The notes below the pieces were generated by a model. The model was not told the origin of the DNA. It ran no database searches and was given only the letters and a program-made list of their open reading frames with translations. A stretch of 32,942 nucleotides of DNA from a virus, in the IMG/VR virus record IMGVR_UViG_3300031673_000291, positions 1 through 32,942 of that record; one strand, given 5' to 3'. Both the position numbers and the translations under genes were made by a program. This document shows, piece after piece, positions 1 to 32,942 of this stretch; the stretch's first letter is position 1; each line of letters starts with the position of its first letter.

Positions 1-262
1 TACTAGTGCCACGACAGACTGGTTTCTTTCCCATAACATTTTCAATCCAATCTAATTTACCTGATCCTTGACATTTAGGACAAATATCTTTATACATAGA
101 AGTATTCTCAGACTTTATCTTATTTAAGAAACCAACTCCTTTACATTTAGAACATATCATTTCACCTTCTTCTAAATCTTCTTCTGTTATTGCTTTTTTT
201 ATTTTTGGTATATTAGATATTGGAAATTCGTAAAGTTTAATGTTCTTATTAAAAATTTTCAT
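1..262 (-). CDS. DnaJ-type zinc-finger protein, 3' end outside window
   Basis: The first 87 codons of a gene that runs off the left edge of the window. It starts at the ATG at 262-260 and overlaps the end of the next upstream gene by 14 bases. Two CxxCxGxG motifs are visible (CSKCKGVG and CPKCQGSG). The second is followed by KLDWIENVMG, the same tail seen in the 459-803 protein (KLDWVENVVG) and weakly in 249-449. These zinc fingers resemble the cysteine-rich domain of DnaJ, but there is no J domain, so a co-chaperone role is not shown. Proteins with this finger plus DW(I/V)ENVVG tail are common small phage proteins of unknown function. The DGTS-like end of its paralogue suggests that only a few codons are missing here. 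Confidence 0.75.
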   Translation of the reverse strand, partial: MKIFNKNIKLYEFPISNIPKIKKAITEEDLEEGEMICSKCKGVGFLNKIKSENTSMYKDICPKCQGSGKLDWIENVMGKKPVCRGTS

Positions 263-449
263 CTAATACTCCTCCAGTGATATTTGTGATCCAATCTACT
301 ACTCCTTCACCTTTACATTTTTTACACTCATCTGATTGATACCAAGAAGGAACTGGTGAGTTATTTATAACTATTCCAGTTCCATCACACTTATCACATA
401 TTACATAACCTGGTTCTGCTCTTATTACTTGTTGAAATCCACTTTTCAT
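249..449 (-). CDS. Small DnaJ-type zinc-finger protein
   Basis: A 66-residue protein with two CxxCxGxG motifs (CDKCDGTG near residue 19 and CKKCKGEG near 42), followed by VVDWITNITGG. This is the same architecture as its two neighbours, so the three genes look like tandem duplicates. The end overlaps the start of the downstream paralogue. The ribosome site before the ATG (GTGAGAT) is weak. The fingers probably bind zinc. The target, whether protein or nucleic acid, cannot be read from the sequence. Confidence 0.75.
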   Translation of the reverse strand: MKSGFQQVIRAEPGYVICDKCDGTGIVINNSPVPSWYQSDECKKCKGEGVVDWITNITGGVLDENF

Positions 450-458
450 ATTAATATC

Positions 459-803
459 TCACGAAATAATATTTATACTACCTAATGAAGTTCCATCAAC
501 ATATGTTACCTTTTTTCCAACTACATTTTCAACCCAATCTAATTTACCGTCTCCTTGACATTTTGAACAAACATATTTAAATAAACCAACCTTATCACCT
601 TGAAGTTTAACTTTACCTGGAAATCCAATTCCATCACACTCTGGACATATTAATTCACCTTCTTTTAAACTATCTTTAATTTTTTGTTGAAATTTCAATT
701 GAAATTTAGTAAACTGTTTTTTGTCATTAACAAATATTGGTTCTTCAACAACTGGTTCACTTTTATTTTTATAAATTTTTAAATGTTTTAGTAGTTCTTT
801 CAT
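459..803 (-). CDS. DnaJ-type zinc-finger protein
   Basis: A 114-residue protein. A lysine-rich N-terminal half is followed by CPECDGIG (about residue 53) and CSKCQGDG (about 79), then KLDWVENVVGKK and a VDGTS tail. It is a paralogue of the two downstream genes. Its ATG overlaps the TGA stop of the DpdA-like gene (ATGA), so the two are probably translationally coupled. Function is unknown. The conserved ENVVG tail next to the second finger marks the family. Confidence 0.8.
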   Translation of the reverse strand: MKELLKHLKIYKNKSEPVVEEPIFVNDKKQFTKFQLKFQQKIKDSLKEGELICPECDGIGFPGKVKLQGDKVGLFKYVCSKCQGDGKLDWVENVVGKKVTYVDGTSLGSINIIS

Positions 804-2182
804 AACGTTGTAAGTTTCCTTTTATGATTTAATCCAACAAATTCATCCTTACTTAAAAACTTTGTAACAATATGTTCGCAATATTGTTCATCCAGTGAAG
901 ATAACATATCTAAGGATTTGACAACGCTATTAGATTTAGCTTTTTGCTTTCTTGTTATTTTTCCACTATTTAACATCTTTGTTGTGTTTATTATATTTTT
1001 AGTGAATAGCTCAATATTATTACTTTCATAAATCGGGTATATTTTTTTAGCAATATTCTTTAACATATTTTGAACTACAGCAAATTGATCTAACATATAA
1101 AGCATTGAATAGACTTTTACTTCTTCGAAAAATGTTCCTGCTTTATCATCATAAACTTCTTCTATAGGAATGTTTTTAAAATTATATCTATTAGCTAATT
1201 TATTTAATTCACTTCTGTATATATCTACAACTTTCAATTCGTTTTTAAATCTTTTATTTAATACGTGTGATCTTAAATCTATTTTTCTAAATGAAGTTCC
1301 ATCAAACATTTGCATAAATCTGCCAATCATTAATCCTTTAAATAAACCGGATGAATCATATGTTATGTTTAATGTCAAGTTGTGTTTCTTTTGAACATGA
1401 ATTTGAAAGAGCTCATAAAATAAAATATCACGGAAATTAGCCCCGCCCAGAATATGAAAATTAAGATAATTTCTTTTATGTTTTATTGCTTCATTTATTA
1501 ACGGGATCATTGGAACAACATATATTATGCAAGGTATTGCCATGTCACCACTCATATTTGCTACAATACCACCAGTCCCATGATATTTAAATTTAGAAAA
1601 TAAATCATTATCTCTTAATATTTTTGTATAAATATCCCACAATTTGGGTGTGCGGAAATGATGTATATAAATGATTTTATCTCTTACTTCGTCTGGAAGG
1701 GTGCTAGCTGTAAGGTAGGATTTTAAGTTTAGATTATATACGTCTGTAAAGGAATGAAATATTTCGCAGTTTGGTCCTGGTGGGATATCTAATATAAATG
1801 CTCGATCTAATACTTGATGATATTGTTCTAGAAATTCATAATACATCGTTAATAAAAGTTTAGATTCTTTTCTACTTAATCTTCCTACTGATATTTGAAA
1901 ACCACCTGAGTCTGCAATAAAAGTAGAATTATCAAATAGTCTACTTTCTCTGCAAGTTTGAAATAATTTTGCTTCTGACCTATTATATTTAGAATAACTC
2001 TTTTTTCCAGCAAAACTAGATCCATAAGAATGAAGAAAACCAGAACAAGTATTAAGGAAAAAATTTGAAATATCTTCTCTTGAAAAATTATTTTCATACC
2101 TGTTCTTTTTATTCAATATAAAATTATTAACAATTGTGTATAGGGTTTCAATCCCAGCTAAAACATAACCAGATCTTTCCAT
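800..2182 (-). CDS. DpdA-like DNA 7-deazaguanine transglycosylase (TGT superfamily)
   Basis: A 460-residue protein carrying the tRNA-guanine transglycosylase signature ADSGGFQI (DSGGFQ at residues 91-96). An ILDIPPGP segment lies near 130, ILGGANF near 244-250, and TYDSSG at 274-279, where D276 is a candidate for the nucleophile. In the TGT family an aspartate attacks the glycosidic bond and guanine is swapped for a 7-deazaguanine base. Phage members of the family (DpdA) act on DNA rather than tRNA. No TGT zinc site is evident, which also fits DpdA better than bacterial Tgt. The presence of queE in the same block supports a role in DNA modification. An AGAACAAAT motif and an AGGAG ribosome site precede the gene. 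An archaeosine-type tRNA enzyme is the main alternative. Confidence 0.8.
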   Translation of the reverse strand: MERSGYVLAGIETLYTIVNNFILNKKNRYENNFSREDISNFFLNTCSGFLHSYGSSFAGKKSYSKYNRSEAKLFQTCRESRLFDNSTFIADSGGFQISVGRLSRKESKLLLTMYYEFLEQYHQVLDRAFILDIPPGPNCEIFHSFTDVYNLNLKSYLTASTLPDEVRDKIIYIHHFRTPKLWDIYTKILRDNDLFSKFKYHGTGGIVANMSGDMAIPCIIYVVPMIPLINEAIKHKRNYLNFHILGGANFRDILFYELFQIHVQKKHNLTLNITYDSSGLFKGLMIGRFMQMFDGTSFRKIDLRSHVLNKRFKNELKVVDIYRSELNKLANRYNFKNIPIEEVYDDKAGTFFEEVKVYSMLYMLDQFAVVQNMLKNIAKKIYPIYESNNIELFTKNIINTTKMLNSGKITRKQKAKSNSVVKSLDMLSSLDEQYCEHIVTKFLSKDEFVGLNHKRKLTTL

Positions 2183-2219
2183 ACATTTCTCCTACTTTGA
2201 ATTCTCTTTCTAGTTTATT

Positions 2220-2228
2220 ATTTGTTCT
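2220..2228 (-). promoter_or_regulatory. AGAACAAAT motif, candidate promoter of dpdA-like gene
   Basis: Exact AGAACAAAT on the minus strand followed by AATAAAC, in the only sizeable gap (69 bases) between the macro-domain gene and the DpdA-like gene, about 38 bases before the latter's ATG. Part of a recurrent set described in the findings. Confidence 0.45.
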
Positions 2229-2251
2229 TTCATATTTCATAAAATTCTGTT

Positions 2252-2701
2252 TCATCTTAAGGAGATAATATAGAATCTATCGTCTAAATAATCTTTTAAA
2301 ATAGGCTTTACTTCAGAAATCCATTTTAGTTTTCCATTATAACAACCTGGTCTTGGCAGAATTATTTTTTTCCAATTATTTTCATCAGTAAGTTTTACTA
2401 ATTCAAATGTTGATCTTCTTATTAATTCTAAATCTGCTTTTTCCCACCAGTTATGTTTTACCGGAAATGATATTATTGGGATCGGATTCATTCTTAATAT
2501 TTGAACAATGTTTCCGTTTTTCTTTAATAAATTCCCAAACTCCAAATCGATATTTTTGTATAAATCTTTTGCTTGTTTAGCATTTCCCCTTCCCATTACA
2601 GCACGTCCATTTTTTTTTGAAAACCCATTTGTAGTTACACATAAAGCATCAGCAAAAGAAATAATTTTAGTTGAAAACATATCGCCTGTTAGTTCTTTCA
2701 T
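2252..2701 (-). CDS. Macro-domain protein (ADP-ribose-1''-phosphatase type)
   Basis: A 149-residue protein with the layout of a single macro domain. ADALCVTTNGF near the N-terminus matches the AD(A/V)xxxxTN segment that contacts ADP-ribose. RAVMGRGNAKQAK is the glycine-rich loop, and LPRPGCYNGKL resembles the LPxxGxGxxGL loop. Related phage proteins are annotated as Appr-1''-p processing phosphatases. The likely role is binding or hydrolysis of ADP-ribose derivatives, perhaps recycling NAD-derived metabolites or countering ADP-ribose-based host defence (inference). It overlaps the Ntn hydrolase gene by ATGA. Confidence 0.75.
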   Translation of the reverse strand: MKELTGDMFSTKIISFADALCVTTNGFSKKNGRAVMGRGNAKQAKDLYKNIDLEFGNLLKKNGNIVQILRMNPIPIISFPVKHNWWEKADLELIRRSTFELVKLTDENNWKKIILPRPGCYNGKLKWISEVKPILKDYLDDRFYIISLR

Positions 2702-3225
2702 TCTTCACCCATTAAACATTCAAACTGAATTTCTCCGCCAACTTCTGTACAAAAATAAATAGCAGCTTTTATCGCACTCTTAAGTCTATATATTGGATCC
2801 TTTTCATTTCTTGTATGATATAAAACTGCTAAAGCATAAGGTTCACCACTTCCGATTGAAATGAAATCTTCTGAGTTTTCACCAAGTTGAAAATCTACCA
2901 TTATATAATAACATTTACCTTTGAAACCAATAAGCACCATTGTTTCGCAGCGAGATGCCCCTTGATCATTCATAGTCAAACAACCTTTTTCAATGTATTG
3001 CTCTCTCATAGCATCTGGAAAATCTTCAATATCATCAGGTGGTTTAAAAAAACGTGGTTGCAGAACTTGACCCGCTCTAACACTTCCCGCATATCCAATT
3101 AGATATGGTCCATTTCTAAAAATTTTAGGATCTTTTCTTTGCGCTATATATGTATCAGCAACACCTATAGTATCAGCAGCCATAAAAACATTATCATCTT
3201 GAACTATTGCGCAAATACATGACAT
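2698..3225 (-). CDS. HslV / proteasome-beta-like Ntn hydrolase
   Basis: A 175-residue protein with the pattern of HslV and proteasome beta subunits: an N-terminal strand (CICAIVQDD), AADTIG, the LIGYAGSVRAG segment (compare LAGFAGG in HslV), SIGSGEPYALA (compare AIGSGGNYALS) and a C-terminal helix with AIYFCTEVGG. In HslV the nucleophile is Thr at position 1 after Met removal. Here position 2 is Ser followed by Cys, so any activity would use Ser or Cys, or the protein may be a non-catalytic or self-assembling relative. No HslU-type ATPase is in the window. Its ribosome site, AAAGGAGG, lies inside the end of the thymidylate synthase gene. A prohead-type protease is less likely, as those have a different fold. 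Confidence 0.7.
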   Translation of the reverse strand: MSCICAIVQDDNVFMAADTIGVADTYIAQRKDPKIFRNGPYLIGYAGSVRAGQVLQPRFFKPPDDIEDFPDAMREQYIEKGCLTMNDQGASRCETMVLIGFKGKCYYIMVDFQLGENSEDFISIGSGEPYALAVLYHTRNEKDPIYRLKSAIKAAIYFCTEVGGEIQFECLMGEE

Positions 3226-4044
3226 TTAATTTCCTCCTTTTAGTTCTAAATTCTCCTTCATTCTTAGAACTTTGGCTAGATCAAAAACATAATCATAAAT
3301 ATGTAATCCTTTACTTGCAGCAATTATTTCACCATCCTCAACTCCAATTTCTGCAGCTATATATTCTTTAAGTAATTGGATGGCACCAAGATTTGCAGGA
3401 AGTCCATTCCACAAATCCCAGCTTCTAAAATATGGAAAAAAATGTAGTTTACCATTTTGAATTCTTGTATCTATATGTCTTAAACAAGGTGGATCTTGTA
3501 GTAGCATATCATTTGGATGTGCTACTTGTAGAACCATTTGATTATTTCTATGACCCTTATTTTTATATGTCCATATAAGTAACTCAATTTGATTAAGACA
3601 CCATGCCTCAAGTTCATCATCATAAAATATAATTTTTTTCTCTTGTAATTCATCTATTTCTTCAAGAAGAATACCTTTCCATAAATAATTAAAATCTTTA
3701 TAAAAATGATATGTTATTTCATATCTTGTTAGTCTTTGACCGTATGTGTAAGACTCGCCATGTTTTAATTTTCCGGTCATTATATATGGAAGATACTCAT
3801 CTAAATAACCATCAGTTACAGGATTTGGAATACCAAAATGAGGTTCAATCTGAGGAGTTAATGGTCTTGTATTTGGATAATTAATTTTAATTGTTATCCA
3901 GTCAAACTCAAGTCTTTTTTGACCAGCATATGAACCACGATCTATTTTGAAAACTCTACCTTCTTCTAGAATTGTAAACAAGGTTTGAAACCAAGCATCT
4001 GGAAGATCTCTTGCTTCTATATTGATCATATTTAAAACACTCAT
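3226..4044 (-). CDS. Thymidylate synthase (ThyA fold; possibly dUMP hydroxymethylase)
   Basis: A 272-residue protein. DPPCLRHID (catalytic Cys about residue 187) and FRSWDLWNGLPANLGA (about 206-221) match the ThyA active-site cysteine and the RSxDxxxGxPxN dUMP-binding segment. The family transfers a one-carbon unit from methylene-tetrahydrofolate to dUMP. The Asn at about 218 sits where dUMP-specific enzymes have Asn and dCMP hydroxymethylases have Asp, so dUMP is the likely substrate. The PPCLR form is closer to archaeal-type and phage enzymes than to E. coli ThyA. The start overlaps the upstream gene (ATGA). A dUMP hydroxymethylase remains possible, as it shares these residues. Confidence 0.8.
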   Translation of the reverse strand: MSVLNMINIEARDLPDAWFQTLFTILEEGRVFKIDRGSYAGQKRLEFDWITIKINYPNTRPLTPQIEPHFGIPNPVTDGYLDEYLPYIMTGKLKHGESYTYGQRLTRYEITYHFYKDFNYLWKGILLEEIDELQEKKIIFYDDELEAWCLNQIELLIWTYKNKGHRNNQMVLQVAHPNDMLLQDPPCLRHIDTRIQNGKLHFFPYFRSWDLWNGLPANLGAIQLLKEYIAAEIGVEDGEIIAASKGLHIYDYVFDLAKVLRMKENLELKGGN

Positions 4045-4319
4045 TCTCTATCCTCCAATGCAGTTTTAATCCAAAAAGCTTTTTCTCTATCAATTGGCTT
4101 TGAAGGTATTTTGTGTTTTTCTAAAAGAGTTAAAACTTTTATCAGAAGGGATCTATAACCTTCATCTCGTTTATGCAGTATAGTTTCTTCAATTAGTTTT
4201 TCACCTGTAACATGATCTAAAATCTCATATTCCCAAATACCATTTTCTGTATGTCCTATATTATGAACAAATAAATCATCGATTGGTCTTTCATTTACAA
4301 ATACACTTGTTATTAACAT
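4041..4319 (-). CDS. Hypothetical protein
   Basis: A 92-residue protein not recognised. The ATG at 4319 is chosen because AGAGGA lies seven bases before it; a longer frame from 4379 would run into the GroES gene and has no such site. The protein is mixed and charged, without cysteine pairs or membrane segments, and contains a helical stretch (SLLIKVLTLLEKHK). It lies between groES and thyA and overlaps the latter, so it belongs to the same transcription unit. Confidence 0.7.
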   Translation of the reverse strand: MLITSVFVNERPIDDLFVHNIGHTENGIWEYEILDHVTGEKLIEETILHKRDEGYRSLLIKVLTLLEKHKIPSKPIDREKAFWIKTALEDRE

Positions 4320-4344
4320 TTTATATTCCTCTTTTTCTATAATT

Positions 4345-4644
4345 TTATAATGTAACAATTTCTCCATTATATTCTTCATCTTTCAAAATACCATAAAGTT
4401 CTCCGTAGGATAGAACTTTTATAACTCGTCTGTCAAGAACTATATCCTGTCCACCGTTTCTATGAAATAACAAAATATCACCTTCGTTGATTGTTGTAAT
4501 TTCTTCTCCAACAGAAAGAACACGACCGTAAATCTGAGGTTCAACTATTACATTCTCAGGAACAATAATGCCACCCTTAGTTGATTCTTCTTGTTTTAGA
4601 ACTTCTACTATTATTTTGTCGTTTACTGCTTGAACTGTTTTCAT
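4345..4644 (-). CDS. groES: GroES-like co-chaperonin
   Basis: A 99-residue protein of GroES length. It starts with VNDKIIVEVLKQEEST. The mobile loop KGGIIVPENV (about residues 23-32), which contacts GroEL, is well preserved. GRVLSVGEE and INEGDILLFHRNGG match the beta-barrel, and the end VIKVLSYGELYGIL resembles GroES ends. It would cap the host GroEL, probably to help fold phage proteins, as T4 gp31 does, though it is closer in sequence to bacterial GroES than to gp31. The AAGGAG ribosome site lies inside the end of the bS21 gene. Confidence 0.85.
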   Translation of the reverse strand: MKTVQAVNDKIIVEVLKQEESTKGGIIVPENVIVEPQIYGRVLSVGEEITTINEGDILLFHRNGGQDIVLDRRVIKVLSYGELYGILKDEEYNGEIVTL

Positions 4645-4924
4645 TTGTTTCTCCTTTTCTTTTATTTCTTATTATTTTTAATTTTTTAAGATTTTTTAGA
4701 TTTTTTTCTGCATCTCGTTGGCGCATCCTTTGAGCTGCTTTCCTTTTCATTCTTTTTGCATCCCCTCGTTTAACATAAAACATGTTACTTCGTAATTCTT
4801 TATTTAAACCACTTTTTGAATATTTCTTTTTAAACCTCTTAATTAAATCTGTAAGTGATTCACCATTTCTTGCAACTACACAAATTCCTTGTTCTTTTGG
4901 ATCATGCTTTTGATAATATTTCAC
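4577..4924 (-). CDS. rpsU: Ribosomal protein bS21 homologue
   Basis: A 115-residue basic protein. Residues about 15-75 match bS21: VARNGESLTDLIKRFKKKYSKSG followed by a LRSNMFYVKR-type segment and a long Arg/Lys/Ala helix (KRMKRKAAQRMRQRDAEKN). bS21 sits at the mRNA exit of the 30S subunit near the anti-Shine-Dalgarno, so a phage copy may bias initiation toward phage messages. About 30 extra C-terminal residues, rich in Ser, Asn and Arg, are encoded in a 68-base overlap with groES. This tail is absent from host bS21. It could be real or simply a late stop. Confidence 0.82.
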   Translation of the reverse strand: MKYYQKHDPKEQGICVVARNGESLTDLIKRFKKKYSKSGLNKELRSNMFYVKRGDAKRMKRKAAQRMRQRDAEKNLKNLKKLKIIRNKRKGETNENSSSSKRQNNSRSSKTRRIN

Positions 4925-4943
4925 TTTCTCCTCCTTTCATATT

Positions 4944-5609
4944 TTATACAAACCCATACATAATATGAGTTCTTGATGAAAAACCAACTTTATATTTTTC
5001 ACATGCATCAAATACAGCAGGCGCACTTCTAAGTATATCTACTCTGGTTGTACCTTCTGGCATCAAATAAACTCTTTGAGTTGACATTATTGTTTTGTTA
5101 TTACTTAGAAGTCCTAAATAACTATGAATAAAGTCATTATCCTCAAAAACAACTTTGAAATATACATTAGTAAAATTTTGAATCTGTTCTGTAAGTTCAT
5201 ATGCTTCTTTGAGATCTGGAACTGAAAATATTTTTGGGGAATACATAAATTTTATATTACCATTATAATTGACTTGTTTTAACATCTTTTCTAATTGAAA
5301 ACCATTTGTTTCTACATTTGCACTTGGATATTTAAGTTCATTTAATAGAGCAACAGTTTGATTAAAATTTTCTCTAAACGTCGGTTCTCCACCTGTAATT
5401 AAAAGACCAGCATTTTTTTCATTAATTATTTCTTGAATTTCTGATAGTGGATAATTTGCTTCATTAGAAATTCTCATCTTAACTTTTGTATCACACCACA
5501 TACAATTTCTATTACATTTTTTAAATCTCAATATTAACATTGTTTTGCCAATATCAGGACCCTCTCCTTGAAAACTACAAAAGTTTTCAATCAATCTTAC
5601 ACTCTCCAT
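4944..5609 (-). CDS. queE: 7-carboxy-7-deazaguanine synthase (radical SAM)
   Basis: A 221-residue protein with SFQGEGPDIG near the start, the radical-SAM cluster site CNRNCMWCDT (CxxxCxxC, about residues 33-42), LLITGGEPT, ETNGF, and YSPK further on, all typical of QueE. The enzyme converts carboxy-tetrahydropterin to 7-carboxy-7-deazaguanine, the first deazaguanine in the queuosine and phage dG-modification routes. FolE, QueD and QueC are not in this window. With the DpdA-like gene a few kilobases downstream on the same strand it supports DNA 7-deazaguanine modification. A GGAACAAAT motif and AAAAGGAG lie just upstream. Confidence 0.88.
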   Translation of the reverse strand: MESVRLIENFCSFQGEGPDIGKTMLILRFKKCNRNCMWCDTKVKMRISNEANYPLSEIQEIINEKNAGLLITGGEPTFRENFNQTVALLNELKYPSANVETNGFQLEKMLKQVNYNGNIKFMYSPKIFSVPDLKEAYELTEQIQNFTNVYFKVVFEDNDFIHSYLGLLSNNKTIMSTQRVYLMPEGTTRVDILRSAPAVFDACEKYKVGFSSRTHIMYGFV

Positions 5610-5629
5610 AAGTAAACTCCTTTTTTGAT

Positions 5630-5638
5630 ATTTGTTCC
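5630..5638 (-). promoter_or_regulatory. GGAACAAAT variant motif before queE
   Basis: One-base variant of the recurrent AGAACAAAT motif on the minus strand, about 20 bases before the queE start and after the polymerase stop at 5651. Confidence 0.3.
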
Positions 5639-5650
5639 AAAAATATTAAT

Positions 5651-8600
5651 TTAAAACGTTAAAATTCCTGTTTGTTTTTTAACCTCCAATAGAGGTGCTA
5701 ATAAAAGTTTATATCGATCTTCAAAAATTATTTTTAAGTTTGCTTTTATATTTGGTATAAGAAAAGAAGGTAGTCGTGCTTCTTCGTCGGGTATTGCGAT
5801 TATATCAATCTTCTTTCCTTCACTAATCATTCTATTATAATTTTCTCTAACTTCTTGAGGAGCTTTATCCATATCAATACCATTGAGATGAAATAAATAT
5901 GCTTTGTTTCCTGGAAAATGAGTCCTATACATAAGTTCATTCCAGTTTTCCATTGCACGAACCCCCTGCGGCACACTCTTATAATCACTTAATTTCTTTC
6001 CATAAGATACTGGTCTTGCAATTGTTTTACTTCCTTCTTTAATAAGGTTAATAAATTCAATCTCTTTTCTATTAACAAATTGTAAGAGGGCGGTTAAAGA
6101 TACTTTCTCAGAATTCATTATTAGTCCTAACAATTCATTTAAAAAATCTTTTGTTTTACTTGGCCAATCCGATCTTTTTGTTTCTAACCCCATATTCACA
6201 ATTTCATCGACGTCTTTTCCTTCTTGATTTATAACATGAATTGAATATCTCTTCTTAGCTAAAAATAAACCTCTATCAATAATTAGCTCATTCTTTAAAT
6301 TAAGTTTATTAAAATCTAAATTCAGGTTATGTCTTTCAACTACTTTTGGAATAATATCGTCATTTAAAAAACTTTGAATTTTATCACACCATTTTTTAAT
6401 TTGTATAACATCTGTTTTATTAAATTTTTCAAAACAACAAAATATAGAATCAGTATCTCCAGTTATAATATATTTAGTTTTTCTATTCGGCATTATTTTT
6501 GCATACATCTCTTGTTTTGTAATTCCAGGTGGTTCTATATATTTTGTATTGAAATTTAAATGCTCCATATATGAATCTGCTGTTATTATAGAAGGTTTCA
6601 ATACTTCTTGCCCGCCAAGGGTCACCGCTGCAGCACATGATATATCAAAGAATCTAAATGCAGTATTTGCGATAACCCCATAAAGAGAGTTAGCTAGAAC
6701 TTTATATACTAATTGTCTAGTATTATATAGTGTTATATCTGATTCATTCTTTTGTTCTTTTGCTTCTAACATTTTCCCTTTGTATACCTTTCTTGATGAT
6801 AAAAGACTACTTAAAACTTCACTATAAACAGACATTTCTTTATCATGTTGTTTAAAGAAGCAACCATTTATTGTACATATTAAATTACTCTCTTTCACTT
6901 TTTTCAAGAAATCATCTTTTGGAACTTTCATTGTTTTTGCTTCAAATAATGGATCAATTATAACTTCAATTTCACTTGGTAGATTATTTGGTTGATAAGC
7001 TAAGTCATAACCAAGTTGAGGATCCTTAGTTTTCATCACAAAATTATTAACGCCAATATTGTATGTCATAATAATACTTGGATATAGAGAAGTAAAATCA
7101 AAATCAGTAACCTTATTATAAATTCCTGGTATTGGTTCATAAACAAAAGCTCCAGGATATTTTTCTTTTTTGATGTGCGGGTTACTATTCTTTGATGATA
7201 ATCCTCTTCCTTTTAAGAATGAAACCATTATTGAATCTATCTGACCAAATGATGAAGCACCAGCTTGAAAACTAGTATTACAAATTACTCGAAGTTCATT
7301 TAATAAATTTATATGTTTTAATTTATCTTCTAATTCTAACAACAAGTCTGTATCTCTTATTGAATATTCTATATATTTATTGAACATCTTCCAATACATT
7401 TCATTGATCGGTAATGGTAATTCAACTTTTGTTTTTCCTAACTCTTCTTGAGCAATGAATCCTAATTTATAATTTTCTTTTTTAGTAAATGTAAACATCT
7501 TATATAAATACTCTTGATCGAGAACAACAGTACCTGGTAAATTGCATTGAAAATATGCTCCATTAACATAGAATTCTCCAAATTGAGATAGCTTTGATTG
7601 TGATATTTTTATTTGCGGAAGTCTATTATAAATATACTCCATATCAAAATTTATGAAGTTCCATCCACAAATAAAGTCACTATCACACTCTTTAAAGTAT
7701 TTAATAAAATCTAATATCATACTTTTTTCATCATTAAAAATTCTAAGTTCAACACCTGGTTTATCTGTTATTGGTTCTGTTTTATTATCTAAAATATGAC
7801 AAACTCTTTTTTTATGATATATTGAACTTATCATACAAATTGGATATTTTGCTTCTGACTGTCTTGGAAATTCTTTATTCTTTCCAGTATCAACCTCAAT
7901 ATCGCAAAACATTATATTTAGATCTATTCTTTCTGCTTCTCCCTTATTTTTAAAATAATAATCCATTGCATGTTTTGCAGTTATTCTTGTATCCCCTTCA
8001 TATGTTATATCAGAATCAAGTGTAATTTTATGTTTATATCTAACGTTTATTTGATTTAGTTTATCATAAGAAACTATTTTTCTAGCGTCAATATTTTTTG
8101 GTATTTGATAACATACGTAGTTATCGTTCTCTCTATGATAAAATTTTTTATTATTCTTGTCTCTAAATATATACAAAACTTCATTTGTTCTATTCATAAA
8201 TTGAACATCAACAAGTCTATATTCATCTGTATAAAATTTATTTGGAATTTCATAATAGTGTATACCAGTTTTTCCAGTTGTTGTTATAGTTTGATTACTA
8301 GTAACTTTTGATTTAGAACCCATTATTTTTGCTATCTCTGAAAAATCACTATCAAACTTTTGTTCAAATGATGGATTTCTATTTACAAAGGAAGGATGTA
8401 CTGTAAGAAAAACTTTATAATCCTTCCAATCATAAACCTGACCTCTTAATGTTGTTATACCGCTTTTAGCAATATCAAACGCTTGCATCGGGGAAGTGCC
8501 CATTAAAACTATTAGTTTTGGTTTGCATACATTGATAAGATTAAAACAATTTATTTTACATGCATCGATTACATCTTGGGTTGGATTTCCAGTAGTTCCA

Positions 8601-8872
8601 TCTGGATTGATTGTTTGACATAGAACTATATTAGTTATTAAATAATTAAGTTTGTGTAAGTTATATTTAGTAAAAGGGGTTCTAAATTTTTTTCCAGCTT
8701 TCCCGATTAACGGTATCTTTTTTTCAACTTCATTTTTTCCTGGATTCTCCGCTACAAAAATAATGTCAACTTTACTTAAATCGTTTTCGCAATTTGTTTC
8801 CATTATACAAGATGAAGAATTTAGTAATGGACAAACAGAACAATTTGCAAATGAATTTTTAATTGAAATCAA
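5651..8872 (-). CDS. DNA polymerase B with N-terminal uracil-DNA glycosylase domain
   Basis: A 1073-residue protein. Residues 1-185 look like a family-4/5-type uracil-DNA glycosylase: CSVC (11-14), VAENPGKNEVEKKIPLIGKAG, NIVLC (C85), a further Cys at 105 and TVHPSF (157-162). The four cysteines fit an iron-sulfur site. The rest is a family-B polymerase with Exo I FCDIEVD (about 322-328), Exo II GWNFINFD (403-410), Exo III YSIRDTD (503-509), motif A DFDFTSLYPSI (590-600), motif B KVLANSLYG (724-732) and motif C TGDTDSI (804-810). Proofreading and polymerase residues are all present. The start is TTG at 8872, eight bases after AGGAGG. This is probably the replicative polymerase. The fused domain may detect or remove uracil at the fork. 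Confidence 0.92.
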   Translation of the reverse strand: MISIKNSFANCSVCPLLNSSSCIMETNCENDLSKVDIIFVAENPGKNEVEKKIPLIGKAGKKFRTPFTKYNLHKLNYLITNIVLCQTINPDGTTGNPTQDVIDACKINCFNLINVCKPKLIVLMGTSPMQAFDIAKSGITTLRGQVYDWKDYKVFLTVHPSFVNRNPSFEQKFDSDFSEIAKIMGSKSKVTSNQTITTTGKTGIHYYEIPNKFYTDEYRLVDVQFMNRTNEVLYIFRDKNNKKFYHRENDNYVCYQIPKNIDARKIVSYDKLNQINVRYKHKITLDSDITYEGDTRITAKHAMDYYFKNKGEAERIDLNIMFCDIEVDTGKNKEFPRQSEAKYPICMISSIYHKKRVCHILDNKTEPITDKPGVELRIFNDEKSMILDFIKYFKECDSDFICGWNFINFDMEYIYNRLPQIKISQSKLSQFGEFYVNGAYFQCNLPGTVVLDQEYLYKMFTFTKKENYKLGFIAQEELGKTKVELPLPINEMYWKMFNKYIEYSIRDTDLLLELEDKLKHINLLNELRVICNTSFQAGASSFGQIDSIMVSFLKGRGLSSKNSNPHIKKEKYPGAFVYEPIPGIYNKVTDFDFTSLYPSIIMTYNIGVNNFVMKTKDPQLGYDLAYQPNNLPSEIEVIIDPLFEAKTMKVPKDDFLKKVKESNLICTINGCFFKQHDKEMSVYSEVLSSLLSSRKVYKGKMLEAKEQKNESDITLYNTRQLVYKVLANSLYGVIANTAFRFFDISCAAAVTLGGQEVLKPSIITADSYMEHLNFNTKYIEPPGITKQEMYAKIMPNRKTKYIITGDTDSIFCCFEKFNKTDVIQIKKWCDKIQSFLNDDIIPKVVERHNLNLDFNKLNLKNELIIDRGLFLAKKRYSIHVINQEGKDVDEIVNMGLETKRSDWPSKTKDFLNELLGLIMNSEKVSLTALLQFVNRKEIEFINLIKEGSKTIARPVSYGKKLSDYKSVPQGVRAMENWNELMYRTHFPGNKAYLFHLNGIDMDKAPQEVRENYNRMISEGKKIDIIAIPDEEARLPSFLIPNIKANLKIIFEDRYKLLLAPLLEVKKQTGILTF

Positions 8873-8934
8873 ATGATTTGCCTCCTACTATAAAAATTTA
8901 ATACGACAAAATCCATAAACTGGTATAATTATGG

Positions 8935-9795
8935 TTATGTAATATTATCTATATTTTTATTCATACAAATTATATTAGATAAATTTCCAGTTGAACAGGG
9001 TGTTTCTGATCTATGCCCATATTTAATATGGCATTTGTTTTTACTATTTAAACCGCAACAAACTACCCCATTATCTGGATCCAACTCAAACTGCGGATGA
9101 GTTTTTCTTGGGTATTCATGATGAACAACTAACTCTTCTAAATTCTGATTCTCACAATATTGACACTCGTTGTGCTCCAATTCTTCTTTTTGTCTTCTTA
9201 AAACCTCTTCTCGAAATATTTGAAGTTCTCCAGTTGGATTTTCTTCTGTTATAATACCAGCTCTTATCTCATCTTCTTTTATAAGTTGACTTACTTTTTT
9301 GCCATAAACTAAACATGTTTGTTTACAATGTTCTGAACAATAAAAATTAGATCCTTCACTTCCATCGTTGTATTCTAATTGTTTAATTCTTTCATATATT
9401 TGACTTTTAGTTGGAGTAAACCACCCACCTTTTTCTTTTGAGTTAGGACAATTATGATTATGGCAATGAACTTGCCTTTCTCTATTTGAATTATATCTCA
9501 TTTCTTCTACTTGAAAAAATAATGGGTGTTTTTCTTTAATTTGTTCAATTGTAAAAATCTTTGCTTTTGAATGTTTTTCTTTTGTTTCTTGTCGATTATG
9601 AGATTCTTTTGCTACTTTTATTCGGTTCTTTCTTATTTCTGGGTTTTTCCATAATTCTTTTTGCATTGTTGATAAATTCTTTTTAATTGTAGGACATGAT
9701 TGCCAATTTTCTTCACAACACCATTTAGTCATTCCTTTCTTTGGAGGAAATTTAGCCTCCTTACCACAACCATAACCACATAACTTTATAAACAT
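8935..9795 (-). CDS. HNH endonuclease with N-terminal zinc module
   Basis: A 286-residue protein. The N-terminus, CGYGCGKEAKF then WCCEENWQSCP, is a module shared by five genes in this window. Next come a NUMOD-like stretch (NPEIRKNRIKVAKESHNR, FTIEQIKEKHP), a second cysteine/histidine block (GGWFTPTKSQ) nearly identical to that of the 16983-17819 gene, and a C-terminal HNH domain (CQYC, VVHHEYPRKTHP, CCGLNSKNKCHIKYGH). It is likely a free-standing homing endonuclease. It has its own GGGAGG site and an AGAACAAAT motif and sits beside the polymerase gene, a common position for such elements. Confidence 0.8.
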   Translation of the reverse strand: MFIKLCGYGCGKEAKFPPKKGMTKWCCEENWQSCPTIKKNLSTMQKELWKNPEIRKNRIKVAKESHNRQETKEKHSKAKIFTIEQIKEKHPLFFQVEEMRYNSNRERQVHCHNHNCPNSKEKGGWFTPTKSQIYERIKQLEYNDGSEGSNFYCSEHCKQTCLVYGKKVSQLIKEDEIRAGIITEENPTGELQIFREEVLRRQKEELEHNECQYCENQNLEELVVHHEYPRKTHPQFELDPDNGVVCCGLNSKNKCHIKYGHRSETPCSTGNLSNIICMNKNIDNIT

Positions 9796-9815
9796 TTAAC
9801 CCTCCCTGGTTTTTT

Positions 9816-9824
9816 ATTTGTTCT
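9816..9824 (-). promoter_or_regulatory. AGAACAAAT motif before HNH gene
   Basis: Exact AGAACAAAT on the minus strand followed by AAAAA, about 20 bases before the HNH start at 9795. It lies in the 128-base divergent gap 9796-9923, which also holds the plus-strand CGGAGG ribosome site. No other clear signal is seen in the gap. Confidence 0.45.
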
Positions 9825-9923
9825 TTGTTCCCATATAAAATTCTATCTTCTATATATATTAATATTTGATAAGAAGATATTGTTTTTATTTAATAACAAT
9901 AAAATTAAACGGAGGTATTTAAA

Positions 9924-10406
9924 ATGTTAAAAAGATTATTATTAGCATGTATGTTGGTAATGGTAGTAAGTGTGGCTAATGCTACAACTTACGAAACAAA
10001 CAATCTTATAATAACTTCTAACAATCAAAAAGAACAACTTAGCACCACCAACATTCCAAATTCTGTAGAGGAGATTGCTGCGATCGTGGCAGAGAAAATG
10101 GGAATCAAAGACTATCCTTTGCCAGTTGTAAAGGATATGAACCAGACTGAATTTGATTTTAGTCATTGGAAAGAATCAAATCATGATAATTCTATTAAGG
10201 CAACATGGCCAAGGTTTTTCTATAAAGAAAATGTTATTAATTATAGCTTTAAATGGCCTCTTGATAGATTAGCTCATGAAATGGTTCATTATTTTCAACA
10301 GTTTTCAGGTATAGATATGGATCATGATGATATTTATTATGATTTGGAACAACAGGCATCTGAAATTCAATTGTGGTTTCGAGCAAAGTATTCAAATGGT
10401 TTTTAA
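9924..10406 (+). CDS. Secreted putative zinc metallopeptidase
   Basis: A 160-residue protein with a clear signal peptide: MLKRLL, a hydrophobic core, and a likely cut after ANA at about residue 20. The mature part contains HEMVHYF (HExxH, about residues 117-121), and an EQQASE segment downstream could supply the third zinc ligand, as in gluzincin-like peptidases. The domain is shorter than most such families. The role could be cell-wall or surface protein processing, or lysis (inference). A strong CGGAGG site precedes the ATG. It could also be an inactive relative. Confidence 0.6.
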   Translation: MLKRLLLACMLVMVVSVANATTYETNNLIITSNNQKEQLSTTNIPNSVEEIAAIVAEKMGIKDYPLPVVKDMNQTEFDFSHWKESNHDNSIKATWPRFFYKENVINYSFKWPLDRLAHEMVHYFQQFSGIDMDHDDIYYDLEQQASEIQLWFRAKYSNGF

Positions 10407-10467
10407 ATTTATTTATTAATTAGGGTTGTAATAGTCTAAAACAATTTAATAGAAAAGGAGAATAGTC

Positions 10468-11097
10468 ATGTCCGAATTATTAGAGATGTTTGACAAAATT
10501 CACACTCCGGAAGATGTTTTCAAAGTTTATAGAGAAAACATTGATGGTCTCCGTCCAAGAGATGATAGGTTTAAATCTTTGACTAAAACAAAGAATGAAC
10601 TTATCAAGTCAATCGTAGAAAACCAAATGGCTATAAAAGGGAGGTTTGATATAAAACCGCCAGATGACGCATGTCCAGATTGTAGGGGCTTGGGTGAACT
10701 TTATCGTCTCGAAAGACATAAAGTGGAAGAAGAATGTCGAAGTTGTGAAAAAGACAAAAATGGAAAACCCACTGGAACATATAGAAAAAAATGTAGTACA
10801 TGTGGGGGAACTGGACGATTTAAGAAAACGAGTTTTCGTCTTACCATTAATGTTGAGTGCAAGTATTGTGCCAGAGATGAAAATGGAAAAACTACAGGAA
10901 CTAAATTGGTTAAGTGCAGAACCTGCCAAGGAACCAGAATTTTTCATAAACTTCTCATGACTGGAAAAATTGAAAAATCGACCATTTGTAAACGTTGTGA
11001 TGGTTCTGGTATTAAACCAAAAACAACAATTGGAACACCGGTTATAAACATCGAAATGGCAAATATGCTTAGAGAAGTTATTGTAGAAACAAAATAA
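10468..11097 (+). CDS. DnaJ-type zinc-finger protein with several fingers
   Basis: A 209-residue protein. An N-terminal helical region of about 65 residues is followed by CxxCxGxG-type repeats: CPDCRGLG, CRSC...CSTCGGTG, CKYC...CRTCQGT and CKRCDGSG. The paired repeats are separated by near-identical linkers (DKNGKPTGT and DENGKTTGT), which points to internal duplication. The layout is that of the DnaJ cysteine-rich domain without a J domain. It follows the secreted peptidase on the same strand with its own AAAGGAG site. It may be a chaperone-like or nucleic-acid-binding protein. No function is assigned. Confidence 0.75.
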   Translation: MSELLEMFDKIHTPEDVFKVYRENIDGLRPRDDRFKSLTKTKNELIKSIVENQMAIKGRFDIKPPDDACPDCRGLGELYRLERHKVEEECRSCEKDKNGKPTGTYRKKCSTCGGTGRFKKTSFRLTINVECKYCARDENGKTTGTKLVKCRTCQGTRIFHKLLMTGKIEKSTICKRCDGSGIKPKTTIGTPVINIEMANMLREVIVETK

Positions 11098-11206
11098 AGT
11101 TTGATGACCTAAGTGCTTTGACCTGATTGTGTCCAAACCATGAGGATATTATGTATCCAAGGAATTGTGGTGAAAACAAAAAGGTGACTGTCAGGAGAGT
11201 ACTGGT

Positions 11207-11241
11207 ATTATGGGCAACGGGATATTCTCGTTGCCCATAAT
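11207..11241 (+). terminator. Strong terminator hairpin
   Basis: A perfect 13-base-pair stem (ATTATGGGCAACG with its complement CGTTGCCCATAAT) around a 9-base loop, followed on the plus strand by TTTATTTATT. It lies between convergent genes ending at 11097 and 11243. The T-tract is on the plus-strand side only. The 109 bases before it (11098-11206) hold no ORF; small hairpins such as GGATA/TATCC are visible but nothing was identified. Confidence 0.8.
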
Positions 11242-11242
11242 T

Positions 11243-11764
11243 TTATTTATTGGTAATTTCTACAATTGAAAAATTATCTTCTATAAATTCTTTTGACGAA
11301 ATATTTTTTTGTTTACTTTTTTTCTTTTTTGATTTTACTGGTTTATTAATTCCTAAGGCATTATATATTGATTCTTTTTCATCTGATTTATCAATTATAT
11401 CGCATAAGAAATCTAGATCATCATTTTTTAATATCGTCATTTTAGTTCTGAGTTTATCAAACAAAATGTCCTTTCTCTTATATTGATAATAAACAATATC
11501 CTTTCTTTTTACTTTAAAATCAATAACACATTTTTTTATAAACTTAAAAAATTCTTCTTTATCCAAATACCTTAAATTAATATTATTTATATAAGTATTT
11601 AAATAATGATTTAATTCTCCACTCCTTAGAAAAACTTTCATTATAAATGTTGTAGTAATGGGCGAATTATATTTTAACATATTTTGTTTATCGGGGATTT
11701 CTGTTTTTAAATTTTCATCAAAAAGCCAATTGAAAAACAATTTAAATGGAGATATTTCAGCCAT
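11243..11764 (-). CDS. Hypothetical protein
   Basis: A 173-residue protein, not recognised. It is mostly helical in appearance with a lysine-rich tail (KSKKKKSKQK). Its size and the order of conserved-looking segments (FKLFFNWLF, SPITTTFIMKVFLRSGELNHYLN, FKFIKKCVIDFKVKR) faintly recall the small clamp-loader subunit of T4-like phages (gp62), but no motif proves this. It follows the glycosyltransferase gene by one base and precedes the terminator. Confidence 0.65.
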   Translation of the reverse strand: MAEISPFKLFFNWLFDENLKTEIPDKQNMLKYNSPITTTFIMKVFLRSGELNHYLNTYINNINLRYLDKEEFFKFIKKCVIDFKVKRKDIVYYQYKRKDILFDKLRTKMTILKNDDLDFLCDIIDKSDEKESIYNALGINKPVKSKKKKSKQKNISSKEFIEDNFSIVEITNK

Positions 11765-11765
11765 A

Positions 11766-12704
11766 TTAATTCCCTTTCATTGTTTTGATTATATTTTTAT
11801 AGAAATTCTTCATTTCTTTTTCACATTTTAATTTTGGTAATGGTAACAAACCCCACAATGCTCTATCAAGCAAACCAAATAACTCATTCTTATCATTATA
11901 TAAATATTCTCTCGCCAATAACTCTGGATAGGCCAATGAGTTTCTAGCAATAGGAATACATCCATTTAAGATAGCATCAACAATTTGATATCCGAAGGTA
12001 TCTTCATGTGCTGATATTAATAAGACTTTTGATTGACCAAGAAATTGATAATATTCTTCCCATGAGTAAGTGTCTTTCCTAACTATCTTTCCAAATTTTC
12101 CTTCAACCAAATTCTCAAGTTCTGAATCAACTTTTTGTTTTGTAGGTCTTGAAGCTGAAACAATATCATATATTTTAGTTTCATTTTTAAATGTTTTAAA
12201 TGGCGGGAATGGTAGATAAGTTACTTCAGTATTTGACCATTGAAGTTTATCTTTATGATATTGACTACCAACAAATACTTTCTCAAATAATAAAGAATTA
12301 GCTCTTTCTACAGGGAACTTTGACCAGCTTAAACCTTCAAAATAATCTAGGATATTTATACTAGTAGCATGACAAAATGCAAACATCCTTGGTGGTTGAT
12401 AATGATATAAAGCACTACAAAAAATACCAGGAAAACTAATATCAGCCAGAAAGAGAATATCATTTTCATTCATCTTTAATGCACTATATTCTCTAACTTG
12501 CTCTGTCTCAAATTCTATCGCCATTCTTACTGGAGCAAAATGAGCAATATCGCCACGACGACAGGACATCATTTCAGCATACTCCATTCCTAATGTTAAT
12601 ACTTCAAATCCGGCTTTTTCAAATTCGTATGGTAGTTTAGAGAACCACCATTCTTGGTATCTATTTGGGGTTGGATACTGTGGAACAAAAATTATTCTTG
12701 ACAT
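11766..12704 (-). CDS. Glycosyltransferase, GT-B fold (GT4-like)
   Basis: A 312-residue protein. The C-terminal half carries the nucleotide-sugar site: ASRPTKQK (about 184-191), where GT4 enzymes start their second Rossmann domain, and HEDTFGYQIVDAILNGCIPIA (about 233-253), which matches the ExFGxxxxEAxxxGxP signature. The N-terminal half begins with IIFVPQYP and is acceptor-binding in this fold. The substrate is unknown. Phage enzymes of this type modify DNA bases, capsids or host surface sugars. It overlaps the upstream small gene by one base (TAATG). The nearby deacetylase could act on the same sugar (inference). Confidence 0.72.
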   Translation of the reverse strand: MSRIIFVPQYPTPNRYQEWWFSKLPYEFEKAGFEVLTLGMEYAEMMSCRRGDIAHFAPVRMAIEFETEQVREYSALKMNENDILFLADISFPGIFCSALYHYQPPRMFAFCHATSINILDYFEGLSWSKFPVERANSLLFEKVFVGSQYHKDKLQWSNTEVTYLPFPPFKTFKNETKIYDIVSASRPTKQKVDSELENLVEGKFGKIVRKDTYSWEEYYQFLGQSKVLLISAHEDTFGYQIVDAILNGCIPIARNSLAYPELLAREYLYNDKNELFGLLDRALWGLLPLPKLKCEKEMKNFYKNIIKTMKGN

Positions 12705-12937
12705 TATACATCCTCTAACTCTTCTAACATTTCCCGAATAACATTAGGTGTTATTTCCATTTTAATATGATCTGTTAATACTTCAGCTACTTCACATTGA
12801 ACTTTTCTTCTATATTGTGATTTACTTATATCTTTTTTATTTTCGACCTCAACAGACCAGTTAGATTTAAGATTTTTTGTTACGATAGGTTCATTGTTTA
12901 TATCTAAAAAACATATACCAACTTTAATTGTGTTCAT
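12704..12937 (-). CDS. Hypothetical protein
   Basis: A 77-residue protein, not recognised. The start is ATG at 12937, which overlaps the stop of the membrane-protein gene as ATGA and follows GGAG at a normal distance; a start further upstream would lie deep inside that gene. The product is charged, with a helical C-terminus (NVIREMLEELEDV). It is coupled to both neighbours. Confidence 0.7.
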   Translation of the reverse strand: MNTIKVGICFLDINNEPIVTKNLKSNWSVEVENKKDISKSQYRRKVQCEVAEVLTDHIKMEITPNVIREMLEELEDV

Positions 12938-13203
12938 TTTAATTTCTCCTTTCTCCACGGCCATTTTATTGGTTCTTTTCCTACTCCTTGTTTATTCCAA
13001 TTATATACTCCATACCCATTAAATATTGTCAAGACAAACATTTGACCTGTAATCCAATATTGACCCAATAAACTAAAATAAAACATCGCTAAAATCTGAC
13101 CAGCACATAAAATCCAAAAACCTTCAACTCTATGTAATGCAACAATACCAACCCCAACACAAGCCATAATAGCAACTATAATTTCTAAAATATCCATTGA
13201 CAT
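12934..13203 (-). CDS. Small membrane protein, PnuC-like half transporter
   Basis: An 89-residue protein with three hydrophobic segments (about residues 3-22, 28-46 and 50-66) and a basic C-terminal tail. The stretch from GFWILCAGQ through YWITGQM to NGYGVYNW resembles the repeat unit of PnuC nicotinamide-riboside carriers, which end helices with N(x)YGxYxW. PnuC has about twice as many helices, so this would need to dimerise, as SemiSWEET proteins do. The start may be the ATG at 13203 or at 13197. Transport of an NAD precursor is an inference, of interest because a macro-domain gene is also present. Confidence 0.55.
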   Translation of the reverse strand: MSMDILEIIVAIMACVGVGIVALHRVEGFWILCAGQILAMFYFSLLGQYWITGQMFVLTIFNGYGVYNWNKQGVGKEPIKWPWRKEKLK

Positions 13204-13679
13204 CTACCTTCAAAAAGTATGTATTTTTTATCATATTTCCACAAATCACTTTGCGAAGGATATACATTTTGTAATAGTTCTTCTTTTTCTTTTGGATTTT
13301 TAACTTCATGAATGTATGGAGCTTGCATATTAACGCTATAAAAAATTACGTTGAAACCCAGTCTTGCAATGGATTCACCAATAACTCCCCATTTCCTGTG
13401 ATCAGGATGGATTTCGTAAATTGGGTCTGGAAAATATAATGCTACAGTATTTGGATTTAACAAATGGGTGGGAACAGAATCTAAGAAAAGTTGAGCTTTA
13501 ACATCTACAAATTCTTTTAACTTCATTGCTTCTAGTCTTCTCTCTTGATCTGCATCTCCTGAATAAATTACTATTGTCTTATGTTTTTTAAGAATTTCAA
13601 AACATCCTATAATTTCGTCATCGGGATGTGGAGCAACAATTATATAATTTGCTGCCGGATTCTCTTTCTTTATTTTCAT
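13185..13679 (-). CDS. PIG-L / LmbE-family deacetylase
   Basis: A 164-residue protein with the family's zinc-binding signature APHPDDEIIG (residues 16-25) and a second metal motif, IHPDHRKWG (about 107-115). Family members remove N-acetyl groups from sugars such as GlcNAc-phosphatidylinositol or GlcNAc-containing cofactors. It is shorter than most (about 220-300 residues), like other phage copies. It shares a transcript with a glycosyltransferase, so both may act in one sugar pathway. AGGAGAAG precedes the ATG, and an AGAACAAAT motif lies just upstream. Confidence 0.75.
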   Translation of the reverse strand: MKIKKENPAANYIIVAPHPDDEIIGCFEILKKHKTIVIYSGDADQERRLEAMKLKEFVDVKAQLFLDSVPTHLLNPNTVALYFPDPIYEIHPDHRKWGVIGESIARLGFNVIFYSVNMQAPYIHEVKNPKEKEELLQNVYPSQSDLWKYDKKYILFEGRCQWIF

Positions 13680-13704
13680 ATTCTTCTCCTATTCACATTT
13701 TTTA

Positions 13705-13713
13705 ATTTGTTCT
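13705..13713 (-). promoter_or_regulatory. AGAACAAAT motif before the deacetylase gene
   Basis: Exact motif on the minus strand, preceded by CCATAAT and followed by TAAAAAA, about 26 bases before the deacetylase ATG and immediately after the SpoVR stop at 13715. It would start a transcript separate from the SpoVR-YeaH-PrkA block. Confidence 0.45.
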
Positions 13714-13714
13714 A

Positions 13715-15250
13715 TTATGGAGTTTTATTTTCTTCTTCTTCGTCGTCCTCAACTTCTTCTGCTAATGTTGGAACAACTAACTCATGTAGTTCACCTTCAT
13801 TTTTTGTTACTAGATGAATTGGACGTCCCCATAAGTTATAAATATGATTCATTGTCTCAAGTGCATATGTTACATCTAATTCTGCATTGTCATATTTATG
13901 ATCTAATAACATTTCACCACTACCTAAGTGATTCCCATCGGTCACTTCTATTCTTGGTATTCCACTATTAGAAAAATAATTTACAATTTCTTGCCTAATT
14001 TCTTCTGCTTCATGTTTAGTTCTTATATAATCTGTATGTTGGGTTTCTTCTTTTTCAGTGTATAGATATATGTTTAATTTGTCCACTAACTCAGCTGTCA
14101 AAAAATCATGCATAAAAAACCAGTCTGTATAGATAGACATTATATCAACAATTTTTTCCCAACCTTTCATACTTCCATCGTCCCACTTATCTTGATCTTT
14201 CGAATAAACACAAGATTCCCAATCTTTACCATGTCTTCCTTTATTCCATCGTTCTTCAATATCTCTCCATATTCCTGATCCAAGTAAATATGGGTTTAAC
14301 CCGATTGGCCACTCAGATTTTACTAGTGAGTTTGAATAACCAAAATGAGAATATTCTTTTGATGTCAATAAATTTTCTTCATATAATTGTTTGCATATTT
14401 TTTCATGAACAACTACAGCAAACCCTTCATTCATATATTTTGTATGAATTATTGGCCAGTAGTATTGACCCTCTATCCTCAAAATTTCTAATATATCTCT
14501 TTGCCAATCTTCAAGAATTCTGGAGTTATTGATAATATATTTTAATAAATCTTCTGTTGGTTCTACAGGTGTTCGTAATTTTAATTTTCTAAATAATTTT
14601 TGATTGAATAATTCTATATCTCCTTTTATATTATCTAATTTATTACTTGATATTACATCACTAAAATAAGATTTATTTTTTAGATGCATTTTTTTCTTTT
14701 CTTGTTCAAAAACTCTTCTTCTAGTTTCTTCTTCTGTTTCTTCATTAGCAAATGGACTTGAATGTCTTTGTATTGCATGTCCAGCATCTACAATCATTTC
14801 AACTTCGTCTATTCCATATTTTCTCTCATATTCATTTACTCGCTTTGAAGCTTCTAACATAACCTCTATTATATCTTGTCTTGATTTACGAAACAACTTA
14901 TTCATTGTAAAAAATGTTGCATGACCTACGACATGTGACATTACTAACACTTGTACTCCAAAAGTATTACTATTCATAAGATATGCACGTGCAGGATCAG
15001 AATTTATAACAACTTCATATGGTAAATGAGCTCCTAGATTTTCATATATTGTTCTTTGTCTTTCATAGTTTCTACCATATTTCCAGTTTGAAACATTTGT
15101 CGGTATGTTGTATGCCATAATCTCAAACATCTTTTGAGGTGGTACAATATCAAATTCAATCGGATAAAAATCTAGATTCATCTCTTCTTTAGCAATCTGA
15201 TACATTCTATTTTCTATTTTTATTAATCTTTTAAGCTCAGATTTAGTCAT
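13715..15250 (-). CDS. spoVR: SpoVR family protein
   Basis: A 511-residue protein, the normal length for SpoVR/YcgB (about 510). Family features include the start LIKIENRMYQIAKEEMNLDFYPIEFDIV, MAYNIPTNVSNWKYGRNYE, VINSDPARAYLMNSN, MSHVVGHATFF and DAGHAIQRHSSPF. SpoVR affects spore cortex formation in Bacillus. Its E. coli homologue YcgB is co-regulated with yeaGH in stationary phase. The biochemical activity is not known. It lies one base after the yeaH-like gene, in the usual functional grouping with PrkA. The C-terminus is acidic. Confidence 0.9.
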   Translation of the reverse strand: MTKSELKRLIKIENRMYQIAKEEMNLDFYPIEFDIVPPQKMFEIMAYNIPTNVSNWKYGRNYERQRTIYENLGAHLPYEVVINSDPARAYLMNSNTFGVQVLVMSHVVGHATFFTMNKLFRKSRQDIIEVMLEASKRVNEYERKYGIDEVEMIVDAGHAIQRHSSPFANEETEEETRRRVFEQEKKKMHLKNKSYFSDVISSNKLDNIKGDIELFNQKLFRKLKLRTPVEPTEDLLKYIINNSRILEDWQRDILEILRIEGQYYWPIIHTKYMNEGFAVVVHEKICKQLYEENLLTSKEYSHFGYSNSLVKSEWPIGLNPYLLGSGIWRDIEERWNKGRHGKDWESCVYSKDQDKWDDGSMKGWEKIVDIMSIYTDWFFMHDFLTAELVDKLNIYLYTEKEETQHTDYIRTKHEAEEIRQEIVNYFSNSGIPRIEVTDGNHLGSGEMLLDHKYDNAELDVTYALETMNHIYNLWGRPIHLVTKNEGELHELVVPTLAEEVEDDEEEENKTP

Positions 15251-15251
15251 A

Positions 15252-16577
15252 TTATTTCTCCTCTTTAAACAAAATATGTTTTAAGGTAGGATGAATATGC
15301 TCTTTTCCTTTAATTACAGATGTTAAAAAATGTTTATCTTTATTAATACAAAACTCAGTACCAGCTTCTTTTTTACACTCGAATTTCCAATGCTCTTTAA
15401 TTGATTTTATTAAGGTATTCATTGTTCCCCAAAATCCAGCATAAGCACTTCCACCAGAAGTATCAATTTCATTATAAGATAACATATTGATTTTCTTGTT
15501 TAACATTTCTTCAATATATCGAATTGTCTTCTTTTCATCAAAATCTTCTCCATCAGAAGTATATACACAATATACGTTCCATTCTTTAACTGGATATTCA
15601 GTATCAATCAAATAGTTTGCTTTTTCAAAAGCTGTCCAACAGGAAGTTCCACCACTTTCTCCTTTATGAAAAAAGGTTTCTTCATCTACTAATTTTGCTT
15701 CCGTCGTATGAACAATAAACTTAATTTCAACATGATCATAAACTTTTTTAAGAAACTCAACTAACCAAAATAATAAAGATCTACATAAATATTTTTTATC
15801 GGTTGTCATTGATCCTGAAGTATCCATCATAGCAATAACTACAGCGTTTGAATGTATTTCAACATCTTCTTCAATTTGCTTAAATCTTAAATCTTCATCT
15901 TCTATCCATACATACGGTTCAATTCTTTGATCAAGTTTTTCATCAACAATTATTTTGATTGCATCATTTATATCATTTTTACTTTGAGTTAAAGCCTTTC
16001 TTGCATCATCTTCAGAACAGTTTGTTTCTTCTACTATTTCTCTAATAAAGCCAGCTTCTCTTTTTAAAGCTTCTAGCATAGTTCGTTTCTTATGCACACG
16101 AGGTAATATTCCAGTTTTAGAAACCGACTCAAATTTCCATCCTTTTGGCACTAATTGATGAGCTCTTGTTTTTTCTTCAATCCACGGTAACCCTAAATCC
16201 TCGAACATAATTTGAATGAGATAATCAATATCAACTTCAACTTCAATATAATCTTCACCTAATTCATCTCCAGCTTTACCACCTTCTCCTGGTTTGGGTC
16301 TTCTTCCAATAACGTCGCCAGGTTTTGTATCTCCTTGGCCAGCACCAGCTTCATCCCCTTCCCCTTTTTTTGGTTTGCCATGTTTAAACCTATAATCTTT
16401 TAATCCTTTTACTGGGATTCTAACTTTTTTACCCCTTTTCTTTGTAATAATAGATTCTTCAGAGATTACGTCTCTTACATTCTTTCTAATAGCTTCATCT
16501 ATCTTTTCTTGGTGTCTCTCTGCGTCTTTCTTTCCACGTTCAGACAAATCCCAATCTGGATGATCTACAATAGTCAT
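15252..16577 (-). CDS. yeaH: YeaH/YhbH-family von Willebrand A protein with UBA-like insert
   Basis: A 441-residue protein of the DUF444 (YeaH/YhbH) family. The N-terminal region contains a basic segment and a Gly/Glu-rich linker (about 68-110). The von Willebrand A domain carries the metal site MMDTSGSM (DxSxS, 252-256) and GESGGTSCW further on, where E. coli YeaH has ETGGT. Between them, about 174-216, lies a segment (EIVEETNCSEDDARKAL, then NDINDAIKIIV) with the pattern of a UBA/EF-Ts-like three-helix domain. E. coli YeaH has a different helical stretch here. YeaH works with the kinase YeaG/PrkA and YcgB/SpoVR in stress responses. Confidence 0.88.
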   Translation of the reverse strand: MTIVDHPDWDLSERGKKDAERHQEKIDEAIRKNVRDVISEESIITKKRGKKVRIPVKGLKDYRFKHGKPKKGEGDEAGAGQGDTKPGDVIGRRPKPGEGGKAGDELGEDYIEVEVDIDYLIQIMFEDLGLPWIEEKTRAHQLVPKGWKFESVSKTGILPRVHKKRTMLEALKREAGFIREIVEETNCSEDDARKALTQSKNDINDAIKIIVDEKLDQRIEPYVWIEDEDLRFKQIEEDVEIHSNAVVIAMMDTSGSMTTDKKYLCRSLLFWLVEFLKKVYDHVEIKFIVHTTEAKLVDEETFFHKGESGGTSCWTAFEKANYLIDTEYPVKEWNVYCVYTSDGEDFDEKKTIRYIEEMLNKKINMLSYNEIDTSGGSAYAGFWGTMNTLIKSIKEHWKFECKKEAGTEFCINKDKHFLTSVIKGKEHIHPTLKHILFKEEK

Positions 16578-16585
16578 TTGACCTC

Positions 16586-16801
16586 CTAGTAATCTATACT
16601 TATTACATTTAAATTTTGGTCATAATGTACACGCCACTCTTTATAACAAGTATTACATAACATAGATTGAACATATAATTTTGAAGAAACAAAAACTCCA
16701 CCATTATCTTCTATATCAAGAGAATAACAATACGGACATATATCTGGATCAAGTTCAAGAGGTATTTCTTTTTTCTTTTTTCTAATAATATCTTCGAACA
16801 T
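16586..16801 (-). CDS. Small zinc-ribbon protein
   Basis: A 71-residue protein starting MFEDIIRKKKKE with CPYC (about residues 25-28) and CNTC near residue 52. It is a clear paralogue of the next gene upstream, which starts MFEDIIGKSTKKK and has CPYC and CAIC. The ATG at 16801 is two bases after that gene's stop, so translation is probably coupled. A longer frame upstream of this ATG would overlap the neighbour and is not favoured. Function is unknown. It may be a protein- or nucleic-acid-binding ribbon. Confidence 0.72.
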   Translation of the reverse strand: MFEDIIRKKKKEIPLELDPDICPYCYSLDIEDNGGVFVSSKLYVQSMLCNTCYKEWRVHYDQNLNVISIDY

Positions 16802-16803
16802 TA

Positions 16804-16983
16804 TTATTCTACCAACCAAGAAGATCCGCAGATAGCACAGAACATTGCTGTTCCACGACCAGTTGAATCTACTATAGTCGTTCCAATTTTTTCTGAACCA
16901 CAATATGGACAAAACTCTATGTTTTCAAATACTTCTAGTTTATCTTTCTTTTTAGTTGATTTTCCTATTATATCTTCAAACAT
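16804..16983 (-). CDS. Small zinc-ribbon protein (59 residues)
   Basis: A 59-residue protein read from ATG at 16983 to TAA. It starts MFEDIIGKSTKKKDK, with CPYCGSEKIG and CAICGSSW, a four-cysteine ribbon. GGAGAG lies seven bases before the ATG, and the ATG overlaps the stop of the upstream HNH gene (TAATG). It is paralogous to the following gene, so the pair looks like a tandem duplication. The pair lies inside the prkA-yeaH-spoVR block. Confidence 0.75.
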   Translation of the reverse strand: MFEDIIGKSTKKKDKLEVFENIEFCPYCGSEKIGTTIVDSTGRGTAMFCAICGSSWLVE

Positions 16984-17819
16984 TATTTACTCTCCATTTC
17001 TATTTGAATTAAAAGTTCTTCTAAAGTTATTGAAGAGTTTTTATTTTTTTTTGAATTTTCTAATTCTGGTATACATTCTAAGTTTTTATAATGAGCAATT
17101 ATTTTTGGATCTACATTATTTGTAAAACCATCATAAATAGAATATTTATGATCTAATGCATAACCATGTTCTTTACCTTGTAGTTCTATGTTTTCAATTG
17201 TATCAAAATATTTTTTGCGTGTTCTATATGTTCGTTTCTGTACTTGATCAAGATATCTTTGATATTCTTTTAACAGGAAAGGATCTGATTTAAAATAGTA
17301 CAAACAACACTCATGTTTACATTCTTTTGAACAATATAAATAACCTCCATCATTTCCGTCTTCTTTTTCTAAAGCGTCTTTTCTTCTTGAAAATTGACTT
17401 TTTGTTGGAGTAAACCAACCACCATTTTCTTCAGAATTTTTACATTCATTATATTTACAATGAAATTGTATATCTCCATTTGGTCCATATCTCATTTTTT
17501 CTTCTTTAGCAAAAATTGGATATTTATTTTGAATTTGTTCAATTGTAAAAGTGTTTGATTTTACTCGTTTTTCTTTTACTTCTGGTCGATTCATTGCTTC
17601 TTTTATTGATTTTATGTGTTTTGTTTTTACTTCTGGTTTATTTATAGCTTCTTTTACTGCTTTTTTATGTTTCTTTTTTACTTCTGGCTGGTTTAAAGAT
17701 TCTAAATTTTTCTCTCTATTTACAGGACATTTATTATGACTTTTTTCACAACACCACTTTCCATTCTTAAATGAATATTTAGCTTCTTTGCCGCAACCAT
17801 AATCACATAACCTATTCAT
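16983..17819 (-). CDS. HNH-type endonuclease with shared zinc module and NUMOD-like repeats
   Basis: A 278-residue protein. N-terminal module CDYGCGKEAKYSFKNGKWCC; then three near-identical repeats based on PEVKxKHxKxxKEAxN (about residues 46-95), like NUMOD3 DNA-binding repeats; FTIEQIQNKYP; the GGWFTPTKSQ block shared with the 8935-9795 gene; and a C-terminal segment ALDHKYSIYDGFTNNVDP...NLECIPELEN typical of His-Me-finger phage endonucleases. It is inserted between prkA and the zinc-ribbon genes, splitting the kinase triad, as expected of a homing gene. No AGAACAAAT motif is seen before it. Confidence 0.78.
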   Translation of the reverse strand: MNRLCDYGCGKEAKYSFKNGKWCCEKSHNKCPVNREKNLESLNQPEVKKKHKKAVKEAINKPEVKTKHIKSIKEAMNRPEVKEKRVKSNTFTIEQIQNKYPIFAKEEKMRYGPNGDIQFHCKYNECKNSEENGGWFTPTKSQFSRRKDALEKEDGNDGGYLYCSKECKHECCLYYFKSDPFLLKEYQRYLDQVQKRTYRTRKKYFDTIENIELQGKEHGYALDHKYSIYDGFTNNVDPKIIAHYKNLECIPELENSKKNKNSSITLEELLIQIEMESK

Positions 17820-17820
17820 T

Positions 17821-19770
17821 TTATTCCTCTTTTCTTAAAACTTCCCCTATAAATTTCAATAAAACATTTGCGCATTCTTTACAATAACCTTTTTCTAAAA
17901 GATTTTTCAATGCTGATTCACGTCTCTTTTTTGCTTTTGGATTTGTGGTACTTGTATCAGCTAAGGAAAGTGAAACTACTGATTTCAAATCTGCCATAAG
18001 TTTCTTCTCTATTCCCTCTCGAAGAGGATCATAATCCTTATAAGTAAATTTTTGTCCTTTTTCAAGAGCTGCACTCTTATGTACAAAAATACTATTTCTA
18101 AATTCCTTCTTTGAATTTTCTGGAATACCTACAAGGTCCTCTATTGAACGCATTAGTTTTTCGTCAGGATCACTATATTCACCAGTAATTGAATCGAATA
18201 CTTTTTCTTTCTTACAAAAAGAAGATACATTAATCATATAGTTTTCAAATAGTGTTGTTGCTTGATCTTCATAAGCATATAGAAAAGCCATATTTACTTC
18301 TTTTTTCGCAATTTCTTTATATTCGGAAGCTACAGAATTTTTATCTCCTTGTAGAAGATTCAAATAAGTCTCTTTCTCTTCTTCAGTAATACCAATATGA
18401 TGATTAAAATTATCTCTTAAAGCTCTAATAATATCAATCGCATTTATACATTTTTTCTCTTCTTTCGATCCAAGAGTTACGTTCATTGCATTGATTATAA
18501 ACCTTGGAGATATACCTTTCATTCCTTCATTTTTTTCTTTTCCTTCTTGTCTGAGACCCTTTATATCTATTTCACTTTTCTTGAAAGCATCAGTTATTTC
18601 ACCATTATATAACTTCATTTTTTCTAGTTTACTAGTTACTGATGTTGATTCTTCTAACCTACTTAAAACGGCAAATTGAGCAGCTACCTTTAAAGTATTT
18701 GGCGCTATATGGATATCTCTAAAATCAGATTCTCTAATCATCTTTTTATAAATATTAATTTCATCATCTACTCGAACATTTAAAGGCACCATAATAGGAT
18801 ACATTCGATCATGTAAAGCTTCGTTCTTTTTGTCAGCTTTGAATATATCAAATTCTGTTTGATTTGTATGGGCCACTATTAATGTATCAATATATATTTG
18901 AGGAAAACCAGGTGACTTTATTAGTTGTTCTTGAGCTAGTGAAATAAGAACATATTGTAATTTAATATCTGTTTTTAATAACTCAATCATTTCTATCATA
19001 CCACCATTAGCAACCTGCAATTCTCCATCAAATTGAAAGGCTCTTGGATCAGATTCTCCCCATCTAGAAACTTTTGACATATTTATTTTTCCAATGAGTT
19101 CTGTAACATCCTGAGATTTTGGATCACTTGGTTGAAATGTTCCGATACCAACTCTTCTTTGTTCTGAAAAATAAATTTCTTTTACAGGAATATTCTCCCA
19201 ATTAACCACACCTTTAGTAGTATAGTCTTTATCTACTAATGATTGACATACTGGACAAAGAACTCCCTCTATTTTTACATTTAACTCTTTTTCCCAATAT
19301 GGTCTATCTAATAATGGAATTAAATGTAAAGGCTCTTCATGCAGTGGACATCCATCAATTACATATTTTGACAATTTATCACGTTCTAAACCTCTCTTTA
19401 AAAGAGCAGAAATTGTTGACTTACCACTACTTACTGGACCTACAAGAATCAAAATCCTTTTTCCTGTTTCTGTCCTTCTAGCTGCTGCTTTCAAAAATCT
19501 CATAATATCATGAAGCGATTCTTTAGTTCCATAAATTTTATCATCAAAGAAATTATATGTTATTAGATCCTCATAACCTCTTAGTTTAAATTCATCTTCT
19601 ACTTCACCAACCCCATGATTCATAATCATATTATAAACTCTTCCGGGTGCAAAATTACAAACCAATGGATTATCTTTAACTAGATGAAGATATTCAAGCA
19701 TCGTTCCTTTCCAGTCTTCTATCTCACGACCTTCTTTTTGAGCAGCGATTGCTTTTGTGAATTCATCCAT
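17821..19770 (-). CDS. prkA: PrkA / YeaG serine protein kinase
   Basis: A 649-residue protein, matching the family length (about 640). An N-terminal AAA+ domain has the Walker A motif GPVSSGKST (111-119), and CPLHEEPLHLIP is the conserved CPxHEEPL segment. A CPVC pair and RVGIGTFQPSDPKSQD follow. The C-terminal third corresponds to the kinase-like domain of PrkA. YeaG/PrkA phosphorylates Ser/Thr in stress, nitrogen starvation and sporulation responses. AAAGGAGG precedes the ATG, and an AGAACAAAT motif lies about 50 bases upstream, making it the first gene of the triad transcript. Confidence 0.92.
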   Translation of the reverse strand: MDEFTKAIAAQKEGREIEDWKGTMLEYLHLVKDNPLVCNFAPGRVYNMIMNHGVGEVEDEFKLRGYEDLITYNFFDDKIYGTKESLHDIMRFLKAAARRTETGKRILILVGPVSSGKSTISALLKRGLERDKLSKYVIDGCPLHEEPLHLIPLLDRPYWEKELNVKIEGVLCPVCQSLVDKDYTTKGVVNWENIPVKEIYFSEQRRVGIGTFQPSDPKSQDVTELIGKINMSKVSRWGESDPRAFQFDGELQVANGGMIEMIELLKTDIKLQYVLISLAQEQLIKSPGFPQIYIDTLIVAHTNQTEFDIFKADKKNEALHDRMYPIMVPLNVRVDDEINIYKKMIRESDFRDIHIAPNTLKVAAQFAVLSRLEESTSVTSKLEKMKLYNGEITDAFKKSEIDIKGLRQEGKEKNEGMKGISPRFIINAMNVTLGSKEEKKCINAIDIIRALRDNFNHHIGITEEEKETYLNLLQGDKNSVASEYKEIAKKEVNMAFLYAYEDQATTLFENYMINVSSFCKKEKVFDSITGEYSDPDEKLMRSIEDLVGIPENSKKEFRNSIFVHKSAALEKGQKFTYKDYDPLREGIEKKLMADLKSVVSLSLADTSTTNPKAKKRRESALKNLLEKGYCKECANVLLKFIGEVLRKEE

Positions 19771-19819
19771 TAGAATTACCTCCTTTGAAAGGTTGCTTTT
19801 GTATTTTTAATTCTTTATT

Positions 19820-19828
19820 ATTTGTTCT
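19820..19828 (-). promoter_or_regulatory. AGAACAAAT motif before prkA
   Basis: Exact motif on the minus strand in the context TATAAAAT then AGAACAAAT then AATAAAG, about 50 bases before the prkA ATG, in the divergent gap 19771-19951. Confidence 0.5.
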
Positions 19829-19874
19829 ATTTTATATCAAGAGTTTCTAAAAGAATTGGACTGGTTCATTGATA

Positions 19875-19883
19875 AGAACAAAT
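19875..19883 (+). promoter_or_regulatory. AGAACAAAT motif before the DIP1984-like gene
   Basis: Exact motif on the plus strand, preceded by TTGATA and followed by GTTATATATATT, about 69 bases before the ATG at 19952. With the minus-strand copy at 19820-19828 it forms a divergent pair. Confidence 0.45.
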
Positions 19884-19951
19884 GTTATATATATTAATTA
19901 ATGAGAAGGAAATCTTTTATTTATTTTTTTAAACTTTATGGGAGGAGTAGT

Positions 19952-20467
19952 ATGAAACTTATTGAAGGGTTAAAGAGATTGAGAATTATTGAGAAGAGGA
20001 TCAAAAGTCAAAACGCAGATATTACAAGGTACGCATCTATGATAAACACAGAGCGGCCACTTTTTGAGACTGAAGATCGACAGAAGAAAGAAGTTAAATC
20101 TTTGATTCAATCAAACATAGATTTAATAGAAGAATACTTAAGTCTGAAGAGAAGAATTGATTTAACAAATTTGAGCACATTTAGAGAGTTAATGGGAAAG
20201 AAATTTTCTATCGCTGATCTATTAAATATTCAGAGAAAAGCCAAAGACATGGGATCAAGCACTTTTCAATCTTTAAATGATAGTGCAGCTCAAAATAGAT
20301 TAGCAAGTATGAGACATATGTCATCTGAAGGAAAAACTCCTGTTGTTAATAGACTATTCACTGAAGAAGAAAGAATTAAAGGTCTAAAATATTGGCAGGA
20401 TCTATATGATTCTATTGGTGCAGTTCTTGAAATAATGAACGCAACTGTAGATCTTATTGAGGAGTAA
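19952..20467 (+). CDS. DIP1984-family protein
   Basis: A 171-residue protein. The ATG at 19952 follows GGGAGGAG; an earlier in-frame ATG at 19901 lacks a ribosome site. The start MKLIEGLKRLRIIEKRI, the middle RRIDLTNLSTF and the end AVLEIMNATVDLIEE match the DIP1984 family, found in bacteria and phages (some annotated as septicolysin). The protein is almost entirely helical, probably coiled-coil. Biochemical role unknown. It is transcribed away from prkA, and the candidate giant RNA follows it directly. Confidence 0.7.
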   Translation: MKLIEGLKRLRIIEKRIKSQNADITRYASMINTERPLFETEDRQKKEVKSLIQSNIDLIEEYLSLKRRIDLTNLSTFRELMGKKFSIADLLNIQRKAKDMGSSTFQSLNDSAAQNRLASMRHMSSEGKTPVVNRLFTEEERIKGLKYWQDLYDSIGAVLEIMNATVDLIEE

Positions 20468-20475
20468 GAACAAAT
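20467..20475 (+). promoter_or_regulatory. AGAACAAAT motif at the head of the giant RNA
   Basis: Exact motif beginning at the last base of the upstream stop codon and followed by AATAAATTTGG, immediately before the long structured region. Its position suggests that the RNA has its own transcription start. Confidence 0.45.
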
Positions 20476-21644
20476 AATAAATTTGGATTCGGTAGTGTAA
20501 AAATGGGAAATGTAAGAGCCCGCAATTAACTGGGTTATGTTAATAACTACTTATGGTAGTCGACTTGAAAATCGACTTTGTGGCGAGTAGCCAAAATATA
20601 AAGTTTCAAGAATCAAGTTATTAAGTTTAACACGATCCCCCGCGTGGATAAATGATTGGGGTTTTAAAGTCTCAAGATATGAAGGCTCAAGATATGACAC
20701 TTCAGTGTGTGGAAAAATCCAGACTTAAGTGGTGTTTTCTCTTAGACAACTCAACCACTTCTGGCTGCTATTTGGATCCAAAAAATAAATGCAAAGCAAT
20801 CTTAGGGATGCCAAGCAACCCGAATGAGATAGTTTTATAAGTTTAAAAATCAGGGTTTGTCGTTTTGTGCCTGTACGGGGTAAACGACTTTTCAAACAAG
20901 CACCTGCTATCCCCGGCGCCGGTAGGTGGTGGCTGACTTGTGAGAGAATAAAATAGAATGGGATCAGCAAATTCGCTGGTCAAAACGATCACTATTCGTG
21001 GTATTGCGCATACCAAAATAGAAGACGGTAGGCTGTGAGCCGGCCCCCATTGTAGGGCCCGATCGAAGTTTTACTTCTCCAGAATCCGTCCCCTGATTTT
21101 TAATTAGCTGCTTAGCATGGGGTCAATTGAACCGTGTCGTGAGGTCGACCTGATGAGGGTTGGGCCTCGGCAGCTGGATTAAAATCAGCCGCTTAAATAT
21201 TGGCCCTCTTTAGAGTTGCCCATGTTCGTGGGGTTGGCACATGCGTGTTGAATCCCGGCGGCTGAATTAATTTCCAGTAGCGATATAGCGATAATATATC
21301 TGCGTTCAAATCCTTGACGCAATAAGTCCTTAGTAGTGGAGACATGAAAGGGCGGGAGCGACTCCGGATTGCTTTGTCAATTTAAATTGTATAAAGGTGC
21401 TAATTATAGGATTTATCGTGTCGGTGAGAATCCGGCCTACTGGTTTTAAAATTTAGTAGCGATATAACGGGAAAATAATATATTTGAGCAGCCTTGAGCT
21501 GTCTTCCTTACTTACACTGTTATTCCGTATTTGGGTGGAGCGATAAGCTTTGAAGCCTGAACAATCGGTAGTGTGTAAACCGTGTCTGGTGAAAAACCGG
21601 CCTACTAAATTTTAAAAATTTAATAACGATATAACAAGGAAAAA
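20468..21644 (+). ncRNA. Candidate giant structured non-coding RNA (GOLLD/ROOL-like by context)
   Basis: About 1.18 kb with no credible gene and clearly more G+C than its AT-rich surroundings. Many stable hairpins can be read: AGTCGA/TCGACT (20558), GTCGTTT/AAACGAC (20859), CACCT..CCGGcgCCGG..AGGTG (about 20902), GATCAGC/GCTGGTC (about 20962), GGTAT/ATACC (about 21000), GACGG/CCGTC (21025/21086) enclosing GGCCC/GGGCC and GAAG/CTTC, GCTGGAT/ATCAGC (about 21173), TGCGT/ACGCA (21301), GGAG/CTCC and CAGC/GCTG (about 21489). A hairpin module recurs five times in the 3' half. Location just before a tRNA cluster in a phage is the usual setting of GOLLD and ROOL RNAs, but I cannot match a consensus. 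The 5' and 3' ends are estimates. Confidence 0.6.
21092..21640 (+). repeat. Five-fold recurring hairpin module in the giant RNA
   Basis: Copies near 21093, 21173, 21260, 21438 and 21603. Each is an AT-rich hairpin closed by CTG/CAG, CTACT/AGTAG or similar, followed by a GCTTA or GCGATATA(A/G)CG tail. The last three share CCGGC before the hairpin and CGATATA after it, and the final two are near-identical (CCGGCCTACT, then CGATATAAC). The spacing is about 80, 87, 178 and 165 bases, suggesting built-in periodicity. The divergence of the loops argues that structure rather than sequence is conserved. Confidence 0.6.
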
Positions 21645-21851
21645 ATGAAAAATATATTTTGTAATAATGCGACAGAAACAATGACAGTGAAAGAGTTGAT
21701 TGATCTTTTAAAAAATTTCCCTGACGATATGGCTGTTGTAGCTACATGGGAAGGACAGGTTAAGGAGATTGATCCTTTAAAGTTTCGTGTTGTGTCAGAA
21801 TATCTTTCCCCGTTAATTGAGCCTGTCCTCGAAATTGACGTTGAATATTAA
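21645..21851 (+). CDS. Hypothetical protein
   Basis: A 68-residue protein. Its core MTVKELIDLLKNFPDDMAVVATWEG is a pattern seen in many small phage proteins of unknown function (a short helix, then PxDxxVV and a strand). AAGGA lies six bases before the ATG. The gene begins at the very end of the last RNA module, so its translation could be affected by that structure. A second in-frame ATG at the MTVKEL position is a possible alternative start. Confidence 0.6.
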   Translation: MKNIFCNNATETMTVKELIDLLKNFPDDMAVVATWEGQVKEIDPLKFRVVSEYLSPLIEPVLEIDVEY

Positions 21852-21885
21852 AAGTAGAATTTGAAAACAAAGGCGTTTAATTATT

Positions 21886-21894
21886 AGAACAAAT
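21886..21894 (+). promoter_or_regulatory. AGAACAAAT motif upstream of the tRNA region
   Basis: Exact motif preceded by TTATT and followed by TTAAAATC, about 40 bases before a GGGAGG ribosome site. It could start the transcript that enters the tRNA cluster, although a terminator-like hairpin lies at 22018-22049. Confidence 0.4.
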
Positions 21895-21926
21895 TTAAAA
21901 TCATATTATACTGGGAGGTAAATGCA

Positions 21927-22016
21927 ATGTTTATACAAATATTGTTTTTATTAAAAACCAGTATACTTCCTACGCAATCTCTACAAGAACAACTCAGTAC
22001 ACCCAAACAGAAGTAA
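21927..22016 (+). CDS. Possible 29-residue peptide
   Basis: A short frame starting MFIQILFLLKTSILP after GGGAGG with suitable spacing, with a hydrophobic N-terminus and a polar tail. An alternative ATG five bases earlier gives only ten codons. It is followed at once by a terminator-like hairpin. Evidence is limited to the ribosome site, so it could be a leader or not a gene. Confidence 0.3.
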   Translation: MFIQILFLLKTSILPTQSLQEQLSTPKQK

Positions 22017-22017
22017 T

Positions 22018-22049
22018 AGCACTTCTTTAAAATAAAATTAAAGAGTGCT
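22018..22049 (+). terminator. Terminator-like hairpin before the tRNA cluster
   Basis: AGCACTTCTTTAA pairs with TTAAAGAGTGCT across a short A-rich loop (12 pairs with one bulged T), followed by TTAAAAG. The T-tract is short, so termination may be partial, or the hairpin could mark an RNA-processing site before the first tRNA. Confidence 0.5.
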
Positions 22050-22099
22050 TTAAAAGTATGATGAAATTGTTACATTATTTTTTTCGTAAGAAAAATAGT

Positions 22100-22176
22100 C
22101 GGAGGATAGCTCAGTTTGGTAGAGCACTCGGTTTGGGTCCGAGGGGCCGAAGGTTCAAGTCCTGTTCTTCCGACCA
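22100..22176 (+). tRNA. tRNA-Pro (TGG)
   Basis: A full cloverleaf. The acceptor CGGAGGA pairs with TCTTCCG, the D-arm is GCTC/GAGC, and the anticodon stem CTCGG/CCGAG holds loop TTTGGGT, giving anticodon TGG. Discriminator A and an encoded CCA are present. The C1-G72 pair is typical of bacterial tRNA-Pro. Confidence 0.9.
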
Positions 22177-22195
22177 TACATTAAAGGAGATTAAA

Positions 22196-22321
22196 ATGGC
22201 AATAAAACAATGTACATGTGAACATGAATCTCAAGATAAAATACATGGAAAACATATGAGAGTTCATAATAAAACAGCCAATGGATATCGTTGTACTGTT
22301 TGTGGTAAAGATAAAACATAA
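22196..22321 (+). CDS. Small cysteine-rich protein
   Basis: A 41-residue protein starting at ATG 22196 after AAAGGAG, just downstream of tRNA-Pro. CTCEH near the N-terminus and CTVCGK near the C-terminus suggest one zinc site. A longer frame reading back through the tRNA gene is not credible. Not recognised. Confidence 0.6.
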   Translation: MAIKQCTCEHESQDKIHGKHMRVHNKTANGYRCTVCGKDKT

Positions 22322-22333
22322 AAGGAGATTAAA

Positions 22334-22552
22334 TTGAAAAGTCTTTATGAAGGTGAAAAGTATACAGAAGATGCATGTTCATTAAGTATAGAAGCAAGCG
22401 AAATTCTTAAACCAATGTTTAAAAAATATTTTGATAAAGGATATTCATTTAGAGAAATTTCTCATATTATAATTTCAGAAGTATATTCATTAGAATGTTT
22501 AGAAATTCTAAAAAAATCAGTAAAAGATCATAAAAAAAGTAAAAGTGGTTAG
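22334..22552 (+). CDS. Hypothetical protein (TTG start, amber stop)
   Basis: A 72-residue helical protein. It starts at TTG, seven bases after AAAGGAG, and ends with TAG. The amber stop matters because an amber-suppressor tRNA is encoded at 27842. Not recognised. It overlaps or abuts the next gene depending on which start the latter uses. Confidence 0.6.
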   Translation: MKSLYEGEKYTEDACSLSIEASEILKPMFKKYFDKGYSFREISHIIISEVYSLECLEILKKSVKDHKKSKSG

Positions 22553-22556
22553 AATT

Positions 22557-22760
22557 ATGATAGAACTTATTATAGCTTTTTTATTAGGCTGTTTATGGAC
22601 AAGAACATATTATGCTAGAATCAATACAAGAACTGATTGGATGCGGAGTTATGATTGGAGTAAAAATAAAATTTATCGAAAACTTCATCGACTCAATTGT
22701 GAGTTATGTCCAAAACGATGGTACTGTAAACAATATGAGGAACAAAATAAAAGTGATTAA
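22557..22760 (+). CDS. Small membrane protein
   Basis: A 67-residue protein with an N-terminal membrane helix (MIELIIAFLLGCLW) and a basic, aromatic tail containing CELCPKRWYC. The ATG at 22557 is used; a GTG at 22545 overlaps the previous gene. The ribosome site is weak, so coupling to the previous gene is likely. Not recognised. Confidence 0.6.
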   Translation: MIELIIAFLLGCLWTRTYYARINTRTDWMRSYDWSKNKIYRKLHRLNCELCPKRWYCKQYEEQNKSD

Positions 22761-22763
22761 TAT

Positions 22764-22853
22764 CTGAGTGTAGCTCAGTCTGGTCAGAGCACCCGGCCTG
22801 GAACCGGGAGGCCCAGTGGGGATCCGTAGGTTCGAATCCTACCACTCAGACCA
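22764..22853 (+). tRNA. tRNA, anticodon TGG by geometry (Pro) or GGA (Ser); long variable arm
   Basis: Acceptor CTGAGTG pairs with CACTCAG, D-stem GCTC/GAGC, anticodon stem CCCGG/CCGGG, loop CCTGGAA, a 17-base variable region with CCC/GGG, T-arm GTAGG/CCTAC, then ACCA. Loop geometry gives TGG but puts C, not U, at position 33. Shifting by one gives GGA with U33 but breaks the stem. C1-G72 and A73 favour Pro; the long arm favours Ser. Confidence 0.8.
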
Positions 22854-22878
22854 TTATTTAATTGAAAGGAGAATAGTT

Positions 22879-23091
22879 ATGATAAAACCGTGGAAAACAT
22901 ATTATTGTACAGATCATGACTTATTTGAGCCAACAGGTTGTGCGAGTGTTGTCAGTGCTATTGACAAAAAAAGTGCAAGAAAGAAATTAAGAAAGGTTCT
23001 TAAAGAACATGGACTAAATGAGAAAAAGGAATTCACTCTTACAAGACTAAAAGTAGGAGAAACTATTATTTTATATGATGGAAATTATTAA
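22879..23091 (+). CDS. Hypothetical protein
   Basis: A 70-residue protein starting at ATG 22879 after AAAGGAG, between two tRNA genes. It is basic in the middle (KKSARKKLRKVLKEHG) and ends in strands (TLTRLKVGETIILYDG). Not recognised. Frames reading back into the upstream tRNA are rejected. Confidence 0.62.
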   Translation: MIKPWKTYYCTDHDLFEPTGCASVVSAIDKKSARKKLRKVLKEHGLNEKKEFTLTRLKVGETIILYDGNY

Positions 23092-23098
23092 CTAAAAT

Positions 23099-23183
23099 GC
23101 TAGTGTGGCGTAACTGGTAGGCGCGCTGGTCTTAGGAATCAGTGGTTTAGGCCGTGTGGGTTCAACTCCCTCCACTAGCACCA
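23099..23183 (+). tRNA. tRNA-Leu (TAG)
   Basis: Acceptor GCTAGTG pairs with CACTAGC. The anticodon stem CTGGT/ATCAG holds loop CTTAGGA, anticodon TAG. A long variable arm is present, as expected for Leu, with A73 and an encoded CCA. One mismatch is seen in the T-stem. Confidence 0.9.
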
Positions 23184-23206
23184 AAACTAATTATAAAAGG
23201 AGATAT

Positions 23207-23365
23207 ATGGCTAAATATTTTGTTTCAATAAAAAATGAAAAAAATCAATATAAAATATTTAAAGTTAAAAAAGAAGTTTATACATATATTCACCAATTAG
23301 AAACTGCTATTAGATTTCCGCAAGAAAGTAAAATTAAGGATTTATATCCTGAAAGGTTTAAATAA
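23207..23365 (+). CDS. Hypothetical protein
   Basis: A 52-residue basic protein starting at ATG 23207 after AAAAGGAG, directly following tRNA-Leu. It alternates strands and helices, with SIKNEKNQYKIFKVKKEVYTYI. Not recognised. Confidence 0.55.
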   Translation: MAKYFVSIKNEKNQYKIFKVKKEVYTYIHQLETAIRFPQESKIKDLYPERFK

Positions 23366-23370
23366 CAATT

Positions 23371-23455
23371 GGCGATATGGTGGAATTGGTAGACACGCTG
23401 GCCTCAAATCCCAGTGCATAATTGCGTACAGGTTCGACTCCTGTTGTCGCCACCA
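23371..23455 (+). tRNA. tRNA-Leu (CAA)
   Basis: Acceptor GGCGATA pairs with TGTCGCC. The anticodon loop CTCAAAT gives anticodon CAA, with a C-C mismatch at the last stem pair. It has a long variable arm, A73 and CCA. The D-arm GGTGGAATTGGTAGACAC is of the usual Leu type. Confidence 0.88.
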
Positions 23456-23457
23456 AT

Positions 23458-23531
23458 GGGGGTATAGCTCAGGGGCCGAGCAGGAGGCTTTTAACCTTCA
23501 GACTGGGGTTCGATTCCCCATGCCCTCACCA
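23458..23531 (+). tRNA. tRNA-Lys (TTT)
   Basis: Only two bases after the previous tRNA. Acceptor GGGGGTA pairs with TGCCCTC, D-stem GCTC/GAGC, anticodon stem GGAGG/CCTTC with loop CTTTTAA, anticodon TTT, then A73 and CCA. The pair probably shares one precursor. Confidence 0.88.
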
Positions 23532-23551
23532 AAGATAAAAAAGGAGTGTAA

Positions 23552-23848
23552 ATGTTTTATGTTTATTTAGGTTTAGCAACAAGTACATCTATAAGTATAT
23601 TAGTATTATTTATTACTTTTTTAATATATCTGATAAAATTTAAAGAAAATATATTTGACTGTTATTGGCAGGGACCATTTTTTGAAACTATTATGGTATC
23701 TTTGTTAATACTTACAGTTTTTCCATTTACTATTTATATGTGTTGTTCAATGTTAAAAACAGACTGGAAAACAGAAAAACAGATATTAGAAAAAAAGAGA
23801 GAGAAAACACCTTGGTGGAAACTTAAAGAATTTGGGGGAAAATTATGA
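23552..23848 (+). CDS. Membrane protein, two helices
   Basis: A 98-residue protein with two hydrophobic segments (about residues 5-29 and 46-66) separated by a short loop, and a lysine-rich cytoplasmic-type tail. AAAGGAG precedes the ATG. The stop overlaps the next ATG (ATGA). Not recognised. The following gene encodes another small membrane protein, so the two may act together. Confidence 0.62.
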   Translation: MFYVYLGLATSTSISILVLFITFLIYLIKFKENIFDCYWQGPFFETIMVSLLILTVFPFTIYMCCSMLKTDWKTEKQILEKKREKTPWWKLKEFGGKL

Positions 23849-24021
23849 ATATACTGAATACATTATTTCTTTTATGTAGCACTGGTTTTTTCATATATAT
23901 GGCTGTAATATGGACAACAAGAGGAATTTATAATACTCTTATAAAATTATATTTGGTTACTTCTTATATAGCAGGTATAATTCTAATACTTTATAAATAT
24001 GGATATTTACTCAAAGTTTAA
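23845..24021 (+). CDS. Small membrane protein (58 residues)
   Basis: A 58-residue protein with two hydrophobic helices: LNTLFLLCSTGFFIYMAVIW, then LVTSYIAGIILILY. Its ATG overlaps the previous stop (ATGA), and its TAA ends at the base before a tRNA begins, so the message must be cut at the tRNA 5' end. Not recognised. Confidence 0.6.
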   Translation: MNILNTLFLLCSTGFFIYMAVIWTTRGIYNTLIKLYLVTSYIAGIILILYKYGYLLKV

Positions 24022-24096
24022 GCCGGTATAGCTCAAGCGGTAGAGCGGGTGACCTGTAATCATCTGACCGGGGTTCGACTCCTCGTATCGGCTCCA
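24022..24096 (+). tRNA. tRNA-Thr (TGT) with C33
   Basis: Acceptor GCCGGTA pairs with TATCGGC, D-stem GCTC/GAGC, anticodon stem GGTGA/TCATC, loop CCTGTAA, four-base variable region, T-stem CGGGG/CCTCG, then TCCA. The anticodon is TGT by geometry. Position 33 is C instead of the near-universal U. Reading GTA with U33 would break the stem, and tRNA-Tyr normally has a long arm. Confidence 0.85.
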
Positions 24097-24114
24097 TTTA
24101 AAAAGGAAAAATTA

Positions 24115-24474
24115 ATGGAAAAAATAGTAATTGAATATTGTGAAGATGGAATATATTTTTCAGATCAAGGATCATGGGAGTGGTTGTACGGACTTCAAAA
24201 TAATATTCTAAGAAACGGGGTTAAAAATCAACATATAAAAGTTTCAAGTGAATTAATGGTTGAACTAACTAGACTTCTTGTTATTAGAAAAATAATAAAA
24301 TCAGATCAAATAATATATAAGTATAAAGATGAATTTATTTCAATAAAGAAAGATGGTGGTTTAGTTAATTGGCCAAAAGGATTTTGTGACAATAAAGATT
24401 TAATATTAGAAGAACTTATTGATTTCAGATTTAAATTGAAAGGAAAAATAGATGAACACACCTCCAAAGATTGA
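24115..24474 (+). CDS. Hypothetical protein
   Basis: A 119-residue protein starting at ATG 24115 after AAAAGGA, just after tRNA-Thr. Upstream in-frame codons lie in the tRNA and are excluded. It has alternating helices and ends in a charged tail (LKGKIDEHTSKD). It overlaps the next small gene by 23 bases. Not recognised. Confidence 0.65.
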   Translation: MEKIVIEYCEDGIYFSDQGSWEWLYGLQNNILRNGVKNQHIKVSSELMVELTRLLVIRKIIKSDQIIYKYKDEFISIKKDGGLVNWPKGFCDNKDLILEELIDFRFKLKGKIDEHTSKD

Positions 24475-24613
24475 AACATGCAAAATATGTAAAAAGTTAT
24501 ATGATCCAAAAGAAACAAAGAGAATATATGGCGATATACCTGTATTGTATGGATGTTGTTCTTCAAGATGTTATACTAAATTACAAACTTCTGATAATAA
24601 ATTTTTAAAATAA
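24452..24613 (+). CDS. Small zinc-binding protein (53 residues)
   Basis: A 53-residue protein with CKIC (about residues 10-13) and GCCSSRC (about 34-40), like a treble-clef or FCS-type finger. AAAGGA precedes the ATG, inside the end of the upstream gene. Possibly nucleic-acid binding. Not recognised further. Confidence 0.6.
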   Translation: MNTPPKIETCKICKKLYDPKETKRIYGDIPVLYGCCSSRCYTKLQTSDNKFLK

Positions 24614-24624
24614 AGGAGTAAATA

Positions 24625-24768
24625 ATGAAAAAAGAATTACTAGAAAAAATGAATAATATTTACAAAGAATTTGGAATTGATATTCATATAATACCCAACT
24701 CATTACAATCTCAAATAAACTTACTTGTTAAAGAGATTATAAAACTAAGAAGAAAAAAGGAAAAATAG
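24625..24768 (+). CDS. Small helical protein (47 residues), amber stop
   Basis: A 47-residue helical protein ending in a basic stretch (KLRRKKEK). AAAGGAG lies before the ATG. It stops at TAG directly followed by the ATG of the next gene, with no gap. Suppression of this TAG would fuse the two proteins in frame. Not recognised. Confidence 0.55.
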   Translation: MKKELLEKMNNIYKEFGIDIHIIPNSLQSQINLLVKEIIKLRRKKEK

Positions 24769-25122
24769 ATGAGCACATCACCGATGATTAAAGAGATGTT
24801 AAAAAAATATGAAGAACAAAATGGAAAAGAAAATACTTTCGAACTTATAGAATTTTTAATAAATTCATATCTTAGTATTATTGAACAATTTGGAATATCT
24901 TTATTAAAAAACGGAGTACAAAGTCAAGATATTGAACAAGTAATTTTCCAGTTAATTATAAGTAATAATAGAAAACGAAATACATATCAAACTGCTGATG
25001 ATGATAAGAAACAAGTTATGGATGCGTTAGGTGAATTTCTTTCATCTGGTGTTATGTCTACCATTATATTAGCCTATCAAGAATATAATAAATGGGATAA
25101 TGCACCAAAAACTTTACAGTAA
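24769..25122 (+). CDS. Hypothetical protein
   Basis: A 117-residue, mostly helical acidic protein. It is in the same frame as the preceding 47-residue gene and separated from it only by the TAG, so readthrough would give a 165-residue fusion. AAAAGGA lies near the end of the upstream gene as its ribosome site. Not recognised. Confidence 0.65.
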   Translation: MSTSPMIKEMLKKYEEQNGKENTFELIEFLINSYLSIIEQFGISLLKNGVQSQDIEQVIFQLIISNNRKRNTYQTADDDKKQVMDALGEFLSSGVMSTIILAYQEYNKWDNAPKTLQ

Positions 25123-25154
25123 TTGTTTTAAATTATAGCCCCGTTAAAGATTAT

Positions 25155-25239
25155 GGGGGTGTTGTCTAGAGGTCTAAGACACAGGGCTTTGAACCCTGGG
25201 CTTATAGCTTCGTAGGTTCGAATCCTACCGCCCCTTCCA
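25155..25239 (+). tRNA. tRNA-Gln (TTG) with long variable arm
   Basis: Acceptor GGGGGTG pairs with CGCCCCT (ending in a G-T pair), D-stem GTCT/AGAC, anticodon stem CAGGG/CCCTG, loop CTTTGAA, anticodon TTG, and a 13-base variable region with GCT/AGC, then TCCA. Gln tRNAs normally have a short variable loop. Ser (TGA) would need a shifted loop that breaks the stem. Confidence 0.82.
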
Positions 25240-25249
25240 CATCTTTCTA

Positions 25250-25258
25250 AGAACAAAA
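25250..25258 (+). promoter_or_regulatory. AGAACAAAA variant motif before HNH gene
   Basis: One-base variant (AGAACAAAA) of the recurrent motif, 28 bases before the HNH start at 25286. It also forms part of a CTAAGAA/TTCTTAG hairpin. Confidence 0.35.
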
Positions 25259-25285
25259 TTAAAATTCTTAGGTGGGGTAATAAAT

Positions 25286-25936
25286 ATGGATCTTTGTAAT
25301 TTCGGTTGTGGAAACCAAGCTTCTTATGTTTTTAAAAATGGAAAGAATTGTTGTTCAGAATTTGTAGTACAATGTCCAGAAGTCAGAAGGAAAAATTCTT
25401 TAAAAATCAAAGGTAAACAATATTGTTATAAATCAAAAGTAACATATTTAAATAAAAATTATAAATATTATTGTATATATTGTGGAAAACCTTTAATAAA
25501 TAAGTTTAATAAAAATGTACATGAAATTGTATGTTCAATGAATCCAAAAAATGTAAAATTTTGTTATTGTGGAAATATTATTCTTAATAAAACAAGCAGA
25601 ACATGTTCTTACTATTGTTCTAATAAAATATTTAAAAATCAAAAAAAGAAAAAAGACTTGAGTATAGATAAACATAGAGATATTGCTTTTCGGTATCATA
25701 GAAAACAATGTATTATTTGTAATGAAAAAAATATTGTAGAAGTACATCATTATGACAATAATCACTATAATAATAATCCGATTAATTTTATACCTTTATG
25801 TCCAACACATCATAAATATGTACATAGTAAATATAAAATTTTAATACAAGATAAAATTAATATATACTACAAAAACTTTAAAAGGATTTTTGATCACTGG
25901 ATAAGACATAATAGTAATTTTATTGTTGAAGACTAA
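25286..25936 (+). CDS. HNH endonuclease with N-terminal zinc module
   Basis: A 216-residue protein. N-terminal module CNFGCGNQASYVFKNGKNCC (residues 4-23); then zinc pairs CIYCGK, CYCGN and CSYYC; and a C-terminal classical HNH domain CIICNEKNIVEVHHYDNN with INFIPLCPTHHKYVH. The middle and HNH parts closely parallel the 31380-31997 gene. Probably a free-standing homing endonuclease placed between tRNA genes, with its own upstream motif. Confidence 0.85.
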   Translation: MDLCNFGCGNQASYVFKNGKNCCSEFVVQCPEVRRKNSLKIKGKQYCYKSKVTYLNKNYKYYCIYCGKPLINKFNKNVHEIVCSMNPKNVKFCYCGNIILNKTSRTCSYYCSNKIFKNQKKKKDLSIDKHRDIAFRYHRKQCIICNEKNIVEVHHYDNNHYNNNPINFIPLCPTHHKYVHSKYKILIQDKINIYYKNFKRIFDHWIRHNSNFIVED

Positions 25937-25957
25937 TATGATAAACAGGAGAAGAAT

Positions 25958-26389
25958 TTGGAAACATTAAAAACGTGTCATGATTGTGGAGCAAAAGAAG
26001 GAGAACTCCACTATATTGGTTGTGATTATGAAAGATGTCCATTTTGTGGCGGACAGTTGTTAGCTTGTGGTTGTTGTTATACAGAACTAGGTTTTGATTA
26101 TGGGTGGAATAAAGAACCTTATTGTGGTTTACCCAAAGACATTTATGAAAATGGATTACCTCCTGATCTTGAAGAAAAATGGGAAAATATTCTCAATGAA
26201 AAAGGGAGAGTTCCATATATATTTTATCCAAATGTATGTGCAAGATGTGGAAAATTAATGCCAGATTTGTTTCAAGTTTCTAATGAAGAATGGGAGCATT
26301 ATATTGAGATAGGTGAAAGAAAAAATGTTATTTGTAGAGAATGTTATAATTACATCAAAAAAATCATTGATGAAAATACAGGAACTTAA
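25958..26389 (+). CDS. Multi-zinc-ribbon protein
   Basis: A 143-residue protein starting at TTG 25958 after AGGAGAAG. Cysteine pairs: CHDCG, CPFCGGQ with CGCCY, CARCGK and CREC. The central [16 protein letters not shown] is typical of small phage ribbons. No catalytic motif is seen. Function unknown. Confidence 0.65.
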
Positions 26390-26392
26390 AAC

Positions 26393-26480
26393 GGTGAGGT
26401 GCTCGAGTGGTCTAAAAGAGCGGTTTGCTAAATCGTCGGGTGTAACAGCCCCGTAGGTTCGAATCCTACCCTCACCGCCA
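26393..26480 (+). tRNA. tRNA-Ser (GCT)
   Basis: Acceptor GGTGAGG pairs with CCTCACC. The anticodon stem GCGGT/ATCGT holds loop TTGCTAA, anticodon GCT. It has a long variable arm, T-arm GTAGG/CCTAC, G73 (usual for Ser) and CCA. Confidence 0.9.
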
Positions 26481-26497
26481 TATTAAAAGGAGTAAAA

Positions 26498-26701
26498 ATG
26501 GCTGCAATTATTATTGATAGGTGTGGACAATTGTGTCCATTCTTTGAATGCGATGATCGTATTCATAACATAAAATCAAGATGTTTTTTAGATCCAACAT
26601 TATCAACTTGGCGATATTTTGAACCTCAAGAAAAAGGAAGTATGCCAAAAAACTGTCCTATGAAAAGACGAAAACAAGTTAAAGTAATATTTAAGGAGTG
26701 A
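26498..26701 (+). CDS. Cysteine-rich small protein
   Basis: A 67-residue protein with CGQLCPFFECDD near the start, a single Cys in the middle (RCFLDP) and NCPMKRRK near the end. It follows tRNA-Ser with an AAAAGGAG site. Possibly metal-binding. Not recognised. Confidence 0.6.
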   Translation: MAAIIIDRCGQLCPFFECDDRIHNIKSRCFLDPTLSTWRYFEPQEKGSMPKNCPMKRRKQVKVIFKE

Positions 26702-26705
26702 AATA

Positions 26706-27074
26706 ATGAGACCTGAGAATGCAGATGTTACATATTGGCAAGTTCAAGCACAATGGACAACAAATAAGAAAGATAAAAAATGGTTTTTTCATACTTATTG
26801 TGATCTTGTTACTTCAAAAACATATGGTAAATATAAAAATAATGACGATGATCCTTCAGCATGTGGAAATTGTTGGCAAATATATGGAATAAATGGAGTG
26901 TTAAATGAAGAAGCTGGAATTAAATGGTTAGAATTAGTTAGAAGAGAAAACAGACTTCAAGAACAGAATTCACCAGATAGAATTCCAATATGGGGTAGAC
27001 ATAAACATATTCCAGTGAAATTTCGTTTAGCTAAAATTCATATTATAAAGACTACAGAAGAATTAAACATTTAA
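26706..27074 (+). CDS. Hypothetical protein
   Basis: A 122-residue protein with AAGGAG before the ATG, four bases after the previous stop. It is rich in aromatic residues (TYWQVQAQW, KKWFFHTYCD) with a single CGNC pair. Not recognised. Confidence 0.65.
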   Translation: MRPENADVTYWQVQAQWTTNKKDKKWFFHTYCDLVTSKTYGKYKNNDDDPSACGNCWQIYGINGVLNEEAGIKWLELVRRENRLQEQNSPDRIPIWGRHKHIPVKFRLAKIHIIKTTEELNI

Positions 27075-27098
27075 ATTAGATGTTTACCAAAACTTTTT

Positions 27099-27107
27099 AG
27101 AACAAAT
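27099..27107 (+). promoter_or_regulatory. AGAACAAAT motif before a leader ORF and hairpin
   Basis: Exact motif preceded by TTTTT, followed by ATATGTATT and then, within 35 bases, AAAGGAG and a very short leader ORF. Confidence 0.45.
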
Positions 27108-27139
27108 ATATGTATTAAAAAATCAAAGGAGATTATAAT

Positions 27140-27154
27140 ATGCGTCGATCATAG
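27140..27154 (+). other. Possible four-codon leader ORF ending in amber
   Basis: AAAGGAG, eight bases of spacing, then ATG CGT CGA TCA TAG. In this frame the next two stops are also TAG (27170 and 27224), with no TAA or TGA until the frame is well inside the next gene. It may be a regulatory leader. There is no proof of translation. Confidence 0.35.
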
Positions 27155-27187
27155 ATTTTTATACCGCCGTAGATTAACGAGTCTCGT

Positions 27188-27248
27188 GGTCCTCCCTCTC
27201 AAACTCTTCTTGGTAATGTTACTTAGAAAATAGTAGGAGGGAGAGACC
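27188..27248 (+). promoter_or_regulatory. Hairpin hiding the ribosome site of the 27249 gene
   Basis: GGTCCTCCCTC (27188-27198) pairs with GAGGGAGAGACC (27237-27248), 11 pairs with one bulged A. The 3' strand contains the GGAGGGAG ribosome site and ends at the base before the ATG, so folding would block initiation. The loop is about 38 bases. Confidence 0.65.
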
Positions 27249-27572
27249 ATGATACATCCATTTACAAAAGTAAAAATTTCTCAGAAGGAAAAAGCTCAAA
27301 AAATCAGAGATTTTAAATTCTGTAGAAAAGCAAAAAATAGAGTTGGAAATCCTGCATTACAAAATTTATTTGATAATGCATGGAAAGTATTTCGTATTAG
27401 TTGGGAATATAGACACACTCATATTGCTTATTGTGAAATCAGAGGCAAAGAGCGATCTCAAATTGAAATTCCCAGAGAAGATAATCTACCCAATGAAAAT
27501 AAAATTTCAAAAATTAAAGATTCCATTCTTAAAGAGATTGAAGAACATGAAGCTCTACGTAGTAGTTCGTAA
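27249..27572 (+). CDS. Hypothetical protein under hairpin control
   Basis: A 107-residue basic protein, not recognised. It is notable for the strong stem-loop that covers its ribosome site. Its end overlaps the Pth2-like gene by 26 bases, so the hairpin may control both. It contains helices rich in Lys, Arg and Glu (SKIKDSILKEIEEHEAL). Confidence 0.65.
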   Translation: MIHPFTKVKISQKEKAQKIRDFKFCRKAKNRVGNPALQNLFDNAWKVFRISWEYRHTHIAYCEIRGKERSQIEIPREDNLPNENKISKIKDSILKEIEEHEALRSSS

Positions 27573-27834
27573 CGATTTATCACAATCTCAAAAGTCTGTA
27601 CAAGCAGGACATGCAATTGCAGAGTTTCTACTTCATAGACAAACAAAATGGGATAATGGAACTCTTATAATTCTAGGGGTAGATAATAAACAAGAACTTG
27701 AAAAATTAACATATCGGTTAGATATGAGAAGTATTGATTGGGTTGGATTTAAAGAACCTGATATTGGTAATGAAATAACAGCCATTGCTTCAGATCAAAG
27801 ATGCAGGCTATTTTCTAATTTAAAACTAGTTTAA
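27547..27834 (+). CDS. Pth2-like peptidyl-tRNA hydrolase
   Basis: A 95-residue protein starting at ATG 27547 inside the end of the upstream gene. MKLYVVVRNDLSQSQKSVQAGHA matches the Pth2 start (V(V/L)RxDLxMxxGKxAAQxxHA), followed by WDNGTLIILGVDNKQELEKL and an end that aligns with the TAIA segment. Pth2 releases peptides from stalled peptidyl-tRNA and is typical of archaea, eukaryotes and some phages. The usual length is about 115, so this is a short version. It lies just before the suppressor tRNA, consistent with a role in phage translation. Confidence 0.65.
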   Translation: MKLYVVVRNDLSQSQKSVQAGHAIAEFLLHRQTKWDNGTLIILGVDNKQELEKLTYRLDMRSIDWVGFKEPDIGNEITAIASDQRCRLFSNLKLV

Positions 27835-27841
27835 ATAGTGA

Positions 27842-27919
27842 TGGTCAGTAGCTTAGTCTGGTCTAAAGCCGAGGTCTCTAAAACCTTGATCGTGGGTTCG
27901 AATCCCATCTGGCCAACCA
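27842..27919 (+). tRNA. Amber-suppressor tRNA (anticodon CTA)
   Basis: Acceptor TGGTCAG pairs with CTGGCCA, D-stem GCTT/AAGC, anticodon stem GAGGT/ACCTT, loop CTCTAAA with U33, anticodon CTA, four-base variable region, T-arm GTGGG/CCCAT, A73 and CCA. CTA reads UAG. The loop differs by one base from that of tRNA-Trp (CTCCAAA), and U1-A72 occurs in Gln tRNAs, so the amino acid is uncertain. Confidence 0.88.
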
Positions 27920-27932
27920 AGTAAAGGAGAAT

Positions 27933-28235
27933 ATGAAAAATTCTACTGGAAAATATTATACAGATAAAGAACCAGATCGTTCAAATTGTCCAAGTAGAAG
28001 ATGGATGGTGGGGATAGGGCAGGGTATCTGGTGTAGTAATGAGAAAAATAAGGGCAAAGATTTAGAGCAGGGTATTCATAGAAATTTTAATCAACCATTG
28101 TTACCATTTTCATATGCTTTTGTTTGTGATAACTATAACGGAAAGATTGAATGGAAACTTACATATTGTAAAGTTGAAGATTTACCAGATTTACCACCAT
28201 ATCCATTTGTTAAAGAAGAACTGAATAAGAAATAA
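27933..28235 (+). CDS. Hypothetical protein
   Basis: A 100-residue protein after AAAGGAG, following the suppressor tRNA. It is rich in aromatic residues and proline near the C-terminus (LPDLPPYPFVKEE). Not recognised. Confidence 0.62.
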   Translation: MKNSTGKYYTDKEPDRSNCPSRRWMVGIGQGIWCSNEKNKGKDLEQGIHRNFNQPLLPFSYAFVCDNYNGKIEWKLTYCKVEDLPDLPPYPFVKEELNKK

Positions 28236-28242
28236 AATATAT

Positions 28243-28326
28243 GACTCTGTCGTCTAGTAATACTAGTAGGGAAGGACGCTGGCAACGCGCTAGTACGATG
28301 GGTTCGAGTCCTATCCGGAGTCATCA
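28243..28326 (+). tRNA. Aberrant tRNA, anticodon ACG by geometry; hairpin in D-loop
   Basis: Acceptor GACTCTG pairs with CGGAGTC, D-stem GTCT/GGAC around an 18-base loop in which CTAGT pairs with ACTAG, anticodon stem GCTGG/CTAGT with loop CAACGCG (A at 33), a six-base T-stem GATGGG/CCTATC, then A and TCA instead of CCA. May be a degenerate or specialised tRNA. It is a sibling of the next one. Confidence 0.6.
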
Positions 28327-28333
28327 AACATAT

Positions 28334-28418
28334 GGTTCTGTATTCTAGTAGTACTAGTTGGAGCAGACGCTAGTTTGGAGCTAGAGGTGATGGGTTCGAT
28401 CCCCATTCAGAACCTCCA
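28334..28418 (+). tRNA. Aberrant tRNA, anticodon TGG by geometry; hairpin in D-loop
   Basis: Acceptor GGTTCTG pairs with CAGAACC, a weak D-stem with a long loop holding CTAGT/ACTAG, anticodon loop TTTGGAG on a four-pair CTAG/CTAG stem, T-arm ATGGG/CCCAT with one extra base, then TCCA. It is homologous to the 28243 tRNA over most of its length. It would be a further TGG tRNA if functional. Confidence 0.65.
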
Positions 28419-28469
28419 ATTAATGAAAAAGAGAGTAGTGATCCTATAAGGATAACCATATCATTTTTA

Positions 28470-28478
28470 AGAACAAAT
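28470..28478 (+). promoter_or_regulatory. AGAACAAAT motif before endonuclease gene
   Basis: Exact motif preceded by ATTTTTA and followed by AAATAAAAAGG, 14 bases before the ATG at 28492. Confidence 0.45.
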
Positions 28479-28491
28479 AAATAAAAAGGTT

Positions 28492-29448
28492 ATGGATATG
28501 GAATTATGTCATTATGGGTGTGGACAAAAAGCAAAATTTATTTTCAAAAATGGAAAATTATGTTGTTCAAAAAATCATAAACAATGTCCAAATAAAAAAG
28601 AATCTAAACATGATTATAAAAATGATAAATCACACAAAAAAGTAAATTGTAAATACTGTAATAAAGAATTCTTTTATTCAAATTTAAAACAACATGAATC
28701 ATCATGCTATTTAAAACCAGAAAACATAAGAACCTGTTTAAATTGCAGAAAAATATTAAATGGCCGCGATCAAAAAAAATATTGTTCAAAAAAATGCTTT
28801 GCTTCCCATACACATACAACAAAAAAGAAAAAACAATCAAAAGAGACTAAAAGAAAAATTAGTACAAGTGTTAAAAATATTTCACCAACTAGATCAGATG
28901 CATTAAAAAAACCAGTTATGATAGAGATTAAATGCCCAATTTGTGGTAATATTAAAAAAATTAAAACAACAGCACCTGGTTCATTTAGTAAAACAAAATC
29001 TTGTTCTAAAAAATGTTTAAGTAAACTTTTATCGAAAAAATCAATAGAAAGTGGTTGTGGTGGTTATCGAGAAGGTTCTGGTCGTAGTAAAAGTGGTTAT
29101 TACAAAGGAGTGTATTGTGGTAGTAGTTATGAATTAATATTTTTAGTATATCATTTGAATATAGGGTCAAATATTAAAAGATGTAAATTAAAAATACCGT
29201 ATACATATAACGGGCAAAATCATCATTATTATCCTGATTTTGAAATAGATAATATTATATATGAAATAAAAGGGTTTTATAATAAAATTGTAGATATTAA
29301 AACTAATGCAGTAATTAATGCAGGTTATAAAATAGAAGTTTTATATTTAAAAGATCTTCAACCAATGTTAGACTGTATTAAAAATAAATTTAAAATAAAA
29401 AATATAATAAAACTATATGAACAAAAAACGCTTCTGTCTTCTAGTTAG
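28492..29448 (+). CDS. PD-(D/E)XK-type endonuclease with shared zinc module
   Basis: A 318-residue protein. N-terminal module CHYGCGQKAKFIFKNGKLCC (6-25); zinc pairs CKYCNKEF, CLNCRK, CSKKC and CPICGN; a NUMOD3-like stretch (KETKRKISTSVKN); then a C-terminal domain with SYELIFLVYHL, YYPDFEIDNIIYEIKGFYNK, a PD-(D/E)xK nuclease core (PDF...EIK) instead of HNH. The last codons and the TAG stop lie inside the following tRNA-Glu gene. Likely a homing-type endonuclease. Confidence 0.8.
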   Translation: MDMELCHYGCGQKAKFIFKNGKLCCSKNHKQCPNKKESKHDYKNDKSHKKVNCKYCNKEFFYSNLKQHESSCYLKPENIRTCLNCRKILNGRDQKKYCSKKCFASHTHTTKKKKQSKETKRKISTSVKNISPTRSDALKKPVMIEIKCPICGNIKKIKTTAPGSFSKTKSCSKKCLSKLLSKKSIESGCGGYREGSGRSKSGYYKGVYCGSSYELIFLVYHLNIGSNIKRCKLKIPYTYNGQNHHYYPDFEIDNIIYEIKGFYNKIVDIKTNAVINAGYKIEVLYLKDLQPMLDCIKNKFKIKNIIKLYEQKTLLSSS

Positions 29449-29507
29449 GCTTAGGATGTTAGACCTTCAATCTAATGACACCAGTTCAAATCTGGTCAGA
29501 AGCACCA
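29430..29507 (+). tRNA. tRNA-Glu (TTC) with C33
   Basis: Acceptor GCTTCTG pairs with CAGAAGC, D-stem TTCT/AGGA, anticodon stem TTAGA/TCTAA, loop CCTTCAA, anticodon TTC, T-arm ACCAG/CTGGT, A73 and CCA. C replaces U at position 33, and there is one extra base before the anticodon stem. The 5' 19 bases overlap the endonuclease gene. Confidence 0.85.
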
Positions 29508-29517
29508 ATTAAAATTC

Positions 29518-29596
29518 GGTGGTGTAGTCTAGTTTGGTCGATGACGCCGGGTTGTCAGCTCGGAGAACGCGGGTTCAAATCCCGCCATCACCGCCA
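29518..29596 (+). tRNA. tRNA-Asp (GTC)
   Basis: Acceptor GGTGGTG pairs with CATCACC, D-stem GTC/GAC, anticodon stem CCGGG/CTCGG, loop TTGTCAG, anticodon GTC, T-arm CGGG/CCCG, G73 as in bacterial Asp, and CCA. Confidence 0.9.
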
Positions 29597-29604
29597 TTAA
29601 CAAA

Positions 29605-29689
29605 GGGGGAATAGACGAACTGGTCTAGTCAATGGGTTTAAGCCCCATGCGTTTAACGCGTCCGGGTTCGACTCCCGGTTCCCCTACCA
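29605..29689 (+). tRNA. tRNA-Leu (TAA)
   Basis: Acceptor GGGGGAA pairs with TTCCCCT (ending in a G-T pair), D-stem GAC/GTC, anticodon stem ATGGG/CCCAT, loop TTTAAGC, anticodon TAA. It has a long variable arm (GCGTTTAACGC), T-arm CCGGG/CCCGG, A73 and CCA. Confidence 0.9.
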
Positions 29690-29813
29690 TTTTTGATTGA
29701 AGGTTGAAAAAAATATAATTCAAAGAGAAATTAGTAGACGGAGTAATGAATGAAGCAAAAAACATATTGGGGATATATATTTAATAACCAGAAATCATAA
29801 AGGAGAAGATTTA

Positions 29814-30134
29814 CTGAAAACAAATGAAGTTTTAAAGATTTTTGGATATTCAAAAAATACTTATATTAATAATACTAAAATATATCCATTTATACAACTA
29901 ATAACACATACACATCCAGTTCAATATTGGAAAATAAGAAATAATGAGGTTGCTGTTCTATATAAAGATTTACCAGATGCTATAAAAAAACGGATAGGGT
30001 CCTTAACGACTAACATTCAACATACATCACATTATTTCAACATTATAGATCCAGATAATAAAATAAGATATTTTATTAGAGAAGAACGAATCCCATTTTG
30101 GAAATTAGCAAAATATGGCGGATATATTATATAA
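29814..30134 (+). CDS. Hypothetical protein with non-ATG (CTG) start
   Basis: An open frame of 106 codons that contains no methionine codon. AAGGAG lies eight bases before a CTG in frame, the best start. The product begins LKTNEVLKIFGYSKNTYIN, with the look of a helix-turn-helix, then NNEVAVLYKDLPDAIKKRI, and ends KLAKYGGYII. The frame uses codons like its neighbours. It could be a gene started at CTG, or a pseudogene whose ATG became CTG. The DNA between the tRNA end (29690) and this frame holds no other signal. Confidence 0.5.
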   Translation: MKTNEVLKIFGYSKNTYINNTKIYPFIQLITHTHPVQYWKIRNNEVAVLYKDLPDAIKKRIGSLTTNIQHTSHYFNIIDPDNKIRYFIREERIPFWKLAKYGGYII

Positions 30135-30145
30135 AGGAGAATAAC

Positions 30146-30298
30146 ATGGAAGTTTTAGAAATTAAAGAACTTGAAGATGGTGGTGCAACAATAGAATTAG
30201 AAATGACAGAAGAAGAAAATAATCTTCTGGTGGGTTATGCTGTAAATAATATTTTAAAAAAATCCATTAAGGAGTTAGAAGATGCAGATAACGCTTGA
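30146..30298 (+). CDS. Small acidic protein (50 residues)
   Basis: Starts at ATG 30146 after AAAGGAG. An acidic, mostly helical product (LEIKELEDGGATIELEMTEE). The end overlaps the next gene by 17 bases. Not recognised. Confidence 0.6.
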   Translation: MEVLEIKELEDGGATIELEMTEEENNLLVGYAVNNILKKSIKELEDADNA

Positions 30299-30482
30299 AG
30301 AAAGTTTAGATCTTATTTCTAAACTACAAACAAAATTTAATAATTCTGGTAGCCCAAAAGATAGATATGCATATGTTGCAGCAATAGAAAAAGAATCAAA
30401 AGATATATTAGATTCAATAACAAAAATTAAAGAAGAATATCATAATATTTTTATTAGTTCAGTGATTGATATTGAACGATAA
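30282..30482 (+). CDS. Small helical protein
   Basis: A 66-residue helical protein with AAGGAG before the ATG, inside the end of the previous gene. Likely coiled-coil (KEYxxI spacing). Not recognised. Confidence 0.58.
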   Translation: MQITLEESLDLISKLQTKFNNSGSPKDRYAYVAAIEKESKDILDSITKIKEEYHNIFISSVIDIER

Positions 30483-30804
30483 CACTGTTTTTATCCAACC
30501 ATTATATCATTATAAGAATACGATAGATATGAATATGAAAAAAGCATATCCTTCAGATCAATATTTTTTAATAAGACTTATTAAGTATGGTAAAATAACA
30601 ATGGAGGACTATCATATACAAATGGGTTATATGTCAGGATATAAGAAGTGTTGTATTGATAATTTTATTAAATTATTAAATTATGGTCCCAGCAAGTTTG
30701 TTGGAGTAAGTGCATACATGGATAAAAAATATGGTTCAGACTTAAAGGAAATACACCATGTAAGGTGTAAAAAATGTCGTGTTATTAAAAAGGAGATAAA
30801 ATGA
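30466..30804 (+). CDS. Hypothetical cysteine-containing protein
   Basis: A 112-residue frame whose first possible start is TTG at 30466 in the end of the previous gene. An internal ATG near 30530 gives a shorter product. Neither has a good ribosome site. It contains YKKCC and CKKCR near the C-terminus. Not recognised. Confidence 0.5.
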   Translation: MILNDNTVFIQPLYHYKNTIDMNMKKAYPSDQYFLIRLIKYGKITMEDYHIQMGYMSGYKKCCIDNFIKLLNYGPSKFVGVSAYMDKKYGSDLKEIHHVRCKKCRVIKKEIK

Positions 30805-31043
30805 GAATTAAATGTTCTGCATGCGGACAAGTTCATGATAGTGACGTATTTCCTTTTAAACATAATACTGTAAAAGCAACAAATGAAAGACGTCAAGTTT
30901 TAAATACTAATCTTCTTCTACCTAATCTTGTTTTAAATATTAAAGAAGCAGAAGCTAAGTTTGTTTGTAAACATTGTCTTGCACCAAATTTTGTAGTTTT
31001 AAGATGGCAGTCAATAGTTGAAGAAGATAAGAACGAATCGTAA
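30801..31043 (+). CDS. Zinc-ribbon protein
   Basis: An 80-residue protein with CSACGQ (5-10) and CKHC (about 55-58), a four-cysteine ribbon separated by a helical insert. AAAGGAG precedes the ATG, which overlaps the previous stop. It ends four bases before tRNA-Ile. Confidence 0.65.
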   Translation: MRIKCSACGQVHDSDVFPFKHNTVKATNERRQVLNTNLLLPNLVLNIKEAEAKFVCKHCLAPNFVVLRWQSIVEEDKNES

Positions 31044-31047
31044 ATTT

Positions 31048-31124
31048 AGCGGGGTAGCTCAGTTGTGTAGAGCACTGTCTTGATAAGGCAGGGGTCGTGG
31101 GTTCAAATCCCTCCCTCGCTACCA
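31048..31124 (+). tRNA. tRNA-Ile (GAT)
   Basis: Acceptor AGCGGGG pairs with CCTCGCT, D-stem GCTC/GAGC, anticodon stem CTGTC/GGCAG, loop TTGATAA, anticodon GAT, T-arm GTGGG/CCCTC, A73 and CCA. Confidence 0.9.
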
Positions 31125-31144
31125 AATTTTAAAGAGGTTTTAAA

Positions 31145-31252
31145 ATGAGAAATTTAGTCATTCTATCAATCATTGTGGTTGTTATTTATGGTGTTGCTTA
31201 TTGGAGATTTCATAAAACAAATAAACAACTCAATGATGATAAAAAGAAATAA
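31145..31252 (+). CDS. Single-span membrane peptide (35 residues)
   Basis: A 35-residue product: one membrane helix (LVILSIIVVVIYGVAYW) with a short charged tail. AGAGG lies ahead of the ATG. It lies between tRNA-Ile and the initiator tRNA. Not recognised. Confidence 0.5.
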   Translation: MRNLVILSIIVVVIYGVAYWRFHKTNKQLNDDKKK

Positions 31253-31256
31253 CTGA

Positions 31257-31331
31257 CGCGGGTTGGGGGAGTTGGTCGTCCCCGCTGGGCTCATATCCCG
31301 GAAATCACGGGTTCGAATCCCGTACCCGCTA
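31257..31331 (+). tRNA. Initiator tRNA-fMet (CAT)
   Basis: The acceptor CGCGGGT faces ACCCGCT, so C1 is opposite U72, unpaired. D-stem GGGG/CCCC; anticodon stem CTGGG/CCCGG with the three G-C pairs next to the loop that mark initiators; loop CTCATAT, anticodon CAT; T-arm ACGGG/CCCGT; A73. CCA is not encoded. Unpaired C1 and the GGG/CCC stem distinguish it from elongator Met. Confidence 0.85.
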
Positions 31332-31353
31332 TGTTCTTTACCCCCGCAACCAT

Positions 31354-31362
31354 AGAACAAAT
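31354..31362 (+). promoter_or_regulatory. AGAACAAAT motif before HNH gene
   Basis: Exact motif preceded by CCAT and followed by ATTAAAAGG, 18 bases before the ATG at 31380. Confidence 0.45.
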
Positions 31363-31379
31363 ATTAAAAGGAATTTAAA

Positions 31380-31997
31380 ATGTTATGTTCATATGGTTGT
31401 GGTAAAGAAGCAAAATATCAATTTAAGAATGGGAAGTGGTGTTGTTCTTCTCATTCTGCATCATGTCCTGAAATTCGTTTAAAAAATTCTAGAAGGAATA
31501 CTGGCGATAGAAAAAATAGATACAAAGTTTCTATTGAAAACAAAAAAGAAAGTAGCTGTAAATTTTGTAATAAAATAATATATACACCTGGATTAAAACC
31601 TCATGAAAAATTTTGTTATTTAAATCCAAAAAATAAAAAAGAATGTCCTGTATGTGGAAAGCCAATTAAAAAATATAGGATAAATAAAACATGTTCTGCA
31701 AAATGCGGAGTATTAATATCAAAAAATGAAAGTTGTGCAGAAAAAAATTCAGGAAACTCTTTACAATATAGATTAATATGTTTTAAATATCATGGTAAAA
31801 AATGTTTGATATGTAAAGAAGAATTAATAGTTCAAGCTCATCATTTAGATGGTAATAGAGCAAACAACATTCCAGAAAATCTTATTCCTGTATGTCCAAC
31901 ACATCATGCATATTGTCATCATAAAAAATATTGGTATATCATAAAAGAATATATTGAAAAATATATTGAAAAATTTAAAAACGAAAGGATGTATTAG
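31380..31997 (+). CDS. HNH endonuclease with N-terminal zinc module
   Basis: A 205-residue protein. Module CSYGCGKEAKYQFKNGKWCC (3-22); finger CKFCNK; CPVCGKPIKKYRINKTCSAKC; and a classical HNH end: CLICKEELIVQAHHLDGN with NLIPVCPTHHAYCHHKK. Close to the 25286-25936 gene in layout and HNH sequence. It stops at TAG, two bases before the next ATG. Probably a homing endonuclease. Confidence 0.85.
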   Translation: MLCSYGCGKEAKYQFKNGKWCCSSHSASCPEIRLKNSRRNTGDRKNRYKVSIENKKESSCKFCNKIIYTPGLKPHEKFCYLNPKNKKECPVCGKPIKKYRINKTCSAKCGVLISKNESCAEKNSGNSLQYRLICFKYHGKKCLICKEELIVQAHHLDGNRANNIPENLIPVCPTHHAYCHHKKYWYIIKEYIEKYIEKFKNERMY

Positions 31998-31998
31998 T

Positions 31999-32370
31999 AT
32001 GTCGCAAGAAATTACTGAAGCAGAGAAAAAACAATTTGAAAAAATATGTAAAGAAGAAGCATCTATTAAAGTATTGGAGTTTATAAATAAATACATAGGT
32101 TCTAGTTTAACTAAAGAAGATACATCGTTAGCAGATTTCGCAATGGAATCGGATGAAAATTTTCTACATTTTATTAATTTTGTAAGTTGTTTTCATAGGC
32201 AAAGTAAATCATTTAAGCTAATGAGGGAACACCAGACTTTGATGTTCTTGAATTATCCTAAATATTCAGAGTGTTTTAAAAGACTTATGCATGATGATAA
32301 TTTTATGAAATTATGTAAAGAAACGGATTATCAGATTGGAGGTATTACTGACGATCTAATTCTAAAATAA
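31999..32370 (+). CDS. Hypothetical protein
   Basis: A 123-residue helical protein starting at ATG 31999 (MSQEITEAEKKQFEKICKEE), with AAAGGA in the end of the HNH gene. An upstream in-frame ATG lies in the HNH gene and is not used. Not recognised. Confidence 0.65.
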   Translation: MSQEITEAEKKQFEKICKEEASIKVLEFINKYIGSSLTKEDTSLADFAMESDENFLHFINFVSCFHRQSKSFKLMREHQTLMFLNYPKYSECFKRLMHDDNFMKLCKETDYQIGGITDDLILK

Positions 32371-32378
32371 TAAATTGT

Positions 32379-32459
32379 CTCTCTGTATCCCCTCTGGCTT
32401 CGAACCAGGTGAAAGGGTAATTTGGACACATGGAGGTTCGAGTCCTCTCAGGGAGACCA
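32379..32459 (+). tRNA. tRNA-like, anticodon TCG (Arg), without a normal D-arm
   Basis: Acceptor CTCTCTG pairs with CAGGGAG, followed by TA and only TCCCC before a stem TCTGG/CCAGG with loop CTTCGAA (anticodon TCG if this is the anticodon arm). Then 22 bases containing GGG, T-arm GGAGG/CCTCT with loop TTCGAGT, A73 and CCA. The CCC/GGG pairing would place the hairpin where a D-loop should be. Confidence 0.55.
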
Positions 32460-32478
32460 ATAGTGAAAAGGAGAAATC

Positions 32479-32613
32479 ATGAATTGGATTAGTAAATGGT
32501 TGAACAAAGAAGTTCCATGGTATTATATTTGGTATCCACAAAGTGGTTCAAAGGGTGGAACAATATGTGGTGTAATCATTTTAATAATATGCTCAATTAT
32601 AATTTATGGATGA
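32479..32613 (+). CDS. Small membrane protein (44 residues)
   Basis: A 44-residue product after AAAAGGAG: an aromatic N-terminal part (WLNKEVPWYYIWY), then a membrane helix (GGTICGVIILIICSIIIYG). Overlaps the next gene by eight bases. Not recognised. Confidence 0.52.
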   Translation: MNWISKWLNKEVPWYYIWYPQSGSKGGTICGVIILIICSIIIYG

Positions 32614-32803
32614 AAAGATCAAATATGTATTTGAATCTCATACTACTATTAAAGTTAAAAACATCCCTTGGTCATATTGTAAATATTGTGGATTGATATT
32701 TTTAAATAACCCTGCTACAAAATGGTGTATTCAAATGGGATGTAATAATAGATATCATCCACGATATAAACAAACAATAAAGAAACTAACAAAACCAAAA
32801 TAA
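32606..32803 (+). CDS. Small zinc-finger protein
   Basis: A 65-residue protein with CKYCG (about 25-29), then WCIQMGCNNRYHP, giving four cysteines in the spacing of a short zinc finger. The tail is basic. The ATG lies inside the end of the membrane-peptide gene. Not recognised. Confidence 0.6.
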   Translation: MDEKIKYVFESHTTIKVKNIPWSYCKYCGLIFLNNPATKWCIQMGCNNRYHPRYKQTIKKLTKPK

Positions 32804-32837
32804 AGAAGATAGTGAATATTAGAAGAAGGGAGTGTAA

Positions 32838-32942
32838 ATGAAAAAAGGAACAATACAAAGTATAAGTAGTGATATGTCCGGATTACAAACTATTAAATTT
32901 GAGGATGGAAAAGAAGTACTAATTGAAAATTTTGGTGTAAGA
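32838..32942 (+). CDS. Partial gene, hypothetical protein
   Basis: The first 35 codons, running off the right edge. GGGAG lies before the ATG. The start (MKKGTIQSISSDMSGLQTI) with KFEDGKEVLIENFG resembles a small beta-barrel, but too little is visible to say more. Confidence 0.5.
   Translation, partial: MKKGTIQSISSDMSGLQTIKFEDGKEVLIENFGVR

Follow-up and report, generated by a model that had tools for sequence, protein, structure and literature searches.

The stretch of DNA analysed here (the window) is a 32,942-base fragment, about 30% GC, from an IMG/VR virus record. Its minus strand carries, almost without gaps and in this order, genes for a PrkA-family AAA+ protein, an HNH-like protein, a zinc-ribbon-like ORF, a YeaH/DUF444 protein, and a SpoVR family protein (Table 1). 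The first-pass annotation had described a complete phage-borne PrkA-YeaH-SpoVR triad with its key motifs intact, and we confirm both points: the three ORFs are present and intact, with full-length Pfam matches far above cut-off, and the PrkA Walker A motif, the YeaH MIDAS residues, and the SpoVR invariant residues are all in place. The HNH-like gene and the zinc-ribbon-like ORF, which separate PrkA from YeaH, had been omitted. The window also encodes a family-B DNA polymerase (PolB), a thymidylate-synthase-like gene, Cpn10, an HslV-like gene, several HNH genes, and 14 tRNAs, the last being the only Rfam RNAs found in it; the 32.9-kb fragment contains no head genes. TAG recoding, hinted at by a CUA tRNA, is not supported: TAG serves as stop in 4 of the 32 window ORFs, and reading TAG as Gln gives minor extensions only.

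Table 1. Features of the triad locus, in window coordinates
Feature	Position	Strand	Details
PrkA-family AAA+ protein, first triad gene	17821..19770	-	649 aa; Pfam AAA_PrkA 9.7e-109, PrkA C-terminal 1.8e-71
PrkA Walker A motif (GPVSSGKS)	19417..19440	-	sequence reading; within GPVSSGKST
HNH/homing-type gene between PrkA and YeaH	16983..17819	-	PHROG matches, unknown function
108-aa ORF with zinc-ribbon-like CPYC...CNTC pattern, between PrkA and YeaH	16586..16912	-	sequence
YeaH/DUF444, von Willebrand A (MIDAS) protein	15252..16577	-	441 aa; Pfam DUF444 7.4e-94
UBA-like three-helix insert of YeaH, immediately before VWA domain	15945..16091	-	UBA-type Pfam matches; AF2-model helices
SpoVR family protein	13715..15250	-	511 aa; Pfam SpoVR 8.2e-96, SpoVR_C 9.9e-11; AF2 model pLDDT 83
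SpoVR HxxxH motif (HVVGH)	14921..14935	-	H105, H109 invariant in 17 sequences
SpoVR EGxAxxxH motif	14405..14428	-	E274, G275, H281 invariant
PIG-L-like ORF, downstream of SpoVR	13185..13679	-	Pfam PIG-L 2.1e-5, below cut-off

Each triad protein has the features that characterise its family. The window PrkA has the AAA_PrkA domain, the PrkA C-terminal domain, and the Walker A motif, with G110, P111, K116, and S117 invariant across 18 aligned sequences; IMG/VR contains relatives with 63-75% identity, and a solved structure, 9xip, is related to it (E 1.3e-122). The window YeaH has the DUF444 domain and the VWA MIDAS pattern (DxSxS, T, D), in which D251, S253, S255, T310, and D341 (the initial Met not counted) are fully or almost fully conserved across the alignment, and Foldseek matches its AF2 model to VWA domains (best E 2.7e-6), with the MIDAS domain of human Midasin among the structural matches. 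The UBA-type Pfam matches of the YeaH insert recur in six members, all under the curated cut-off. The window SpoVR has the SpoVR and SpoVR_C domains and keeps the family-invariant residues H105, H109, E150, D154, E274, and H281.

The AF2 model of SpoVR is helical and has no significant Foldseek match. In a structural alignment (VIA), row 1 is the putative lipoprotein 3o0y (Z 13.1), and rows 2-20 are proteins of M1, M2, M32, M49, or M61 type or relatives of these. The HExxH catalytic motif is absent from SpoVR, the corresponding HxxxH having V or C in place of Glu in 17/17 aligned sequences. Although these rows are dominated by gluzincin-type peptidases and relatives, the HExxH glutamate is missing and we do not claim SpoVR as a gluzincin metallopeptidase; a metal site is suggested by the residues conserved throughout HxxxH and EGxA...H.

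Parts of the HNH/homing-type gene resemble other HNH genes of the window, and the gene is a mobile element outside the triad machine. One relative, L014, has a small ORF similar to the zinc-ribbon-like ORF at the matching position. The PIG-L-like ORF is a window-specific neighbour that is probably co-transcribed with the triad. In the window the triad is flanked by PIG-L/PnuC-like ORFs and a tRNA array, and does not lie between TerS and TerL.

Setting of the triad in related phages

A scan of IMG/VR with a PrkA alignment identified PrkA relatives on at least 544 viral contigs, and the 80 best were carried forward; 86 contigs in all, the window among them, were analysed as a sample selected by PrkA. 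The order TerS-PrkA-YeaH-SpoVR-TerL is observed in 54 of the 86, in uncultured T4-like phages, with TerS assigned by position and by weak, repeated profile matches (10/15 members to phrog_445, best 1.5e-6; hhalign of the putative TerS against known TerS gives 18.5% probability only). TerS immediately precedes PrkA in 71/86 contigs, TerL follows SpoVR in 59, and the PrkA-YeaH-SpoVR order is retained in nearly all contigs of sufficient length. On the upstream side of the cassette lie a T4-like MCP (gp23), scaffold, and portal (gp20); on the downstream side lie a head-tail adaptor and a tail-sheath stabiliser. Co-occurrence of the three families in phage genomes, a check proposed in the first-pass annotation, is seen in many IMG/VR contigs and in annotated phages, and, because close relatives' triads sit among T4-like head genes, we rule out for the clade that the locus is a bacterial contig or a prophage-host junction.

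Since the first sample had been picked by PrkA, we repeated the test from TerL, using a profile built from intein-free TerL. In the TerL-anchored scan, which shares some contigs with the PrkA-chosen sample, SpoVR lies just upstream of TerL in 63 of 67 informative contigs, and the whole triad is present in 37 of the 40 whose upstream sequence extends for 6 kb or more. In L197, TerS and TerL are separated by 205 aa and no triad lies between them, so the triad is not strictly essential there; in the reference T4-like phage C48C1, terS adjoins terL.

The near-fixation in TerL-anchored loci bears on whether the triad is there only by reason of location: that is, as a moron in a tolerated late-gene gap, with a late role unrelated to heads, for example in the quality control of proteins or in osmotic protection ahead of lysis. 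Consistent with this, many members have HNH and CapR-type mobile genes in the region as well, and the operon has moved out of the head cassette intact in the window, L002/L014, and L070; in the divergent triad phages L092/L096 it lies near DnaB and RNR genes and not near head genes. Against such a cargo role stand the 37/40 count, the inheritance of the triad together with TerL (see below), and a second lineage, Thermus phage Lalka8, in which the triad, in another gene order, again lies between portal and TerL. We consider that the triad is unlikely to be cargo of this kind. The position beside scaffold, MCP, and TerL would also suit proteins packaged with the head and acting at the onset of the next infection; however, an AAA+ ring would be a large cargo, and we regard a virion-carried effector as highly improbable.

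The distribution of a T4-type late motif, TATAAATA, points to the manner in which the triad may be transcribed. The motif is present before TerS in 29/54 cases (p 5.5e-30), before TerL in 25/43, before scaffold in 16/34, and before portal in 11/24, mostly 25-50 bases ahead of these genes and against a background of 3%. It was found before PrkA in 0/60, before YeaH in 0/60, and before SpoVR in 0/58, and was likewise not found upstream of the window's own PrkA. The distance from the TerS stop to the PrkA ATG is short (median 15.5 bp), and no terminator-like site was found between the two. Because the motif precedes TerS and never a triad gene, and because the gap is short and has no terminator-like site, the triad most likely travels on the terS late transcript in relatives of the clade. 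Late expression of the triad in these relatives is thus a motif-based prediction.

The fixed terS-terL place and the predicted late promoter are difficult to reconcile with the proposal, made in the first-pass annotation, that the triad controls host dormancy. In a fuller form of this idea, host-state control, the triad would replace or boost the host PrkA-YeaH-SpoVR system during infection and so keep a starved or stressed host alive, or set dormancy. A similar idea had been published for viral spoVR, as an abundant sporulation AMG of an oxygen minimum zone (PMC8940887). Consistent with host-state control, starvation, (p)ppGpp, osmotic stress, and sporulation all elicit a response from the cellular operons (PMC3188799, PMC13001217), low-oxygen viromes commonly contain viral spoVR (PMC8940887), and the several separate phage placements suggest that the triad is generally useful. 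However, late infection is an odd time for setting dormancy, an R. etli prkA mutant has no clear stress phenotype (PMC3188799), and neither the window nor its relatives give any sign of sporulation; regulators of sporulation or stress were not seen to travel with the triad. The placement favours a late phage function, and we regard host-state control as possible but rather unlikely.

In the literature searched, to which the phiYS40 papers do not belong, no paper was found that deals with the three phage genes together as one unit or remarks on where they lie. The phage-borne triad itself is already known; its conserved late-gene setting appears to be new.

Origin and inheritance of the triad

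The triad comprises the same three families as the bacterial prkA-yhbH/yeaH-spoVR operon (R. etli, Bacillus, and E. coli, where yeaG-yeaH occurs with ycgB), and its PrkA-YeaH-SpoVR order is that of many bacteria, including the sister loci L097 and L098. In contrast to the bacterial operon, most members of the phage clade have their copies amid head and terminase genes. As for the phylogeny against bacterial copies that had been proposed as a check, the PrkA, YeaH, and SpoVR trees are concordant: the phage copies form a single clade of their own, with the window nested inside, and its cellular sisters are L097 (Desulfobacteraceae) and L098 (Fibrobacterota), in ordinary bacterial surroundings. 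We rejected the possibility that L097, L098, and L168 are hidden phage contigs, as they are flanked by FtsH, glycosyltransferase, and OTCase genes. Among the YeaHs compared, bacterial as well as phage, the UBA-like insert is confined to the phage clade and these two sisters. From the concordant trees and the common insert, we conclude that the operon entered the clade whole, and once. The simpler reading is that the direction was from cell to phage, with a donor probably related to today's Fibrobacterota and Desulfobacteraceae carriers.

Within the clade, the triad has been inherited together with TerL. Distances for PrkA and TerL are correlated (Mantel r 0.73, n=48, 0/999 permutations), and the co-inheritance extends down to 52% TerL identity. 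In close pairs, dN/dS of the triad genes is 0.02-0.14, similar to TerL and MCP, indicating that the triad genes are under purifying selection. In the PrkA tree, the window and L002 group together (support 95) as sister to L007/L015 (99). Because L007 and L015 carry PrkA within the head cassette, the window copy has probably been relocated out of the cassette; L070 is a second case of relocation.

Inteins tend to occupy the conserved functional sites of proteins. In-frame inteins are present in PrkA at DPK|S (L015, L016, L083) and at ELLK| (L020), in YeaH at the MIDAS loop GE|SGGT (L002), and in SpoVR inside NEGxA|xxxH in two distant lineages (L086; L092/L093). Given this preference, the intein positions would mark working sites of all three proteins.

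Outside the main phage clade lie Thermus phages, LR756511, L092/L096, and huge phages of proteobacterial type. The isolated Thermus phages phiYS40, TMA, phiLo, MN1, and Lalka8 have all three genes, annotated as serine kinase, SpoVR, and conserved or vWA protein, but differ from the clade in order (YeaH-SpoVR-PrkA), in PrkA identity (30-35%), and in tree position. The order in Lalka8 is portal-minor head-YeaH-SpoVR-PrkA-two small ORFs-TerL; the triad is three genes from TerL in phiYS40, whereas the two are widely separated in phiLo and MN1. Four huge metagenomic phages also carry all three genes. The huge phages LR756502/745206/756504 have PrkA, YeaH, and SpoVR matches, and their PrkAs share 62-65% identity with E. 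coli YeaG, which argues for a separate capture of proteobacterial type. The lytic Ralstonia jumbo phage RsoM2USA has PrkA and SpoVR (PMC8504454), both distant from TerL (22-27 kb vs 163 kb). The YeaG and YeaH of Enterobacter phage LAU1 were set aside: they lie at the record edge, the YeaG is 97.7% identical to that of E. coli, and the DNA is probably the host's.

Proposed function of the triad

The first-pass annotation had also called the set a stress-kinase triad and suggested, as an alternative, a signalling system active in infection. Activity in infection is plausible, because in the relatives the triad is predicted to belong to a late transcription unit. The kinase label is doubtful, because purified B. 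anthracis PrkA had negligible kinase activity; its protease activity was negligible as well, and the protein oligomerised with ATP (PMC13001217).

We favour, with a probability of about one half, the hypothesis that a once-captured operon has been kept between the terminase genes as a late, ATP-driven protein-remodelling machine. Remodelling is favoured because PrkA is an AAA+ protein with a weak kinase record, because YeaH has a MIDAS VWA domain, and because proteostasis genes lie near triads: Clp-type AAA in L002/L014, Cpn10 and the HslV-like gene in the window, and FtsH beside L097. A pairing of the same kind, AAA+ ATPase with MIDAS/VWA protein, is present in MoxR-type AAA+ systems with a VWA partner, such as RavA-ViaA; PrkA, by contrast, comes from a different AAA+ family, carries a C-terminal domain of its own, and has SpoVR as third partner.

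According to this hypothesis, an ancestor of a large T4-like phage clade would have captured the operon, which would have come to lie between the two terminase genes, small and large, and have been retained as a near-core set of late genes; the window phage would hold a descendant copy that has since moved. PrkA would most likely form an AAA+ ring that uses ATP to remodel proteins, YeaH would be its VWA/MIDAS adaptor, with the added UBA-like domain contacting substrate, and SpoVR would be a partner that binds metal and has a helical core like that of metallopeptidases. For most clade members, the triad would be made late, from the promoter ahead of terS, and its targets may be structural or packaging proteins of the phage, or host proteins that interfere with assembly.

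A narrower form of the hypothesis is that a stress/sporulation operon has been turned into a late morphogenesis module, in which PrkA, the VWA-UBA YeaH, and SpoVR remodel or mature head or packaging proteins. Action on such proteins is suggested by gene position, including that in Lalka8, and we hold this form tentatively, at less than even odds. PhiLo, MN1, and L092/L096 do not fit it, and the window has neither head genes nor a TATAAATA before PrkA, which also counts against it.

We conclude that a known gene set occupies a new, conserved late-gene setting, and we favour late protein remodelling as a better fit than host-dormancy control, because in the related phages the triad sits between packaging-motor genes downstream of a predicted late promoter. 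The late-gene setting of the clade calls into question the counting of viral spoVR as a sporulation AMG. PrkA, YeaH, and SpoVR are conserved across bacteria, and their biochemistry is unsettled after decades. A phage clade that keeps the triad between terminase genes under strong selection offers a testable setting, namely late infection and head assembly, and the inteins and the UBA-like insert indicate working sites for mutants. If the morphogenesis reading is true, the cellular PrkA-YeaH-SpoVR system may be a machine for protein remodelling in general and not a kinase cascade.

Proteostasis-type genes

The Cpn10 (GroES) and HslV-like genes co-occur in the phage represented by the window. 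The 430-aa ORF that follows PrkA in L095, a 176-kb phage, matches a GroEL PHROG (7.8e-17) and has no Pfam match.

Features in the window and in related loci (L002 and L014, closest relatives)
Feature	Location	Strand	Remark
460-aa ORF, DSGGFQ motif	window 800-2182	-	motif like that of tRNA-guanine transglycosylase/DpdA proteins
HslV-like gene	window 2698-3225	-	proteasome-fold
Cpn10 (GroES) gene	window 4345-4644	-	
QueE-like radical SAM gene	window 4944-5609	-	near 460-aa ORF
Five HNH/endonuclease-like genes	window 8935-9795, 16983-17819, 25286-25936, 28492-29448, 31380-31997		
tRNA, CUA anticodon	window 27842-27919	+	ARAGORN label Pyl
Clp-type AAA+ gene	L014:17203-19064		downstream of SpoVR; split, two ORFs
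Clp-type AAA+ gene	L002:19886-21937		downstream of SpoVR; Hint/intein domain
YeaH-SpoVR-PrkA, then 430-aa ORF	L095:7494-13228		
TerS-205 aa-TerL, triad absent	L197:7843-10539		

Other features of the window

The 460-aa ORF has no Pfam match; together with the QueE-like gene, it points to possible 7-deazaguanine DNA modification in this phage. The HNH/endonuclease-like genes form a family whose products begin with similar cysteine-rich N-termini (CxYGCGxxAxxxFKNGKxCC-like); they are dispersed, occupying intergenic places and positions within the tRNA array. The CUA-anticodon tRNA is one member of that 14-tRNA phage array, and, despite its presence, no TAG recoding is seen across the window's ORFs. 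At 20500-22050, GC content is raised (up to 0.38) over ~1.5 kb in which no convincing ORF was found and an Rfam search returned no match.

Terminase genes in relatives

The TerL genes of the related loci L021, L022, L051, L083, and L086 are interrupted by large inserts, of which some keep the reading frame and others break it: that of L021 has an in-frame intein at Walker A, and those of L051 and L083 have several inserts each. L197, in which the triad is absent between TerS and TerL, offers a naturally occurring genome against which the clade can be compared.

Follow-up and report, generated by a model that had tools for sequence, protein, structure and literature searches.

The tRNA cluster of phage T4 contains two stable RNAs that are not tRNAs, known as RNAs C and D. 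In type III toxin-antitoxin systems, RNA repeats that are processed into units of ~35 nt precede the gene of an RNase toxin with the ToxN fold. Assembly into a homo-oligomer consisting of RNA only is a trait of the GOLLD and ROOL RNAs. Both of these are large structured phage RNAs of unknown function that are found near tRNA genes (PMC12286853). OLE RNA, a structured RNA of about 600 nt with dedicated protein partners, is found in bacterial hosts (PMC9723947, PMC11332333). Here, we describe a phage locus in which structured RNAs precede a tRNA cluster, and in which one of them follows a gene for a DIP1984-like protein. The locus lies in IMG/VR record IMGVR_UViG_3300031673_000291, and the whole 32.9-kb stretch of phage DNA analyzed is referred to below as the window.

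A gene-free stretch upstream of a tRNA cluster

The initial annotation had described positions 20468 to 21644 of the window as free of genes, higher in G+C than the flanks, dense in hairpins, and located on the strand of the tRNA genes that follow, and all four descriptions held up. The longest ORFs inside are 62 and 81 amino acids long, on opposite strands, and neither is credible. The G+C content is 0.40 to 0.47 versus roughly 0.27 to 0.34 in the flanks, and the minimum free energy of positions 20468 to 21450 is -307.5 versus -272.9 +/- 8.8 for dinucleotide shuffles (z = -3.92, with 0 of 20 shuffles as good). Fourteen tRNA genes (22100..31331, plus strand) follow on the same strand, the first at 22100. 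A small ORF of 68 amino acids with a weak match to phrog_5861 is found directly downstream of the gene-free stretch (21645..21851, plus strand); loci carrying this ORF are unrelated to the stretch. Within the tRNA cluster, a tRNA with a CUA anticodon (27842-27919), called tRNA-Pyl by ARAGORN, is a possible amber suppressor, and the window genes show no sign of TAG being read as sense despite its presence. The second tRNA-Pro(UGG), at 22764-22853, has a variable loop enlarged by an insertion.

The motif AGAACAAAT, reported for the 5' edge of the stretch, is indeed present there (20467-20475, plus strand), where it overlaps the upstream gene's stop codon and lies just 5' of the helix P1 described below. 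It is general rather than region specific, since the window contains 11 copies versus 1.3 expected. Because the copies are enriched, lie mainly in intergenic DNA, and point the same way as the gene downstream, we consider AGAACAAAT a promoter-like motif. A similar motif is found at the equivalent place in three related loci, L083, L088, and L098.

Several other features of the window were observed. SpoVR, DUF444, and PrkA genes, which are known to occur together in bacterial hosts, are located at positions 13715-19770, and this block is absent from the syntenic place in the related locus L062. Positions 5651-8872 encode a family B DNA polymerase with a uracil-DNA glycosylase domain fused at its N terminus (UDG-PolB). 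A module of ~40 residues is common to the ORFs at 8935-9795, 16983-17819, 25286-25936, 28492-29448, and 31380-31997, and also occurs in an L062 gene (4230-4358).

The stretch is a row of separate RNAs

Searches with the Rfam models for GOLLD, ROOL, OLE, HEARO, and tmRNA, proposed in the initial annotation, gave no match in positions 19780-22100 at an E value of <=5. With all of Rfam 15, only tRNAs were found at the gathering score, and relaxed thresholds gave nothing relevant for the region. The proposal of a structured phage RNA beside tRNA genes, belonging to a known or a new class, thus stands in that the RNA is structured and falls outside Rfam 15; membership in GOLLD or ROOL does not. A blastn search of the region against INPHARED gave no match, and no RNA homologue was found in relatives anchored on PrkA. 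Relatives were found via the DNA polymerase, first L062 (248 kb, syntenic) and then 27 further loci. The homologues show covariation, presented below, and no conserved reading frames; neither of the two refuting outcomes that the initial annotation set for homologues was thus observed.

The stretch had been proposed to be a single giant RNA of ~1.1 kb, and this was not borne out, because two of its parts, modules A and B, have separate patterns of inheritance among the relatives. Matches to the 5' part lie in L083, L088, L086, and L098, and those to the middle part lie in L062, L073, and L086, where the site differs from that in the window. In the latter three relatives, module B heads the tRNA operon, directly behind a divergent promoter region, and module A is kilobases away. 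In L083, L088, L098, and L147, module A is found at the protein gene, and no module B was found in the sequence examined; in L074, the module B site is empty. Several separate folded phage RNAs, arranged in a row on the strand of the tRNA cluster, make up the gene-free region.

Module B (20843..21103, plus strand; TTAAAAATCAGGG / CCCTGATTTTTAA), the second structured RNA of the row, folds with a z score of -3.65. Its closing and inner helices pair in homologues with different sequences, and the simplest guess is that it serves the tRNA operon as a structured leader. Module C (21104..21644, plus strand) consists of tandem domains bounded by AGTAGCGATATARCG and GTCNGGTGARAANCCGGCCTACT (repeats D1, D2, and I1), with a helix of 16/16 pairs between 21444-21459 and 21602-21617. 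No homologue of module C was found in the loci of the relatives or by pattern in IMG/VR, and scans of IMG/VR and genome contigs with module B and C motif patterns gave chance matches, none, or the contig of L062 only. A likeness by eye of module C to a cobalamin riboswitch element was dropped because Rfam gave nothing.

Module A follows a gene for a DIP1984-like protein

The gene immediately upstream of the stretch (19952..20467, plus strand, in an ORF spanning 19901-20467) encodes a DIP1984/DUF6847-like protein of 171 amino acids with a pI of 9.1; the start at 19952 was chosen by homology and by the preceding GGGAGG. The AlphaFold model of the protein (pLDDT of 87.8) gave a moderate Foldseek match to PDB 3kdq (prob 1.00, TM 0.54-0.58, E value of 2.3e-3), a conserved protein of Corynebacterium diphtheriae that is DIP1984 by family match, and it also matched proteins of known phages. 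At the sequence level, matches to NCBIfam NF038048 (DIP1984) and Pfam PF20935 (DUF6847) are weak and do not reach the curated cutoffs: the window member scored 12.7 bits versus a cutoff of 70, and the best member gave E values of 4.9e-4 (NCBIfam) and 9.5e-4 (Pfam). All eight aligned members matched phrog_1491 (best E value, 1.9e-11), which is labeled tail fiber, a label that is probably wrong for this protein.

A homologous gene of ~175 codons is located upstream of module A in every relative. The gene is present in 10 of 22 related records, and module A follows it in 9/9 of those with downstream sequence, the tenth ending at a contig edge; because two records, G027 and G037 (L147 and L148), look like the same or near-identical phages, this amounts to about nine independent lineages, including that of the window. 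The gene ends ~6 to 24 nt before module A starts, with the exception of L104, in which another ORF lies between them. In L147, ~1 kb of AGTGAACCA repeats with a period of about 24 nt was observed upstream of the DIP1984-like gene (positions 1-1000).

Module A is a structured RNA of 301 nt (20482..20782, plus strand) closed by helix P1 (TTTGGATTCGG / TTGGATCCAAA). Its homologues in the relatives were recovered by nhmmer with E values of 1e-75 to 1e-23, and a profile search added L101, L103, and L104, which are records of L074, L073, and L062, respectively, at 1e-31 to 1e-50, and L147/L148 at 1e-23. An alignment of module A, designated A3, displays a plan of P1, two H-type pseudoknots, four AAG motifs on each side of the second pseudoknot, and a two-part 3' hairpin. 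P1 occurs as GGAUUC/GGAUCC, GGGUUC/GGACCC, and GGGUUU/AAACCC. Across the eight sequences of A3, 94.1% of pair cells are paired and 10 pairs have changed on both sides, a result equaled by 0 of 500 shuffles, and structures slid along the alignment reach ~45% or less; with this number of sequences, the covariation is good but not deep.

In pseudoknot 1 (20518..20543, plus strand), GCCC at 20518-20521 pairs with GGG at 20532-20534, in the loop of the hairpin UUAAC/GUUAA (20526-20530 / 20539-20543). The hairpin covaries (UUAAC/GUUAA, CUAUC/GAUAG, CUAAC/GUUAG, and CAUAU/AUAUG, checked by hand, since it is misregistered in A3), and the CCC/GGG pairs are invariant. The first heptad block (20601..20627, plus strand) has four AAG units at ~7-nt spacing and is conserved in A3. 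It is followed by pseudoknot 2 (20631..20661, plus strand), a CACG/CGUG hairpin with a loop, CCCC, that pairs with GGGG at 20658-20661, with covarying pairs in both helices. The second heptad block (20667..20696, plus strand), also conserved in A3, again has four AAG units (AAGTCTC AAGATATG AAGGCTC AAGATATG), and the 3' hairpin (20714..20769, plus strand; AAAAUCCAGA...UCUGGCUG) is shared with the known phages described below.

The gene is followed by a large gap in known phages

A tblastn search indicated that ~700 phage records, GenBank and RefSeq duplicates included, carry the gene. Twenty known phages were sampled, namely LAh_9 and vB_CsaP_009, named by the structural matches, and 18 chosen for host and taxonomic diversity rather than at random. 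In 20/20, T5-like phages among them, the homologue is followed by a gap of 339 to 605 nt that is mostly unannotated (605 nt in LAh_9 and 384 nt in vB_CsaP_009). In the T5-like phage IrisVonRoten (NC_130053), it lies at 64909-65350, flanked by the protein gene bas32_0072 and by bas32_0073. Gaps of at least 330 nt were found at 16/16 tabulated loci versus 7/160 other neighbors (Fisher P value of 1e-17), and the hosts range from Gram-negative bacteria to Clostridioides and Lactococcus. This suggests that an RNA gene has been missed by annotation in hundreds of phage genomes. In XD2, the protein gene itself is unannotated, and the end of the gap was set at the next annotated coding sequence. Mydo has a 44-amino-acid ORF annotated within the gap, and in LAh_9 the 3' motif described below (20336-20397) overlaps an annotated coding sequence of 38 amino acids, LAh9_26 (L119:20256-20372), which is probably not a real gene.

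Two matches to known RNA families in these gaps were set aside: STnc100 in LAh_9 (L119:19953-20084; 36.9 bits, below the cutoff of 47) and YrlA in Ea35-70 (44.5, below the cutoff of 69). The variable domain of the RNAs from Erwinia phage Ea35-70, Pseudomonas phage XD2, and Cronobacter phage 009 contains T-arm-like or permuted tRNA-like hairpins (GGTTCGANTCC; L127:3253-3316 and the gaps of L138 and L121).

A shared RNA plan

The gap RNAs follow a common plan: a closing helix, heptad-spaced (C/U)AA(A)G repeats, and a covarying AAAUCC...GGCUG hairpin beside the closing helix. The closing helix has 9 to 21 bp in most of them and bounds ~300 to 440 nt (AGACTAGTAAATCGGTAGACG/TGTTTATCGGTTTACTAGTTT in rokbiter); for a few phages, including BM15, PVPSE1, and Hena1, the automatically assigned helix is in doubt. 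Autocorrelation of YAA across 25 RNAs gave z scores of 8.5 at a lag of 7 and 8.2 at a lag of 14. The 3' motif, AA(A)(U/C)CC-stem...stem-CUG with fairly constant spacing, is present in 21/28 RNAs versus 0.16 expected. In an alignment of the 3' stem from 16 phages, 100% of cells are paired, partly by construction, because members were located with the stem rule; there are 16 double changes, and the alignment was equaled by 0 of 500 shuffles, with slid controls at <=56%.

An independent test of the class is given by a covariance model, R1, which was trained on 16 known phages only, with the clade of the window excluded. R1 matched the held-out phages IrisVonRoten (2e-11) and phiR201 (9e-11), both close relatives of the training member rokbiter, as well as LAh_9 (7e-8) and Hena1 (2.5e-7). 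In the window, an unfiltered search of 9 kb placed the top match of the stretch at 20714-20769, on the 3' hairpin of module A (18.2 bits, E value of 6e-4). The best matches in 137 kb were L083 (2.5e-4), L098 (1.3e-3), and L086 (0.037), and with default filters L088, L101, L103, L104, and L147 were missed. Sequence-only profiles (nhmmer) failed to link the window clade with the known phages (best E value, 0.19), so homology across the groups is structural and positional, and the case for the wider class is built from synteny, anatomy, and a single structural motif.

Intrinsic terminators follow P1 in seven phages (XaC1, BM15, Hades, LC76P1, XD2, VCM, and ventosus), and promoter-like sites ranking in about the top 3% stand just before P1 in XD2, Hena1, PVPSE1, and Mydo. 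Because such sites are strong in only some phages, we do not claim independent transcription for all members.

Discussion

The phages examined have in common the pairing with the protein gene, the position behind it, a closing helix, heptads, and a covarying 3' hairpin, with two pseudoknots in the window clade, and we are confident that they represent a new class of phage RNA paired with a DIP1984-like gene. A search, mainly of the open-access literature, found no Rfam family and no paper describing this class. Large structured phage RNAs of unknown role are a known kind; this class and its pairing with a protein appear to be new.

The best explanation as a whole, and a probable one, is that module A and its partner make up a phage ribonucleoprotein module. 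A 7-nt spacing of a short purine-containing motif would suit a multimer, and the DIP1984-like protein is the only constant protein; we therefore lean slightly toward a ribonucleoprotein in which this protein binds the heptads. The helical, basic protein, as an oligomer, would contact the regularly spaced AAG motifs, with P1 and the pseudoknots keeping them in register. Alternatively, the heptads could be the binding site of a different protein, or they could serve as an A-rich structural element. More tentatively, the particle might act in trans during infection instead of serving as a leader for the gene that follows. Because the RNA is often found within tRNA clusters, the particle could conceivably target host translation or RNA metabolism, and we put forward a role in either as speculation. 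The chances appear evenly balanced that many large tailed phages, in ~700 records, carry an uncatalogued RNA-protein machine that combines a DIP1984-like oligomer with a pseudoknotted heptad-repeat RNA; if so, its RNA has gone unannotated and its protein has been mislabeled "tail fiber."

The main rival is a cis-acting 3' untranslated region: the DIP1984-like protein would bind the heptads within the mRNA that encodes it and so control the stability of this mRNA or the next gene. This rival ranks first because most members have no clear promoter of their own: most phages lack a good promoter before P1, which in most of them begins 6 to 37 nt past the stop codon, and strand and order are constant everywhere. 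However, a terminator-like hairpin separates gene and RNA in AR1086, an extra ORF does so in L104, strong promoter-like sites stand right before P1 in the four phages named above, and the phage promoter-like motif occupies this place in the window, L083, L088, and L098. The size and the pseudoknots are also beyond those of usual autoregulatory elements, and we consider this reading improbable.

The RNA might instead act independently of the protein, perhaps titrating a host defense nuclease or RNA-binding protein as a decoy or sponge, with co-location merely reflecting operon structure. Its frequent position within tRNA clusters and the T-arm-like hairpins that the variable domain contains in Ea35-70, XD2, and CsaP009 would fit such a role, but pairing with one and the same protein persists from phages of Gram-negative hosts to those of Clostridioides and Lactococcus, making this an unlikely account. 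Slightly less likely still is a pair resembling a type III toxin-antitoxin system, with the repeat RNA neutralizing a harmful DIP1984-like protein. Here, too, a protein is paired with a repeat-bearing RNA, and bacterial relatives of the protein are annotated as septicolysin and occur on plasmids. Against this, the protein gene precedes the RNA, the reverse of the type III order, the repeats are 7 nt rather than processed units of ~35 nt, no ToxN-type RNase fold was among the best 50 PDB matches of the partner protein, and the pair occurs in large phages.

A single giant RNA of the GOLLD or ROOL kind, spanning all 1.2 kb, could be argued for from the contiguity of the stretch, its location on one strand, and its good folding in its entirety, but this reading is largely contradicted by synteny, as modules A and B occur apart in relatives, and with module A closed by its own P1 and no Rfam match, it is very unlikely. 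A decayed or recoded protein-coding gene, which the tRNA with the CUA anticodon might have suggested, is refuted by compensatory changes across homologues and by the fact that positions 20468-21644 have no open frame even with TAG read as sense.

Returning to the predicted ribonucleoprotein, the likeness to type III toxin-antitoxin systems lies in a protein gene adjoining a repeat-bearing RNA, and the module A pair differs in order, repeat length, and protein fold. The T4 RNAs C and D are shorter than module A and are not known to have a DIP1984-like neighbor. The DIP1984/DUF6847 family (PDB 3kdq; "septicolysin") resembles the partner in predicted fold and by weak family matches, whereas the partner sequence falls below the curated cutoffs, and the literature found describes no RNA partner for the family. 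OLE and module A are both structured RNAs with protein partners, that of module A being predicted, but OLE differs in its bacterial hosts, its length of ~600 nt, and its proteins, and the region has no OLE match in Rfam. GOLLD and ROOL share with the region a location in phages by tRNA genes, which is not specific, and differ from module A, which is ~300 nt long, has heptad repeats and a constant protein neighbor, and has no Rfam match. That GOLLD- and ROOL-type RNAs have no known function is partly due to a lack of tractable partners and model systems. The new class has a constant protein partner with a relative of solved structure, and its members include RNAs of T5-like phages of Escherichia coli K-12 (IrisVonRoten/bas32), which are easy to handle. 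Expression, binding, and deletion are therefore immediately testable.

Follow-up and report, generated by a model that had tools for sequence, protein, structure and literature searches.

The tRNA(CUA) gene followed up here is genuine and, judging from its sequence, plainly under selection, and it belongs to a cassette whose other members are a short leader interrupted by in-frame UAG codons, a small helical protein and a Pth2-like protein. We consider it rather probable that the leader senses amber suppression: readthrough of its UAGs would bring a ribosome to a Pro-Pro pause, the paused ribosome would open a hairpin, and the helical and Pth2-like proteins would be switched on. The window, by which we mean the whole stretch of DNA analysed, is the complete 32,942-base virus record IMGVR_UViG_3300031673_000291, and is probably a fragment. 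The relevant features all lie on the plus strand:

22100-31331, plus strand: array of 14 tRNAs holding the tRNA(CUA) (ARAGORN)
27125-27131, plus strand: Shine-Dalgarno AAAGGAG of the leader, read directly from the sequence
27140-27226, plus strand: leader ORF with in-frame UAGs at 27152, 27170 and 27224
27184-27252, plus strand: predicted hairpin covering the Shine-Dalgarno and start of the gene at 27249
27185-27196, plus strand: RGPP codons CGT GGT CCT CCC, of which CCTCCC also pairs with the downstream Shine-Dalgarno
27235-27240, plus strand: Shine-Dalgarno AGGAGG of the gene at 27249, inside the hairpin (sequence and pairing)
27249-27572, plus strand: small helical protein of 107 aa, overlapping the start of the Pth2-like gene (homologues in most cassettes; structural model)
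27547-27834, plus strand: Pth2-like protein of 95 aa, ending 7 nt before the tRNA(CUA) (structural model, fold matches and profiles)
27842-27919, plus strand: amber-suppressor tRNA with anticodon CUA and an encoded CCA (ARAGORN, Rfam, covariation among five homologues)

ARAGORN placed a CTA-anticodon tRNA at precisely 27842-27919, and the Rfam tRNA model matched it with 59.3 bits (E 1.4e-10) and a complete cloverleaf. Its shape is that of an ordinary bacterial tRNA, with a 7-bp acceptor stem, a GTTCGAA T-loop and an encoded CCA. In an alignment of the window gene with four homologues from related phages (G001, G030, G036 and G037), the 21 stem pairs were all kept in the five sequences, 12 pairs showed compensatory changes (a result that 0 of 500 shuffles attained) and the anticodon loop CTCTAAA was invariant. 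Compensatory changes in the stems together with a loop that never varies argue that this gene has been selected as a UAG-reading tRNA. The original prediction of a phage-encoded amber suppressor, which had been made from a well-formed cloverleaf with loop CTCTAAA and anticodon CTA, is thus upheld by ARAGORN, by Rfam and by the covariation. The label 'Pyl' given by ARAGORN derives from the anticodon alone, and a tRNA-Pyl identity was ruled out by the ordinary shape, the match to the ordinary tRNA model and the lack of a match to tRNA-synt_2, the one PylRS-related family searched for in the window and nine related contigs. Identification of the charging enzyme had also been proposed, and the three synthetase families searched gave no match. 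The acceptor and discriminator bases vary among the homologues, as do the nearest other tRNAs, and gave no prediction of the amino acid that the tRNA(CUA) would insert.

The order of the tRNA array is largely common to G001 and G030; G001 holds 29 tRNAs, and in both relatives a phage-encoded tmRNA follows the tRNA(CUA). Relatives were recovered through the window DNA polymerase (5651-8872), and comprise the 248-kb phage G001 (59% identity) and 27 further loci. Homologous tRNA(CUA) genes are found in five phages of this polymerase group, namely the window, G001, G030, G036 and G037, and each of the two main branches of the polymerase tree includes carriers.

Other elements of the window and its relatives deserve a record of their own. 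Between the tRNA(CUA) and tRNA-Glu, the place occupied by the tmRNA in G001 and G030, the window has two tRNA-like elements (28251-28326 and 28334-28416) with hairpin-expanded D arms and a common palindrome CTAGTA(A/G)TACTAG; neither was called by ARAGORN, and the second gave a weak tRNA-Sec match of 23.9 bits, below the cut-off. A sub-threshold tRNA (28 bits) at 32379-32456 apparently contains an inserted hairpin, CTGGCTTCGAACCAG. Within the array or next to it lie three HNH or endonuclease-like ORFs (25286-25936, 28492-29448 and 31380-31997), which have a similar Cys-rich N-terminus (YGCG...) and resemble free-standing homing endonucleases. Further upstream, 13715-19770 carries PrkA/YeaH/SpoVR-like phage genes; the PrkA-like protein is about 30% identical to proteins of Thermus phages and huge phages and 63-75% identical to those of 22 IMG/VR contigs, and a scan of genome contigs with it, as a lead to the host, gave no match. 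An RF-1 domain was absent from the window, G001 and G030, and among related phages was seen only in short ORFs of ArfB-like size in G036 (55342-55530) and G028 (172238-172501), which are possible ribosome-rescue factors.

The central observation concerns the stretch just upstream of the helical gene, where three in-frame UAGs (27152, 27170 and 27224) had been overlooked in the original prediction. The window leader reads M-R-R-S-UAG-I-F-I-P-P-UAG-I-N-E-S-R-G-P-P-...-UAG, its codons after the ATG being CGT CGA TCA TAG ATT TTT ATA CCG CCG TAG ATT AAC GAG TCT CGT GGT CCT CCC, and every stop in this frame up to the next gene is a UAG; the result is an upstream ORF ending in or near R-x-P-P. The layout is common to the four relatives, with MKETEY-UAG-IKIPP-UAG-AQPRGPP in G036, ...EWDD-UAG-VKRPDT-UAG-VNVRGPP in G001, ...WTDD-UAG-LAQSQFP-UAG-ICRGPP in G030 and MT-UAG-VNQQRPP-stop in G037. 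RGPP is written with different codons among the relatives (CGT GGT CCT CCC, AGA GGG CCT CCT, CGT GGA CCT CCT or AGA GGT CCT CCG), and IPP as ATA CCG CCG or ATC CCT CCA. Such synonymous codons for R, G, I and P point to conservation past the UAGs at the level of the peptide. The leader peptide beyond the UAGs thus appears conserved, which in turn implies that ribosomes read through the leader UAGs. By these comparisons it is a real UAG-containing coding element, a short leader upstream of the tRNA(CUA) neighbourhood whose function would be regulatory.

In the predicted fold of this region, the CCTCC of the leader Pro codons pairs with the Shine-Dalgarno of the gene at 27249. The hairpin has a minimum free energy of −35.4 kcal/mol (z −4.9), 0 of 200 shuffles were as strong, and the probability that the Shine-Dalgarno is paired is 0.83. 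Over 36 loci, the mean pairing probability was 0.81 vs 0.63 for shuffled sequences (Wilcoxon p 6e-6), the centre of the pairing partner lying some 2-20 nt away from the first Pro codon, and in a minority of these loci predicted sequestration was no better than in the shuffles. About 65 nt separate Pro-Pro from the next start (10-90%: 57-78).

The gene thus covered encodes the helical protein, which was modelled with pLDDT 91 as three long helices and gave neither a Pfam nor a PDB fold match. The modelled product of 27547-27834 (pLDDT 89.8) has a Pth2 fold, for which peptidyl-tRNA hydrolysis is the putative activity. Its 14 best PDB fold matches all belong to the Pth2 family (E 6e-7 to 1e-4), Foldseek giving archaeal Pth2 with E 6e-7 and TMq 0.78; in addition, a profile match was obtained to a solved peptidyl-tRNA hydrolase, and the G001 homologue scored above the cut-off for Pfam PTH2. 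Besides the fold, the window protein shares with Pth2 (PF01981) the signature R-D-L...A-V-Q-A-G-H-A, although most of the solved Pth2 chains it matched are longer (103-135 aa, compared with about 95 aa). In 5/5 carriers the helical and the Pth2-like gene precede the tRNA(CUA), and neither was found in related contigs lacking this tRNA, with the exception of G021, where a Pth2-like gene is present and the contig ends just after it.

The association extends well beyond this polymerase group. A scan with the Pth2-like alignment, blind to the tRNA, gave 68 loci from diverse phages, or 69 with the window; near-duplicates in this set (L311/L312 and L294/L295) and the four relatives already described leave the picture unchanged. 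A tRNA(CUA) was present in 59 of the 69 loci, and 56 of these tRNA genes followed on the same strand at no more than 1 kb downstream, 23 of them within 20 nt. A strict leader motif (ATG, up to 8 codons, TAG, 1-8 codons, Pro-Pro and a stop) occurred upstream of the Pth2-like gene in 28/69 loci, vs an expectation of 0.1 derived from the remainder of these sequences, and its TAA and TGA versions not once. With a relaxed motif of the form ATG-UAG-(K/R)PP, including a Shine-Dalgarno and a nearby Lys or Arg, the count rose to 37/69 vs 0.09 expected, again with 0 for TAA and TGA; about half of the loci lack a leader by this test, some perhaps for reasons of detection. Simple leaders such as MN-UAG-VNKPP-stop are common, and in many relatives KPP or RPP is followed directly by the stop.

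A leader-only DNA pattern, applied to the viral collection without any protein homology, matched 14 loci, 11 of which had a tRNA(CUA) within 1.6 kb and 13 either this tRNA or a Pth2-like gene. In most of them the helical protein is encoded first, with a start 52-63 nt behind the leader, and in one case it is fused to Pth2; in several loci the tRNA(CUA) lies upstream of the leader. The 735-kb huge-phage genome LR756503 has two tRNA(CUA) genes, and MS-UAG-SRPP-stop precedes them by about 0.6 kb. These results indicate that leader, helical protein and suppressor tRNA belong together, with Pth2 as the usual fourth member. The cultured phage ME3 has a tRNA annotated as CUA and a Pth2-like gene, but its loop is CCCTAAA and no leader was found; the stretches examined in XacN1, CM1, pT24 and Lak likewise gave no leader.

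Some loci show variant arrangements. In L342, L345, L350 and L351, UAG-KPP leaders lie downstream of the tRNA(CUA) and the gene controlled would still be a small protein, of other or diverged sequence in the last three. In L337, L339 and L340, the gene behind the UAG leader encodes a small protein of another family (TYTY... type), and two tandem tRNA(CUA) genes lie downstream.

From this arrangement we infer readthrough in vivo, a pause at Pro-Pro and a switching on of the genes behind the leader. Without suppression, the ribosome would leave the leader at its first UAG, and the helical gene, with its Shine-Dalgarno hidden in the hairpin, would stay silent. With enough charged tRNA(CUA), the UAG or UAGs would be read through and the ribosome would reach Pro-Pro, within RGPP in the window. 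Paused at R-G-P-P or K-P-P, it would sit on the 5′ arm of the hairpin, the Shine-Dalgarno would be exposed, and the helical and Pth2-like proteins would be made. Leaders with two UAGs would require two suppression events and might therefore respond more steeply. R-A-P-P and R-A-G-P are established ribosome-arrest motifs in regulatory uORFs (PMC10951233, PMC9426467), and since R-G-P-P and K-P-P differ from the proven R-A-P-P, pausing at the leader is an assumption made by analogy. The purpose is likely feedback or damage control, suppressor readthrough of ordinary stops leaving non-stop translation complexes for tmRNA to clear (PMC3985003), and chances seem about even that the whole is a widespread phage circuit gauging nonsense suppression, in which the helical and Pth2-like proteins restrain the linked tRNA(CUA) or clean up after it. 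More speculatively, the two proteins could feed back on suppression, for instance through cleavage of peptidyl-tRNA by Pth2, and this feedback might hold suppression at a level that the phage can bear, given that TAG still terminates about a tenth of its genes.

A possible though somewhat unlikely alternative is that the tRNA(CUA) acts mainly on the host, readthrough of host UAGs weakening host or defence proteins while the leader cassette trims the activity. Such a role has been proposed generally for phage suppressors, and readthrough of host stops has been suggested as counter-defence for other phages (PMC7886860); in this line, the phage genes keep TAG stops and would need protection. Suppressor readthrough of ordinary stops is known to yield non-stop complexes, which are tmRNA substrates (PMC3985003), and the tmRNA neighbours could clear such non-stop products. 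A host-directed role is, however, compatible with a suppression-sensing leader, and does not exclude that reading.

It is improbable that the leader senses termination by RF1 instead, so that a ribosome awaiting RF1 at the UAG would hold the hairpin open and the tRNA would prolong the wait. Autoregulation of prfB (RF2) at an in-frame UGA offers a precedent, and in minimal leaders (M-x-UAG-V-x-K-P-P-stop) the inferred geometry would let a ribosome at the UAG reach the edge of the anti-Shine-Dalgarno. Nevertheless, peptide conservation beyond the UAG needs translation past it, as do two-UAG leaders whose first UAG lies at least 10 codons upstream of the hairpin, and the cassette is linked to a suppressor tRNA rather than to a release factor.

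The original prediction had looked for late or structural genes in which TAG is recoded or suppressed, and for a fusion of two proteins across the stop at 24768. That reading now has very little probability and is already largely refuted, despite the existence of the tRNA(CUA) and the few window genes that end in TAG. The four TAG stops it had named (22552, 24768, 29448 and 31997) all exist, although the TAG-ended gene at 13185-13679 on the minus strand had escaped notice. The survey of stop-codon use that it proposed was made in the five tRNA(CUA) carriers, where TAG ends about 8-22% of predicted genes as a normal stop. Among the 61 TAG-ended genes having orthologues in these carriers, none has an orthologue running across the TAG; there are 43 cases in which an orthologue shares the C-terminus, 38 of them with TAA or TGA as the orthologue's stop, the clearest example in the window being that same conserved minus-strand gene. 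In the large genomes, coding coverage gains only about 1% under code 15, which is also what relatives without tRNA(CUA) show. In less gene-dense fragments the gain is a few per cent, with about as much from reading TGA as sense, and in one of them, the gene-poor G036, it is slightly above that of relatives without the tRNA. Readthrough at 24768 would indeed put two frames into one product, but the second ORF is equipped with an AAAGGA of its own and, immediately behind the TAG, an ATG, which makes this an ordinary stop-start junction. Altogether, spanning orthologues, C-termini, coverage and this junction leave recoding in late genes unsupported, and by sequence comparison TAG is a genuine stop across the tRNA(CUA) lineage, in a phage without TAG recoding.

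Several candidates for recoding were rejected along the way. The long code-15 ORFs of G001 (ATPase with VWA protein, RNAP beta-prime, Band_7 with RNase H) are separate neighbouring genes, split by their own starts or by domain boundaries, and TAG-spanning blast matches were short shadow ORFs that disappeared when only non-overlapping genes were used. TAG stops are rarer than background in CTA-bearing genomes but also in several without the tRNA, so that TAG avoidance is uninformative as a signature.

Finally, that the tRNA(CUA) is a mere passenger in its large array, or the beginning of a code change without function yet, is hardly credible and already strongly disfavoured: it does sit in an array of 14 (29 in G001), and pre-emergent suppressors without reassignment have been described (PMC7886860), but the compensatory changes in its stems around a CUA loop that never varies, its occurrence on either main branch of the polymerase phylogeny and its tight linkage to the leader cassette show long-term selection.

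It is already known that phages encode suppressor tRNAs, at times without recoding, and that arrest-peptide uORFs exist. A UAG-gated leader linked to a suppressor tRNA was not found described in the open literature searched, and what would be new is leader-peptide control with nonsense suppression as its input. Code-15 phages (Lak, crAss-like and jumbo) likewise encode a tRNA(CUA) of ordinary bacterial shape, which in those reports was tied to recoded genes or, in non-recoded cases, regarded as incipient change (PMC7886860, PMC13037316, PMC10879173); the window phage differs in having no sense recoding of its genes, and the UAGs read would be those of a short leader. The Xanthomonas phage XacN1 has two CUA suppressors in a large tRNA array and, like the window phage, no recoded genes, and its authors found no targets (PMC5852040). 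In contrast to the window cassette, this cultured phage has no UAG-PP leader upstream of its suppressor tRNAs, and the cassette therefore does not directly explain XacN1. For the many phages with UAG-reading tRNAs but without recoded genes, what the tRNAs read had been left open (PMC5852040, PMC7886860), and the UAG-interrupted leader offers a concrete conserved target together with a testable mechanism. If true, the mechanism would account for the coexistence of a suppressor with TAG as the stop of about a tenth of the phage's genes. The cassette moreover defines two partner proteins for study, the helical and the Pth2-like ones, and the leader sequence can serve as a signature by which to recognise functional suppressor systems in metagenomes.

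With arrest-peptide uORFs such as SecM, ApdA/ApdP and CruR, the leader shares a short upstream ORF with Arg-x-Pro-Pro before the regulated gene (PMC10951233, PMC9426467). The differences are that in the phage leader the arrest motif would be gated by at least one in-frame UAG, that it reads R-G-P-P or K-P-P and not R-A-P-P, and that the leaders have mostly 7-50 codons. In SecM-type uORFs a hairpin hides the downstream Shine-Dalgarno, as the predicted hairpin of the window would (z −4.9; p 6e-6 over the 36 loci). A second parallel is the autoregulation of prfB, in which a +1 frameshift occurs at an in-frame stop codon (UGA) within the RF2 gene. There an in-frame stop codon is a sensor of translation termination, through frameshifting in the RF2 gene itself; the phage leader, with its linked suppressor tRNA, would use such a codon in a similar way but through suppression of UAG, which, if true, would make it a natural sensor of stop-codon suppression.
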